DNA of 64,000 nt from Pseudoscleropodium purum. Its lineage: Eukaryota; Streptophyta; Bryopsida; Hypnales; Brachytheciaceae. Made by a program: the position numbers and the translations under genes. Of this stretch, positions 1 to 64,000 are shown piece by piece. The notes beneath the pieces are model-generated. The model was not told where the DNA came from. It searched no databases and worked only from the letters and a program-made list of their open reading frames with translations. The stretch is taken from positions 14,572,501 to 14,636,500 of the forward strand of contig OZ017799.1 in NCBI GenBank assembly GCA_963969395.1, in the 5' to 3' direction. Position 1 is the stretch's first letter; each line of letters begins with the position of its first letter.

Positions 1-457
1 TTGAGTAGAATTATCAACATTAATAACCCCTAAATTTTAAACTGTCCTCCCACTCCTTCTAGAGGATGTATAATTCGAACACTTTATCCAACTAATATTC
101 ATTGAACAAGCTTCAAGTCAAGAAAAATCTTGTCATATATGGAGTGTCAATGGAACAAAGGAATCAATGATATAGAAATTTAGAGGAGGTACAATTTTTT
201 TTATCAGTGATTTCACTATCTTTAGTTCAAGCACTTACAAGATAATCTTTAGTTCTTGCATAGTCCAGACCTACGATATTGGAGAAATATCGTAGTTCAC
301 CCAAATATTGGAGAAAAATATATCAAATATATGTGCAAATACTTAAAGGAATCAAGTGAAATTGCTCTAGAAGGTGACTTTGACATGCCAGAAATTCAAT
401 ATCTGCTGCGGACTTTTCCCGTGACTCTTTTACAATATCAAAGTGTCCTCGTCCAGA
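1..457. other. 3' flank of the ABC1K gene
   Basis: AT-rich sequence beyond the ABC1K stop codon; it should hold the 3' UTR and polyadenylation region. I see no other gene in it. The short plus-strand open frame from 256 starts with TTG and overlaps the last ABC1K exon in antisense, so it is not called. Confidence 0.5.
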
Positions 458-3400
458 CTAAATCATCTTCTCAAATTTGTCCAGGTTGCGAATCCGGCGC
501 ACATTATTTACCAACAGTAACAAAAATACACCTGCGCATGCAATGAAACGAAGGTAAATACATTTTCAGAGACTCTTGAATTTCGTCAGGCACCTATTGA
601 TCTATTAATGACCAACAATATTGAAGACACGAAATTAACTTGCAAGTGGCCAAATGGCCCAAAGACGTCGCTTCCATATCTTTAGGAATTCAAATGAAGG
701 TAGCACAATAACAATGAACCAATGCAAAGAAGAAATCATGCACTACATTTTTGAACGGTAGAAAAATGTAATGGAGGCTCCTATAAGTGAATAACGTAGT
801 TAACTTCCAAAATCAATTTCTCTTTTTTCAATTTGCGCATCCAAGTTTTGGGGGCTTGTAGAGGACATGTGATTTTATCTCTAGAAGCTAAGACTGGTAT
901 AGATCTAGGATTTCAGTCTGGAAACTGAAACTGCTTCAATTTTTCACTAAAATTCACCATTTTAACGAATATTACAAGGTTCGAATTTGATGTTGAGCAT
1001 GTGCTACTTGGACTTGCAGCTGCAAAGAAAACGATCCACAAAGACACTAAAAAAAATGAGGGCGTTTATTTACTTACCAGCCCCAACAAATGAAGAATTT
1101 GATACAGCTGTGATGCCTTGAGCAGCACTGAGTGTCACTCCAATATTAGCTAAACCTACGGCAAAGATACTGTTGATGGTAGCCATTTGCATTACAGATT
1201 GTCTTCTTGCAGCCCTTTCCGCCTGATTGTCAATCAGAATGTTAGACGTCAAATGAATATCATGTGCAGCATAAATTTCTGAGGGATGATAAATTTAGCT
1301 AAAAGGGAAAACTTCCGCATCTAAGAAACTCAGACCCAAAGATTAACAAATGTCAGCAACTAGTGCCATTAGGTTGCTTATTAAATACGTCGCATATAAA
1401 AGTTAGATTCCAATATCTATAAAGTTGGTACGTAAGTAATATTCTTGAGAAGCACCGTTGTGCGCAGACTTCATCACTCTACTGGGGAAGGATTGTCAGT
1501 TTGTCACCTCAAGACTCCGAACCCGTAGCTTCAAATCACCAGCTTCAAGCTGCCGCATTATTTTCTCAACGCGCTGCACTCTCAAGGGCATGGCAACTGC
1601 GGCATCCCTTGCCTGCGCACACAGCCATCATATATTTTCAGCAACAGTGGCAAAAGTATTATTATTCACCACTTCAATTGAAGGGACTGAAGAAAGTAGA
1701 GACTGAGGCCTTGTGGATGATCAGACACATACATCGGTTGCCTGCCGCTGCAATTCTTCAACAAAATACTGTGTCCCACTTCTCTGCCCCTTCCGCGTAT
1801 CCAACAACTCCTGATAAAGCACATAGCAGAATGGTAGACATAAGATTCACCAAGTAAAATTAAACCAAGGATTCATGGTTTCGAATTGACCAATTCGATA
1901 AATCATTTTATGGAAAATCAATAATTCAGATTGGGCAAAATCATATCACCAGAATCAGCAAAGAAAATTGCATGTGTTGGTTCAAAAGATAATATTGCAC
2001 AAAAGAAAGTTCACATATGATAACGTAATTGTTATGACCAACTTAAATGTTAAGCGACTTCAGCAATTCTAGAACATAAACCCACTGGAAATAAACTGCA
2101 GAAATAAGTACATCAGTTGCCGAGTTGGTGCATACCTGGGCATAAGGAGCAGCTATCTTTGCAAACGAAAAATCAGGGTCCAGCGTATTGCCAATTCCTG
2201 CCAGTTCACTACCATGTTAGTTTCTAAGAAGCAAAATTCAAACCAAATTTTTATGGCAATAGGTAGAAGTATACGACCCACCTTGCCTGCCACAGAAGGC
2301 TCGCAATCCACCATAATAGATGGAAGAGTTACAACAAGGTAGAAACATTGCATAACAAACCTTCTAACGTGGAAAATGCACGAAGAACGAACGTAAATGT
2401 AGCTGGGAATCGAAACGGTTGGTCCACCGCAATTGCAAATAAATCCTGCATAATCAAGCCACAAGCTACTCTCAGAATCTGAAAAACGGTAGATTGTTTA
2501 TGGTCAGAAGAATGAATTTGTGTCAAAAAGCTTACCTCTCCTATAGCTGAGAAGGTTTTCTCTCGATCAGGCTTTTGATCCATTAAGTTATCCAAGAAAT
2601 ATTGCACCGATCTCCTCACCTGTTTGCAATGATATACTTGAGTTAGTCTTCTCCAAATTCGTCATCCTCCGAAAGACAAGTAACACGCAAATAATATGCA
2701 ATAACCCACAGATTTATAACCTCTTAGAACCTTGTTCCTCGATGTTCAACACTACGAGACTTACAACCGTGGAGGAAATCTGAAGGGATAGCAATGAACT
2801 GACCGCAAGTCATTGGTCTATTAGAGCAAATGGCTACCACACCAGAGGATCAACATCCTATGTAGCACGTGAAAGATGGCATGGCGACGAAGAACAAGTG
2901 TTATTCCAAGCACTACTGCTTGAAAATGGAAAGGAATTTTTTGATGCAATGTGGACGGAGCCTAACCAAAGTGGTGCACGCCTCTGCTGCAAAGTAGTAA
3001 CGTCCAAAATAAACGTAGTACTATTCTACAGCATTTCAGGAGATTCACTAATAAATTCTGCGAAACAGTGAAACTAGAAGAAATGCAGGGAGGAAGATTA
3101 GCTGACCGATCCCATGTCTCCAGTTGGCAGCAACGCTCCAAGGGCTATTAAGGCTTGAATGATTTTCTGAGCATCTTTTTCATACACAGCATAGAACATC
3201 TCAAGCAGTTTCTCTCTTGTGAAAGACTTAATTTCGCCCATCATTCCAAAGTCATAGTAGATGAGCGAGCCGTCGGCATCCACAGCCAAGTTACCAGGGT
3301 GCGGGTCTGCATGGAAGAACCCAGTTCTCAAAATCTGGGAACCACCAAAAAGAGTTAGGCAATGTTTCTGATAGAGTCTGCAATGCATCAGAAAGGGAAA

Positions 3401-6400
3401 CATAAAGTGAGTGACATTAATGGTCACCTGTATCAAATAAGCTTCTATAGCGAGGCTTGCTATTTTCGCTTTATCAAATCCTCCCGAATTCAGAACCGCA
3501 ACGTCGTTAACTTTGATGCCTGCTCAAAAATTTAAGGGAGAAGAGTTAAATTTACAACTAGTAAAACCATCTGTGCTACAACTGTAACTATAGCCATAAG
3601 TGGTAAATAAGTCGGTGCTTCCCAAGCAGCAGCAGATGACTTAGTTAGCTGAATAGCGCCAATTAGTACTGCAGAGGAAACCCAGCATAATATAGGGATT
3701 CTTCCAGTATGCTTTGAAGACCCCTGCGGAAGAAAACCTCACTCTTGACTACAAAGTGCTCTTTAAGGTGCACTTTCAAGAACCAAATAAATCAGAAACC
3801 CTACGGAGCAGAGCAAGTAGATATTGTGATATGGCGCAATAGGATGCTGGAATTTCTCCACCGGATCCTCTATAGTACAAGTAGCCTGAACGACTTGTCT
3901 TTGCCTACCATTTTCAGTTTTTAAATAGAGTAACTCAGAGCACCGTATTTGTTGCATCCAATGCATGCTACATGCAGTAAAAAATCAGTTTCTAAATCTA
4001 ATCAGAACTTGAAATAAGAAGGATGAGAATATTACCAGGAATATATTCCAAAGTCAACACCTTTTGTGATGTATAATCCCAGAACACTTGCTGCGCATTA
4101 CAATTTAAAAGAGTTCTTCATAGATTTCATTTACCTATTCTTGAGAGAAAGCTAAGGACAGCAAATGAAAAATTCAGAAGCACCACCACAAGCAAGAAAA
4201 TGAACGCTCTACCAGCACAGAACGACATCACGTGAGCATGTCAGCCTTCAATTAATTCAGTAGCGAACAAGTAAGCACATGTATTTGGGAGGAGAGAGTA
4301 ACTCACAGGCACTTGGACCCACTTTTGCTTTCGAAAGTCCCGTTTAAATCTATCTGCATTGCTTCCTTCATTCAGGTAATCGATCTCCTGATACAATATT
4401 CTGTCGACCAAACAAACACGTATAGGATGAATATTAAGCTCAGACAACCCGCACTGCAGCCAAGTGCTTTCCGGCCGAATTCATGGTTATAAAGTGACCA
4501 ATTCAATAGATCATATTGCAGAAAACAGACTTCCGATGGGGCCAGGTGTTATAGCAACAGAATGAGTGAAAAAAAAATGTGTTAGTCCCTGAGTAAATAA
4601 ATTAGAGACTTCCTACTCAAATCTGCTAAAAATGCTGGATTCCGGCCTTTTTGGTCCTTTAGGGGTTGAAAAAGAGAAACCATCACGTCTGTAGGGTAGG
4701 AATTCATTGCTACCCAGACTGGATCACATCTACTTACGTGGCACATTCCTCGTAGACACCAAGCCAGTCCCTCGATGGACCTCCCATAGATTCACTGTTT
4801 TGAAAATACTGAGCTATCACCTTCATATTAGCTGCACATTGGCGAAGTGCTGCATCAGAGTTGCTGCCGCAAAACTGTGAGGCGGAATATATCTAGCAGT
4901 GGATGTACATTGCTAGTTTTGCATTGATAAGACTATTCATATATGCAAGCCCTTAGCTAACTTATCAACAAGCAGCTAATAGCAAGTGTCCAAACCAAAT
5001 ACACAGACTGATTTCCAGCCTTGGAGGCAAAGATAGTTGAATTGCAGCTCAGGTAGAGATTTATACCCAAATCAATGTCAAACAATTTCTTCAAGCCTGG
5101 TCTCTGAACTTTCACTACAACTCGCTCTCCATTGGGTAAAATTGCTCGATGCACCTGCAGAAACAGACCATTACAAGAAAGATAAAATTTTACGAAGAAA
5201 ATAAGAAGCTTACAAAAAATGCTCGGGCAGCTGACGCATGAACTAACCTCATAACCACACTAAAGTTAGCAGAAAATAAGGGTGAAGAAAATTAATTTAG
5301 CAAACAATGTCAAAATATCCAGAACAGTGGAAGTACTTTTAACATTGGCAGTAGCTGATTCCATTCCCAGAACTTTAAACACAAAAGAGAATCCAACCTG
5401 TCCAAGACTTGCTGCAGCAATGGGCTGCAGTTCGAAATCAGCAAATAATTTATTTACTGGCGCCCCCAACTCCTTCTCAATAAAAGCCATGGCTTTCTCT
5501 GCTGAAAAAGCTGGGACTTGATCCTGCAAAAAAATTTCATACATCACTACAATAGAGCATTCTCAAGACCTCAGCCCTGCAGAAATCCCTTAGGTTCACT
5601 TGAGACGGCACAGATCAAAGCAACAAATTTGAGATAACAAGGAATCCTAAACCTTGATTGGTGCAAAAGTCATTTTATATTCGTGTTCTCTTTCAACGTC
5701 GACTTAATACTAGTCCAAGAAACAAGACTGAGCATGAAGAAGTGGCACTTACATGGTTTCAATGGAATATGCTAAAATATTTTAGATAACAAAATTTCAA
5801 TCTACCTCATTGATGTGGCTTGTACGCTTGTTGAGTCAAATACGTCATGAACGCAAAGGATTATTTAAAGCTTGTTATCTTACCCCTAGTTGCACTTGAT
5901 ATTGATTCAAATTTTACACTTGCTGCATCGACCTGCGCAATCTAAAGTGGCCCTTCCATACAATTTTCAATAAAGATCTTTTCTGAATTGATTGAACACT
6001 TTACGTAAAAAAAAGAGACGGTCAAAATATACGGGGACACGATTACCTGAAGCTTTGCCAGCTCCTCCACAATTTCGGCGGGGAAGAGATCTGATCTGGT
6101 GGAGGATAATTGGCCAAGTTTTATAAACGTGGGTCCTAATTGCAAGATCTTCTCTCTAACCCACACCGCTAAGCTCCGTCGCCTTGCTTTCTGCGTGATT
6201 GCACCAATACTGTCAATACTATCCGAGAACCCTAACTGTTATATAGAACTGATTGTTTGTCATAAGAGAGCACACAACATTCTTTACCAATACTAATTAG
6301 GGTCTCTTTTAAAAGTAGCACATGGCAAGCTATCTTCAAAGATTCCTTCCACATACTTTTCCTTTCAAGCGGCCACCAAGTTAAAAGTCGATGTAAAGTT

Positions 6401-7769
6401 GCGAATCTACGCATAAGTACAAGCTATTCACAACTCCTTCATTTTGAGTATGGGACATTCTAAGAATGTTATGCAATAAGAGATAAGGGCACTAACCTGC
6501 TTTTTCAAGCATAGAGTTGAGGCAACATTGCAACTCTAGGCATAAATACAAGCATATTCACCATACCGTCACAAAAAGAAAGAAAAGCTCAAGGATATTA
6601 AACAAGAAGAGATTCGGGCACTAACCTGTTTTTCTTCCGTGAAGCCCCCCACGTAAGTCCATTTGGCGTCCGAAAACCACACCCGAGATCTCAAGGTCAG
6701 CACAAAGCTCCACACATCAATATTCCGTTTCGTGGCACTGTAGTCCTCCCTGGCCCAACTAAAGCCTTCGTCGGATGGCAACACCCGAACAGGCTGCTCC
6801 ACATACTTGCCCACATCCACTGGAGGCTGCAGCACCCTCTTGGCCACTTCGACATTGGGAATCACCACTTGGGTGCTCAGGCTTCCGCTCACTTTGCCGA
6901 CGGAAACTCCGTTCAGTAACCCTGGGTTCGTAGTGCTCCTACTTGCCAATCCGTTTGTGCTTCCCTTCGTGGATTTTCTGTTCGTGGCAGCGCCATTTGT
7001 TGAGCCCTTCGCTGCTCCTGAGGTTCAGAAGATGGCATCATCACAACATCCGAAGTCAGTGCAGTGTGCTAAATTACGGGATATCAAACATCGATGATAT
7101 TGGCACCAAACTTTGGATTGCGTTCACCCACGCAAAAATAGGAAATAGAAACGTTGTGATTAGTAGTTGAAGTAGTATTGATTACTGTAAGCACTCCACA
7201 CCTTGAGCAAGTCACAAAATAATCCATGAGTGGATTCCGGTGCCTAACCAATTTGATTACTGGGGTTTTAGAATATTCGTCAAATTTTCGGGTATCAAAC
7301 TTCCTGAAACAATCTTGACTCTTGATTGCATACTTTTTCAACACGAGATTCTATTTTCACAAGCTGCCACGGTTTGACAGCCCTATTGCACCCCAGGAAT
7401 GCCGATTAAGCTCACAAAGAAAAGAAAAGAATGCCCATAATTACCATTCACGGCACCATTTGGCTTGGGCTGCTCCGGCCTTTTACTAAGGAAAGTCGCG
7501 GACCGCCCCTTGAGTGCCTCCTCAATGGGCACCATGCGAGAATTCGACGACCCATTAGAAGAATTCGCGCTCCCATTCTCAGCAAGACTTCGAATGCTAC
7601 CACTGTGACGCTTCCTCCCTCGCGTGTGCACCACGTTTACAGATCGCAGAACCGGCTTCAACGGAATCCGAAGTCCCTGCAACTCTCGCAATTCCGAACT
7701 CCCAAGCTCACAACAACCCTTGCTCCTCTGCGAAGGAACCAAATGGGCATTCACCAAAGCCCCCGCCAT
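458..7769 (-). CDS. ABC1K7/8: ABC1K (UbiB/ADCK family) atypical kinase, chloroplast OSA1/SIA1 type, 17 exons
   Basis: Predicted 756-residue atypical kinase. Exons read on the minus strand: 7769-7445, 7017-6626, 6190-6047, 5523-5398, 5154-5067, 4831-4738, 4400-4307, 4090-4036, 3519-3428, 3334-3107, 2619-2536, 2445-2361, 2197-2136, 1810-1733, 1612-1508, 1222-1078, 531-458. All joins keep frame and use GT-AG. Residues 1-75 or so are Ser/Arg-rich with few acids, fitting a chloroplast transit peptide. Hallmarks in order: KLGQ at about 263-266, the Ala-rich loop AAASLGQ at 323-329 that replaces a Gly-rich loop, the VVVK lysine at 344, HADPHPGN at 478-485, and DFG at 498-500. The C-terminus is hydrophobic and ends LDKFEKMI. 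From family knowledge, ABC1K7/8 sit on plastid membranes or plastoglobules and affect lipid and oxidative-stress responses. I cannot separate ABC1K7 from ABC1K8. Exon 2 starts with Asn/Gly/Thr-rich repeats of unknown role. Confidence 0.93.
4582..4669. repeat. Short R1-family element in an ABC1K intron
   Basis: An 88-bp sequence in the intron between ABC1K exons 6 and 7. It begins TTAGTCCCTGAGTA and ends GGTCCTTTAGGGGTTGA. These ends match, in inverted orientation, the termini of the larger R1 copies at 15503, 19792 and 29904. It looks like an internally deleted copy. Confidence 0.5.
6400..6640. repeat. Tandem duplication in ABC1K intron 2 with a copied splice donor
   Basis: The stretch around the exon-2 donor (GGGCACTAACCTG on the plus strand, donor after 6626) recurs 129 bp away around 6497. 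The neighbouring intron text at about 6400-6435 likewise recurs at about 6528-6562. The result is a second donor-like site inside intron 2. Confidence 0.55.
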
Positions 7770-8300
7770 AGCCCGCCCTCAGCAGATCCCAAAATTCGCC
7801 CACTTCTGAGCCCACAAAATTTCAGAAGCCAAGACGATTACTAAACCACAAGCTGATCCATGAAATTTGGCGAGGTGACCCACATTTGATACAGAATTCG
7901 AAGAAATGCTCCAGAAAAGAGTCGCACCTTGGTTGACTTGGCTCGTGATGGATGTGCTGCACTCCCTCCCTCCAGCTTGAGACCTGGCTAGCGGTGAACC
8001 TCAATTCCCTCGCAGTGTTTCCGAAACTGGGGACACAAGGTGGAGAAATTTGTGGAGAATTGTTGGCAGTTTGAATGAGATGTTGGTCGATAGATTGGAC
8101 GAGTTTCAAAGAGTGGGAGCAAAAGATACTACGCGGTGGGAAGCGGTTGCTGCAGAGGAGAATTTCACGACGCCAGGCGACGTGGAGATCGCAGGAGAGC
8201 GATGCGGCGAGCGGGATCGATGACGAAAGCATCAACGTCACAGGCGTGCGGGTGAGAGCAATTGGGTGTTCGTAGTGTCCAGTAGTTTCCTTGCTTTTGA
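7770..8300 (-). promoter_or_regulatory. 5' flank and promoter region of ABC1K
   Basis: This is a mixed-composition, GC-richer stretch upstream of the ABC1K ATG at 7769. It should contain the 5' UTR and promoter. I did not identify a convincing TATA box. Short open frames here on both strands look like chance frames. Confidence 0.35.
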
Positions 8301-9171
8301 TTTGATGGCCATGGCCAAGGTAGGCCGAGATCTCATCTTTTGGGGGACCTCATTTTTTGGGGATCTCAACTTATGGATGATTAAAATTGGAAGATTTGAA
8401 ATTGTACTCAGAATTCAGGGTTCTCAAGCTCAATTAAAGGTTGATTATTCTATAGTCGTCATGTTTCTAATTGCATGACCATCTCTAGGCAACAAACATT
8501 TTTGGTTTAGAACATACGATATTTGTATACAATGATAGAATTAGAATTTTAGGGGTTTTAGGGATTTTTAGGGAGGTCAATCATTGTTCTATGAGCTTAT
8601 GTGGGATGGAAGTAAAAGGAAAACTTTCAAATCTTGTGTCTTCATTCTTTGCTAGTTATAATTTTATTTTTTTTTAAGTCCAAATTTACATTCCCTTCCA
8701 AATGGGACGCTTATTAGAGAAATGTTGGGATTATATAAGGTAGGAAGATAAAAAAGTGATGCTTTTTGAAATCCACCACTCACATGTGGTCCTTCAATGG
8801 TCACCTATATGCACTCTATACATTCACTTTCTTGTCAATGAAGTGAGCCCAACAAAAGTTGCTTTTGGGTATTGCTACCTTTGAAATGGAAGCATCCATT
8901 TTCCACTTGTGCACCCTAAAGTTTGGGTTGTATATATTTATGAAGAAAATGATTAGGATTGTTTATTGAAATCTTGCTTTGATAACTTATATCATTCTCT
9001 TGGTAAGTTGAAGATTCTCATTTTTTTAAGAACTATTTGTATTTGTATTTGCCTATTTGCAAAAATTATCAATCTTAGCTTGTAATACTGGGAGATGCAC
9101 TTTCTCACTTATGCTTATTGATATTGTTAAGAATAGGTGGCTCTATCTTTGAAGTGAGGTTTTTTTATATC
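8301..9171. other. AT-rich intergenic DNA, no gene seen
   Basis: Low-complexity AT-rich sequence with many stops in every frame. I see no splice-supported exon. Confidence 0.4.
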
Positions 9172-12000
9172 TAGTCTCTAAAGATTTTTTACTATATTTT
9201 TCACCCAAAATGCTCAAAAATTATCATTTCTAGTATAAGTAGCAATTTTTTTTTCATAAAATTTTGGACACATGAAACTATAGCATATTTTAGTAAATTG
9301 GCTTGAAATATAGAAAAAATTTCAAAAATTTCCACCAAATAGATTGCAAGATATTAGCATTTGAATTGACAAAAATCGTTTTGAAGGCCTTGTGAAAAAA
9401 CAGGAGTTGCACTTCACAAGGTCACATTTGTATGAAAAAATGTCCAAAATAGTGGGGATGGTTTGGATTCATTCTATAAGGCAAGTTGGATATATGCTTG
9501 AAAAAATTCAAATCATTTGGAATTATACAACATATAGGAAAAAATTAGTAAATATACAAAAAATGATTCAAAATACTAAATTGTTAAGAATTTAGTTATG
9601 GAATTGAAAAATGTCAATTGTAATGGTTGTAATGTTGTAAAAAATTTCCATCTTTAGATTTTATTTTTTTCAAAAATATTTGAAAATTGAGTTAAATAAA
9701 GGATTTCAAAGTTTATTGTAGAGTAAAGAATTCATAAGTACTTGCAAACTAAAACTTCTCATAACTTTCATCTCATTGATCCAAATGGAATGATTCAAAG
9801 TTTTCCATATACATATAAATCTAGAAAAATAATTTTAATTTTTTAATTTTGAAAAAATCGAATTTTAAAGAATTCTTTTTGAGTTGCCTAGCCTACCTAC
9901 CAAATGATGAAAATTACATATAATGCAATAATTTTTAACCATGTAGTCAAAAATTATAAAAATTGACAAGACTTAAAGCTACTCTTTGGGCACATGTTGT
10001 GTGAAAATTTCAAATGAAAAAAATAGAATCTTTTTTTTGAGTCAATTGTCCAAATCATTATATTGCCAATAAAACACAGTCTAGGGCTTTAGGAGCTAGG
10101 GGAACCACTACAATGTGATAGTAATGAAAGAGGGTGATATTATTAAGGTTCGACTTCCCTTGATCCCTTTGGATTCTTAATAAGTTAGGCCCAGTTCAAA
10201 CTTGGGCTAGATTGAAGGCTAGCTTGAACTCTCCAAGTTTGATTCAATAGGATTGCGTCATTCTTCCTAGTTTGGCCCAAGGGTTTAATACTAGGACTAG
10301 GTCAAAACTACAACTTATCATGTATGGAATCTTAGGTGGCATAATTTTGGCACCAAAGTTTTGGGTCCCAATGATGAAATCAAAACAAGGTTTTCCTTGG
10401 CCTAAAGTCCTATCTTGGGCTTGATTAGACTCCTATGTTGAATCATGAACATCTCCATTGTTTATCGATACAACGTCTATTGTCTTCTTTTTTGTTATGC
10501 ACTTATTAATTATATTATTAAGAAACTTCCTCCCATCTAGGTTGCTAAATTTTTGGAGCTTTGTTGGCAATCTCAATCTTACTCAAGTTAGTAAGATGCA
10601 AGTATAGTATTAATTATTGTTAATCTATCAAGGATATACAATATGCAAGAAAATAAACATTATCCTTGATGCTTAAATACTTAACTTAGTCTACAAGCAT
10701 CACAAAGATGTAATTTAGTAGTTAGCACTAACATTTTGCAAGTTTACTAGTATTTTTAAATACCCCTCTCTTTCTCAACCCCTAAATGCCCAAGGCAAGT
10801 TTTGAGCTTCTTAGAATTTGCTCTAAATTGAACAAAATGCCAATGTTTTGATAAATTGTATCAACTTTTATTGAATTGTAACCACATAAATTCAAACTAG
10901 ACAAGCTAGAGATCTCATAGAAAAAGAAAACACAAGAATATCACTTATGGAGTGAAAGATTATAATGTTTAACCATAAAGGTGTTAAAATTGCAAAAGTA
11001 ATGTAAAGTCTTTCAATTTTCTTTTTACAAGTCAAATCTAAAAATTTGGTGACCAAAAAAATATGAGGTTAAAGGACCTAACATGTATAACCCCAATCAA
11101 TTTATGGCTTCTTAAAATCTACCCTACAATTTTTTTAAATGGATTTTGAATGTGATTTTTTCTCTAAGATCTAGTGTATTTGAGGCTCATTTCCAAGAGC
11201 TCTCAACACTACAGGAAGTCAAGATTGCAATAGGTACCCTTGCACAAAATCTTAAATAGAAAAATCACTATCATTTATTTTCAAGATTGGATTTTTGATG
11301 CTAAAATTAGACTTCAAGAAGAACTTTCCAAAAATAGAAACTACTAAAAATAGAAACCTATTTAGATTTTTAATTAACTTCAAAGTTTTGCAAACACCAA
11401 ATTTTGGTGCCTCGGGAAGTTAGGGGTTAATAATACCTATGTCTGTTTTGTAAAAACACAAAGAAAACACATATATTAGTCAAAAACAAAGGGAGTATTT
11501 TTTATTGAGTTTGGAGAATGGAGATGGTTTAGATTTTGACTTTCTATACCACATTTTAATTTGTATAACAATCCCTTCTTCTATAAATGCTTGAAAAAAA
11601 TATTTTCTTTACTAACATTAAGCTAAGGTTGAAGTACTAGTTAACCTTGCCTAGTATTCAACCTATAGGGTATTCTATTTCCAACCTTAGGCTAGAACTG
11701 AAGCTTGAAATGGATTTTTTTGTCCTTTTCAAGGTTGGGACTAATAAGGTTATAATACATGTCTCAAAGTAGTGAGTAAGAAAGTATGAAGTAGTGAGTG
11801 GGAGGATAATTCTTGAATGATTAAAATTGGAAGACTTGGCTCATATTTCCAAATGTCTTGAAATTTAGTGCACATGAAAGATATTCCTTGTCCACACCTT
11901 CTATTAAATTTAGGCCATAAATATAGAAATCTCCACTCACATGCACTTGCCTCCATAAGTTATGTTGCCAAAAAAAGCACCTTGGTCCTTTAGAGGTTAA
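9172..12000. repeat. R1-family element, interrupted by about 1.9 kb of other DNA
   Basis: The left part (about 9172-9880) and the right part (about 11850-12000) match, in reverse complement, consecutive parts of the R1 copy at 15503-16422. The right end reads CCTTGGTCCTTTAGAGGTTAA. The 9.9-11.85 kb stretch has no counterpart in that copy and is probably a later insertion. Small open frames such as 9392-9595 lie inside the repeat and have a relative in the other copy, but they start with TTG and are not convincing genes. Confidence 0.5.
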
Positions 12001-12393
12001 TAATTTAGATTTTTTGGCTGTTAGTCAAGGGTACTTTTTGGCTCCCAAAGTTCACAATAATTTCAATTTTAGAAATATAATTTTATAATTTTTTTAATTC
12101 CCATATTTCCTATCTTTCTACACGGGAAAAATTTCCACCACCCCATACTTGCACATGATCTGCTCCAAAACTCCTTAAATAATTGACTATTGGTGCTTCA
12201 ACGTTAAATTATTGTTTCTTTTAAATTTGATTTATTTCTTGACTTCAATAAATCTACTTCATCATTTATATATAGAAATCAATTTTTGAAAATTGGTACA
12301 TACCAATGCAACTAAGCGCATCCATCCATCCAATTAGATTGTTTGATTTGTTTTGTTTATTTTGTTTGTTATAGTGAGATCCCTAGAATCATA
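12001..12393. repeat. R2 dispersed repeat, left part (interrupted by an LTR unit)
   Basis: The stretch before 12394 and the stretch after 14887 together align with the uninterrupted sequence around 20460-20750. Shared text includes TTTGTTTGTTAT before the break and TTGG plus GGCACACTAGT after it. The copies flank an LTR-like unit and so give its empty-site comparison. Confidence 0.5.
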
Positions 12394-14887
12394 AGTCTTG
12401 TAGTCTAGATTTTGTCTATTTCCCAAAACCCAGGACTAAGTATAGGGGTCCTAAAATCAAAGGGAATGGTCAAATAGTCTAATGTTTTGCAGCTAGAAGT
12501 CACTTGTAAGCTAAATTGTTATGGGATTTACTCAACAATTTTACTATAGAAATCAATTGTAAAACCCTCTTATATCCCAAGGATGAATTTGGTAGCCTGT
12601 CCGTTAAATAATGCTATGGACGCATGAGTGCTGTCCCGGTCCTGCCTAGTACTCTAGGGGTATTTTCAAGACAATTTGGCAGGTTTATAAGAGCAATTTG
12701 TCATGCATGATCTAGACTTTTAAATGCAACAATTCACATATATACATTTATAATATATATGTTCATTAATTACTGTGAAGCTTTTTACCAAAACAATTTG
12801 TCCAGTCACTACTTAGCTAGCCAAATTACTAAGTTAAATGAGTATCACAAAGTCCCAGTCCTCTACAACAAATTGTCTCTATCTAATGCAATGGGAATGA
12901 GTGTGTGATGCAATACAATTTACAATATCAACCTCAACATTTAACAAGATAATTTATCCAACACACTATACATGTAACCACAACATTTTAATAAACACAA
13001 CTACTCTTACAATTTGACCTAACTATCAACAAAAACTATTTGTCACACAGTATACTCCATCCGTTACTCAGTCAATTTGTTCCACCATATATTTATTGCT
13101 TCTACTAATTCCAGCACAATACTCTTTTCAGTAATTAAATTGATAAGAACAATTTGCCTATACACTGTCCGCAGTGAAATCTGAACACTACGGCAAATTG
13201 TCTTTAACACAAGCCAACTGTGACTGTACTACATCAACAACATCAACTGCCCCAAGACAAATTGTCAGTTAGAATCCCGGTTGTTAACCACTCTAATCAA
13301 CCAAGAATTCAGACAATTTGCTTCTATTTTACTGACTGTATTATCATTTCAGAAATTCAATCATAAAATAAATTAACTTAATTCTATTTTGGACAACTGG
13401 TCTATCTACACATAACTCTGGATTTAATCACACATACACATATTCAGGTCAATTTGACTTCATACATCAACAGCATAAGAATAAGTCAAATTGTCATACC
13501 TGGATCCGTTCTTTCAACATCCAATTCTTTAATCTCCCAATTTTTACACACATCAATTTAAAATATATATATAACACCGTTGGTCAAATTCATTGTTGAA
13601 ATTCTTTAGACAACTTGTCTCTAATTTCTTTTAATTCTTTGAAACTAGTTCTAATTCTTTATTATGATTACAGTTATGACTTTGACAATTTGTCTACTCA
13701 CAGCCATATACTAAATCTTTGATACACCACTTTTCTACATAATTCATAGAATGGAAGCAGTCCGAACAATACAAAGATTATAAATAAACTTAACCAGACA
13801 ATTGGTCAAAAGTACAAATTACAATGCTTCAGGAACTTATCTGTAATTAGCTGATCTGCATCACTGGTTCCAGCAAATTGTTTTAGTCTACATGCCGACT
13901 CCACAGCATCCGCATTATCAACTAGTTGGCAAATCGTTTGCTTCGTTTGATTTACGAAAGTCACACAAACAAATTGTCTTCTGATCTCGATAAATTGCTA
14001 TTCATTTACTCACAGTAATACACTGACAATTCGACTCATACATTCATGATACAAAACTAAACCAGTCAACTTGTCTAAACATGAATCCACCATTACACAA
14101 TTCACACGAATTCACACAAACACAGCTTTAACAGTGCACAATTATTCACAGACAATTTGTCTTCTAATCCATTCAAACAACCACATATTCATCATAATCA
14201 AACTGTGCACAACTTTCACCAAGAAATCACACACACACCGAATGCTCACACCACAATTCAGACTAGTCACAGAATCAGTTCAATATTTGACAAATTGCTA
14301 AATATTGCTATCCACTCACTGGAGCAAAACATACAAATTGTCAATTTTATAATTTTACACAAACAAGACAATTCCACCAAAAATACAATTAGTCACAAAT
14401 AAATGAGGAGATCCAATCACTGGATACTCAAGACAATTTGTTAAATTGATTTACAGTTCAGAGGATCCAATCACTGGATCTTGACTGTAATTTATAAATT
14501 GCCCGATTTAGTCCAATCACTAGATCTAAATTCAAAGCTTACAAGACAAATTGTTTTTAATAAATATTATATTATTGAAGAAGTTCAAAGTACATGAAAA
14601 CGAGACAATTTACAAAAGCTATTTGATAACCGAGAAAGTGAGAGAGACAAAATGACAAATTGCCTGCCTATATGCAAAAACTAAAGACAACTATTCAAAC
14701 CCGAAGTGTAGAGTCAACTTGTCTTTTACCATCTCAAAATTTTTATGTTTTTCTTTCTAAATCCTTTCTAATCTGGCAATTTGTCTATTTTCCTACTCTA
14801 TTGTGTGAACTCTTCGTCAATTTGTCTCTATTCACACTATTCACAGCAAATTGTCAAAATTTGAAAACTTCACGAGACTACAAGTCT
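12394..14887. mobile_element. Solo-LTR-like unit A, 2484 bp, with target duplication AGTCT
   Basis: The unit at 12399-14882 begins TGTAGTCT and ends AGACTACA, an 8-bp inverted repeat with TG/CA ends. It is flanked by the 5-bp direct repeat AGTCT at 12394-12398 and 14883-14887. TG/CA ends plus a 5-bp duplication are the classical signature of an LTR retrotransposon end. Only one such unit is present, so a solo LTR is the simplest reading. The homologous R2 sequence near 20512-20532 lacks it. It contains no convincing ORF, but about 30 copies or near copies of GACAAATTGTC fill most of it. Confidence 0.72.
12655..14860. repeat. Array A: interspersed GACAAATTGTC palindromes
   Basis: The near-palindrome GACAAATTGTC (or GACAATTTGTC) and one- or two-base variants recur roughly every 40-90 bp through the LTR unit, for example at 13257, 13684 and 14151. 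The sequence between copies does not repeat, so this is neither a microsatellite nor a classical satellite. Confidence 0.65.
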
Positions 14888-15502
14888 CTTGGTCGCATTC
14901 TTGGTACTATCAAAAAATTATTTGTAAGGAGGGTGCATGGGGTTTATTTCATGGCGTTTGGACCTAAGGTGTAAAAATTATTGGATTTCAAAGTTTTTCT
15001 GAATTAAAAGATTAGATGATTATTTTTACTTTTATTTTGACTGCAAAAACAATACAAGGCACACTAGTCACTTTGATATTAATTGTTAAAATTTCAAGGC
15101 TTCTTTTCCATCAAAAAACATTCAAAATTGCCATTTTTATAGTAAAGAGGAAAAAAAATTTATTGTTGTTTTGGCATATATTTAATTGTAGGATCTTGTA
15201 CTAGACTTGTACAAAAATATGTGTAAGAAATTTCACAAACTTTGACTTTGTAGATTGCAAGATATTTGCGTTTGAAATGAAAAAAACATATTTTTTTTCA
15301 CCTTGCTCATCTACAATTTTTTATTATGAATTGTTATAACTTATCATTTTTGTTCTACTAATTTAAAATTTTTAGTTTTATATGATAAAAAATTGAGTTG
15401 AGAGTCTAGGAATTTTTTTTAAAAAACACACAACACTTGGTTTTTGTTCATTAAAAAGTTATTAAGAAATAGGTTCAAGATTGAAAAAAGAATTCTAAAT
15501 TG
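14888..15502. repeat. R2 dispersed repeat, right part
   Basis: Continuation of the R2 sequence after the LTR unit. It aligns with about 20525-20750. No coding capacity was seen; short open frames here are chance frames. Confidence 0.45.
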
Positions 15503-16422
15503 TTAACGCCTAAAGGACCAAGGTGCTTTTTTTGGCAACATAACTTTGGGGGGCAGGTGCATGTGAGCACAAATTTCCATATTTATGGCCCAAATTTTAA
15601 TAGAAGGTGTGGACAAAGAATATCTTTCATGTGCACTAAATTTCAAGACATTTGAAAATACGAGTCAAAAGTTATGGCCTAATATGTAGTTTGTTTCTCA
15701 ACTCGAGTAATCCAAGTAGATCTAAAAATATCACTTTTTTTAAAAACAAAAATTTGAAATTAATTTTATAGATTTATGTATATATGAAAAGCTTTGAATC
15801 ATTCCATTTTTATCAATGAGTCAAAAGTTATGAAGGGTTTTAGTTTGTGGGCAATTATGGATTCTCTACTCTAAAATAAACTTTGAAGTTCTTTATTGAA
15901 TTCGATTCTCAATATTTTTGAAAAAAAATAAAAATATTAGGTGAACATTGTTTATTTCAACATTGCAACCATTGGGATTGGCATTTTTCAATTCTATAAC
16001 TAAATTATTAACAATTTAGTATTTTGATTCATTCTCTACTTCTTTCTACTTACTATTTTTTTCCTATATGTTGTACAATTCCAAATGATCTGAAATTTTC
16101 CAACACATGGCCAACTTGCTTTGAAGAATAAATCCAAAGAGTTGCAACCATTTTGGACATTTTTTCATACAAAGGTGACCTTGTAAAGTACAACTGCCCA
16201 GTTTTTTGTAGGGCCCAAAAAAGTCTTTTTGTGAATTCAAACGCTAATATCTTGCAATCTACACAATGTAAATTTCTGAATTTTTTTTCCACATCTTCTA
16301 AAATTATCATATTATAAGATCCTATGGTTGGATGTTTCCAAAAATGTTTTTAAATTTTTTTGGTACTTGTCCTAAAAATGGCAATTTTGGTGAAAATATA
16401 GTCAAGGGACTTTAGGGGTTAA
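15503..16422. repeat. R1-family element, about 920 bp, with inverted termini
   Basis: It begins TTAACGCCTAAAGGACC and ends GGGACTTTAGGGGTTAA, an imperfect inverted repeat. It is the reverse complement of the 9172-12000 copy over most of its length. TTAA at both edges would fit a TTAA-targeting DNA element, but the superfamily is not established. It has no transposase. Confidence 0.6.
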
Positions 16423-17050
16423 TAACTTTAAGATGGAATTGAAGTACACTAATTTCAATGGTGAGATTTTTCTAGAAAGAGATCCTAACCTTGTGGAATT
16501 TTTTTTTGAGAAATTGTAAAAATTGAGGTCAAAAATGAATTCCATAAGTTATTTTTTTAAGAAGATTCTTTGATTGCCCCCCAAATAAGATTGTCCCATT
16601 AGAAGAGATTTTGGAGCTCCAAGAGACTACGAGTTGTCAAGCCCTACAAACGTTGTAAACGTAGCCAGCAATGCAATCTAATGTGGCCAAGAGAGTACCA
16701 CGTCATTTACCCCCCCAAAAAAATTAAATTTTTTTGAATTCTTTTTGTATTCCAAGAATTTAATTTAATTCTTATTATGACAAGACCAAAATTCTTTATT
16801 GCTTAAAATTCTTAAAATTTTCATGAAAATAAATCACTTCTATTTTTAGGTGGCAATTCTAGTTTCAATGTCAACACTTTCAAATCACTGGAAGTTTTTT
16901 TTCAACTTCATTTGGCTCTAAAATTTCATACAAGTAGTAGAAAGTCGCTTTATTTACCCTCAATTGAAAAAATAGGAAGAAACAATAAAAGGCTCCCCAA
17001 AATAACTCTCTTTTATTTTTGAAAAAAAAAAAAAAAAGGAAAGAGAGAAG
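16423..17050. other. AT-rich intergenic DNA
   Basis: Contains homopolymer runs, including a long A run near 17023. I see nothing coding. Confidence 0.4.
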
Positions 17051-18159
17051 AAAAAGTGCATGTTTTATATTTTTTGAAATTGAGCGTTAAAAAAATTCAA
17101 GAGCACATGATAAAAATTGGGCCCCTCTCATCGCTTCACATTAATTGGGCCCCGGCGTTGAACTTGGGACCCATGCAAATCCGGCTGACCCTCCATCCGG
17201 CTCTAGAGACTAGACCAAGTGTAAAGAGGGCCTCACGACGGAACAGTTGACTTCAGCTCGTTGCTTGCAGTGCAAGCAAAGCCTGCCTGGGCTCCTGTCG
17301 GCGAATCCAATTGCTTCCGCCCCTCTTTCCTCCAAACCTCCCCATCCCGATTGCAGACAGCCCTCACCGTCAGTTGGAATTTCTCCGACTGTGGCAAGAA
17401 ACTTAAATTAGGTTGAAACTCATGCAGTTCGAGTGTCGTCTCGTTTTCTAATAGCCGGAAATTTGGGCTTAATTGGGTCGCCAGGCAACCAATTCTAGCT
17501 CCTCCTTACAGCACTTTGTTAGGGCATCGATCGAAGCTTTGTGCAGGGATAGATGGTGTCTCTCTGGGTTGTCGTGAGGTCCTTTGCCATGCCAACTCCA
17601 CATTCTCGCTGGATACGGAGATCACCTAAACCATGGTTACGAAGAACGCCAGCGCTTTGTAGCTCGACGTTGATTTCAACGTTTTTCAATTTCATTTGAG
17701 AGGATCTTTCGCCTCTAGAACCCACACAGGTTGATGAAAAAGAACTGAGAAATACGCAACACTTGAAGTCGAAATTGCTAACTGGAAACCTCAAACCTTG
17801 AATATTCAATCGTTCTCTGCAACAATGACGGGATTTTAGGCCTGGCTAGCAATCTCTCTGCCGAGCTTCGGTGAGGTGGGTTGTACCAAATTTTTTGAAT
17901 TCTTAGCGTTGATATGTATCGGAAGTAGTGCAATTTCGAAAGCCAGGAAAGCCTAACGAAATAGCGCCTCGCAGGAGATTGCTCTGAATTTAGCAGACCT
18001 AGATTGCGAGACCTTGCAATCAAGAAATTGTAGGGGGATTGTCGCTCAACCTGAGGAGCAATTAGTCTGTGACATGTCCACAGAAGAATTAAGCTTCCTG
18101 TTAGCTGTTACGCGTAATAATTTGCACGGGTCGTCTACGTGTGCTGAAGGTCTGTTCCA
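17051..18159 (+). promoter_or_regulatory. 5' flank of the PARP-like gene
   Basis: A GC-richer stretch than its surroundings, immediately upstream of the PARP-like gene. It probably holds the promoter, the 5' UTR and possibly an untranslated first exon. An upstream ATG frame from about 18074 overlaps the chosen start in another frame and could act as an upstream ORF. In-frame stops precede the ATG at 18160. Confidence 0.35.
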
Positions 18160-19439
18160 ATGCGGGACGATGATGTTTCAATGGAGGATGCTGATGCTGC
18201 GGCGGTGGATATTAATGACATTACGATGGTGGATGTTATCATGGAAGACGCTGAATTACCAATTGAAGCAGCTGCGGAGAGTCGTGGAGGTAATGAATTC
18301 GAGAGGTTCGGAGAAGTCGAGGCTTTTCGAAACGGAGGTGTGTGTCGTCTTCCTCTGTTGCCTTCCGTCGACTTTCAAGGGCTCACTCCTGAGGAGTGCC
18401 ACTTCCGATTGGCCGAGTCTCAGTTTCTCCGCATGTCCACAAACAGGACCAAGAAGGTACTAACTAACGTTCAGAAATTCTACAGTGTCTCCGCAAAATT
18501 TCAGGATTTCAATTAGGTTACATCAGGTTTCAATTTTAGTTTCACACCAGATTTCAGTTCCAGTTGCAGGGTGTCAGAGTTCATGACTTCTATTGCAAGA
18601 TTCTCGTTCTTTCGTTCCATTTTGTGCCGTGCGGAATGAATTCTCGTCTTTCTTTCCATTCTGAGCTTCAAGTTTCTTGCCCACATACTAGCCCTGCTGT
18701 AAAGTTTGAAGGCAACTCGTAGTACATTTTCTTTATCTTCTACTCCAGAGTATTTTTTTCCACATGTTTGATGAATTCAATTGTACCCAATTCATTGAAA
18801 GTGTTACATGGTTGAGGATTTCGAGGAGACCACGTGTCTCATTCTTTCTGAATAGGAGAATGAGCGAAGGGAGTGCACACCAGCGACTCCTCTTAACGAT
18901 TCTTCACCAATTAAGAATTTATTCAGTGCAATGGATTTGGTACACCTTGGATGAGTCTTTTGAAATTGATGGACTCTCGTGTTGCCAATTGCATGACTCA
19001 TCTGTCTCTGCCTGTGCCAATGTAGGTCACGAAAGTGGAGTTCATAAAAAACATGCGCCTTGAAGAAAGATTCAACCAGAAGAAGGAAGCGTTCAAGGCA
19101 TCCAACGTACCAGTGGAGGCCCGATTCGTGTTCCATGGCACGGATGAAGCTTCAATTGATAAGATTGCTTCTGAGGGATTTAGAATAGGAGGAACAACGG
19201 GAGTAGCTATAAAAACAGGAGCTGTGTATGGGCGTGGGGTGTACACAGCCTCCAATCCTGACATTTCCATGGCATATTGTCGAGGCTCCAATATGATGCT
19301 GTTGTCCATTGCCATTCCTGGTGACCAAAGACATCACAATTATGGTCATTCCAGAGATGTGCTTGTGATCAAGGATGTGGGACAGTTGCTCCCTCGTTAT
19401 GTGGTCCACTATCGTCCCTTGCAGTATTTTCCATGGTAA
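18160..19439 (+). CDS. PARP-like ADP-ribosyltransferase catalytic-domain protein, 2 exons
   Basis: Exons 18160-18456 and 19026-19439 (GT-AG, phase 0) encode 236 residues. Residues 1-60 are acidic and Met/Asp-rich, with no domain I recognise. Residues about 80-230 resemble the catalytic domain of poly/mono(ADP-ribose) transferases. VTKVEF opens the fold, FHGT carries the NAD-binding His136, and GRGVYTA carries Tyr172. QLLPRYVVHY follows, where classical PARPs carry the catalytic Glu a few residues earlier. No Glu is present there (RDVLVIKDVGQ), so mono-ADP-ribosylation or a non-catalytic role is more likely than polymer synthesis. The protein lacks the WWE, zinc-finger and BRCT parts of large PARPs. 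An in-frame TGA lies just before the ATG, which supports the start unless a 5' exon exists. Confidence 0.78.
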
Positions 19440-19791
19440 CCAAAGGCATGGCACAAGCTTATTGACGAGGCTCTAAGTTCAAGAGTTTCAAATTTTAGAA
19501 TTATGTTGCTGAAAAGAGCAATGAAGAGGGATCAATTTTTTTCTTAACACCATCTTCAGGTGCAAGACAAACTTTAGACGCTTCTTTGTGGTTTAGAATT
19601 GTAAAACCTCAATTTAGGGAGAAGACATGCAACTCATTGTTGGTAGATTGCATGCAATCATGTCTTCTTGTTGTTCTGAAAAATTGCAAGTTGAGTAAGA
19701 ATTCAAATGCAATTGAGAATATTGAGAATTGAAATAGGGAAGACATGGAAGATGGCATTTCATGATTTATAAAATAACTGTACCATTTTGT
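19440..19791. other. 3' flank of the PARP-like gene
   Basis: Presumed 3' UTR followed by AT-rich DNA. Nothing else is seen. Confidence 0.4.
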
Positions 19792-20380
19792 TTAGTCCCT
19801 CAAGGACTAGAGCACTTTTCTGGCCTAAATTGTCAAAAATTAATTAATACTTTTTTGGTCAATGAGAAAAAAATGAATAAATTTTTTTTCTTGAAGGTCA
19901 ACCTTACAAATTTTTACTAGACTACCATGGGCATGTGTAAAATTTTTTTAAGAAATTTTCACCGCATGGATTATAAGATTATAGCATTTGAAAGAAGACA
20001 AAAATATGTTCTTAATTATAACCCCATGTGACAAGTTTAGCAAACTATAACTCCTAGAATGAGATTTTTGCACTACACATTTTTTTCTTTTTTATAGTTA
20101 CATCCTATATTATATGAATTACATATCCACCAAATTTCAAAGGTAGATGTAGAGATTAGTAGAAGATTCTCTAATTGCCCATTTTGCCTAAAAAAATTTG
20201 GGGATAGTATGTCATTTGATTTGGACACCTGATTGGCAAAAATTAAATTCTCATCAAGAAGATTCATGTTCATACCTTATGTCAAATTTTCAAAAAGATC
20301 CATTAGAAATTGACATCATAATAACTTGCACAAATTTTCAATTGGTCATTGTAGCGACCACTTAGTCCTTTAGGAGTTAA
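19792..20380. repeat. R1-family element, about 590 bp
   Basis: The left end TTAGTCCCTCAAGGACTA and the right end TAGTCCTTTAGGAGTTAA are inverted relatives of the other R1 termini. It has no coding capacity. Confidence 0.5.
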
Positions 20381-21780
20381 CAATTTGAGTAGAAGTTAAA
20401 CAACATATCCAATATCATTCCTTTGAAGTAAGTATTTTCATCCAAATATCTATACCTTAAATTAAGTTATTTGTTTTGGTTTGTTTGTTATGGTAAAGAT
20501 CTCCTTGACCGTGAGTCCCTTAGCCAAGTCCTTGGTATAGTTGGAAAGCTCTTTGCAAGAAGGGATGCAAGGGTTTCATTTTGTGGCATTTTTGCCTACG
20601 ACATGAAAGTTATTGAATTTGAAAGCTTTTATAAATTTGAAAATTTGAAAATTACCTTTACATTTATTTTGATTGTAGAAATGACATGGGGCACACTAGT
20701 TCTTTTGAAATTACAATTACAATATTGAAACCTTCTTGCAGATTTCAAAACCATACAAGAAAGTCAAACTTAAATAAGAAATAGTAGGATATGGCTTATA
20801 TAGATATTTGCAAAGTGTCTGTAAAGAATATACAAATCCCATTCTTGTAACTATTTGTATTTTGAACAGTTTTGGTTATTAAGAGTCACTAGACTTTGTA
20901 ACTTCATTAAATTAGTTTTCATGTAAAATTATGTTTTTTAAACTTTTTAAACTCACTAAAAATGAAGAGCTTTTGATTTTTTGAAATCAAAATTTGAGAT
21001 GCTTGATTGAGATTACGTTAGAATGTAATGTGAATTATGCATGACTAATAATGACAATTCTTTAATATTATGCAAAATTCTTTGAATGGTACAAGGGGCA
21101 ATATGTAACTTTATATGACTATTGTAAATTTGAAGTTCTATTGACTATACAAGATGTTCCTTGTACTATCGTACTTTGGTCGTACAAATTGATTTAGCAT
21201 CTTTTCTTTTGTAAGAATTCATAGCTTTTAGCATTACATATCAAAAATGAAATTAGAAAGAAGATGCATACATTGTCACATTCTTCAATTGGCATAATCT
21301 TCTTTACAATCACAAAGTGATTCTACTCCCTTCAATATATTCAAATTCACAATCAATTCAAAATAAACTCTTGTTATAGAATCCCTTTAGAGTGCTTTAA
21401 AGTTCATAATTATTTTGGATGATGAACAAAGTGTTTTTGAAGGATATTTTGTCCAATGAAATTCTCATTCATTTAAAGTAATACTTGAATTTTTTTATAA
21501 CAATATCCTTTTATGATCAAGTTTATCAATTTGAAGTACATCATATGTTTGTACAAAGCTACTAAAAATGAGCAAAAATCCAAAAAGAACTCTGATATTA
21601 ATAATCAATGAAACTATATGAATTTCTTTGAATGCACATGACTAACTATGACATCTTAAGGTGGAAACACCTATGTGCACCAATACCTAAAAAATGGGTT
21701 AAAATGCACACTTCTTAACCCATAAATGACAAGGCGGATGTTTTTCAATTGATGGATGACGAAGAATCTCTCCACATTAG
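20381..21780. repeat. R2 dispersed repeat copy (about 20460-20750) and AT-rich DNA
   Basis: The first part is the uninterrupted relative of the R2 copy split by LTR unit A. The remainder is AT-rich, without a gene I can support. Confidence 0.4.
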
Positions 21781-21831
21781 GAAATTACCCCCCTATTGAA
21801 ACAATACTACTGCAAAAGGTTCGCAATATAG

Positions 21832-21960
21832 TATTGAAAGTGTATTGTTGCAATACAAAAGCAATTTTGCAACAATGTAGTTTCAACAAGAATGTATTGT
21901 TCCCACTAAAATTATATTGTTACAATATTGCTTTTGAACTGCAACAATACACTTTCAATA
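21832..21960. repeat. Long hairpin (inverted repeat, about 45-nt arms)
   Basis: The arm 21832-21876 pairs with 21916-21960 with only a few mismatches, around a loop of about 39 nt. Both arms carry the same AAAGTGTATTGTTGCA-type text. It could be a foldback MITE or a small-RNA hairpin. Runs of C near 21789 and of G near 22590 may be outer ends of a larger element of about 0.8 kb. Confidence 0.55.
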
Positions 21961-23279
21961 TTACTTCCTTTGTCCTACTAATAACCTCCCAAAACCTTCT
22001 TCATGAGGAATTAACTACATTTTTAGTCTTTATACTAGTAATACATGCATTCAAATACCAGTAATTCATCCCCTAGATCTATGCAAAATCTCAAGCTTAA
22101 TTGTAATTGTTTAGGCATCCAAAATTGATGCAAAAAGTGTCATATTTGAGTAGCATTCAAAAATGTTGCTGGTTTGTCATTCTTGATGATTTAAAGATTG
22201 GTGGCAACAATAGGATTATAGAAATATTTGCTCTCAACCTAAATATCCACAACAAGAAAACATGGCACCCTTCATGAACAATTTTTATAGCGCCAAAGTA
22301 GTCACTAAATCCATCGTCAATATGACTATTTGAAGAAGCAACAAGTATAAGTTGCCTCATATAGGCAAGGCCAAGCTTGCTACAAGAGGGATGCTCCCTA
22401 ATCACTTGTGACTTGCCCCCATAAGATCATTCAACACATTTAATGTTTACTCAATAGTTGGAATTAGAAAAAAGAGCTTTTTAGTGGGACAAAAATTGTG
22501 CTTGATTTGGAGGTTTTTAGTGGGACAAAGGGAGTATATTGCAAAAGGAGTGAAACCATTGAAACAATATTGCAACAACACTGAAATAGAGGGGGGATTA
22601 GCTCTTGATGCAAGACAAAAGTACAACTGTTCATCTTTCAAATTTTATGGGAAAAGGGAAGGTCATTTACAATAGCTTGACTTCCAATGAGTACTTTTTC
22701 ATTTTTTTTAATCCCAAATGCACACGATACCAAAACAAATGATTTCCATAGTGACCAATCCATCATTCAAGGGTTAACCCAAAATCAACACAACTTTTTA
22801 AATGCAACCAATGAGAGGTGAGGAGTTATTTTTGAGCAGCCAATGAAAGTAGAGCCACAGAATAGATTATTTTCACTTTGGTATGTATTGTTCTGTCAAC
22901 AGGCACACCACATTGGTTTGCTCAATGGCACATGCCATGCTACTGGTAGTCCCAGTTCTACAGTACAGCAGTATAGAACTTATGGAAGCTTCACTATGCA
23001 CTCAAAAGAGGCAGTTACTGCCTGCCTCCATGATTTGTGGAAGCTTCACTAACATGTAAAATAGCCCGACAAAAGGGCGATAGCCAGGCCGTCAAGTCAC
23101 CTAAAACCCTTGCAACACCCACTCGGTCTAAAGACACTACAGAGGAGAAAGAGGAGTGTTATGAGGGAAATATCATGTACACCTTTTGCAATAACAATTG
23201 CAATTTACTGAATATTTAACAGTTGCAGATAGCGTAGGAAATTTCTCAGGAGGTACAGTAATTTCCAGACGTGATTCTA
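21961..23279. other. Intergenic DNA, including the 3' flank of the TTC38-like gene
   Basis: No exon is supported. The sequence near 22540-22600 shares short words with 21785-21900 in both orientations, as if belonging to the same foldback element. Confidence 0.35.
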
Positions 23280-26200
23280 CTAAGTAGCTTCCAAAGTGAC
23301 GACTCTTGCAGCAGCGCTGGCTGCTTTGGCTTCCTCTCCTGCGCCTAGATACGCTTTTGCCTGTCACACCTCATAGAATGAATCCCTCAAACAGACAGTC
23401 CTCTCAATCTGCAAAGCTTATCTGCAATAAATGCTTTTCGAAGTGAAAGCAGGAAAAACAGAGATTGACATAACTTTTGTAGAGTAAAAAGACCCCAATG
23501 CATTTTCAATATCAGTAATATTAAACTTGGAGAGCCACCCGGGAATCAATCATGGTTTGATTGCAGCTTACCAGAATATGCCAAGTGAAAGGAATCCCAC
23601 TCCTTTCCAACACGAGTTGCTGTGCAACTTCAACCACTGGCATACGAAAACAAAAACTCATATATTAAGAAGGGTGATATGAACATAATACTGGTTCAGG
23701 GCAGTTGCTACAGGAAGAATAATGCAAGATAATGAGCTGTTCCATAACTATCAAGAAACCGACCTGGCAAGGGTTGTCCAGCACTTAAAAAAGCATCACA
23801 CCACAAGTCGAGGAAGACGTCCAGCTGCTCATTAGATGCGCCAATGACCTAAGTGTCACGAAAGAGAACCATACCATTCCTCAATCTCAAAACAACAATA
23901 CAGAATGCACAAAAGGAACAGGATAACGATAAGCTGGAATAGCATTCAGAGTGCTGCCACTAAAAATTTAAGCAGTAGATAGCAACGCTATGCCCCTTAC
24001 CTTATACTTGGATAAGTTGGAATCGAGACCCAACAACTTGCAAACAGCTCCAAAATTGCGGATTCCATACTCATATAACGCCATTGCAAGCTGGAACCAC
24101 CAAAAGTCAGGCAGAGTTAACGCACCAAATTCCAACCAGGTATTGACTTTCTATCAAACCACCTTAAATGCTAGTTCTATGCCACACAAACAAAATTGAT
24201 TGTCAAGAATATGAGTAAATTGCATACTGATATCACGGGTTGCAAAGGTTTTCGTTGGTTCTCCTTCATTTCTTCCACTCTGCAATAAAAAAAGACGAAC
24301 ACGCTCTCATAAATACTCTTCTCTATAGAACAGAGGCTGAGCAGACGGATAAGCATCTTGACACTGAAGGAGCATTTACATACTTGTGTTGACATGTGAC
24401 TCTGCCATGAACAAAGACATAGACAGCTATATCTCAGATATATGAGTAGAGTTTCTTTCACTTGAACAAAGACATACACGGTTAAGTAAAAAAATAATTG
24501 CAGCAACAACGCCAGGCTATATCTTGTCGGGCTTGCCTGCGCGTGAGATTCTGGAGCAGTCGTTGAGCCTCCGCCTTGTGACCTCCTCGCGATAGCCCCC
24601 AAACCATCAAGAGATCTTGTAGCCACTCAGTGTACCACCTACGCTGTAGGCGGTTCAACCAAATACAAATTAGCACATTCAAGTACAAGGCTGTCGTTAC
24701 GTCGGATCAACTCGTCGTCATTCTCTAATTACACTGCTAATACAAGAACAATGAGTGACCACTAGAGTGTAAGGGCATATAAACGCAGCATTGACAAGAT
24801 TAGACTCAGTACTCCTACAAGACGAAGTTCCTACCTCATCGAGAAGGCATGTCTTCATGGCAGCTATTCGTGAAGTGACAACATCCTTATGCCCTCTAAT
24901 ATCAAGACGAAGCAGCAGCCCAAGAGCATTTAAGCAATCCTGGCACAACGACGTTAAAAATAAAGCAGTTTTAAAAATCCGTACTCCTATACACAACTTC
25001 TTGGGGCAACACCCCATTCACTAGGATTGTATCAGTTGATCAAATGCAGTAGGCAAAGAGCAGGAGCTTGTAACTTGCACTCACTTGTTAAAGAAGTGCT
25101 AATAGTACAACGGTAATGTTTAGTCTGAACTACCTAATTCAAGGTCCTAGCAATTGAAACCCATTTCATGAAAGTCGCAGAAGCTGAAATAGGATAGGCG
25201 AGGAATATGCAAGAAAACCTGCGCATTATCAGCAACGACATTGCTGCCCCAAATATGAGTATCATAGATTACAACAACCCTTTCCAAGACGCCTTTGCCT
25301 CCCTGCTCCAACTCGCACAAGGCCAAGTGCCACCAATTATGAGTATACCTGTAAAAGTGAACGAGAAACAAGTCAGTATAACTTAAAAAGTATTAGGCAA
25401 TTTACAGAATTCGACAGTACTAATGAGCTGACATACTTGCCATAAATCCCATCCATATGGTACTTTCTACTCATATCTATCATTCTAACAGAGTTTCCCA
25501 TATTTAGCCATCACTTGACCTCCCACGTTTAGCAGAATTTCACCAAAAAAGTCACGAAAATTCATGAGATTTCATGGAGGAAACAAAATTGGAGAATTAC
25601 ATGAATGAACAGCAAGAGGTCCAGGTGTCACAGCAACTAGCTCCAAATGTCAACGCCTCTTTGAAATGACACTCATGTTGTAGTACGTGGACCAGCTGCA
25701 AAAACAGAAAATATGTTCAAATGATCTCAGCAATTTATAGTCTAAGTTTGAAATCAAATATTTGTGTTCCACACAGAAAAAGGTCGGGCATAATTCAAAA
25801 CGCTTGGGCAAATGCACGAGGATATCAGCCAAAGTATTCCTACTACTACAAAGCTTGGCAAGAGAGTCTAGCCAAAAGTGATGATGAGCAATATTGAGCA
25901 AAGTCAGAGTTTCGCACAATGTCTATGAAAGTTACAGGAGACTCGCACCGCATGCTGACCCCACACATCAAGGGGATCAATTTCTAGTGCCTTCTTAGCT
26001 GCAATTTCTGCTTCTCTCATTCTCCCTCCAACTTCCAATAGAGCAAACGCCAGCATTCCATACATGTACGGACTTTCCCTGTTCGCAGGCAGAACCTGTT
26101 CGAGTACAAGTTTCGATGAATGCGTAAGCCCATCCTATCAAGCTCATTTACTGGTGCAATTTTAAGGGTATTCTGATTACTGAATACGTTAGGAAGGTCG

Positions 26201-29200
26201 GAAACTCTAGGCAGAAGAGGACTACGGTAAACGAAAGCAAATAGTGATACATGCTTCGAAGTGAACGCAAGGCATCCACTTCAAGACCCCATCCAATACA
26301 GGTGTTCCAATAAATAAGAAATTCTCCTATTTATTTTCCAACTAGACGTTTCATTTGTAAATCTGATACCACGTACCTGCTCAGCCAACCGTAGCATATC
26401 ATTTTGTCGTCCCATGTAAAAGCACATGGTTTGACCTCTTTTAAGAGAGGCCATATCTTTTGGAAACTGTGCCAGAAGCTGAGAAACATGCATATGTAGC
26501 GTAAACATCGTGTTGAAAACTTCTCCTTCCGTTAGGACAGATATAGCATCATGCTTGCCACAACCAGCACACTAAGCGAATCTACAATCTAAAACAATGT
26601 AATGAGTCGGGAAGTTGTGCAAGAGATGTTGGTAAGCAATGTACAGAACGCAGGTCAGCGCAAGTCAACATTAACATAGATCTATTTAGTTGATGAAAAG
26701 TGAACTTTGAGCCAATAAACCATTATTGTGAGATCCTTGAAATGACTTGAAAAAACCATAAATAAACAGCTGCAGATCTTATGACTAATTGATGCATAAT
26801 TCAGAAATATAGCTCTAAATAAATCATTCAGGGAGACCTATATAATGATCTGGATCTCAATATCTACCCTCTACATGTACAAAGTGGATGACATAAAATA
26901 AAAAAGGACGTACGAGCTCTTTGAAGGACGTAGTTACCTGAAAATGCAAATCAACTACCTCTCCAATTTGACCCTGTACCCATGCGGTAACCATTGCCAG
27001 CACTAACCTTTCATAGCTACTTGCACGAGCCTGCGCAAGATCATGACATTTTAACAAAGTTCTGTGCATACGGATGAACATCTAGTGAACTTCATTAATA
27101 ACATCTCAAACAACAGCACTCGCTTGGGAGCTCAAATGGTTACATCATACAGAAACCAACAGGAACTACTAAAAATAGACGGAGGATAAATTATAGTACC
27201 AAATTAGATTTAGCAGCGTTTAAATACGCCTCTAAACTTCGTTCTCTGCCTTCAAAATCGCTGAGAGTCAACAGGAAACTAGCTGCCAATGCGCATGCTA
27301 GGACACAACTATCATCCGCGTCAGTTGCTTTAAGAATAACTTGCCTGTTTGCACCATACGTCAGCACCTGTAACAGCACACAAAAGGAGCAATATCAGGT
27401 CCTATCCAGCATCTCACTTTGATAGAACTTTCGACTACTCCAATTCCATTCACGTAAACAGCAATTATCTTCATTCATTAAAGGGTATAGTGCCATCGTG
27501 AGCTCAAAATTACGAAGATTGAGGAAGATAATTGTCATCTAGAACTCACATGCCAGTATGAAAAATAAGAACCATGTTTAGCACCATTATTCAAGAAAAT
27601 TATCTTCATTAATACCCAGTGAACCCACTTATGTGCAATGTGTCAGAATAGTCTGCTACAGCACTTCAAGGATTATTTACTCGACGACCCCGGCATTGTC
27701 TGTCTTGCAAAAAACCGAAGAGCTCAGCCTCTAATATGCCTTCGATATACCATTAGAAAGAAGAAATGGTACCCTAAACCCTAAAACCCTTCAAACATGA
27801 ACGCTATTATAATCGACAATTAGCTTCAAAAACGGAATTTTCGTTATTAGCTTCGACACATGAGAGTCTTTCCGCACAACCGATAAGTCCAGGAGCAAAT
27901 TGCAAAATCTAGTCTTTGTCCTTTTCTCAATTGACTCACGAAAGGTGTGGGCTTCAGGTTATATTCATTTTTTTCGAAACGATGTCGTGAAGAACCTCAG
28001 GATAGTACCATGATTATTTAGAATTTCAGCTTGGAAATCTCGCAAAGAAGCTGACAAGTTTATCTAGGTGACTTCACTTCTTCGTTGCATTATAATTCCT
28101 TGTCCATACATTCCACGGCTTATTCCCCCTAATATTGATGAATGAACTTGAATAACAAGAAGATAATGTAAGAGCATTTAGAGCTGCTCCTGCTAATAAC
28201 CAACTCGAGTGCAACAGGAAGCAAATGGATAAACAGAAATTTGCAATGCTACCTTCAACGACATTAGAACCCCGATTAGGTCATGGCTATCAGAATAGCG
28301 TAATTGTTATTTGTAATTTCTTGCACCATTGTTCATCCAAAGAAGCATCTTGGCACACCTTATCTAAATACCAAAAATTGTATTTGCGATCAGTGCAAAT
28401 CTATGATCAACTTTTATTCTAAATATAATGCTTAATTTTCTTTCAATATTTATTAGTCTAGAATTTTTGTCAGAGTCAAATCATAACTTATTCTCCTTTC
28501 CAGTTTTTACTGAAATCCTAAATCTCCAAGTGGGCATAATAAAATACTGCTTTTGGCTGGCTGCACTCTGCGGCCTTGGCTTTTTATAGAATCCTACTCT
28601 CGTTGGATTTGTAGTTTGGCAGGTAATGGAATTCTAATAAACTAAGATAAAATTCTGTTTAGTAGCAAATCCATGCGAAAGTGACGGAACTCTGATGAAC
28701 TAACTCAGAATCAAAGTACTTGAAGGGTGATGAAATAGTATAAATTCGCAGACGCAGCAGTCTTTTCAGCTCCGTAGCGTTAAGTTACGAGTGGACAGTT
28801 GCCATTCTAATTAATCCTGCCGAAATACCCTAACGTGCACTCCCAGAAACCGGCTCCCTCAATCCTAAACAAATCTAAACTAAGCCAAAGACACATCCGA
28901 TTCTGCATAGTCCTAATCTTTCTTCACAAACGCAAACCAATACGGAGTACACTTCTACAAACTTTTCCTGCTCTTCCTGTCCCTAACACTTGATTCGAAC
29001 TTTTGCTTGACGAGACTCGGCTGAATTATGCTGAATTCGAAGACAAAGAATTTCCTTAAGCTTCATAAGGTTAGGATACGAGGACATAGTTGAGGTTCAA
29101 CAACTTCTGCCGTTAACCTAACACACACTGCCAGAAACCTGCTCCCTGCTCGATCACAAACCAATCGATCCCAAATTCGACGATCAGTCCTAATCTGTTT

Positions 29201-29498
29201 TCACACACACAATCCAATACTGAATCGATTTTAAAATCCTCTTCCTGCTACTAACGTCTGTTCCTAATCGAGAGAGAAACATCCAGCAACAAACCTGATG
29301 GTAAAACGCATTGATGAAAGAAACGCAGCTGTCGGATCGCGTATGCACTGGATATCCCCAGAGATCCGTACGATACTCCTCCTCGTTCACAGCAATAGCA
29401 GCAGTGGTAGAATCACGAAGAGCTGGTGGCGCATCGAGTTGGTGAAAGTGTGGAGAGGAAGAGCGAGCGTAACTGGCCCCGTCCACGCCCTCCGCCAT
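23280..29498 (-). CDS. TTC38-like tetratricopeptide repeat protein, 14 exons
   Basis: Predicted 507 residues. Exons on the minus strand: 29498-29295, 27367-27200, 27030-26938, 26478-26377, 26095-25949, 25695-25601, 25348-25219, 24939-24835, 24643-24537, 24279-24228, 24090-24001, 23848-23764, 23636-23572, 23360-23280. Every join keeps frame. Family-typical stretches are DLWGYPVHTRSD and INAFYHQ in exon 1, YTHNWWHLALCELE in exon 7, GASNEQLDVF in exon 12, and a helical Ala-rich end. TTC38 proteins are built of TPR-like helical hairpins; their plant role is not established. The ATG at 29498 is the first ATG in a frame that stays open further upstream only through non-ATG codons. Exon 9 ends in a GC donor (CAG followed by GCAAGC). 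The long first intron (27368-29294) has no gene and contains a partial duplication. Confidence 0.9.
28805..29280. repeat. Imperfect tandem duplication in TTC38 intron 1
   Basis: Text at about 28810-28990 (for example CAGAAACC, TCCTAATCT, TTCCTGCT) recurs in the same order at about 29105-29270, roughly 290 bp apart, ending next to the exon-1 donor. Confidence 0.4.
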
Positions 29499-29903
29499 GA
29501 GGAAAGAAACTCCGAAACGGGGATTAGGAGGAGGAGAAAGAGAGCGATTTTCTGGAAGACCTGAGCAAAGGAGAGTTGACGATGCTAGAGCGTGGTGCGC
29601 AGGACGAGAGAGACGAAGTGGATCGCCAATTCTATGCAACACACAAGATGTGTGCACGCCGGTCGCTGACACAAGGCAGCTGACTGATGTCGAACAGTGT
29701 GAGAAGCCGGAGCAGTGACAGAGTGACGACCATGAGGTACGGTACGGTAACTTCACCCAAGCGGTGCAAGCGGAGGACTAAAAAGTGTTAGATGAATGAG
29801 GAAAAGTACAGAAATGCCGTGAGGAATGCACGTATTCCTTTGACAAACTGTGTTGGTGATAGGGTTGCATCCATCCAAAAGCTAATCCTAGAAGATCAAT
29901 GCC
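29499..29903 (-). promoter_or_regulatory. 5' flank and promoter region of the TTC38-like gene
   Basis: GC-richer sequence upstream of the ATG at 29498. The TTC38 frame stays open upstream to 29756, but only from a GTG codon, so this part is treated as 5' UTR. Confidence 0.35.
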
Positions 29904-30703
29904 TTAATCCCTAAGTGCCCATAGCATGTTGCTCAAATTTGGGCAATTGTAGACACTATTCTAAGGAATTTGGTACCAAATGGGCTAAAATGAGATTTAG
30001 AAGGCTTGACCATTGAAATTCCTTCACAACTAGGGTTCACAGTTGTAGTGCAAATTTAGGAAGTTTTGACCATTTGGATTAGAAGATTATACTAGTCAAA
30101 GTACCATTGACAATTAGTGTTGCTGGTGGTTGCTTAGTGTATTCAATGCTTCATTTATTGCCATTCTATGTACAATGTGTGAAAGTGTTGCCCCCAACTC
30201 CAATGTACTATACTCATAAACATTGGCCCCACTTTTAGCATTACCACCTTATTACCCTTGTTGCATGCACATCTTTTTGGATAGGTAAAAACAAGATTTG
30301 ACTTGTTTTTGGTCAAAATTAAATTTAGAGAGGTCATATTTGGGGCATTGAGGCACTCAGAGGTTAAAGATAGATACTCAATCAATAATGATTCAATTTT
30401 TAGACCAATAGGTGTATTCTTCTTTTCTACAATAATCTTTAAAGTCATGCATCAACCACTTTTAGACCTCAACATCCTTTCAAGATTTATTGAATATTCT
30501 TCCCTAACTTCTTTGTAAAAATTCAATATAAATCCTAATTTTCACAAATAAATCTGAAATTCCTTTAACCAATTGAAGGCAAATAATTAATCTTTGAAAT
30601 ATAAAAATTCAAATTTTCATTTCAATTTTATAACGAAATATCCTATACCTATCAAAGAAGTTTGGTCTTGCTATAAAATATAGCTTGGTCCTTTAGGGGT
30701 TAA
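29904..30703. repeat. R1-family element, about 800 bp
   Basis: Begins TTAATCCCTAAGTGCCC and ends TTGGTCCTTTAGGGGTTAA, the clearest terminal match to the R1 consensus in the window. The middle is non-coding. Confidence 0.6.
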
Positions 30704-30840
30704 AAAGTAGATCAATCATGTTCATTTTAAATGTATACAAAATGTAGCTATAGTTTAGGATTGTAGCTACTTTGGATCATAACCACCCCAATCAAATTTA
30801 AAAAATGTAACTCTTAATCATCCTAAATATCACTTGTTTG

Positions 30841-31390
30841 AGTCATATTTTGGCATATATATATATGTCAAAATATGACTAGCGATGGTCACATAATGCA
30901 CATAATCGTACTAAAATGTGACTTTACACTTCCCAAAACATGATTGCATTCAATCATGAAATTATCAATGATATCCACGTAAATTATATGTCAACTAAAA
31001 ATATGATTTAGTAAAGTCAAATTCTACAATAGAAACAAATATGACTCATGGGAGTCATTTTTCACATCAACAAAAAATATGAATGTAGAAAGTCATATGC
31101 TACATCACCCAAAATATAAGTTATGAATCATATTCCATGTTAGCTAAAAATACGACTATAATAAATCACATGCCATACACGTTTTTTTACCCAAGCATAT
31201 CAAGAAAAAGCCAAGCCTTCAAGGATAGCAAAAGTATATGCCATGTTGGCAAAATATGGTTGATACAACCAACAACCTTATATATAAATATGACTAATGT
31301 TCAAAGTGACTGGGGAATAACGGTTAGACCAAGTCATACCACTTGTCACTTGTCATATATAGTGATTCTTGGATGAGTCATATTTTGAAA
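30841..31390. repeat. Array C: AAAATATGACT motifs led by a 40-bp palindrome
   Basis: Positions 30841-30880 form an almost perfect 40-bp palindrome whose arms are AGTCATATTTTG. Variants of AAAATATGACT or AGTCATATTTT follow at intervals of about 30-60 bp up to about 31390. The intervening sequence is unrelated. Confidence 0.6.
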
Positions 31391-31682
31391 TTTTGAAACT
31401 CATTACAAGTTTATATTGTGGTCATAATACATCCATTTTGTTGTAATGCAATTTATTTCAACATAACTCCATTTATATTAATAATGCAATTGAAAATCAT
31501 ATCTTCTAACAATTGATTATATTCTTAGTTTGTACCTTGAGTTAAGGACATACTTCACCCAAGTATTGGATTTGGCCAAACTTTATAGAAAAGACAAAAT
31601 ATTTCTTTGGCCTTGTAGAGAAGCTTGGTATCCTAATTGAAATATTTAAGATAAGGGTTATGTTTGTTCAGGGAGGCTATTA
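31391..31682. other. AT-rich DNA left of LTR-like unit B
   Basis: No coding or repeat structure was identified. Confidence 0.3.
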
Positions 31683-32868
31683 AATAGTGTCGCAGCACAG
31701 GGCAGGTCAATTCCCCATTATACTCACAAAAATCGCTCTAGAGTATAACTAAGTGACTCTAAAGATCGAACCCACGAGATCCTGTGAAGTATCTAGTTCT
31801 ATTAAGCAGTTAAGCTAAGTCAGTATCCCAATCTTACTTTCCGGTCCTAGATCTAAAACCAGAAATACCACCACATTGGATAACTATAGACCGGATTTCC
31901 CTTCTTCCGGTCCTACTAACTATCCGGTCCATACAAATACCCAAATCCCAGGATCTCACAACTTCCGATCCTGAAAATCCGTCCTGACCAATCCAGTCCG
32001 GATGGTCATCCTGTATCCGTAATCCTATCCGGTTTGGTTTTGCCTCTGTTTCACCATCAGAGGGGTCGCCGCTTAATTTTGAGAGTGGTAGGCCCACCAC
32101 TCCTTCCGTGACTTATAGTGGCTGAAGACCCACTGTCCTACCTTCTAAACTCCTAAGCTAATCCGGATCCGGTTTGGTCCTTCACAACAACCCAGATAGC
32201 AATCCGGGTCGTAGGTCACACAAAGACCCCACACTCGACCCTCTCGTACTACAACGACCTTGATGCTACTTCCGATCCGTGCGAAGACAAGTGGTTACAA
32301 GTGCACCCGTCCGTTCCAACATCAATTAAAGTTCTTCCGTTACCCATACGGGTGGTGAGACCTCACAGGAGATCGGACACTCGATTGGATTTCCCACTCG
32401 GGAGTTCTAGCGCAGCTAAGGAATCCCTCCCTACCCGCCTAGCCTAACAACGGCTTTCTCACCCGGAATCTCAAACTCTAGACGTGCTGAGGAACTAAGT
32501 TCACTCCCAACTCTTCGATACCTACTCACATGCACCTTGGATCGGAAAAGAAACACCAAGGGGAGAAATCACTCGCAAACCGGCTCGTACTATCCTAACT
32601 CCACATTATACAATCCTGTCGCGCTGGAGAGAGACACATAATGAGGAGAAGAGAAAGGTACAAGAAGTTTGCAAAATGAAAAACTCCCAGTTCCCATCTC
32701 AAGAACCGATTTATATACAAAGGGTAAAAACCCTAAAAGCACAAAAAGGAGCGGAAAACCCGTGGGGGTCCGCCGCCATCCTAATCTAACTTCCGGTCTA
32801 ACCTAATACTGTTGAGTCGGATCCGGATCCGGATCCGCTCGTACTTCTAACTGAAATCAAAATCCTAT

Positions 32869-34527
32869 CTACTCTACAACCCTAGATCCTATTGTCGGGC
32901 TTCCGACCTCCGGAACCAGCTCCTCGAAGACTTCACTCAAGTTCCGGATCCGTTCCCCCTCCGCAGGGTTAGATCCGGGTGAAGACTCCAGGTCGATTGT
33001 AACATCCGGTCTCGTGCCCGGAGTCTCAGCCCGTGTAGACTTCTTGGACTCAGGAGTCCAATCCTTCCTATCCTTCGCAATAGTCGCGTCCGGAAAGATA
33101 TCCGGTAGCGAGATATCCGAAAGATGAATCCCCTTAGAGCACGTCGCTCCAGTCAGCTTCTGGCTGCTTTCCTCGATCCGGTCCGCAGCCTTCCGCCCCT
33201 CCACCATTGCCGTCTCCACCTGCTCAACGAAGTCGGCGAGAATCCGGACCATCCGGGAACCGGATAGTTTCTTCTCTTCGTGGATCTTCTCGTCGAAGAG
33301 CTTCGCTTTGGCGGCGGCCGTTCCGGTCTCTCCCAGGATCGCCTTGATTCGCTCGGCTATCTTCCGAGTTTCCTCCGCCATCTCCCGGGTGGCCGTCACG
33401 TCTTCCCGATAGGCAAAAAGAGTTGCCTTCAGGTTATCCACCTCCTCCTGCAACCGGCGGATCTCTGCTTCCTGTTTCCGGGTCTCTTCCGGATTGGTGA
33501 TGCACTCCGCCACCTGTTCTGCCAACTTGCTGTCCGGTGGCGCACCTACCAACTTTCCGATCGCCGCAAGCGTCCTGTGCTTGACCTCCCAATCCGCCTT
33601 GATGTTGCAGAGGACGTTGATAAGACCGTTGAACGGATCTTGCATTTCCGGGTCTCCCCCGGAAACGGTCTTCTCGGCTTCCGGTTTCTCTTCCGGGGCC
33701 GGTCTGTCTTGACCGGGAGGCGTCCCGCGCTTGTGTGGAGGCGTCAACTTCTGTCGCTTGATCGGCGGCATCGGCTCCTCCTCTTCCTCGCTCGACTCCC
33801 GTTCTGACCCGGAATCGGATTCGGCCTCGTCATCCGTTTCCGACTCCCCATACTTCAGGAGGACTTCCTGAGTCTTCCACACCTTCTCCTCCGTGTCGGT
33901 GAGGACTTGGTGTTCCCGATAGAGGTGGAAGAGGTAAGGGCACACTAGAGTGGCCCTTTTCTTCCCAACCCTACTAACGAGCTGGGCCACGAGATCGGAA
34001 ATGATCCGTGCCCAGTCCACTTTCCGGGTACCACTGAGGGCACCGAAAATGGTGTTGCCGAGGGTGATCGTCACCCTGGTCGGCTTTTCCGAGTGAAGAA
34101 CCGGAACCAGGAATTGTAGGAGCCGACGGTGTCGGTCATCCACGCAATCCTCGACCGCGTATCCGTCCTTCGGGTTGACAGCCCCCTGGAACTTCCCTCG
34201 GACAAACTCATCCTTCCGGTTCGCCATCCCTAAACCTCCTGCCCGGAAACCGTAAACCGCTCTCCACATTCCCTCGTTCCAGCTGACAGGAGTTCCTCTC
34301 ACGGTGTTGTCAAACTGGTTGGACAGCTTTCCGAGGAGCTCCTTGACCATTCTCTCCTCCCTAAAACCCCAGGGTTTCTCGGTAAACCCTAGGCAACCCA
34401 TGGATTTGAGATCCTCTATGAGTTGAGACTTTTCCGGCTCTGTGGAGGGAATAACCGAAATGACTTTCCGGAGCTTCACCTCGCCTCCAGAGGGACTCAC
34501 TTGTCTCGACCTATGTAGCGGCAGCAT
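32869..34527 (-). CDS. Intact 552-residue ORF inside LTR-like unit B, function unknown
   Basis: An uninterrupted ATG-to-TAG frame that fills the middle of the LTR-like unit. The N-terminal part (to about residue 225) looks globular and contains VDWARIISDLVAQL and CPYLFHLYREHQVL. These remind me of uncharacterised proteins carried by plant retroelements, but I cannot name a family. A Ser/Glu/Asp-rich acidic run follows at about 225-250, then a basic patch PPIKRQKLTPPHKRG that looks like a nuclear localisation signal. A long charged region with coiled-coil character comes next (about 335-480), then a Pro/Ser-rich tail. A minus-strand TATA box (34702-34709) lies about 180 bp upstream. Absence of stops and frameshifts points to a young or selected copy. 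It has no zinc knuckle, protease or polymerase motif. Confidence 0.65.
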   Translation of the reverse strand: MLPLHRSRQVSPSGGEVKLRKVISVIPSTEPEKSQLIEDLKSMGCLGFTEKPWGFREERMVKELLGKLSNQFDNTVRGTPVSWNEGMWRAVYGFRAGGLGMANRKDEFVRGKFQGAVNPKDGYAVEDCVDDRHRRLLQFLVPVLHSEKPTRVTITLGNTIFGALSGTRKVDWARIISDLVAQLVSRVGKKRATLVCPYLFHLYREHQVLTDTEEKVWKTQEVLLKYGESETDDEAESDSGSERESSEEEEEPMPPIKRQKLTPPHKRGTPPGQDRPAPEEKPEAEKTVSGGDPEMQDPFNGLINVLCNIKADWEVKHRTLAAIGKLVGAPPDSKLAEQVAECITNPEETRKQEAEIRRLQEEVDNLKATLFAYREDVTATREMAEETRKIAERIKAILGETGTAAAKAKLFDEKIHEEKKLSGSRMVRILADFVEQVETAMVEGRKAADRIEESSQKLTGATCSKGIHLSDISLPDIFPDATIAKDRKDWTPESKKSTRAETPGTRPDVTIDLESSPGSNPAEGERIRNLSEVFEELVPEVGSPTIGSRVVE

Positions 34528-34701
34528 TCCCTCTCCAATCTATCTCACTCTCTCCTAGCCGCATGTCCCGTTCCTCACGTTCTCTCTCCGATCTCAACCG
34601 GAATCAAAACGAACAGAACACAAACGCACAAACGCCAAAAACTCAACCGCGCACGCTCAAGGTCGAGTTTCTAAAAGGGGGTGCAACAGTGAAAGCTCCT
34701 C

Positions 34702-34709
34702 CTTTTATA
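34702..34709 (-). promoter_or_regulatory. TATA-like box upstream of the LTR-resident ORF
   Basis: The minus strand reads CTATAAAAGG across 34710-34701, about 175-185 bp upstream of the ORF ATG and in the right orientation. Confidence 0.5.
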
Positions 34710-35231
34710 GTCCCTGGACCCTTTCCGGTTTGTCATCATGAATCCGGTTCATCATCATAATCCGGTCCTAGACCTAATCCGTGTTGCATTCCGTTTCCAT
34801 CGTTAGTTACTCCTGACCGGATTAGATCCAAAAGGCCCACTACTTCACATTCCGTGCTAATTTTGAGTTTTCCTTCTCCACCTTATCGGATCCGGTTCCC
34901 TAATGGCTAGTTTCCGTTCCTATTTTGGTGTATACTGAGAAAATTGAAATTTTAAGCTGCGACAAATAGGATTATTTCCAATTTAATTCCTAGTAGAATA
35001 TTGCAACCAAAAGAATCAAAAGGTATATATTCCTTTAACCACATACAATTGTGAACCTTAAGTGGTATTTCTAATTGCTAAATTTCATCACTCCACTCTT
35101 AATGACTACAAGGGTTTAGATCATCTTCCAATTTGTTCTTTATTTTTATTCTTTATTTTTTTCTTTATTTTCTTGAATCTTCCATTTCACTAGAAAGATT
35201 CTGGATTTTTTTGGATTTTTGCGTGTTTAAA

Positions 35232-35379
35232 TTGATGGATTTTTCTAGACATCTAATGTTCAAGCCATGTTTTTATGTCAACAATTATGTTCATTATAAC
35301 ATGAAGATGTTACAGTGAATGTAATTGTTAACATAAAAACACAGCTTGTAACATTAGATGTCTAGAAAAATCCACCAAC
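35232..35379. repeat. Long stem-loop, about 148 bp
   Basis: The outer arms 35232-35260 and 35351-35379 pair with one mismatch (TCTAGACATCTAATGTT and its complement). After a small internal loop, inner arms of about 18 nt (TTTTTATGTCAACAATTA) also pair with one mismatch. The loop is about 34 nt. It could be a foldback MITE or a small-RNA precursor. Confidence 0.6.
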
Positions 35380-36040
35380 TTCAACACAGGTTTCTTCTAG
35401 TGTTTCCTAATTGGAACTCCACTAATTGCTTTGTTGGTTGAAGCATTGCGTTTTTCAAATTGGTCTTGACCTGATACAACTTGGTATTACTCTTAAGCTT
35501 CTGGCTTGGATTGGATGCTATTTGTTTGATCTTTGTCCTCCATTAAGGGAACCATGATATCTTCTTTCACCAACTTGGGTCTCACAATTACAGTACAATT
35601 TGGTTTTGTATAATTTTGCTTGAAGTAAAATTTACAATTCTTATACACCAACTTAGAATTGAATTTCTTATCATCCATCATATTCACTTCTTAACATAAT
35701 ACTTCACAAATTGGATTCAATTAATTTCCTTGCACTTATTTAAGCAATTCTCTCCAATTAGATTATAGACATTCACACATCAACAAACCAAATTGGAAAT
35801 TAATACAATACAGCATTTAGGCTTTATTAACTACAATTAGGACTACTATAGATTTAGACATTCCATATCCTCACTTAGTTTAACACACATTCAAATGTTA
35901 TCAAACAAACACTAAACACTAAAAACTCAAATTACACGATTGATCTCCAACTTGGACACACAATGCTCATAACTACAACAACACATATACACATAAATCC
36001 AATTTGGTTATAGTTTAACATATAAGCATAATCTAATTCC

Positions 36041-36066
36041 TGACTTGGATTGAGTTAAACATACAA
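36041..36066 (+). repeat. Direct repeat flanking the Rep-bearing segment, left copy
   Basis: A 26-bp sequence starting TGACTTGGATTGA recurs with one difference at 38680-38705. The two copies bracket a 2.6-kb segment carrying the Rep-like pseudogene. Confidence 0.5.
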
Positions 36067-36994
36067 TGTACCAAAAATTGGCAGACAAGCCAATTTGCCA
36101 CCCCTTGCTTGTGAAAAAAGGTAGGCCATTTGATGGTAGTCAAGGAAAATGAGAGCATCCTCTGAGCCATTGATAGAATTTAGGAAATCTCCGGAAGGTG
36201 CCCTCATCGTGGGCCGTTGATTCCTTTAGGAAAAAAGGAAAGGGGTCCAACACCGTTGATGGATAGCCAACATTGAAAATCACAAGAACCATCAATGGAG
36301 CATCATCGAAAATCATGGGCTTAAGGTTTGGTGATCCGGCACTTATTGCTCATCTTGCGCTTGTTGCTTATCCCTCTGATCTTGCGTGTATTGTTCATCC
36401 CTCTGATCCTACGCACATTATTGATCCTACCTACTCACTCTCATCCTAGAGCTTCAATTTACTAGCTTCAACTTACGAGCTTAGCTGACCATTCAGTGAG
36501 TTCAATCAATGGTTTTCAATTTACATGAAGATGTAATTCTTCATAGGGTGGTGGTGGATGCTTTATTTGATTGTAAGAGCTGGCTCATTTAGTGCTCGTG
36601 CTTTTGATGCTTTCCTTTTGGGGTGCTCATCGATAAGCATCTCCTCTTGTACCTTGAAAGGTCACAATCGAGCTTAACCATAGCATATCTTTTCATGTTG
36701 TCAGTAGTCGAAAATGTGTGTGAGTGTCAATTTTGAGTGATTTGGGGAATTTGTGGAGGTCTCGCTCTTCATGGTTCTTATAACGTCCATACAACTTTCT
36801 TGTATATAAATCAATACATTTGTGTAGCTTAGCAAAATTTGTTCATGTTTATAAATCAAAAACCTCACAATGTAGCTTAACGACACTTATTCATTTTGTA
36901 TTGTATTTTGTTGCTTCTCATGTTTCACTTTTGCATCTTCATGATCTTCGGTATTGCTTGTTAATGGTTTCTTCATCATGTGCAGGGTTTCAAC

Positions 36995-38092
36995 ATGAAA
37001 AAGAGGACAACAATAGATGAGGTTCATTTACAGAACACAAGTATTCTTGTTGAAAATACTACTCAGCCACGTGCTATGCAACAAGAAACAATGAAAAAAT
37101 TTCTAAGGAAAAAAATTGCACTGCAAGCAATTGCCCTAAAACCAACTACTTTGAAAAAAACAGCTCGGAAACGAGCCCTTCTATATCCAAAAGAGATGGA
37201 ACTTAGTATTACAATTTTTGTGGGTAGCAATGACATTTTTGTTAACTTATTGGAAAAGGTTGAAGCATTCATTAAAAAGGAGTGCCTTTCAGGTCTTTGC
37301 TCCATTGAAAGAGGAGGGGCTATGTGCAGATTGCACATGCAAATGGTGTGTCGATTTTTCACCACTTTTGTAGTCATAGCCACAAAATGCTTCAAGATGT
37401 ATCTTGGATGGGATGATGCTAAGAAGGTCCTAGTGGGCCACCACATACTCACAAAAATTCTTCGTAACACCGGACTCCATACCGTCATTGGCATGCTTAG
37501 GTATTGTATCAAAGACAAAGGTAAGGAGCATTTTCAATATGTTCACAGAAATGTGACAAATGAACAAATTGAAGAAGGAATTGAGAAGTACATCAAGTAC
37601 GGTACTCCGTTTGCAAAGAACAAAATTGCTCTCACTCACTCCAACCTCATGGAGAAGGCCGCAGCATACTAGAGGTACAAGTTGAAGAAACAATTGGGTA
37701 GTACTCTTCCAAGCACTCTCTTGCCACTGTTACGTTTAGGACAATACATTCCCTCAATTTCTTGAGTTTTGCCAAGGTGGCAAGGTGGCATGCAATACAA
37801 CAGAGCTTCATTGTTGTAGAGGTGTATGATGAATCCACATACCGTAGAAATGGATGATGTAACTTAGATTTTCTTTGAGCACATGAATCCAAGTTCTTGC
37901 CTTGTTGATTTGGGGCGGCAGTGGCTTGCTAGAAAGCTTGACAAAACATGGGAAGGTGCACAACACAATTATGTTGTTCCAAATAAATGTGTTTCAAAAG
38001 TGTGGGATTTATTTTCTACGTTTTCTTTTGTTTTTTGTTCTTGTGCCAATTTTGTAAGTTTTGCATTGAAGAACTTGTTTTCGGCGCCTTAA
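36995..38092 (+). pseudogene. HUH-superfamily (Rep-type) endonuclease pseudogene
   Basis: One reading frame runs from the ATG at 36995 to about 38000, interrupted by stops at 37670 (TAG), 37763 (TGA), 37817 (TAG) and 37865 (TAG); it finally stops at 38090-38092. The first 226 codons contain a full Rep-like nuclease layout. There is a hydrophobic-Thr-hydrophobic segment (motif I-like, ELSITIF), RLHMQM as an HUQ metal-binding motif II, and YCIKD as the YxxK catalytic motif III. This combination is known from CRESS-DNA replicators and eukaryotic replitron-type transposons, and differs from the two-Tyr Helitron Rep. I recognise no helicase. A possible 3' splice site lies just before the ATG, so a 5' exon may exist. 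A replitron-like transposon relic is my preferred reading; a viral integration relic is the alternative. Confidence 0.62.
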
Positions 38093-38679
38093 TTTACGTG
38101 TTTCTTTTATTGCATCGGATGATGGAGAATGCTCTTAACGTGACCGGAACAACATCATTGTCATCACTAATAGTCAAGATCAGGCTCCCTCTAATGCAAA
38201 CTTGCCGGATACTATTGCAGAGGAGGATCCCAAGGCGTTGATTGCTCCCATGTATATACTGGTGTTTTTGGAAGAACGTGACGTACATAACTGTTTGGTA
38301 GTATAGTTCTTAGCAAGAAACTTATGTCATACAATTTTTGTTTTTAGTATATGATTTTTTTAAAGTGACTTTTGAACTTCTCATTCACTTCAAATGCTTC
38401 ATTTTCACCACTATGATATCCAAATGCAACTTTTGAACTTCTTAGTCACTTGAAATGCACTATTCTCATCATTCACTTTTGAAAAGCGACTTCTAAACTT
38501 CAAATGAATTTGAAATGTCAATTCCTGAATTTGTGATTTTCTCAATACACAAAAGCTTAATGATTAATGAGGTTTTGTCACGTGTCCTCCTTTGAAAATC
38601 ATTTGTTTTATTATAAGGAATGTGACACTTCTTCACAATCAGCCTAGAAATGGTAATGACTACTATAACACAAACTCAT
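38093..38679. other. Right part of the Rep-bearing segment
   Basis: Contains two or three imperfect copies of a phrase built on ACTTTTGAACTTCT and CACTTGAAATGC (about 38368-38510). No further gene is seen. Confidence 0.35.
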
Positions 38680-39700
38680 TGACTTGGATTGAATTAAACA
38701 TACAAAGACACATCCAAACTTCTCCAATTAGACTAACAACATAATTCCACAATAACAAACAAATCTCATCACATTCTCAATTAGGATTCATGTTTTATAA
38801 ACTCCCCATTATACACAAATTTAACACTCATTCATCATCTAGGATACAATACACCAATTTGGCTGAAAATATTTTTGTATAACAATTCCAAATTGGTAAT
38901 CAGATCATCGTTACAAGATTGTTTACAATAAAGCACTTCCAACTAGTCTCTCACAAAATAATATTCTAATTTGATCATTATGCTCATCATCACTGACCTA
39001 CATTGGCTTGTAGTTTAAACACCAATTTGGTTTCCTCAATCTTCACTATAATACTCACACAAACACAACACACTGCTCAATTTCATTCCTCAAATTTCTC
39101 AATTAGGACATAAACAACATAAGATTTCTATCATCCATCACTCAATCACACTAACAATTAGCACTCACATACAGAATACAAACATACACACCAAAAACAA
39201 AAGTTGTTCAGCTTGACTAATTAGGACACGCATTAGATTATTTCGACAATGTATGAAGAAAATTGACAAAGAAACAAATCAAATAGGCATTCCACAAACC
39301 TATAGTTACTAATTTGAGAAAGAGACAACCAACTAAAAATTGAATTAACTTCCCCATTAACAAACGTAAAGATCCAACTAGAACACAAAGACATAGCTGA
39401 CAACTTCACCACCTCAAGATTTCTCTAATTAAAACCTAAACTACCAAATTTGAACTATCCATCCAAAAATAACATCGTCACAATCCAATTAGACTTCATC
39501 CAAATATCAATCCCACTTGACAATGCAACCCTTGCTAGATACATTAGTTCATCATCTCATTTGACATTTACAAGAAAAATTTCACTAACTAGCAAAAAGA
39601 CTCTAATTTGGACTAAAATAGTGTGACAAAATAACCTAATTGGACACCAAAAGGACATGCAATTTATCAAAACAACCAAAATACATTCCCATATCCTCAA
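38680..39700. repeat. Array B, right block, opening with the second flanking direct repeat
   Basis: 38680-38705 is the second copy of the 26-bp direct repeat. CCAATTTGG / CCAATTAGG variants follow at roughly 30-80-bp spacing (for example 38731, 38852, 38889, 39023, 39484, 39605, 39637). Confidence 0.5.
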
Positions 39701-41248
39701 AAATTTACCAAAAATTCAATCCTAATCAATTATCTACAAGCCTTCTACATAGAAGTGTGCAACATTGGCAAGAGGAGAATCAGAATAGTTGACTAATAAA
39801 ATTATTGGGAGAAGCCTATGAAAACTTAGAAATAAATTTCCAACTTCAAAAAAACGAATATTAACATTGCACTAAAGTTTTTTGGTTGCTTTTAGTTTGA
39901 CAACAAGACAAAGACACTCCTAAAATGTAGTATTTCCCTACTCACATGCAAGTGCAAATATTATGGAATTCAACAAAAGTAATTCCAAGTCTTAAAAAAT
40001 AGAAAACTCTTTTCTGATTCTACCTCTGCATGGAACTCAATCGTTTAGATGGGTCATATGTTCAAAATCTACTTGTTGACACCTACAAAATAACGCACAA
40101 CTAGCACACAAAACTATTGTGATTCCCATGCTGGAGAATAGTAGAGGTTAGAATTGCTCATGTCCTTCAAAGAATATTGAAAGTTGTCACAAACTCACAA
40201 ACTCAGTAGCTATAACTAAAAATTCAAAAAATGCAACAAATCATGAGTACAATGTACATTCAAGGAATGTGGTCCATGTGTCAATCTATAGTTATGCCAA
40301 ACTAAATTTTGTGCTTAACCTTTAAAGGACCAAGGAACTCATTTTGGGCTTTTTGAGAACTTGGTCAAGTTTTATTGACTTCATAATTTGAACTTTTTGC
40401 ATGATTATTTTAGGATGGATGTTACTCATCATAATCTATGTGTGAAGCTTTAATCCATATCATTTTAATAGATAAATATTACAATAGTTTTAATTTTTTT
40501 GTGGGGATATATAAATTGATACCTACTCAAAAACATTTGAACTATTGAAATTTTGAATGATGAGGTAAAAGTTATGAGGAGTTTTATTTTGTGGGCATAG
40601 AAGGTAGAAAAAACATATGAGGTCATCTTTTGCTTTTCAATATTGAAAATCTTCAAATAAAAATAAAAATAAAGGATATTAATTGCTTACTAAAAGGTTC
40701 TTACTATTGAGATTAAGAAATCCTCAAATTCTTCCAAAAGTTATAAGCATATTAGTTTTACCTTTTCGTTAGCAATACCTACTTTACAATTTTTTTAAAT
40801 GATTGTGAAACTTTCTTTTGCTTAAACTTGAGCTCATATGTTCTCAACCCATTTCCAACTCTTATTGACTAGAATGCACAAGTTATAGGACATCATTAAT
40901 CCTTAAGGACTGTAAAGCCACCCTGTAGCTTTTGCAACTCATTTGTTGTTTTGCCAACCTCACTAAAAACTTTTGAACAACAAATAAACCTTAAATAATT
41001 TTTTTCATTGAATCTATTGGTACAATCCAATCAAAAAATGATCAAGTATGTAATTTTTCATTAATTTTTTGAGAATAGAAAAGACTCTTTAGGTTATCTC
41101 TTCACATCTTCATACCTTTTTTTTTACATCTTAAAATTATTTGAAAAAAAATTACACATCACTATCATGATGATATATATTCATAGAAAAAAAATCAAAG
41201 TTTCTTGAGTATTTTTGAGCATTCCGATTTCAACATTCCCATTTTTGG
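39701..41248. repeat. AT-rich DNA with R1 left ends at 40315 and 40896
   Basis: At 40315 the sequence TTAACCTTTAAAGGACC is an R1 terminus, and TTAATCCTTAAGG at 40896 looks like another. The second may belong to an R1 copy whose other end is CTTTTAGGGG near 52871, with the 11.4-kb transposon inserted in it. No gene is seen. Confidence 0.35.
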
Positions 41249-41284
41249 GTATGCATCAGGGTTGACGAATCTCAACGTTCACCC

Positions 41285-41420
41285 CAAAATAGCGTCCGTT
41301 TTCTGGACGTCCGGACGCTAGCGGACGCAGCGTCCCTCCCACCGTCGGAAGGCGGACGGGCGGGGCGGTTGGGCGGACAGACCAGACGATGTGGACGGAC
41401 AGGGCGGACGGGGCGGACTT
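41285..41420. repeat. Left subterminal GTCCGCC cluster
   Basis: Dense GCGTCCG, GGACGC and GGGCGGACG words directly inside the left end, in otherwise AT-rich DNA. The companion at the right end (52495-52635) has the same words. Subterminal arrays of this kind are transposase-binding sites in known hAT elements. Confidence 0.6.
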
Positions 41421-41720
41421 CGCATTGCCATTAGTCATTAGAAAATTTTATATTGTTATGTAATTTGAATGTTACACAATCAAAAATGAATGCATCCACG
41501 TAAAATAAGATGTACGTATAAAAATATTTTTATACCCAAATGAAAATATAGCATCTTTATATATAAATATATATGTATAAACAAAATATATGAAAACATA
41601 GTTCCAATATCACTATTGAATCCTATACGATCTTTTTAAGATCTAAATCTTTCACATTCTTTTTTGTTTTTAAACAATGAAAGGACCATTGTTTTTAAAA
41701 AACAAAATTCTCCTCAAATC

Positions 41721-44700
41721 CTACTTTCCACCGGATGGACCACTACCTTCTCCCAAAACAAAAGGAAAATCTGTTGTACCGAAGAGTTTAGCAGATGATT
41801 GACGAGTTGACCGTTGTTGACTTGGACGGACTATTCGCCCTCCAGATTGAACTTCGATGTTCACCTTATGAAATTGTTTCTTGGTTTCCGGAGAGAAGTC
41901 ATCGTCCTCTTCACGCTTCCTTTTTTGTTTTCTTTTCGATGATAAATCAACTTTGTCTGCCTTCAAGGTTCTCAAGTTGCTCTCTACACGATCTACCATC
42001 GCTTGAACAACTTCATCATCTCCTTTCCTTTGCCATACTATGAGGCAGTCTCCATCCAATAGGAAAGCCTCCCAATGCCCTATAATATCGCCAATGCGCC
42101 TATCAAATGCTGCTGCCACATCTACAAATGAATGTCTTGTGCTTGTTTGTCCATTTGTATTGTAGACAGCACGAACTTTTGCAGCCTCTTCCAACTTCGA
42201 CAATAGAAGGGCTCTACCTACGAGGGTGTGGTCGTATGCCTTATACTGCTCATCGAACTCTTTTTTATGGTTCACCTCCACCCAACTGTCTTTTGGTCCT
42301 CTCTCCACTTTTTTATCTGAAAAACGAAAGAACTTTTCGTATTGCAAGCTCCAATGTCCCCCCATGTTGCGACAAAACATTTCACAGGCCGCGTCATCTA
42401 CGATTCCTCGAGTCCGCAATTCCACCTCTCTATTGTGAGTCATCCACACATCCAAATCCAATGGTTGCTAAGATTCCTCGTACAAATCATGCCTCTGTTC
42501 ATTTGCATTCCACCGGATTGGCTTCCCTCAATGTTGATAATTTTGGAATTTGTACGGCGCTTGATCAAGAGGAAGATTCCAACGATTGTACTCATGGCCT
42601 GGAGGCATAGCTTCCAAGATACCAAACATTTCGTAGAACCTAGCACTCAATGGACTACGACACTCAACACACACCGAACGAATGAGTGATGCTTTCACAA
42701 TGCAAGTGACATGGAAAGTGTGGTGACATTGGTCCATGGTTACCGCACCTTCCGGTCCGAAGAGGCCTTGGCAAAGGCTACAACAACCATCCAAGATTGG
42801 AGAGGTTGGATCACAAACATGCACCACTCGCTTGTCTTTCACATTGATGTGTGCTGAAAGTGTGTTGTAAGGGACCCATCCTTCCTCTACTTCCAAGGCC
42901 CAATTGATGGGTGGAGCTTGGTCCTTCTTTGTGTGGTTTAACCGCTTAAACATGGCATCCATGTCTCCCCAACATGTGATCTCCGTATATTCTTTAGAAG
43001 GATGTTGATCAAACATAGTCTTGAACCAACTCAAAGAGCTTTGAATGGCATCGCAATTTTCATTTGACTCCATTGCCAATGTTTGAAGACCTGCCATTGC
43101 TCGAGATACTACAGAGGGTCTATCTTGGAGTCTTTGTACCCATGCTAACCATCGAGACTCCAAGCCACTAGATGGCATAAACTTCTTCAAATTCAAGCAC
43201 AATTGCAATCGATTCAACTCGGATTCAACGATTCCTTTTGCTTCAATTGCCTCCTCCAATTTATGCTTCAACTCTTCAAAGTCACAATTCTCCGTTTGCA
43301 TCTCCGCATTCACGTAAACGGATGAAAACTTTTCCATTGATAGTTGTTGTGTCGCTTTTAACATGCTCATGTCGTGACTTTCTTGTACATTCACAATGGC
43401 AGGGTTGTCGCTTACTTCGGCCTTATCAAAAGGAAGAGAGAGCTTATCTTCACTCTCTTGAGTCTCTTGACTGTCTCCGAGTACAATCACTGGTGAGATT
43501 GCAACTTCACTCGGATTCTTGGAGGTCCCTTGCAATTCTGCAATCCGTTTACGCATCTTCATCAACTCCTCCATTTGCCTCGATGATTGTTGATTTAAAT
43601 GTTCAACCTCACTCTTCGAAGTCTTTAATTTCAACTCCAACACTCTGCACCTTGCTTCCACTCCTCCAAGGTCAGCAATTTTCTTCTCATATTCCACCAA
43701 TTGTAGTATGTGAACATCTCTTTCTTCGAAAAGTGGTCCGAAAGTCTTCGTGAGATTCTGAAATGCTATAGCACCTTTCAACATCTCTGGTGCCATGAAA
43801 GAAAACTCCTTGGCCAAATTCATAAAAGTCGGAGCAACTTTCGCTAAAAATTCAGCTGACATCGTCATCTTGAAAGCTGTATCAAATATATGTGCAACAT
43901 TCTTTGGATTTGTAAGTGGATTCATTCGAACAGTAGTAGCACCATCATCGGGGTTAGACGATCCGCCTATTTCTTTATGAAGGTTAGCAAACTGAACCGA
44001 GAGCTTCAAAAGATTTTCCAATTATTTTGGATTGGACATGTCTTGCAAGGTTCGATGTAGAGGACTTGGCAATGACGCTGTAAACGGAAACTCCTCCGCC
44101 CGCCTTTTACGCTCGGAACTCCATAATGAGGATATATTATCAAACGTCACGCCTTGTCCACGAGGTGTATATACTTTGTCTTGTAAACTTAACGTTGCAC
44201 TAGATTCAACGCCTTGATGCATAGGCGGAGATTTGTAGACCAAACTATCAAAACAATTGTTGGCTATCAGACTATCAATTGTAGCATTAGCTTTTGCCAC
44301 TTTCTCCGCCAAGACTTCGTCTACTTTACTTTTTGAAGTTTCCCCGCGTTCCGTGCAAACCTTGCCTTTGTTTACAAACTCCGTTTGCGTTTGTGCCGCA
44401 ACATTTGATATAAAGGTCAAACGCGTTGAAGCTGTGGAAAAGACTTCACCCTCCTGCGCCTCTACATCTTTCTCCATATCTTTCCCCACATTTTTCGAAG
44501 AGCTTTCATTGATTGCTTTTGTTGGAGATTGTACAAACCGTAATTCTTCAACATTTGAGGCTTTCTCGACACCATCCGTTTTCACCTCAATAGTATTTTT
44601 TAATACTTTTTCTGTTTCTCCCTCTGAATTGTATAAGTCGGGAATGTCCTTTTGATTGGCTTCAAGTAGAAGTGGGCAAGCTGTTGTTGTCGGAAACGTA

Positions 44701-45119
44701 CTCCAATCGACCTTGTGCTCTAATATAAGTTCCGCGTAAACCATACACGCCACACTATAATTAATATAACCTTTGCTTCTGCGCTTGTTTCCGAATAGAA
44801 CACGCCACACCTCCTCAGATTGATGGACAAAATGTTTGTTGTTGCAAGTCCATGGTTTACAACAAAAATCCCGTCTATGACTCTTGTGCGACTCCTGAAG
44901 TCACAACTTGTCAATGTGGTACATTTTAACATAGGTCCTACACATTTTGTATGTCCAATACTCCGCATCTTCATATTCCCACCTGCTCTCTGCTTTAATT
45001 GTAGGGTCATTTAAAATGTCAAGCCGAAGGTCATGTGTAGCCCCCTTCACTTTGCTCTTTTTCTTCGCTTCGCTTCCCGGAGTCACCCCATCCATATTTC
45101 GATCACCTTCACCGTTCAT
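41721..45119 (-). pseudogene. Element gene 1: long coiled-coil / RING-H2 protein, broken by four stops
   Basis: A single intronless frame of 1133 codons from the ATG at 45119 to the stop at 41721, broken at 44901 (TGA), 44022 (TAA), 42528 (TGA) and 42468 (TAG). The order of recognisable parts is as follows. An N-terminal domain (YKMCRTYVKMYHIDKL, then VWRVL and VYAELILEHKVDW) is shared with element gene 2. A Ser/Glu/Lys-rich region follows, then heptad-like coiled-coil stretches. Next is a RING-H2 finger at about 42655-42800 with CSLC, CHHTFHVTC and CVEC. A C-terminal part ends in a basic patch (KRKQKRKREEDDD) typical of nuclear proteins. Known RING-H2 fingers of this layout are E3 ubiquitin ligases. 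All four stops can arise from sense codons by one C-to-T or G-to-A change. A GTCCGCC cluster and a TATA box lie upstream. Confidence 0.65.
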
Positions 45120-45330
45120 GATTGTCAATTGGATTCAATAACCAATTGAAGTGAATAAAAAAATCTCACGTGATAGTCAAAAGTGATGGCATCAACCGCA
45201 ACACAGTAACACAAGATAGAGGACCCCAACTCTCCACCCCGTAGGAGCAACTAGCGCATAAAGCAATAGTAGCACATCCAACTTGGCACCGAAGGAGAAT
45301 TGAAGTGAGAAGAATGAAAGTCACTCCACC

Positions 45331-45337
45331 CTTATAG
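45331..45337 (-). promoter_or_regulatory. TATA-like box of element gene 1
   Basis: The minus strand reads GGCTATAAGGG about 210 bp upstream of the ATG at 45119. It adjoins the GTCCGCC cluster at about 45345-45580. Confidence 0.45.
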
Positions 45338-45344
45338 CCATCCG

Positions 45345-45580
45345 CCGTCGGACCTGTCCCGGACTGCGCGAAGCGGCTTCGAACCTCGCGTCCGCTGCGC
45401 GGATCGACGACATCCGCTTCGGCAGCGGACGTGCCAACTGCCCGTCACCCCGACCGACTGCCCCGTCCGACGATCCAATCGGCGCGTTCGCCCGGACTGT
45501 CTACACTATCCGCCTTCCGACGCCGTCCGCGCTTTGAACACGCCGACCGCCCCACTTAAACACTGACCGCCGACGGCGTC
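45345..45580. repeat. GTCCGCC cluster at the promoter of element gene 1
   Basis: A sharply GC-rich island with GTCCGC, CCGTCCG and GCGGACG words in both orientations, ending next to the gene 1 TATA box. Confidence 0.55.
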
Positions 45581-47517
45581 CATCCAACTGTCCATTGGTG
45601 CATCCTATAAGGCCATTATTATTCAAAAAAAGCGGTAACATTTCAAAAATAAAACAGCCTAATAATCATTGCTAAATGAGGATCAATGTAATTGATTTAT
45701 CATTTAAAAAAAAAAAAAATGTAAACCCTAAACCCTATACCCTAATTACCCTACACCTTTTCTTTTCTCCCCTAAATTGTTTTACGAATGAGGGGAATGT
45801 GGTTAAGTTCAATATGTTTGGATTATTTACTTATATTATCCTTCTAAATAGGTTTTGAGAAGATCTAAAGATGGTGGGGATTTTTTTAAAGTTCATTAGG
45901 AAATCAAATGTTTTGCAAAAATAATCAATTCCTTTTTCATCGTAAGCAAATGAAATTTTTTAAAAAGGCCCCAATACATAATTAGAATAACAGTTTAATG
46001 GATTTCAACCTCATGATATTTAATGAAAGGTTGTGATTTCCAATTAGAAGTGCATCACGATCTTCAAATGAACATAGAGTCTTTCATATTTTTTAATGAA
46101 ATTTTGATTAGATTTGAAAACAAAGAAAAAGAATCAATGTTTTAACTTTCAAATCATGTATGGCTATATTTTTCCTTGAAAACATAGAAAAATTCGTTAC
46201 TTGAGTTGGTGGAGTAGAATACATTATACATTTATACATGTGCTATATTTATTTTGAAGGGTAATTCCAATATTCTTATTTTAGATGTTTTTAAATATTA
46301 ATTTTAAAAAAGAGGGTTCATTGTTTAAAGATCTAAAAAATTGACAAACATAATTTCTATTATAAATAGGAATTGAATTCGGAATTCGAATTTTGAAATG
46401 ATTCAAATGAACAAGATATTGATCATAAAATATTTCTTCGTTTGATTTTTCAAAATGAATTCATGAAACAATTGCAAACTTTTGAACTTAGGTATATGGT
46501 ATTGTTTTCGGTTTGTACTTTGTAGAGTATAATACTTCAATTTTAATCCTAAATAAATGAAAGAACTCCACATGAATGAAATATTTCTATGTATTGCACA
46601 AAGATTTCTACCAATTACTATGATAATTAAATAAATTGTTACATTTCATAAAATATTTTACATAGAAAGAAAAAATCATTTCAGTTTTCAATCATGATAA
46701 ATGATGTCTTCTACTCTTTCTGTTATATGTTCATTTTGTATAACGTGTACATTGTACAATCTTTGAGAGCAAGGGAGTTCATTTTTGACTCTCATTGAAA
46801 TAGAAAATATATTTGTGTTAATGTGTTTGGATTTTGAAATCATTATGTATTCTACGGTCTTGCAAGAATACATCTTGCTCCTTCCTTTGAATCCTTTTGA
46901 TATTTTTTTTTTTTTTTTTTGCTTTCTGTCTCGTAGGGCTCTTGTTCTCTTGTTCTCTTTATTTGACCAGCCTATTTGGCTTGGCTCCTAGTTTTTTGTT
47001 TTTTTAATGCAATGGTTTATGCATATGTTATAAAAAAAACTATATTATTTATTTAAAATTTATATATTGATGAACAAACGCGAAATGGCATTCAATGCTT
47101 TCACATTTAAAGTTATAAATCTATCATAAATCACTCTTGCAAATTTGAATGATTGAATCGAAAATTTGAAAATGTAATTATAAGAGCTTTCAATTCAATC
47201 AATTGCATAAATCATAAATGTTGAAATGCAACTCGTATGAGTTTAGCATCTATGAAGATTAATTCATGCCATCCACATGCAATTTTCCAATTTAATAAAA
47301 TGCAATTGAATACTTCAATTTTTTTCTTTCCAATTCTCCAAGTAACATTCACTTCATATCTTTTTCTATTTGTTTATTTATTTTTTGGGAACAAATGGAG
47401 AAACCATCTTTGTCTATATTTGCACATGCACTCTTATTTGATTGATGAAGAATAGATTTATGAAATATATAATCATTGATTTGTTTATGTTGATTTATCT
47501 AATATATTTTATGTATG

Positions 47518-47550
<33 letters not shown>

Positions 47551-48015
47551 CATTAAAAGAATATGGAAGACAAGATTGATAGATTGTGTTCAAATGTTGT
47601 TGATTTTGAAATGATTTAGTACTATATCATTTATAAGAATATTATAATAGTGTTATGTTATAATATTCCTAAAACAATTGCAACAAATATTAAAATACAT
47701 GCTAAGTTAGGTTTGGTAGCCTACCAATTGTTCATTAATAGACATAATTGAGTAGCCCCTTTAAATGAAACATTCAATATCTAATATCTTACAATTCAAA
47801 TGGTGGATTTGTCTAAAATTTTTTCCACATCTTTTCCAACTAATTTACTACAAGATCTACGGTTACATATGTCAAAAAGTATTTTTCTTCTAAAACTTGG
47901 TATTTGCACTACTAATGGTAGTTTTGAAGTGCTTTTAGTGAAAAGAACTTTAGGGGTTAAACATCTATACCGTGAGATTTTGAAAAAAGAACAATTGCTT
48001 CATTGGGTTTAGGGT
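45581..48015. other. AT-rich core of the transposon, no gene seen
   Basis: About 2.4 kb of AT-rich DNA with no ORF over about 75 codons. It includes a T run near 46905 and a (TA)n microsatellite at about 47517-47551. CTTTAGGGGTTAA at about 47949 resembles an R1 terminus. Confidence 0.4.
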
Positions 48016-48240
48016 TTAAGGTGAGCTGTCCGCCCTATCCGCCCCGTCCGCCGTGATATCCGTCCGCCCTGTCCACTCGATTCGGAGTCCGCCCTGTCCG
48101 CCCCGTCCTCCGTCCGCCCGGTCCGCCCCGTCTACCCCGATACCCGTCCGCCCCGGTACGGCCATCCGATTGACACGCGGACTGATGTGGTCCGCATGAT
48201 CTGGATGTCCGCCTCAGGGCGTCCGCATATATATATGGGG
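48016..48240. repeat. GTCCGCC cluster at the promoter of element gene 2
   Basis: Many CCGTCCGCCC / GTCCGCCCTGTCC units in about 200 bp, ending at a TATATATA run (48227-48236). This is the densest of the five clusters. Confidence 0.6.
48227..48236 (+). promoter_or_regulatory. TATA-like box of element gene 2
   Basis: GCATATATATATGG directly after the GTCCGCC cluster and about 225 bp before the ATG at 48460. Confidence 0.45.
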
Positions 48241-48459
48241 AGGCGAACGGCTCATTCCGAACAGTCGTTCTCTTTTGGAGTGGGCGGACCAGTGCCTTGA
48301 AAGCTTTGCGCGCCCCTTCCGCTTTGAGTGAACGATTGTTGTGAGATTGTTACAAATTTTCACAAAGTTCACGCTTGTAAAATTTTAATTAATTAATTAA
48401 ATCAAAATTTTGGTTCTTAACCTTTCTAATTATTTCATTCTCTTTGCTTCAGCTTCATC

Positions 48460-49712
48460 ATGCCGAACGATAGAACACCCAAAAAAAGTAGTCGAAAGGA
48501 AAGACTCCAATTGTTCGATTGGGATGCTTGGGCCGATCCATTGTGCGTAGGTGAACCGAAATGGGAAGAGGAACCAACAAAAACGTGGGATTGCTCAATG
48601 TGCAAGAAGTATGTAAAAATGACTCACATTCAAAAACTTTGGCCACGTGAACGTATAGAGTACTAAGCGCCACGTTGGGAAGGACAAATGTCTACGTGCC
48701 AAAGTGAGCATTTCAAACAACGATACACACAAGTGCATCGAGTTCTTGGCATTAAAAGCTCCAAACCAAATATAATGAATTATAATGTTATGGCAATGGT
48801 TTGGGCAGAGATTGTACTCCACAAGGACGTGGACTGGCATACCGCTACAAGTCGCAATGTGGAGAACTATACGTGCACGGATGCCGTTATAGATACACAG
48901 TGGAGGGGCGCAAGCGATTGCATGCCAGAGTGGTCTAATCGAGGTTATCTACAACAACCTTCAGTTGTTCTACGAGATGCTGAAGATGCGTGGACAGATG
49001 ACGATGATATGCAAGCGCCTGTCACATTTGGAGTTAGGCACGAGCGGATAGAAGAACAAGAACGAATTGAATTCGAACAACAAATGCAAGAGGCAACACG
49101 CAGAAGCCTTCAAGATCGTGGACGGCAAGATAGGCATGGTGGGTCCTACAGACATGAACATGGAACGCAAGAATCTGAACAAGGAAGAGGTGGTTCATAC
49201 TCTAGTTACGATCCTCAAAATAGATATGAAGGTGGAAGAGGGAACTATGGATCCACGCATTATGGTGGTTCAAGTGCAGTTGGTTCTCGTTATGGCACTC
49301 CCCTGAAATTGGCTCTCAAAGTGAAGCAAGTAGCTATGGCAACACGCACTATGGTAAGCCTAATGGATCTGGTTCATATTATACGACGTCCACTCAAGTG
49401 GGCTCCGAAGGTAGTGGAGGAAGTCATGTAACCCCGCAGTATAGTTACTCTCTTCACGGAAGTGCCCAATACTATCCGGGATCAACTGGAAGTGATTCAT
49501 ACGGGCATCATGGGGCCTCTTATTATAGGGCTTCAAATGAAAGAGGATCAGAGCCTACTACTCCGATTCCTCCTCCCACTTTTGGAGGTTCAAACTCTGG
49601 ACAAGGAGGTGCACCAAGTGGATATCACGGAAACTACGAAGGTGGTCCATTCATTAGAGTACAAAGAAGAGGCAACGGTCAACAATTTGAGTTCGATTCA
49701 GATTCCGAATAA
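48460..49712 (+). pseudogene. Element gene 2: shared N-terminal domain plus Gly/Ser/Tyr-rich tail, broken
   Basis: The frame opens at the ATG at 48460 and is broken by a TAA at 48664. It continues in the same frame to about 49300, where a one-base change in a CCCC run shifts the frame. The new frame runs to the stop at 49710. The N-terminal part (CSMCKKYVKMTHIQKLW; later VHRVLG, MNYNVMAMVWAEIVLH, KDVDW) parallels element gene 1. A short acidic segment and a Gln/Glu/Arg-rich helix (EQERIEFEQQMQEATRRSLQ) follow. The remainder is low-complexity Gly/Ser/Tyr/His repeats of the SYGNTHYG and GGSSAVGSRYG type, like prion-like or RNA-granule tails, ending FDSDSE. The broken frame may be decay or, less likely, programmed. 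I do not know the family. Confidence 0.6.
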
Positions 49713-50309
49713 AAAAACATGCAAGTATATAGTGAGCATGTATTTGCTCAATTTTCTCATTTTTACTCTCATGACAAGTATAGAGCACTAGATTGGTAGA
49801 AGTAGTATAAAATTTTAAATGAATAGAACAATTTTGAACAACAATTTTGTTCACTTTTTCAAAAAGTGTTGTGTAATAGTGTACACCAAGTATGTATGTA
49901 GGCAAGCATATTGTTGAAGACATCATTGTATTATTTTATAATAGCGTTGATGTATAAGGCTATAAGCGACTTTGATAAATAATAAAAATATGAAGAAGAA
50001 ATATAACTTTGTAAGAGCCATATTATGTCCATTTTTGAATTTAGCATTCGAGGTTAAATATGTACTAGCATGGTGTGTATTTTGAAATTATTGTTGTGTG
50101 TTTATTACATTTAGAAACTCGTAAATGGTATAAATGTATTTCTAATTAATTTATGAAAGATTGAATTATTTCAATATTTGAAAATTTTTTATTTTTCATT
50201 CAACGATTGCTAAAAACTAAAATGATTTTTTATTGGTATGAAGAAATGCCCAAATTAGACAATTAGTGGTTCTTCTTTAGATTCTATTTTCAAATATGGA
50301 AAATAAATC

Positions 50310-50405
50310 GGATCGGGCAGACGCCAGATTTGTCCGCCCGTGGCCGTCCGATGGTGCGAACGGGCTGTCCGTGCCTTATAAGAGGGGCGGATGGGCCGTC
50401 CGCAT
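50310..50405. repeat. GTCCGCC cluster at the promoter of element gene 3
   Basis: GTCCGCCCGTGGCCGTCCG and GGGCGGATGGGCCGTCCGC around a TTATAAG box at 50376-50382. The ATG of gene 3 follows about 215 bp later. Confidence 0.55.
50376..50382 (+). promoter_or_regulatory. TATA-like box of element gene 3
   Basis: CCTTATAAGAGG embedded in the GTCCGCC cluster upstream of the kinase-like gene. Confidence 0.45.
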
Positions 50406-50598
50406 TGTCACTTTTGCTTTGCCCCTTGTGAATGCAAAGTGGAGCAGAGAGCTTGGTGGTTCATCCTCTATTGACTCCTTTCCAAGGCAAGGCAAGAGTG
50501 GTTTATTGAGGCCCCCTTGTTGCCAATTTTTTAGACACTTGCACGTGAATTCAATTTTTAATTAAAAAAATTGATCGATATCAGTTTCATTTGTCACG

Positions 50599-52092
50599 AT
50601 GCCGAACGGGAAGAAGAAGGTTGCGAAGCTAAAACATGGAGAGGGACCATCAAACTTGGAGGTAGTTCGCCAAAATCCTTCGGAAGAATGCAAAAAATTC
50701 ATGATCGAGTGCATCGTTCAATTTTATGAATCGGAAACAACATTGTCTTTAGACAATAAGTACATCAGATATCAAGAGGAGTGCGTGTCTAAATTCAAGG
50801 TAGACATGACACAGATGTTGTTGAATGCATTGAATGTGGCGAAGTGGCATGACGAAATGCATAAAGCGCACTTCACCAAATGTTTGGAGAACAAGGTTCA
50901 TGACGCTTTGTGGAATTCCAAAGTCATTTTGGTTAAATATGGCAAGGAATATCGACCCAATGACGCCCAGTTTGAAGAAATGATTCTGAAAGCGGACTTG
51001 TTTAGGGGGCAATGTGCTCCATTCGCCAAAAAGCACAATCGAGTTGGTTCAATTGGTTGGTGGAAAAGCAATGATGGAGTTGCTAAAGTGGAAAGGACCA
51101 AACGGCACCTCATAGCACTTCTAGATACAGCACGCGTGATTGTTGTTGATGATAGAACGATGAGAGGTGGATATGCAACGATTCAAAAGGTCCGTATTGA
51201 AGGATGTCCAAGAATACTTCCTTATTGGGAGTTTGCGGCAAAAAAATCCATTCACCACCAAACTCGACCCGATCTTGCAAAGTTAGAACATCAAAACGAA
51301 TCAATGGCTGTTCGAATTCCACACGCGGGTGTGATACGGTTTGCTGCGGTGTACGAAACAACGTGTGAAGATTATGTGTATTGGTGGAATGGTGGAACTC
51401 TTCGACAAATGTTGAATATGGATAAGGACTATCCAAACAACATTCAAATCCGTTTGATGTATACAAATTCAACCGAAGAGGAGGTTGTAAAAGCTCATCG
51501 TTTAGGGCGATATCGGAAGAAGCGCACGGAGTTGACATGGGCGTTTATGCATATAATGTATGCAATGCATCTTGCTGGATATTTGCACAATGATCTTTCT
51601 CCGGACAACATCTTGTTGCATTTTCCAGAGGATAAGTCACGTGTGTACATTGGAGTTTGCGATTGGGGCATGACCACCTTAGCTTCTCAGCCAATGAAGT
51701 CTTTGTACACATTCACATCAACAGATGAGATGAAACAGACTTTGCAGAGGAGATGGTGGGTAGATCCATGTATTGCATATTTGCATAAAGCAGGTGCAGA
51801 TGTGGAAGTCATTCCGATGTATTCACGTAAGTCGGAAAAGTATACCATTCGAAAAATTGCTCGGCGAATGAATGGAAACAACATGTCAGAGGCGTATTTC
51901 AACTTGCTACGAAAAACACCTAATGCGACACAATTTGCCTTTCATGACTTTGCAAAAGTGTTTTATGCTTACTTGAAGCGCATTTCTTCAAAGACTGACG
52001 ATGAAAATACTAGTTTGGCCCATGTGATTACGCGATTTTCTAATACATATCGTTGGCCGATGCCAAATGAACATTTTTGCCATTTATATTAG
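50599..52092 (+). CDS. Element gene 3: intact transposon-borne protein-kinase-like protein
   Basis: An intronless, uninterrupted 497-residue ORF. Residues 1-175 are a Lys-rich N-terminal region with no domain I recognise. A kinase-like domain follows. RGGYATIQKVRI is a degenerate nucleotide loop, EFAAKK is the likely VAIK-lysine position, and HAGVIRFAAVYE is the helix-C to beta-4 part. YVYWWNGGTLRQML is the hinge and helix D. HNDLSPDN is the catalytic loop, with Asp332 and Asn337, and CDWGM stands for DFG, with Asp355. The key residues are present, so activity is plausible, although the Gly-rich loop is poor. The first ten bases, ATGCCGAACG, are identical to those of element gene 2. The gene has its own TATA box and GTCCGCC cluster. 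It is the only intact gene of the three, perhaps because this copy is younger or retained. Confidence 0.75.
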   Translation: MPNGKKKVAKLKHGEGPSNLEVVRQNPSEECKKFMIECIVQFYESETTLSLDNKYIRYQEECVSKFKVDMTQMLLNALNVAKWHDEMHKAHFTKCLENKVHDALWNSKVILVKYGKEYRPNDAQFEEMILKADLFRGQCAPFAKKHNRVGSIGWWKSNDGVAKVERTKRHLIALLDTARVIVVDDRTMRGGYATIQKVRIEGCPRILPYWEFAAKKSIHHQTRPDLAKLEHQNESMAVRIPHAGVIRFAAVYETTCEDYVYWWNGGTLRQMLNMDKDYPNNIQIRLMYTNSTEEEVVKAHRLGRYRKKRTELTWAFMHIMYAMHLAGYLHNDLSPDNILLHFPEDKSRVYIGVCDWGMTTLASQPMKSLYTFTSTDEMKQTLQRRWWVDPCIAYLHKAGADVEVIPMYSRKSEKYTIRKIARRMNGNNMSEAYFNLLRKTPNATQFAFHDFAKVFYAYLKRISSKTDDENTSLAHVITRFSNTYRWPMPNEHFCHLY

Positions 52093-52494
52093 ATTGGTAG
52101 TGCAGAAGTAGTAGTTGAATAGGTTATATAGGCATTAAAAATTAGTTTAGAAATATAGAGTTGGAATGAAAAAAATTATATGTGCAATTAGCCAAATGTG
52201 CACAATGTATGGTATTCTACATTAAATTGAATACATTTTGCCCATATTGATTATGTTTGTATTTGTGTTGATCTTGATTTTTTAAATAGTATATATATAT
52301 ATATATATTTGAAGTCACAAACTTTTTTAGTTTGCCTTCTAAAAATGAATTGGAATTTTTTCATAGTTTCAAGACTATCATGGACTCATGGTCAAACTTT
52401 ATAATCTTTCAACTTATAAGAGACATTGTTTTAATAACAAATTGCGAACCATTGCACTTCATTTAACATTTAATTGTTTAAAGATTAAGGGAGT

Positions 52495-52635
52495 GACCGC
52501 GGAGCAGTTTGGATAGGGCGGTCGGGGGAAATAAGGCTGTCAAAGCGGACGGGGCGGTCCCGGCGAACGTTGCGTCCGCCGGGACCGCGAATGTCAGCGG
52601 ACGCTGCGGACACAACGTCCGCGTCCGGACATCGT
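52495..52635. repeat. Right subterminal GTCCGCC cluster
   Basis: GCGGACGGGGCGG, TGCGTCCGCCGG and GTCCGCGTCCGGAC directly inside the right end. These are the same words as at the left end, in opposite overall orientation. Confidence 0.6.
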
Positions 52636-52653
52636 ATCAACCCTGGTATGCAT

Positions 52654-53666
52654 AGGGACTACCTAACCAAACATCTTTTGTTAATGTTCTCAACGGTGGC
52701 ATTTTTTCAAAAATTGTGTAATTTTGTTGATTTTTTTTTCATAGGAAAGCATATAAGGCTTCTTTCATTTTAATGGTGGTGATCATCAAAACTATTCTAC
52801 ACAAAAGAGGAATTATGCTTTTTACAAGATCTAGTTAAGAAAACAAGAGCTATATTCAAACATCCTCAATCTTTTAGGGGATGAATGCTATTCACCTTCT
52901 CTATAGGGCTAGAAGCTCCCTCGAGTTTCCGAACTGGGAAAACTCAGTTACAACAATTGCCTAACATAGCAAAATCATTGTCACATCATATAATTAAAAA
53001 ATTTTAATAATCATTTAAAAAAAATTCAAAGAAATTTTAATTTATTTAAATTTTTCAATATTTTCATAAAATTTTAATTATTACAAAAATTTGACAAAGT
53101 GTCACTGGTTTAGAGCAAAAGGAACAAGCTTGAAACAACCCTTTTCTTGCCTAAAAGCTCTTTTAATGATATGTTCTTTTTTTTAATGTTGAAAGACAAA
53201 ACTCCACCTTTTGGAAGGACTAGAGAAGCCTATATTTTGAAGTTTAGGCACATTGAATTTGCAATCACTAGGGATATTTACTCTAAAATTTTAGAACAAT
53301 GTACTTCAAAAAGTTAATCAAAGGATCCTACACGCGGTTGGATTGGTTAAAAAATAAATATTGATGAAGATTTTCACCTTGCTTTAGAGATGAGTAATTT
53401 GAAGCCATTTTGGGCCTCTAAACATGAAAGAATTTTTGGGTAAAGAATTTCAAGATAATACCTTGATTGCCTTGCATTGTATAAAGTCTATAGAATCACA
53501 ATTACGGATCATTACAAGTGATAATTTCTCATTATTTCCTATAAATATACTCAACATTCAACTTCATGCTCAAATTCAACAAGGTAGAGGATGATAGAAC
53601 TATAAAGGATCTCATTCCATCTCTAGATATACTCTATTGTTACCAAAAAGAATTCATCTCTTTTCA
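52654..53666. other. AT-rich DNA right of the transposon
   Basis: Probably the right half of the R1-like or other repeat into which the transposon jumped. No gene is seen. Confidence 0.35.
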
Positions 53667-53991
53667 ATCAACACCATGGTTGTCATAACAGATGAGTCAG
53701 GGTCATCAAACGAGGTGGATGGACGGGCAAACCAGACCGAACGGTCCGGATGGCTTTCATTTTGTAACCCGCGGACGTCATTGTGCCACCATTAGGACGT
53801 GGATGTGACAGGGGCGCGGACTTCACCTTTAGGGCCTTATTAACTATCCACGCCCTATATCCTACCTACACCACATGGCAAGTTGGCACCCACGCCACCT
53901 ATTTTTTCCTTATTGAAAAGTCAACTATGTATTAACTTCTACCGGATGGACAAACCAGACGGATGTCCACTATGACAACCATGATCAACAC
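53667..53991. mobile_element. 309-bp non-autonomous hAT-like element with target duplication ATCAACAC
   Basis: The element spans 53675-53983. Its ends are CATGGTTGTCATA and TATGACAACCATG, a perfect 13-bp inverted repeat. ATCAACAC flanks it at 53667-53674 and 53984-53991. The interior is GC-rich and holds GGACGGGCAAACCAGACCG and CCAGACGGATGTCC, words like those at the ends of the 11.4-kb element. It has no coding capacity, so it must be moved in trans. Confidence 0.75.
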
Positions 53992-56975
53992 TTAGTTGAC
54001 CTTAAATACCAATTACTAGTTGTAACCATGACTTCCATTTCAAATGATTTTTTTAAAAAAGAAATCATCATATGTGGAGTTATACAACTATTCAATCTCA
54101 AGATGATTTTGTAGTATCCCAAGTAATCTCTATAGTGAAATCTATTGGGTCATTTTCCAATGATGGTACACTCCTAAGGATTAGTTAAAACACTCATAAA
54201 CCGAAGGATAAAATGCTCCACCAATTCCAAACAAGAGAATAAAGTTCAATATTCCCAACATTCATACTTGAAGGTTGGATAGGGTTGTCAAAAAGCATTG
54301 CAAATTATATAAATATATACTTAAGCACTGTTTTTTCAAAATTCTTAAAGTGCCAAAACAGTAATATAAACTATTATAGAGGTCTTCCAAATTTCAACAT
54401 TCATCTACATATTGGATAGAAAATATCACATTGGAACATATCATGTATTCTTAATTCTATTTTCATCAACAATCTAATAATTCAATCCACAATTTTTTAA
54501 TTTGAATAATTGTAGTGAAAACTTTATAGTTTTTCATTTATTTTTAGTCAAATTAATTATTTTGGATGCAATTTGGCACTATATTGCCCCCCTTAAAAGC
54601 TTTGCTCCATACTTCACAAATTTCCATTACAATATGATTTCTTCCAGAAAAAGATGAAAATAATAATTGCAAATGTAGAAATACACTAGTATTCTAAACA
54701 TTAGAGAATAGATCAAAAAATTTAGCATTGAAGTAAAAATACTAGGATGGATGGTCTACATGACCTAATCTATGGAAAATTGCAAGTCTTAGATTTCCAA
54801 TAAGAAGATTGGAACTAAATTTATAATACAAAAGACAAAAGTACCATTTTCTAGCTCTTTAATTTCTCAAGGTATAGTGTTGTATTTTCAAACTCGTATT
54901 AAGATACAAATTTTCTTGCAACCCCAATTTGGTAAGGTAAAGTTTTTAATTCCTGTCTATGTACTCTTTTTTGTCACCATGTATACATTTTCATTTTCAT
55001 GGTGCACATTTTCAATCTAGAATGTATTCTATTGGTACATGATGACAATATGCATAGTGTACAAGGATGGAAATGGGTGTGTCTACCTTAATGTAATGGA
55101 TCTCCAAAAGGGAGAAAATATAGGATTTTAGTCCCTCCCTAAAGCCCCCAAAATGAAACATTGCAACTAGTTTCTAAAACTTCAAATCTCTTCAAATTAT
55201 TCTAGGTCCAAAGAAGGAAAAAGGATCGACAAATACTCCCAAATGGGGATGGAAAATACCAAAAACAAGAAACCATTGATTGTCTCAACTAATAAAGTAA
55301 TAATTGATATAACTTGAACTCTATTGAACTCTATTGAACTCCATTGAACTCTATTGAGCTCCAAAAGTGTGAGAACCAACACCTACTTTTCAATTATATA
55401 TTCTTTGTATTGTCACTATTGTGCCAATTGGAAGGCACTAAATAATTATAAATCTTATTTGTCATTAAAGTCTATCACTTGTCAAAACATACATACACAA
55501 GGTTTTGTTAGAGTGAGTAGTTGGTAGCATCAAGTAAATATTAGGTTCTAAAAGTCAAGTTTGAAATTAATTTCGAATTTGTTTTTGAGCATTCAAAGGA
55601 ATTGTTGAAGTATTGTCAACATGAGACCATGGTCAAGAGTCTCAAGATAAAAATCAATACCAAAAACTACACACACCTTAGATCTAGCAGCTAAACAACA
55701 AAACATAGCTTATATCAAATGGTTGATATTACTCATAATGTAATAAGCCATTTGAAATACTATCTTACAAATATAACCCAAATTCCCTTCTATAATATTA
55801 GACAAAATTGAAGATTAGATCCAACTCCTAAAAGAAAATGTCATTAAAAAGCCCAAATGATGGCCTCAACCACTACAAGCAAAATCAGATTTTTTTTGCA
55901 CTCTAAACTCTAAAGAGCCTGTGAGAAAAGGACATTTCTATAGAATTTCATCATTCAATAATTGTAAGACAAATACTAAGCTAAATGGGGAATGTCCAAT
56001 GAAACCTTAGGTGCACCCTCTTAAATACGCTCAAGTAACTACACCTAAAATGATCTAAATAAGCTTTTGATTAATTAACTAATTATTAATCTATTTTTAT
56101 TTGTATTATATTAGTTTGGAAATAATGATAGGATTCCAAATTCTTCTAGCATATATTCTTTGGGCACCACACAATCAAACTATGATTTCCCAAAAGCATA
56201 TTCAAATTATTGGTTGTTGATGTATCCATAAAGCCCATAGGTCTCATATTCAAAAGTTGTACATTTAAGGGAAGAATTTGGATACATACATTCTAGTAGC
56301 AAGGATGTAATGGGAAGTGCTTACTTTAATCAAGGCCATTATAAAATTAAACCATGCATCCAATTCTATTCAGAGTGCAATAAAAAACTAAAGAAGTAAG
56401 AATTTAGTGAGGTTTGTCAAAGGACTTTGGTTCTCCTATATCACAAAGGCAAAGTGTACCCAACTATTACTATATCATACTTCTCAATAGCTTCCATTAA
56501 ATATTGAAACAAAGGATCATAGTCCGAACATATTATTGGTCACTTCACTATTGACAATATAAAGTAGTTAGAAATGTGTATGTGCAAAATAACCAACAAA
56601 CATGTTTGAAAAATGCTTTGGAAGAACACAACTTCACCCAAGTGCCTTGAACACATTCAATCACAAGCCTTACAAGAAGAAAGTTTTGTGACCATTTGAG
56701 TTCCCAAGATCCCAACTTGATTAGAACATCACTTTGTCCAAACACATGATGATCTGTGAATGGCTAACCACAACTCTAAAGTTGAAAGACTCTTGATCAA
56801 AACAACATCAATTGTAAATAGGGACTCCCAATGATAATACCTTGATGCATCCACAATGAACTGATGAGATCATTTCAAGAATACGATGCCAAATCCCACA
56901 AGAAGGCCCTTGACATTGCATTTGAGATGAAATACCTTGGATCATCAAATCAATGGAAGGCCAAGATGAAGTTTC
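53992..56975. other. AT-rich intergenic DNA
   Basis: About 3 kb without a supported gene. A 10-bp tandem repeat (TTGAACTCTA, about five imperfect units) lies at about 55313-55361. Confidence 0.4.
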
Positions 56976-59900
56976 TTAGGTGATCAAAAGAATAGAACAC
57001 CAATGTGTTTTCATGTCTTGAATGAGTTGGGCACTCAACACCACACCACTATTAGACACCTTTAGAATTCGCATCTCCCGTGAGTTTGTGAGATCTGGTA
57101 GAGCTTGCAACTTCATGCACCTGCTAACATCCAACTTTTGAAATTCTGAATTCAAAGGCCCTATGCATATTAAGTTCACTAAGTTTGTACATTCTTGTAC
57201 ATCAAGCTTGACCAATTGTAGAAATTTGGTCAAGTTTGGGAACTCTTGGATGGAACATCATCTACAGATTAAAGTACGTAGTTGCGAACAAGCAGTCAAC
57301 CCTTGTAAATCTTCAAATCCACCGTCAGACACATCCAATTTGTAGAGACCTGTCAATGCTTGAAGGTCTAAACCTAAGTTCTCAAGAAGCCAAGGATGCC
57401 CACTTGCCTTGAGTGATTTGAAGTTCTGCAACCCAAGGATGCCATGAACATCTCTAAGTTGTGCACCATGCTTGATCCGCAGAGTCCTTAGCTTAGCAAG
57501 CTCTCGTAGATCAGGTAATGCATCCAACTTGTCACAATCAGTGATCTTTAGCTTCTCCAAGCTAGTCACATTCATCAAACCTAACAAATCCTCAAATTTG
57601 CACTTTTTCAATTTCAAATCACACAGTCTTAATAGGCTTTGAAGATCGGGCAATGCACACATACATTTGCAATTGTCTATAGTGATGGATTTCGACAACA
57701 CTAATTCAATTAGACTTGAAAATCCTTAGCTTGACCACCTAAAAATATAGAGTATTTATAGCTTTGTAAGTTTGCATAAATTAGGCCCATCATGCAATTC
57801 ATCCATTTCGATATCCAAACTCCAGAGTGAAATCAAGTCACTACATCCCATAGAAGCTTGTGAAGCACAAATTAGATCCAATTCCAAAGTTTGTAGATTT
57901 GTAAGCTTGTGCATATTTGGGATTTGGATGAGATTCTCACAACCTAACATTTTGAGAGATTGCAAATAAACCAACTCTTCTAAACCTAGCAATGATTCAA
58001 TGTGCTTGCAATTTGACACATCCAATATCCTCAACTTTTGGAGGTTGTGCATATCCGGCAACTCCGCAAGATTTGAACAATAAGTAGCAATTAGCTCCAC
58101 CAAACTAACTAGGTCACACAAACCTAGTAGGCATGTTAGTGACCAACAAGAGCACACAACCAACTTTTGCAATCGTTTAAGCTTTTGTAAGTTGGATACC
58201 TTTTTCAGCATGGAATAACCATTCAAACAAAGTTCTTCCAATGCAACTAACTCATCCACACCTGGGTAGCTCTCCAATGACTTTCACTTGTTCAAATCCA
58301 AGAATTGCAAGTAGGTGTGCTTTGAGCTTATTTAAGCCAATGAGGGCGACCACCAAACTACTCAACTGAAAACAAGCCACTCGAAGAGAAACAAGGTTGC
58401 TTAGATTTGGTAAATAGCCACTTCGTTACAGATCCAACATTTGGAGGTTTGTCAAACAACCAATCTCGTCAATGCATGGAGAATTTGATGGAATGCCAAA
58501 CCATTGTAGAGAGCTCAACTTCAACAAGGAACCCAATTTGATTAGGGAGGTCAAAGTCTTTGGTTTGAATGATACCAATTCCAAGCTCTTCAAGTGTTTT
58601 AGGCCTCTTAGATCCAAATCCAAATTCAAATCGAGATCCAAGTATGTATTGAGCTTCAAAACCACCACATTGGGGAAACAAGAAAAATTAATGTCCTCCA
58701 ATTTTGTAAACCCCTTAGCCAAGAAATACATCTACTTCACCTTTATAAAATGATCACCATTAGTCAAGCTGCCTTCTTCAAGTGTATTGTACTTGTACAT
58801 CCATTGTTTGTTTTCAAACTCCACAGCTTTGGTCTCAAATCTTGTAAAGTCACGCTACAAGTTGTGCATGCTAATTCTACCAAATCCATCGCCAAGATTC
58901 TCCAATACTGATTTCTTCTTCAAGTTCTCCAACTATGAACAAAAAAAAAGGAAAAAAAAGACAATTAAAAAGAAAGAAAGAAATTCATTCTACTTGAAAA
59001 AATGAAACTGTAACATTTGATACATGGACAAAATTGCATAAAATTGGTATACAAGATGTCAACTAGGAAAGGGACATGGTTTTAGACATTTCTCCTCAGT
59101 AATTTCAATAGTCAAATAGATATCTAAGATTCATATTGATGCTTCACAAAATTTTCAAGCCCTAAGGTTGTAGGTCAAAGTTTCAACATTTCAACCACAA
59201 ACTAATTAAAAGATGCCTTTCAATTCAATAAATAGAATACTTTGAAAGACAATTGAGACCTCAAGTTTGCATCTATCTCATATCTTGGTCACCAGAGGTT
59301 AGCACAAACAACTAAAAAGTCATCTTTAAGACTTGAAAGTTCAAACTCATCCCATTTTGGAAAGATCTCATTTTGAAAATAGTACTAAAAGCTGAAAAAA
59401 TGACAAGAAACAAGTTTCAACTACTAAACTTTCAAAAGTCAAGAATTATAAGGTCACTCTAAACAAATGCTTCCACTCCTTGTACCTCTCATCAAGGAAG
59501 TCACAAAAATATAAAAACCACAAATTCAAAGAATACTCACCCATTTGATCACATCCTCAACAAGTATTTTATGTACCATAGCAAGCCACTCAAATATGGT
59601 CCAACAGAATGAACCCCCTCAAAAGCAAGCATTATTAAAAAGAGCAAACAAAGCCACATCCATGAACAAAAGTTGATCTTGGGGATTTAATGCATCAAAA
59701 CTTTTTCTCAAGATAGAAAAGATAGGGTGTTGAAGTTCTCCAAAAGGATTCAAAAAGTCAAGTTTGTGCAAGACCGACCACCACTGCTTAGGGACATATC
59801 CAACACATCCAAGTTGATCACCCAATGCTTGCAACGCCAAGAGGTGGTAATGGTGACTAATGCCATCACCTTTTTGGAAATGACATTGCTCTACACAAGA

Positions 59901-61390
59901 GGAGATTAACTTAAGGTCATCCTTGTTGCTCAAGTATGTGGAAGGGATGCAAGAAGCATGATAAAGGAATAAAGAACTTGCTTCCTCTAGCTCCAACTCA
60001 AGCATCTCCTTGCAATCACTTACATCAATTCTCAAAGCCGTCAATTCATTTAGAGAACGTGTTGTCACAAGCACAATACTCCCAAGTCCATAGTTTGCTC
60101 GTAAAAGAGTCAAAGTGTGACTAGTAGTTGCACTTGACACATTGTTAATTGCCAAAAAGAATTTGGCATCCATCCTATCTCTCATAAGGTGGTGACGATA
60201 CTACAAGTTCACAACATCTCAAGTTTAGTAAGACACAAACAAATGGAACTACAACAAATTTCAAATCATACTAAGACCTTGTCTACACATACTCCACTTC
60301 AATGCACATAATGAATGTAAGAATTAAATCCACGCTTTTCTAGAGATGGTTATCTCAACATACCTTATCTACATCCATTGCTCCCAAATGTTGAAGACTT
60401 TTATCCGTAAGCTTTCCCAACACTTCTTTCAATAGTTCTTCTTCACTTCGACTTCCCAACTCCACATGTCCAACTTTGTCACAATATTCCATTGATAAAT
60501 GGTTACACATAGCTTTGCAAATGGTGGTTTTCCCAAAACCTCCAACTCCATATAAGCCTACTATACGCACCTTATACAATGAGGACATTTTTGATTCCTT
60601 GATAGTTTTGTGGATCACCTACACAATAACCAAGAGAGATGGAATCAATTAAAATCCAATAATTCACATAAAAGAAATTCATCACCACCCACCATAAGTG
60701 GATATTTCCAATCAAACCAATGTCATCCTCATCATTGTTGACAAAAAGCATCGGGATAAAAAGCACATAAAACAATCATCTAAAATGATTGAATCACATA
60801 CAAACCTTGCATAAATGTTCCTTGCCTTGAATGTGAGAATCTTCAAACCTTGTCCCCGGATGAACCAAAGCACAAATGGCTTGAACTATCTCTTCCCAAA
60901 ATTTCACTTCCCCCAACTCCAAGTTGTATGTCAAGGCATTTGTTGGGCAAAACAATTGCAAGCCACTCTCCCATTCTTTCACATCAATCCTACTATCTTC
61001 CTCAGCCCAAGTCTACCACAATGATGACCACCTCTTATGGTAACTTGCATCATGACATTGAGAAAATGTAATGCCAAGAAGGATTGGCATTATTGTGAAG
61101 TATGGCTTATGCTTCTTGACATTTGTCATGGCCACCAACTCCAGCATGGGCCACTTGGAAGTGAAGAATTCCTCCGATAGCACCACTACACCAACTTCAT
61201 ATTGTTCAATGGCTTCAAAGATAAGTCTTGAAAAACCCTTTCCAATGGGCAAGCAATCCCTGTACTTGTTGGAAAATGGATGGCGGTCACATCTCTCCAA
61301 GTCCACACACAATTAATCCACAAACCCTTTTTCAGCACCACTGTGACTCAAGAACACCTTGTGCTTGGGTTGTAAGATGTGATTCCTGCT
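56976..61390 (-). pseudogene. TIR-NB-LRR resistance-type gene, decayed
   Basis: Order on the minus strand: a TIR exon from about 61390 to 60806 (VFLSHSGAEKGFVD, then VGVVVLSEEFF), and exon 60618-60364 with the P-loop GVGGFGKTT. Exon 60200-59541 follows with FFLAINNV, GSIVLVTTRS and LRKSFDALNPQDQLLFMD of the NB-ARC domain. LRR sequence from 58932 down to 56976 has repeated LxxLxxLxLxxC units such as LPDMHNLQKLRILDVSNC. In-frame stops occur at 61313 (TAA), 61013 (TAG), 59619 (TGA), 58855 (TAG), 58732 (TAG) and 58426 (TAA). There is a frame change near 58300-58400 and further stops in the LRR part. Intact members act as intracellular immune receptors with NADase TIR domains; this copy cannot make a full protein. 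Start and 5' end are uncertain. Confidence 0.8.
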
Positions 61391-62357
61391 CACCAGAAAT
61401 AAAATTACCAATCACTCAATCAATAGTAAAGGAGGAACTAAACCTTATATTTTATAATGGAGGTGGACACTACATATTGGCAACAATCACAATCACAATT
61501 TGCTACTGGGATCAGATGAGCCAAGACACTGCCTACTTTGGAGGAGCAAATCACAGGTCCTACTAACCCATACCCATCGCCATGGCTTGTGCTGGTGGAC
61601 AGACTTGCGCTCCCCTCTTCCATGCTTCAAATCTGTTCAGGCTGACAAGGTTGCCCCGGCAGTACATGACATCAGATTCACTCGGGCTTTGTCTCCTCCA
61701 GGTCTTGCACACTAAACAAAGGTGGAGAATGGGCATCCTAAATACCCAATGCCCTCAAGGCATTGTGACAAATTCTAAGATGTGATCTGGAGAAGAGAAC
61801 TAGATCCTTCAAAATCCATTCAAGATGAACCACTCATACAGCTCGGAAACACCCATTCAACTAAGTGTTCCGATGCGTTCAAAGCAGGAAGTCAAAAACC
61901 CCTCAACAAGGTGAGAAGATGACATTCCACGAACTCCCGTTCTGATGTCTTCTGTAATCCCTGAATTATTGTACAAAAAGTTATCCCATGAAAGTTATTG
62001 ATCATTCGTGTGTTAGAGGAGGCAACCCATTTCCAAACCACCCTCGTTTCCACAGTATAGGCTGCTCTATTTCCAATTATAGCTCTCTTTATATTATAGC
62101 TCATGTATGGCAGGACCTGTAGGAGTTGCAGAAATGTCCAAGAAGTGTACATTGAAAGTATAGAATGATCATGACATGTGCGTAATTATCACTTACATCA
62201 ATTTTGTAACTAGCCTACGGTCGGAATTGCAGTGGCCTACATAGCGAGAATAGGTTGCACAGAATCTTCAAGAAAAAAATTCAAAATAATTTCAATTTGG
62301 ACCAAAAAAATGTAAATTTATTTTTTTCCTTCTTACACGGGAAAAATATTTCCCTGA
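61391..62357. other. 5' flank of the TIR-NB-LRR pseudogene and intergenic DNA
   Basis: Should hold the old promoter. Several overlapping short frames exist on both strands, none with recognisable protein features. Confidence 0.3.
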
Positions 62358-62405
62358 ATACACCCATCCATACACCCATCCATACACCCATCCATACACC
62401 CATCC
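62358..62405 (+). repeat. 12-bp tandem repeat, 4 units
   Basis: Four perfect units of ATACACCCATCC. Confidence 0.85.
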
Positions 62406-62720
62406 AGCAGCGAGAACAACAAAAGGCTGCAAGCCCAAGAGATGGAGTGCTCAACAGGGACGAGTAGTCCTGAGAAATTCTCCAGATCTAAAGATCGAGT
62501 GCCACGAAAAAATCAGTGCCAGTGAAGGGGCCCCTGCAATGAAACCCGTTCTAGGGCGAAAACTTTACTGAGAATAAAGGTGTGTTCCCTGATTTCTGTG
62601 GGCACACTGAATTCAAACAGAAAGCTCAGGTGGAAAATTTCCAATTGTCCCATCACGGTGGATAGATGCAAAATACTGCCCCCGTTGGGGAGCAGTGACT
62701 TTGGTAGTGTGAGACCTCTC

Positions 62721-62850
62721 TTAAGGTATGTTTGCACTTGGTGTTAGAGGTGATGTTTGCAATCTGAATCCAGTTCAGAAGAAGGTCTAAATTCATTCCA
62801 AAGATCCTCACTAACAACACTCTTTAACACCAAGTGGGAACATACCTTTA
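62721..62850. mobile_element. 124-bp PIF/Harbinger-type MITE with TTA target duplication
   Basis: 62724-62847 begins AGGTATGTTTGCACTTGG and ends CCAAGTGGGAACATACCT, an imperfect inverted repeat of about 27 bp. TTA flanks both sides (62721-62723 and 62848-62850). The trinucleotide duplication is typical of Tourist-like MITEs. Confidence 0.65.
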
Positions 62851-64000
62851 GTTAAACCTTAAAGATCGGACCCTACAATCATGGAAAGAACCCAAAAACT
62901 CATTGCTTCATGTTCTCCATCTTTCTATATATTTGAGTAGGTTTTATATTTTATATTTTATTTTTTCTAAGATGCAAGTACATGTTCTCTGGAAATCATG
63001 AAATTTTCAGACTTTTTGAAAATGAAGAAAAATTCATATCAAACACAAAATTTGCTTAAAACAGCTTAAACAATTTGGGGGGTTGACATGTATTATAGTG
63101 TAGAACATCATGGTGTGAACCAAAGTTTTGTGTCATTTTCAAATTAGGAAACCAAGAAGAATGTGGTTATAGACTATGTGTTCAAATTGTAATATAAGGT
63201 TGAATTTTATGAGTTTTTCAAAGATTCAAAATGGAGTAGAAACTAGGCCAAGGAAGCTTCATTGCATTAGATGAACTCAAATTCAAAAAAAAGATCATTT
63301 TCATGCCTATAATTCAGATCAAGAGGAAGAAGGTGACAGTTGAAATATGAATGACTTTGAACGATTTTGTTTTTGGGAAAGTTTCTTGAGTGTGTATGCA
63401 ATGCTTGGTGGTAGAAAGCTTTGTGTCAAAAAACTAATCTTGAGATTGCAAAAAACTAATCCTGAGATTGCGAGCACATCCCTACTTAAGGTATGGATGG
63501 TAATTCCTACTTCCGACCTCACTCAATATCTGATTCTTAGCCATCAAAATGAACTTTTTTGAATTTGCACCCATGAATGAAACTACGCTTACAAGGTCTA
63601 GTTTCTAGACCTATTTGAAATTCTAAAATCTAAAAGATTCCCAAATTTTCAATATCTTGTTGCAATTTGAATTTCGATGCCATGTTGCGATTCATAATTG
63701 ATGGATGAAGCAAAAACCAAGGGCTAAAGCTGTGAATAATTATCATTTGACCCCGTTTGACCTTGGAGCATCTAGACTCTTCTCCAGAATTGACGATTTA
63801 GAGAAAACCATTATAAAGTGCTATTTGGAAGAATATTTTAGAGGTATTATACAAATGAAAGTTGTAGACTTTGAATTTTAGATTCTATTTGTATGGTTAG
63901 ATTCACCAATATTATCACCAATATTTTTTTACAAATTTGGAAAGAAAAATTTCAAAATTTCTTCAAAATTTGATTACAGGCACAATATTATCATTTTTTG
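62851..64000. other. AT-rich DNA at the window edge
   Basis: No gene or element boundary is supported. Small frames at 63319-63562 overlap each other on opposite strands. Confidence 0.35.

What the first reader, a model, noticed from the sequence alone, without database searches (positions are those of the whole stretch)
41249..52653. Giant hAT-like transposon carrying a kinase, a RING-H2 protein and a prion-like-tailed protein, without a recognisable transposase
Seen: CAGGGTTGA inverted ends and a perfect 8-bp duplication GTATGCAT enclose 11.4 kb with three intronless genes, none of which reads as a hAT transposase. Known: plant hAT elements usually carry one transposase gene, and Pack-type elements carry gene fragments. 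Inference: these are dedicated genes of an undescribed element lineage, with signalling (kinase) and ubiquitin (RING) functions, rather than random captures, because two share a domain and all three share promoter architecture.
Basis: partly seen in the sequence, partly recalled or inferred. Interest (0 to 1): 0.92.

Follow-up and report, generated by a model that had tools for sequence, protein, structure and literature searches.

The report
hAT transposon carrying kinase and RING
This is a real, repeatedly copied jumping gene of the hAT kind from a plant that is probably a moss; it has swapped its own mobility enzyme for regulatory-type genes and apparently moves with help from sister elements that keep the enzyme, which matters because hAT jumping genes are thought to carry little besides that enzyme.

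Summary
Positions 41257-52645 (11,389 bp) lie between CAGGGTTGA inverted ends and a perfect 8-bp duplication. Inside are a RING-H2/coiled-coil gene (1,133 codons, four in-frame stops), an N-domain gene with a Gly/Tyr/Ser-rich tail (one stop, one frameshift) and an intact 497-aa kinase gene. No transposase was found. The host genome (313 Mb, unnamed) holds many copies: 39 further left ends at 86-93% identity among 40 scored candidates, full-length copies with their own 8-bp duplications, and 3,449 left-end sites with up to 2 mismatches, many belonging to miniature derivatives. The missing partner was found: a 9,545-bp element with the same ends and a perfect duplication carries the same kinase and spacer, but a hAT transposase gene where the window element has the RING gene. 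Of 86 kinase copies scored, 22 have a divergent hAT gene 2.5-12 kb away (shifted controls 0-1). A distant locus in the same genome carries relatives of all four genes side by side. The genes are therefore best read as dedicated accessory genes of a multi-gene hAT lineage, and the window copy as a transposase-less member moved in trans. What the kinase and RING protein do is inferred, not shown.

The parts
41249..41256 (.). Left copy of the 8-bp target site duplication GTATGCAT
41257..41407 (+). Left end: TIR CAGGGTTGA plus CGGACG-rich subterminal region; element 1-151 shared at 86% with the transposase-bearing sister
41721..45119 (-). Gene 1: coiled-coil plus RING-H2 protein, 1,133 codons, four in-frame stops here; sits where the sister element carries the hAT transposase gene, same orientation
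45310..45640 (-). GC-rich CGGAC/GTCCG island upstream of gene 1, with TATA-like box
   Evidence: TATA reading is mine
45494..48007 (.). AT-rich spacer, 94% identical in the transposase-bearing sister element
48028..48226 (+). GC-rich tandem-repeat island upstream of gene 2; its core 48143-48226 is found inverted inside 8 of 9 miniature derivatives examined
48460..49712 (+). Gene 2: N-terminal domain shared with gene 1, Gly/Tyr/Ser-rich tail; one in-frame stop and a frameshift here
50310..50410 (+). GC-rich GTCCG island upstream of the kinase gene
50599..52092 (+). Gene 3: protein kinase with helical N-terminal region, 497 aa, intact; shared with the transposase-bearing sister
52469..52645 (-). 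Right end: TIR plus GTCCG-rich subterminal region, shared with sister element and miniature derivatives
52646..52653 (.). Right copy of the 8-bp target site duplication GTATGCAT

Best explanation
The window holds a transposase-less member of a high-copy, multi-gene hAT transposon family, probably in a moss. Shown: the element shares its ends, spacer and kinase gene with a 9.5-kb sister element that carries a hAT transposase gene in the place of gene 1. Inferred: the sister's transposase recognises the shared ends (terminal CAGGGTTGA plus subterminal CGGAC repeats), excises the window-type element and reinserts it, giving 8-bp duplications; the same happens to the miniature derivatives. Shown: kinase and RING-H2 genes occur intact elsewhere (in other copies or other genomes), and relatives of kinase, RING-H2 and N-domain genes lie beside a hAT transposase gene at a distant locus. 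Inferred, more weakly: they encode accessory regulators. In this reading the N-domain proteins bind the CGGAC arrays at ends and promoters, and the kinase and the RING-type ubiquitin ligase modify the transposase or host silencing/repair factors.
For: 39 further left ends at 86-93% besides the window's own and one at 79%, 40 of 3,102 candidates scored. Of 10 copies fetched, 5 have exact 8-bp TSDs, 1 matches at 7 of 8, 1 has none and 3 were too rearranged to test; long pieces are about 92-96% identical, one 1.2-kb piece 89%. Left-end pattern (up to 2 mismatches) 3,449 sites, right-end pattern (none) 968 sites, reversed-pattern controls 0. Sister element C1:2680608-2690152 has TSD GGCGGGAC on both sides, same ends, kinase ORF at 90% aa identity, spacer at 94%, and a hAT gene with DUF659 (E 1.3e-21) and Dimer_Tnp_hAT (E 3.5e-9). 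On contig C1, 6 of 17 hAT domains lie 7.45-8.02 kb from a right end on the same side. 22 of 86 scored kinase copies have a divergent hAT gene 2.5-12 kb away; ten shifted controls gave 0-1. The distant locus C41:27012400-27029900 has a hAT ORF of 1,172 codons, a RING-H2 ORF of 760, an N-domain ORF of 328 and a kinase (39% to P0057 over 353 aa, E 5e-80).
Against: No transposition was observed, and only one sister element was fetched in full. In the eight window-type copies compared, gene 1 and gene 2 are open in none (gene 2 is largely missing in one) and the kinase only in the window copy. dN/dS of the window kinase against the sister kinase is 0.69, so recent constraint is weak. The sister's hAT gene is split into two ORFs. 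Ends of the distant four-gene locus were not found and its kinase has one in-frame stop and is cut by the edge of the fetched stretch. No biochemical activity of kinase, RING or N-domain protein is known, the gene 1 fold prediction was uninformative, and gene 2 was never searched for homologues in its right frame (one search used a wrong one).
Confidence: 0.88

Rival explanations
1. Pack-type element: a hAT that happened to capture unrelated host gene fragments, with no function for the element.
For: The window copy has no recognised transposase and two of its three genes are broken. Pack-type elements in plants are known to hold gene fragments (passage on Pack-MULEs in PMC6431247).
Against: Genes have full-length relatives in other genomes (three gene 1 relatives of 1,120-1,140 aa; 58 kinase relatives). 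The kinase recurs in the copies compared and beside hAT transposases, and relatives of the gene set recur at a distant locus. A host progenitor was not searched for separately.
Confidence: 0.05
2. The window element is autonomous, and one of its three proteins (most likely gene 1) is an unrecognised transposase.
For: Most of the full window-type copies examined keep the same gene set (one lacks gene 2), and no transposase domain was found in the proteins scanned.
Against: A hAT transposase occupies the same slot in a sister element with the same ends. Gene 1 matches only RING and coiled-coil proteins. RING and hAT genes sit side by side at a distant locus. The gene 1 fold itself could not be tested.
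Confidence: 0.04
3. The window element is a simple internal-deletion derivative (Ds type) of the sister element.
For: Shared ends, spacer and kinase, no transposase; miniature derivatives exist.
Against: It is longer than the sister (11.4 against 9.5 kb), and about 4 kb of its left arm plus 2.4 kb around gene 2 have no long match there. It is a gene exchange, not a deletion.
Confidence: 0.03

Closest known systems
hAT superfamily transposons (Ac/Ds, Hermes, Tol2)
   Same: 8-bp target duplications, short TIRs beginning CAGGG, subterminal repeats, transposase with DUF659 and hAT dimerisation region in the sister element; autonomous, non-autonomous and miniature forms
   Different: Kinase, RING-H2 and N-domain genes as recurring parts. 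A large transposase-less form in which the transposase gene is replaced by another conserved gene rather than deleted
VANDAL/VANC elements of Arabidopsis (sequence-specific anti-silencing; outline and abstract of PMC10398659 seen)
   Same: A plant DNA transposon with accessory genes; repeat arrays in non-coding regions that an element-encoded protein could bind
   Different: VANDALs are Mutator-like (recalled). No kinase or RING (recalled), no sequence relation tested, and anti-silencing here is only a hypothesis
Pack-TYPE / Pack-MULE elements (passage in PMC6431247)
   Same: Non-autonomous element with genes between TIRs, moved in trans
   Different: Genes here have full-length conserved relatives, and the kinase is shared with the transposase-bearing sister
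ToxhAT of wheat-pathogenic fungi (abstracts seen in search listing)
   Same: About 14-kb transposon, hAT-type by name, with non-transposase cargo
   Different: Different host kingdom and cargo; not known to me as a high-copy multi-gene lineage with its own accessory gene set

Membership tests
hAT superfamily | 8-bp target site duplication | tested here: met
   Window GTATGCAT exact; of 10 copies fetched, 5 exact, 1 at 7 of 8, 1 none, 3 untestable; sister element exact. Over 20 duplications (8 large, 12 miniature) T at position 2 in 12, A at position 7 in 11, both in 6, a partial fit to the nTnnnnAn preference reported for Hermes (passage)
hAT superfamily | Short TIRs of CAGGG type with subterminal repeats | tested here: met
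   CAGGGTTGA at both ends; CGGAC/GTCCG arrays at both ends
hAT superfamily | Transposase with hAT dimerisation domain inside the element | tested here: not met
   None found in the window element. Met in the sister element with the same ends, so the window element is filed as a non-autonomous member of the family, not as an autonomous hAT
Non-autonomous derivative by internal deletion (Ds type) | Sequence is a subset of the autonomous element | tested here: not met
   Element positions of about 152-4237 and 6752-9136 have no long match in the sister (two matches of 31 and 46 bp only)
Pack-TYPE elements | Carries fragments of host genes | tested here: inconclusive
   Full-length conserved relatives, genes repeated with the element speak against it; a host progenitor was not searched for separately
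Eukaryotic protein kinase fold | Kinase fold and conserved catalytic residues | tested here: met
   Model pLDDT 82.9, PDB kinases top hits at probability 1.00. K215, E234, D332, N337 and D355 invariant in 28 sequences (role assignment is mine). Pfam Pkinase below its cut-off (25.7 against 31.7 bits)
RING-H2 E3 ligases | RING-H2 zinc finger | tested here: met
   zf-RING_11 above cut-off in relative P0060 (27.9 against 27.0 bits) but below it in the window's decayed copy (21.6); RING finger protein 24 in PDB at E 1.4e-6. Ligase activity not testable here
VANC-like anti-silencing system | Element protein binds own non-coding repeats and removes silencing marks | not testable with these tools
   Only the anatomy (tandem repeats upstream of gene 2) is compatible

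The most novel reading that the evidence does not exclude
A bipartite hAT system: two element types with the same ends split an ancestral four-gene set. One carries transposase plus kinase; the other carries the RING-H2 gene, the N-domain gene and the kinase. They propagate together, each supplying in trans what the other lacks, with the element-encoded kinase and ubiquitin ligase acting on the transposase or on host silencing.
Probability: 0.22. Interest if true: 0.88.

Novelty: new variant of a known kind. Interest (0 to 1): 0.74.

Why it matters
hAT transposons are usually pictured as one transposase gene between two ends. Here a high-copy lineage carries a protein kinase, a RING-H2 protein and a related N-domain protein as lasting parts of the element, and one element type has exchanged the transposase gene for a regulator gene. 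This makes a testable question out of how cut-and-paste elements control their own activity or the host's response, and it would explain anonymous kinase and RING gene families in moss-type genomes as transposon genes.

Tried and rejected
Searching viral contigs for the kinase and RING profiles and prokaryote genome contigs gave no relative. The homologue search with gene 2 gave nothing, but on checking I found that it began one base late (48461 instead of 48460) and so used a wrong frame: it says nothing about gene 2, and no search was left to repeat it. The same slip affects the 'g2' query and the gene 2 lines (longest open stretch 74-261 aa in eight copies, against about 418 codons) and replace them. 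A comparison in the wrong frame is void too. A structure prediction for gene 1 from 4 sequences was useless (pLDDT 35), so its fold remains untested. PDB search with the sister's second hAT ORF gave nothing at E up to 1. I first suspected the insertions inside other copies of carrying the missing transposase; those looked at read as a retroelement, a second repeat with a 552-aa type ORF, and miniature copies. Counts from the genome search are lower bounds: 86 of 1,541 kinase candidates, 63 of 1,107 hAT candidates and 40 of 3,102 left-end candidates were scored. Literature: nine searches; among the rows listed (at most 20 each, of up to 835 papers) none describes a hAT element with kinase or RING genes. 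Only listings were read, plus passages of PMC6431247 and PMC10368747 and the outline and abstract of PMC10398659. The library lacks most subscription papers.

Full report
What is there. The window holds an 11,389-bp insertion at 41257-52645 with terminal CAGGGTTGA repeats, flanked by the perfect 8-bp duplication GTATGCAT. In the whole window only this CAGGG...CCCTG pair (of 121 tested, 0.3-20 kb apart) has an identical flanking 8-mer; 100 Markov random sequences gave two such pairs, none with comparable terminal repeats. Inside are three gene-sized frames. Gene 1 (45119->41721, minus) is one frame of 1,133 codons with four in-frame stops. Gene 2 (48460-49712, plus) has one stop and a frameshift. 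The kinase gene (50599-52092, plus, 497 aa) is intact. Pfam finds sub-threshold RING fingers in gene 1, a sub-threshold kinase in gene 3, nothing in the first 283 codons of gene 2, and no transposase.

The genes are conserved. The kinase has 58 relatives at E up to 1e-3. Two are named Ceratodon purpureus; one of these stands for a cluster of 126 member sequences and lies on a 110-Mb contig (the V chromosome, going by its locus name). One more is named from a Bacilli metagenome bin on a 2.9-kb contig, which I take for contamination. Lysine 215, glutamate 234, aspartate 332, asparagine 337 and aspartate 355 are invariant in the 28 aligned, and the predicted structure (pLDDT 82.9) is a protein kinase with a helical N-terminal region. 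Gene 1 has four relatives; three are full-length, 1,120-1,140 aa at 44-71% identity, and the fourth is an 834-aa protein, 95% identical over 71% of the query. Their recognisable parts are a RING-H2 finger and coiled coil. [quoted passage not shown] in two other copies 33-39% over 109-132 aa. Gene 2 itself was not searched for homologues in its right frame (see Tried and rejected).

It is a family. In the host genome (G000, 313 Mb, 52 contigs) the left end has 39 further places at 86-93% identity and one at 79%; 40 of 3,102 candidates were scored. Ten copies were fetched: in seven the element could be delimited (9.9-12.2 kb); five of these have exact 8-bp duplications, one matches at 7 of 8, one has none; the other three are too rearranged to judge. 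Two more were fetched and not delimited. Long pieces are about 92-96% identical to the window copy, one 1.2-kb piece 89%. Of singleton differences among eight copies, 1,011 of 1,570 are C to T or G to A, the signature of methylated, decaying DNA (interpretation mine). In those eight, gene 1 is open in 0, gene 2 in 0 (longest stretch 261 aa; largely missing in one) and the kinase in 1, the window copy. The left-end pattern with up to 2 mismatches occurs 3,449 times, the right-end pattern without mismatches 968 times, reversed-pattern controls 0. Twelve short elements of 222-376 bp with the same ends were seen inside or beside the fetched copies, 11 with exact and one with 7-of-8 duplications; the script listed only pairs with at most one mismatch in the duplication, so this is not a rate. 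Eight of nine examined join left end, the inverted core of the gene 2 promoter, and right end. On contig C1, pairing the 100 listed left and 100 listed right ends gave 37 pairs, 26 of them 204-626 bp long.

The missing transposase. The genome has 150 scored hAT dimerisation domains out of 664 candidates. On C1, 6 of the 17 hAT hits lie 7.45-8.02 kb from a right end, in these six always on the same side; this spacing was noticed after the fact. The one fetched, C1:2680608-2690152, is a 9,545-bp element with the perfect duplication GGCGGGAC and the same left and right ends. It carries a 505-codon open kinase frame, 90% identical to the window's protein, and the same spacer at 94%. In place of gene 1, in the same orientation, it has a hAT transposase gene in two adjacent ORFs with DUF659 (1.3e-21), a weak BED finger (0.031, below cut-off) and the hAT dimerisation region (3.5e-9). 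Gene 2 and its surroundings are absent there, as they are in one window-type copy (C41_3.0). The transposase family is abundant: 63 scored of 1,107 candidates, 93-100% identical, 19 of 63 without stops in the 702-aa stretch. The kinase has 86 scored of 1,541 candidates, 26 of 86 without stops. 22 of 86 kinase copies have a divergent hAT gene 2.5-12 kb away and 6 of 86 a window-type left end, none both. Ten shifted controls gave 0-1 hAT pairs (mean 0.2) and 0-1 left-end pairs. Some pairs had been seen by eye before the distance limits were set. The hAT list used was only a sample, so 22 is a lower bound.

A distant relative with everything. The locus C41:27012400-27029900 has an uninterrupted hAT frame of 1,172 codons (38% identical to the family's transposase over 333 aa), a RING-H2 frame of 760 codons (23% to P0060 over 450 aa, E 5e-21, plus 33% over the N-terminal domain), a frame of 328 codons with that same N-terminal domain, and a kinase relative (39% to P0057 over 353 aa, E 5e-80; one in-frame stop; cut off by the edge of the fetched stretch). 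Lengths are from stop to stop. Its terminal repeats and duplication were not found, so that these four genes form one element is inferred from their adjacency.

How it most likely works. Transposition in trans by the sister's hAT transposase is the simplest reading of shared ends plus hAT-type duplications; the chemistry is that established for hAT elements. Hermes transposase prefers 8-bp targets of the form nTnnnnAn and its BED domains bind subterminal repeats (passages of PMC10368747); here subterminal CGGAC arrays would fill that place. Similar arrays lie upstream of all three genes, so a protein that binds ends would also bind promoters. I propose that the N-domain proteins (gene 1, gene 2) do this and that kinase and RING protein adjust transposase or host silencing. 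A precedent for element-encoded proteins acting on tandem repeats in an element's own non-coding regions is VANC in Arabidopsis (abstract of PMC10398659). No step of this functional part is shown.

Results against the reading. The kinase of the window and of the sister differ with dN/dS 0.69, so recent constraint on these copies is weak. 60 of 86 kinase copies and 44 of 63 hAT copies scored have stops. Only one sister element was read in full. The gene 1 fold is unknown. That the host is a moss is inferred from Ceratodon purpureus being the only eukaryote named among the relatives.

Novelty. hAT membership of the family is supported; the window element itself fails the defining test of an autonomous hAT. 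The searched literature (rows listed only, many subscription papers missing) shows no description of hAT elements with kinase and RING genes. I rate it a new variant of a known kind.

Noticed in passing
31688-34965: A second repeat of about 3.3 kb with inverted ends TGTCGCAGC/GCTGCGACA carries a 552-aa ORF (32869-34527, minus) without a Pfam match above chance. A copy 92% identical sits inside another window-type element, and related ORFs lie in three more fetched stretches: possibly another gene-carrying transposon without a transposase.
   Followed up: partly
36995-37672: A 225-aa ORF that reminded me of an HUH-endonuclease (Replitron-like) protein; recalled resemblance only, no search run.
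   Followed up: no
57756-60185: Leucine-rich-repeat ORF (LRR_4, E 3.5e-6) and a neighbouring ORF that looks NB-ARC-like to me (no Pfam match), as in plant resistance genes.
   Followed up: no
L033/L034 (C44:2291861-2306860), about 4.2-10.4 kb from the start: A 6.2-kb insertion in another copy of the element has long open frames (613 and 728 codons) that read to me as a retroelement polyprotein.
   Followed up: no
48143-48226 and miniature elements in L013-L032: 8 of 9 miniature derivatives examined carry the inverted core of the gene 2 promoter between the two ends, so a promoter or protein-binding array may be kept for a function.
   Followed up: partly
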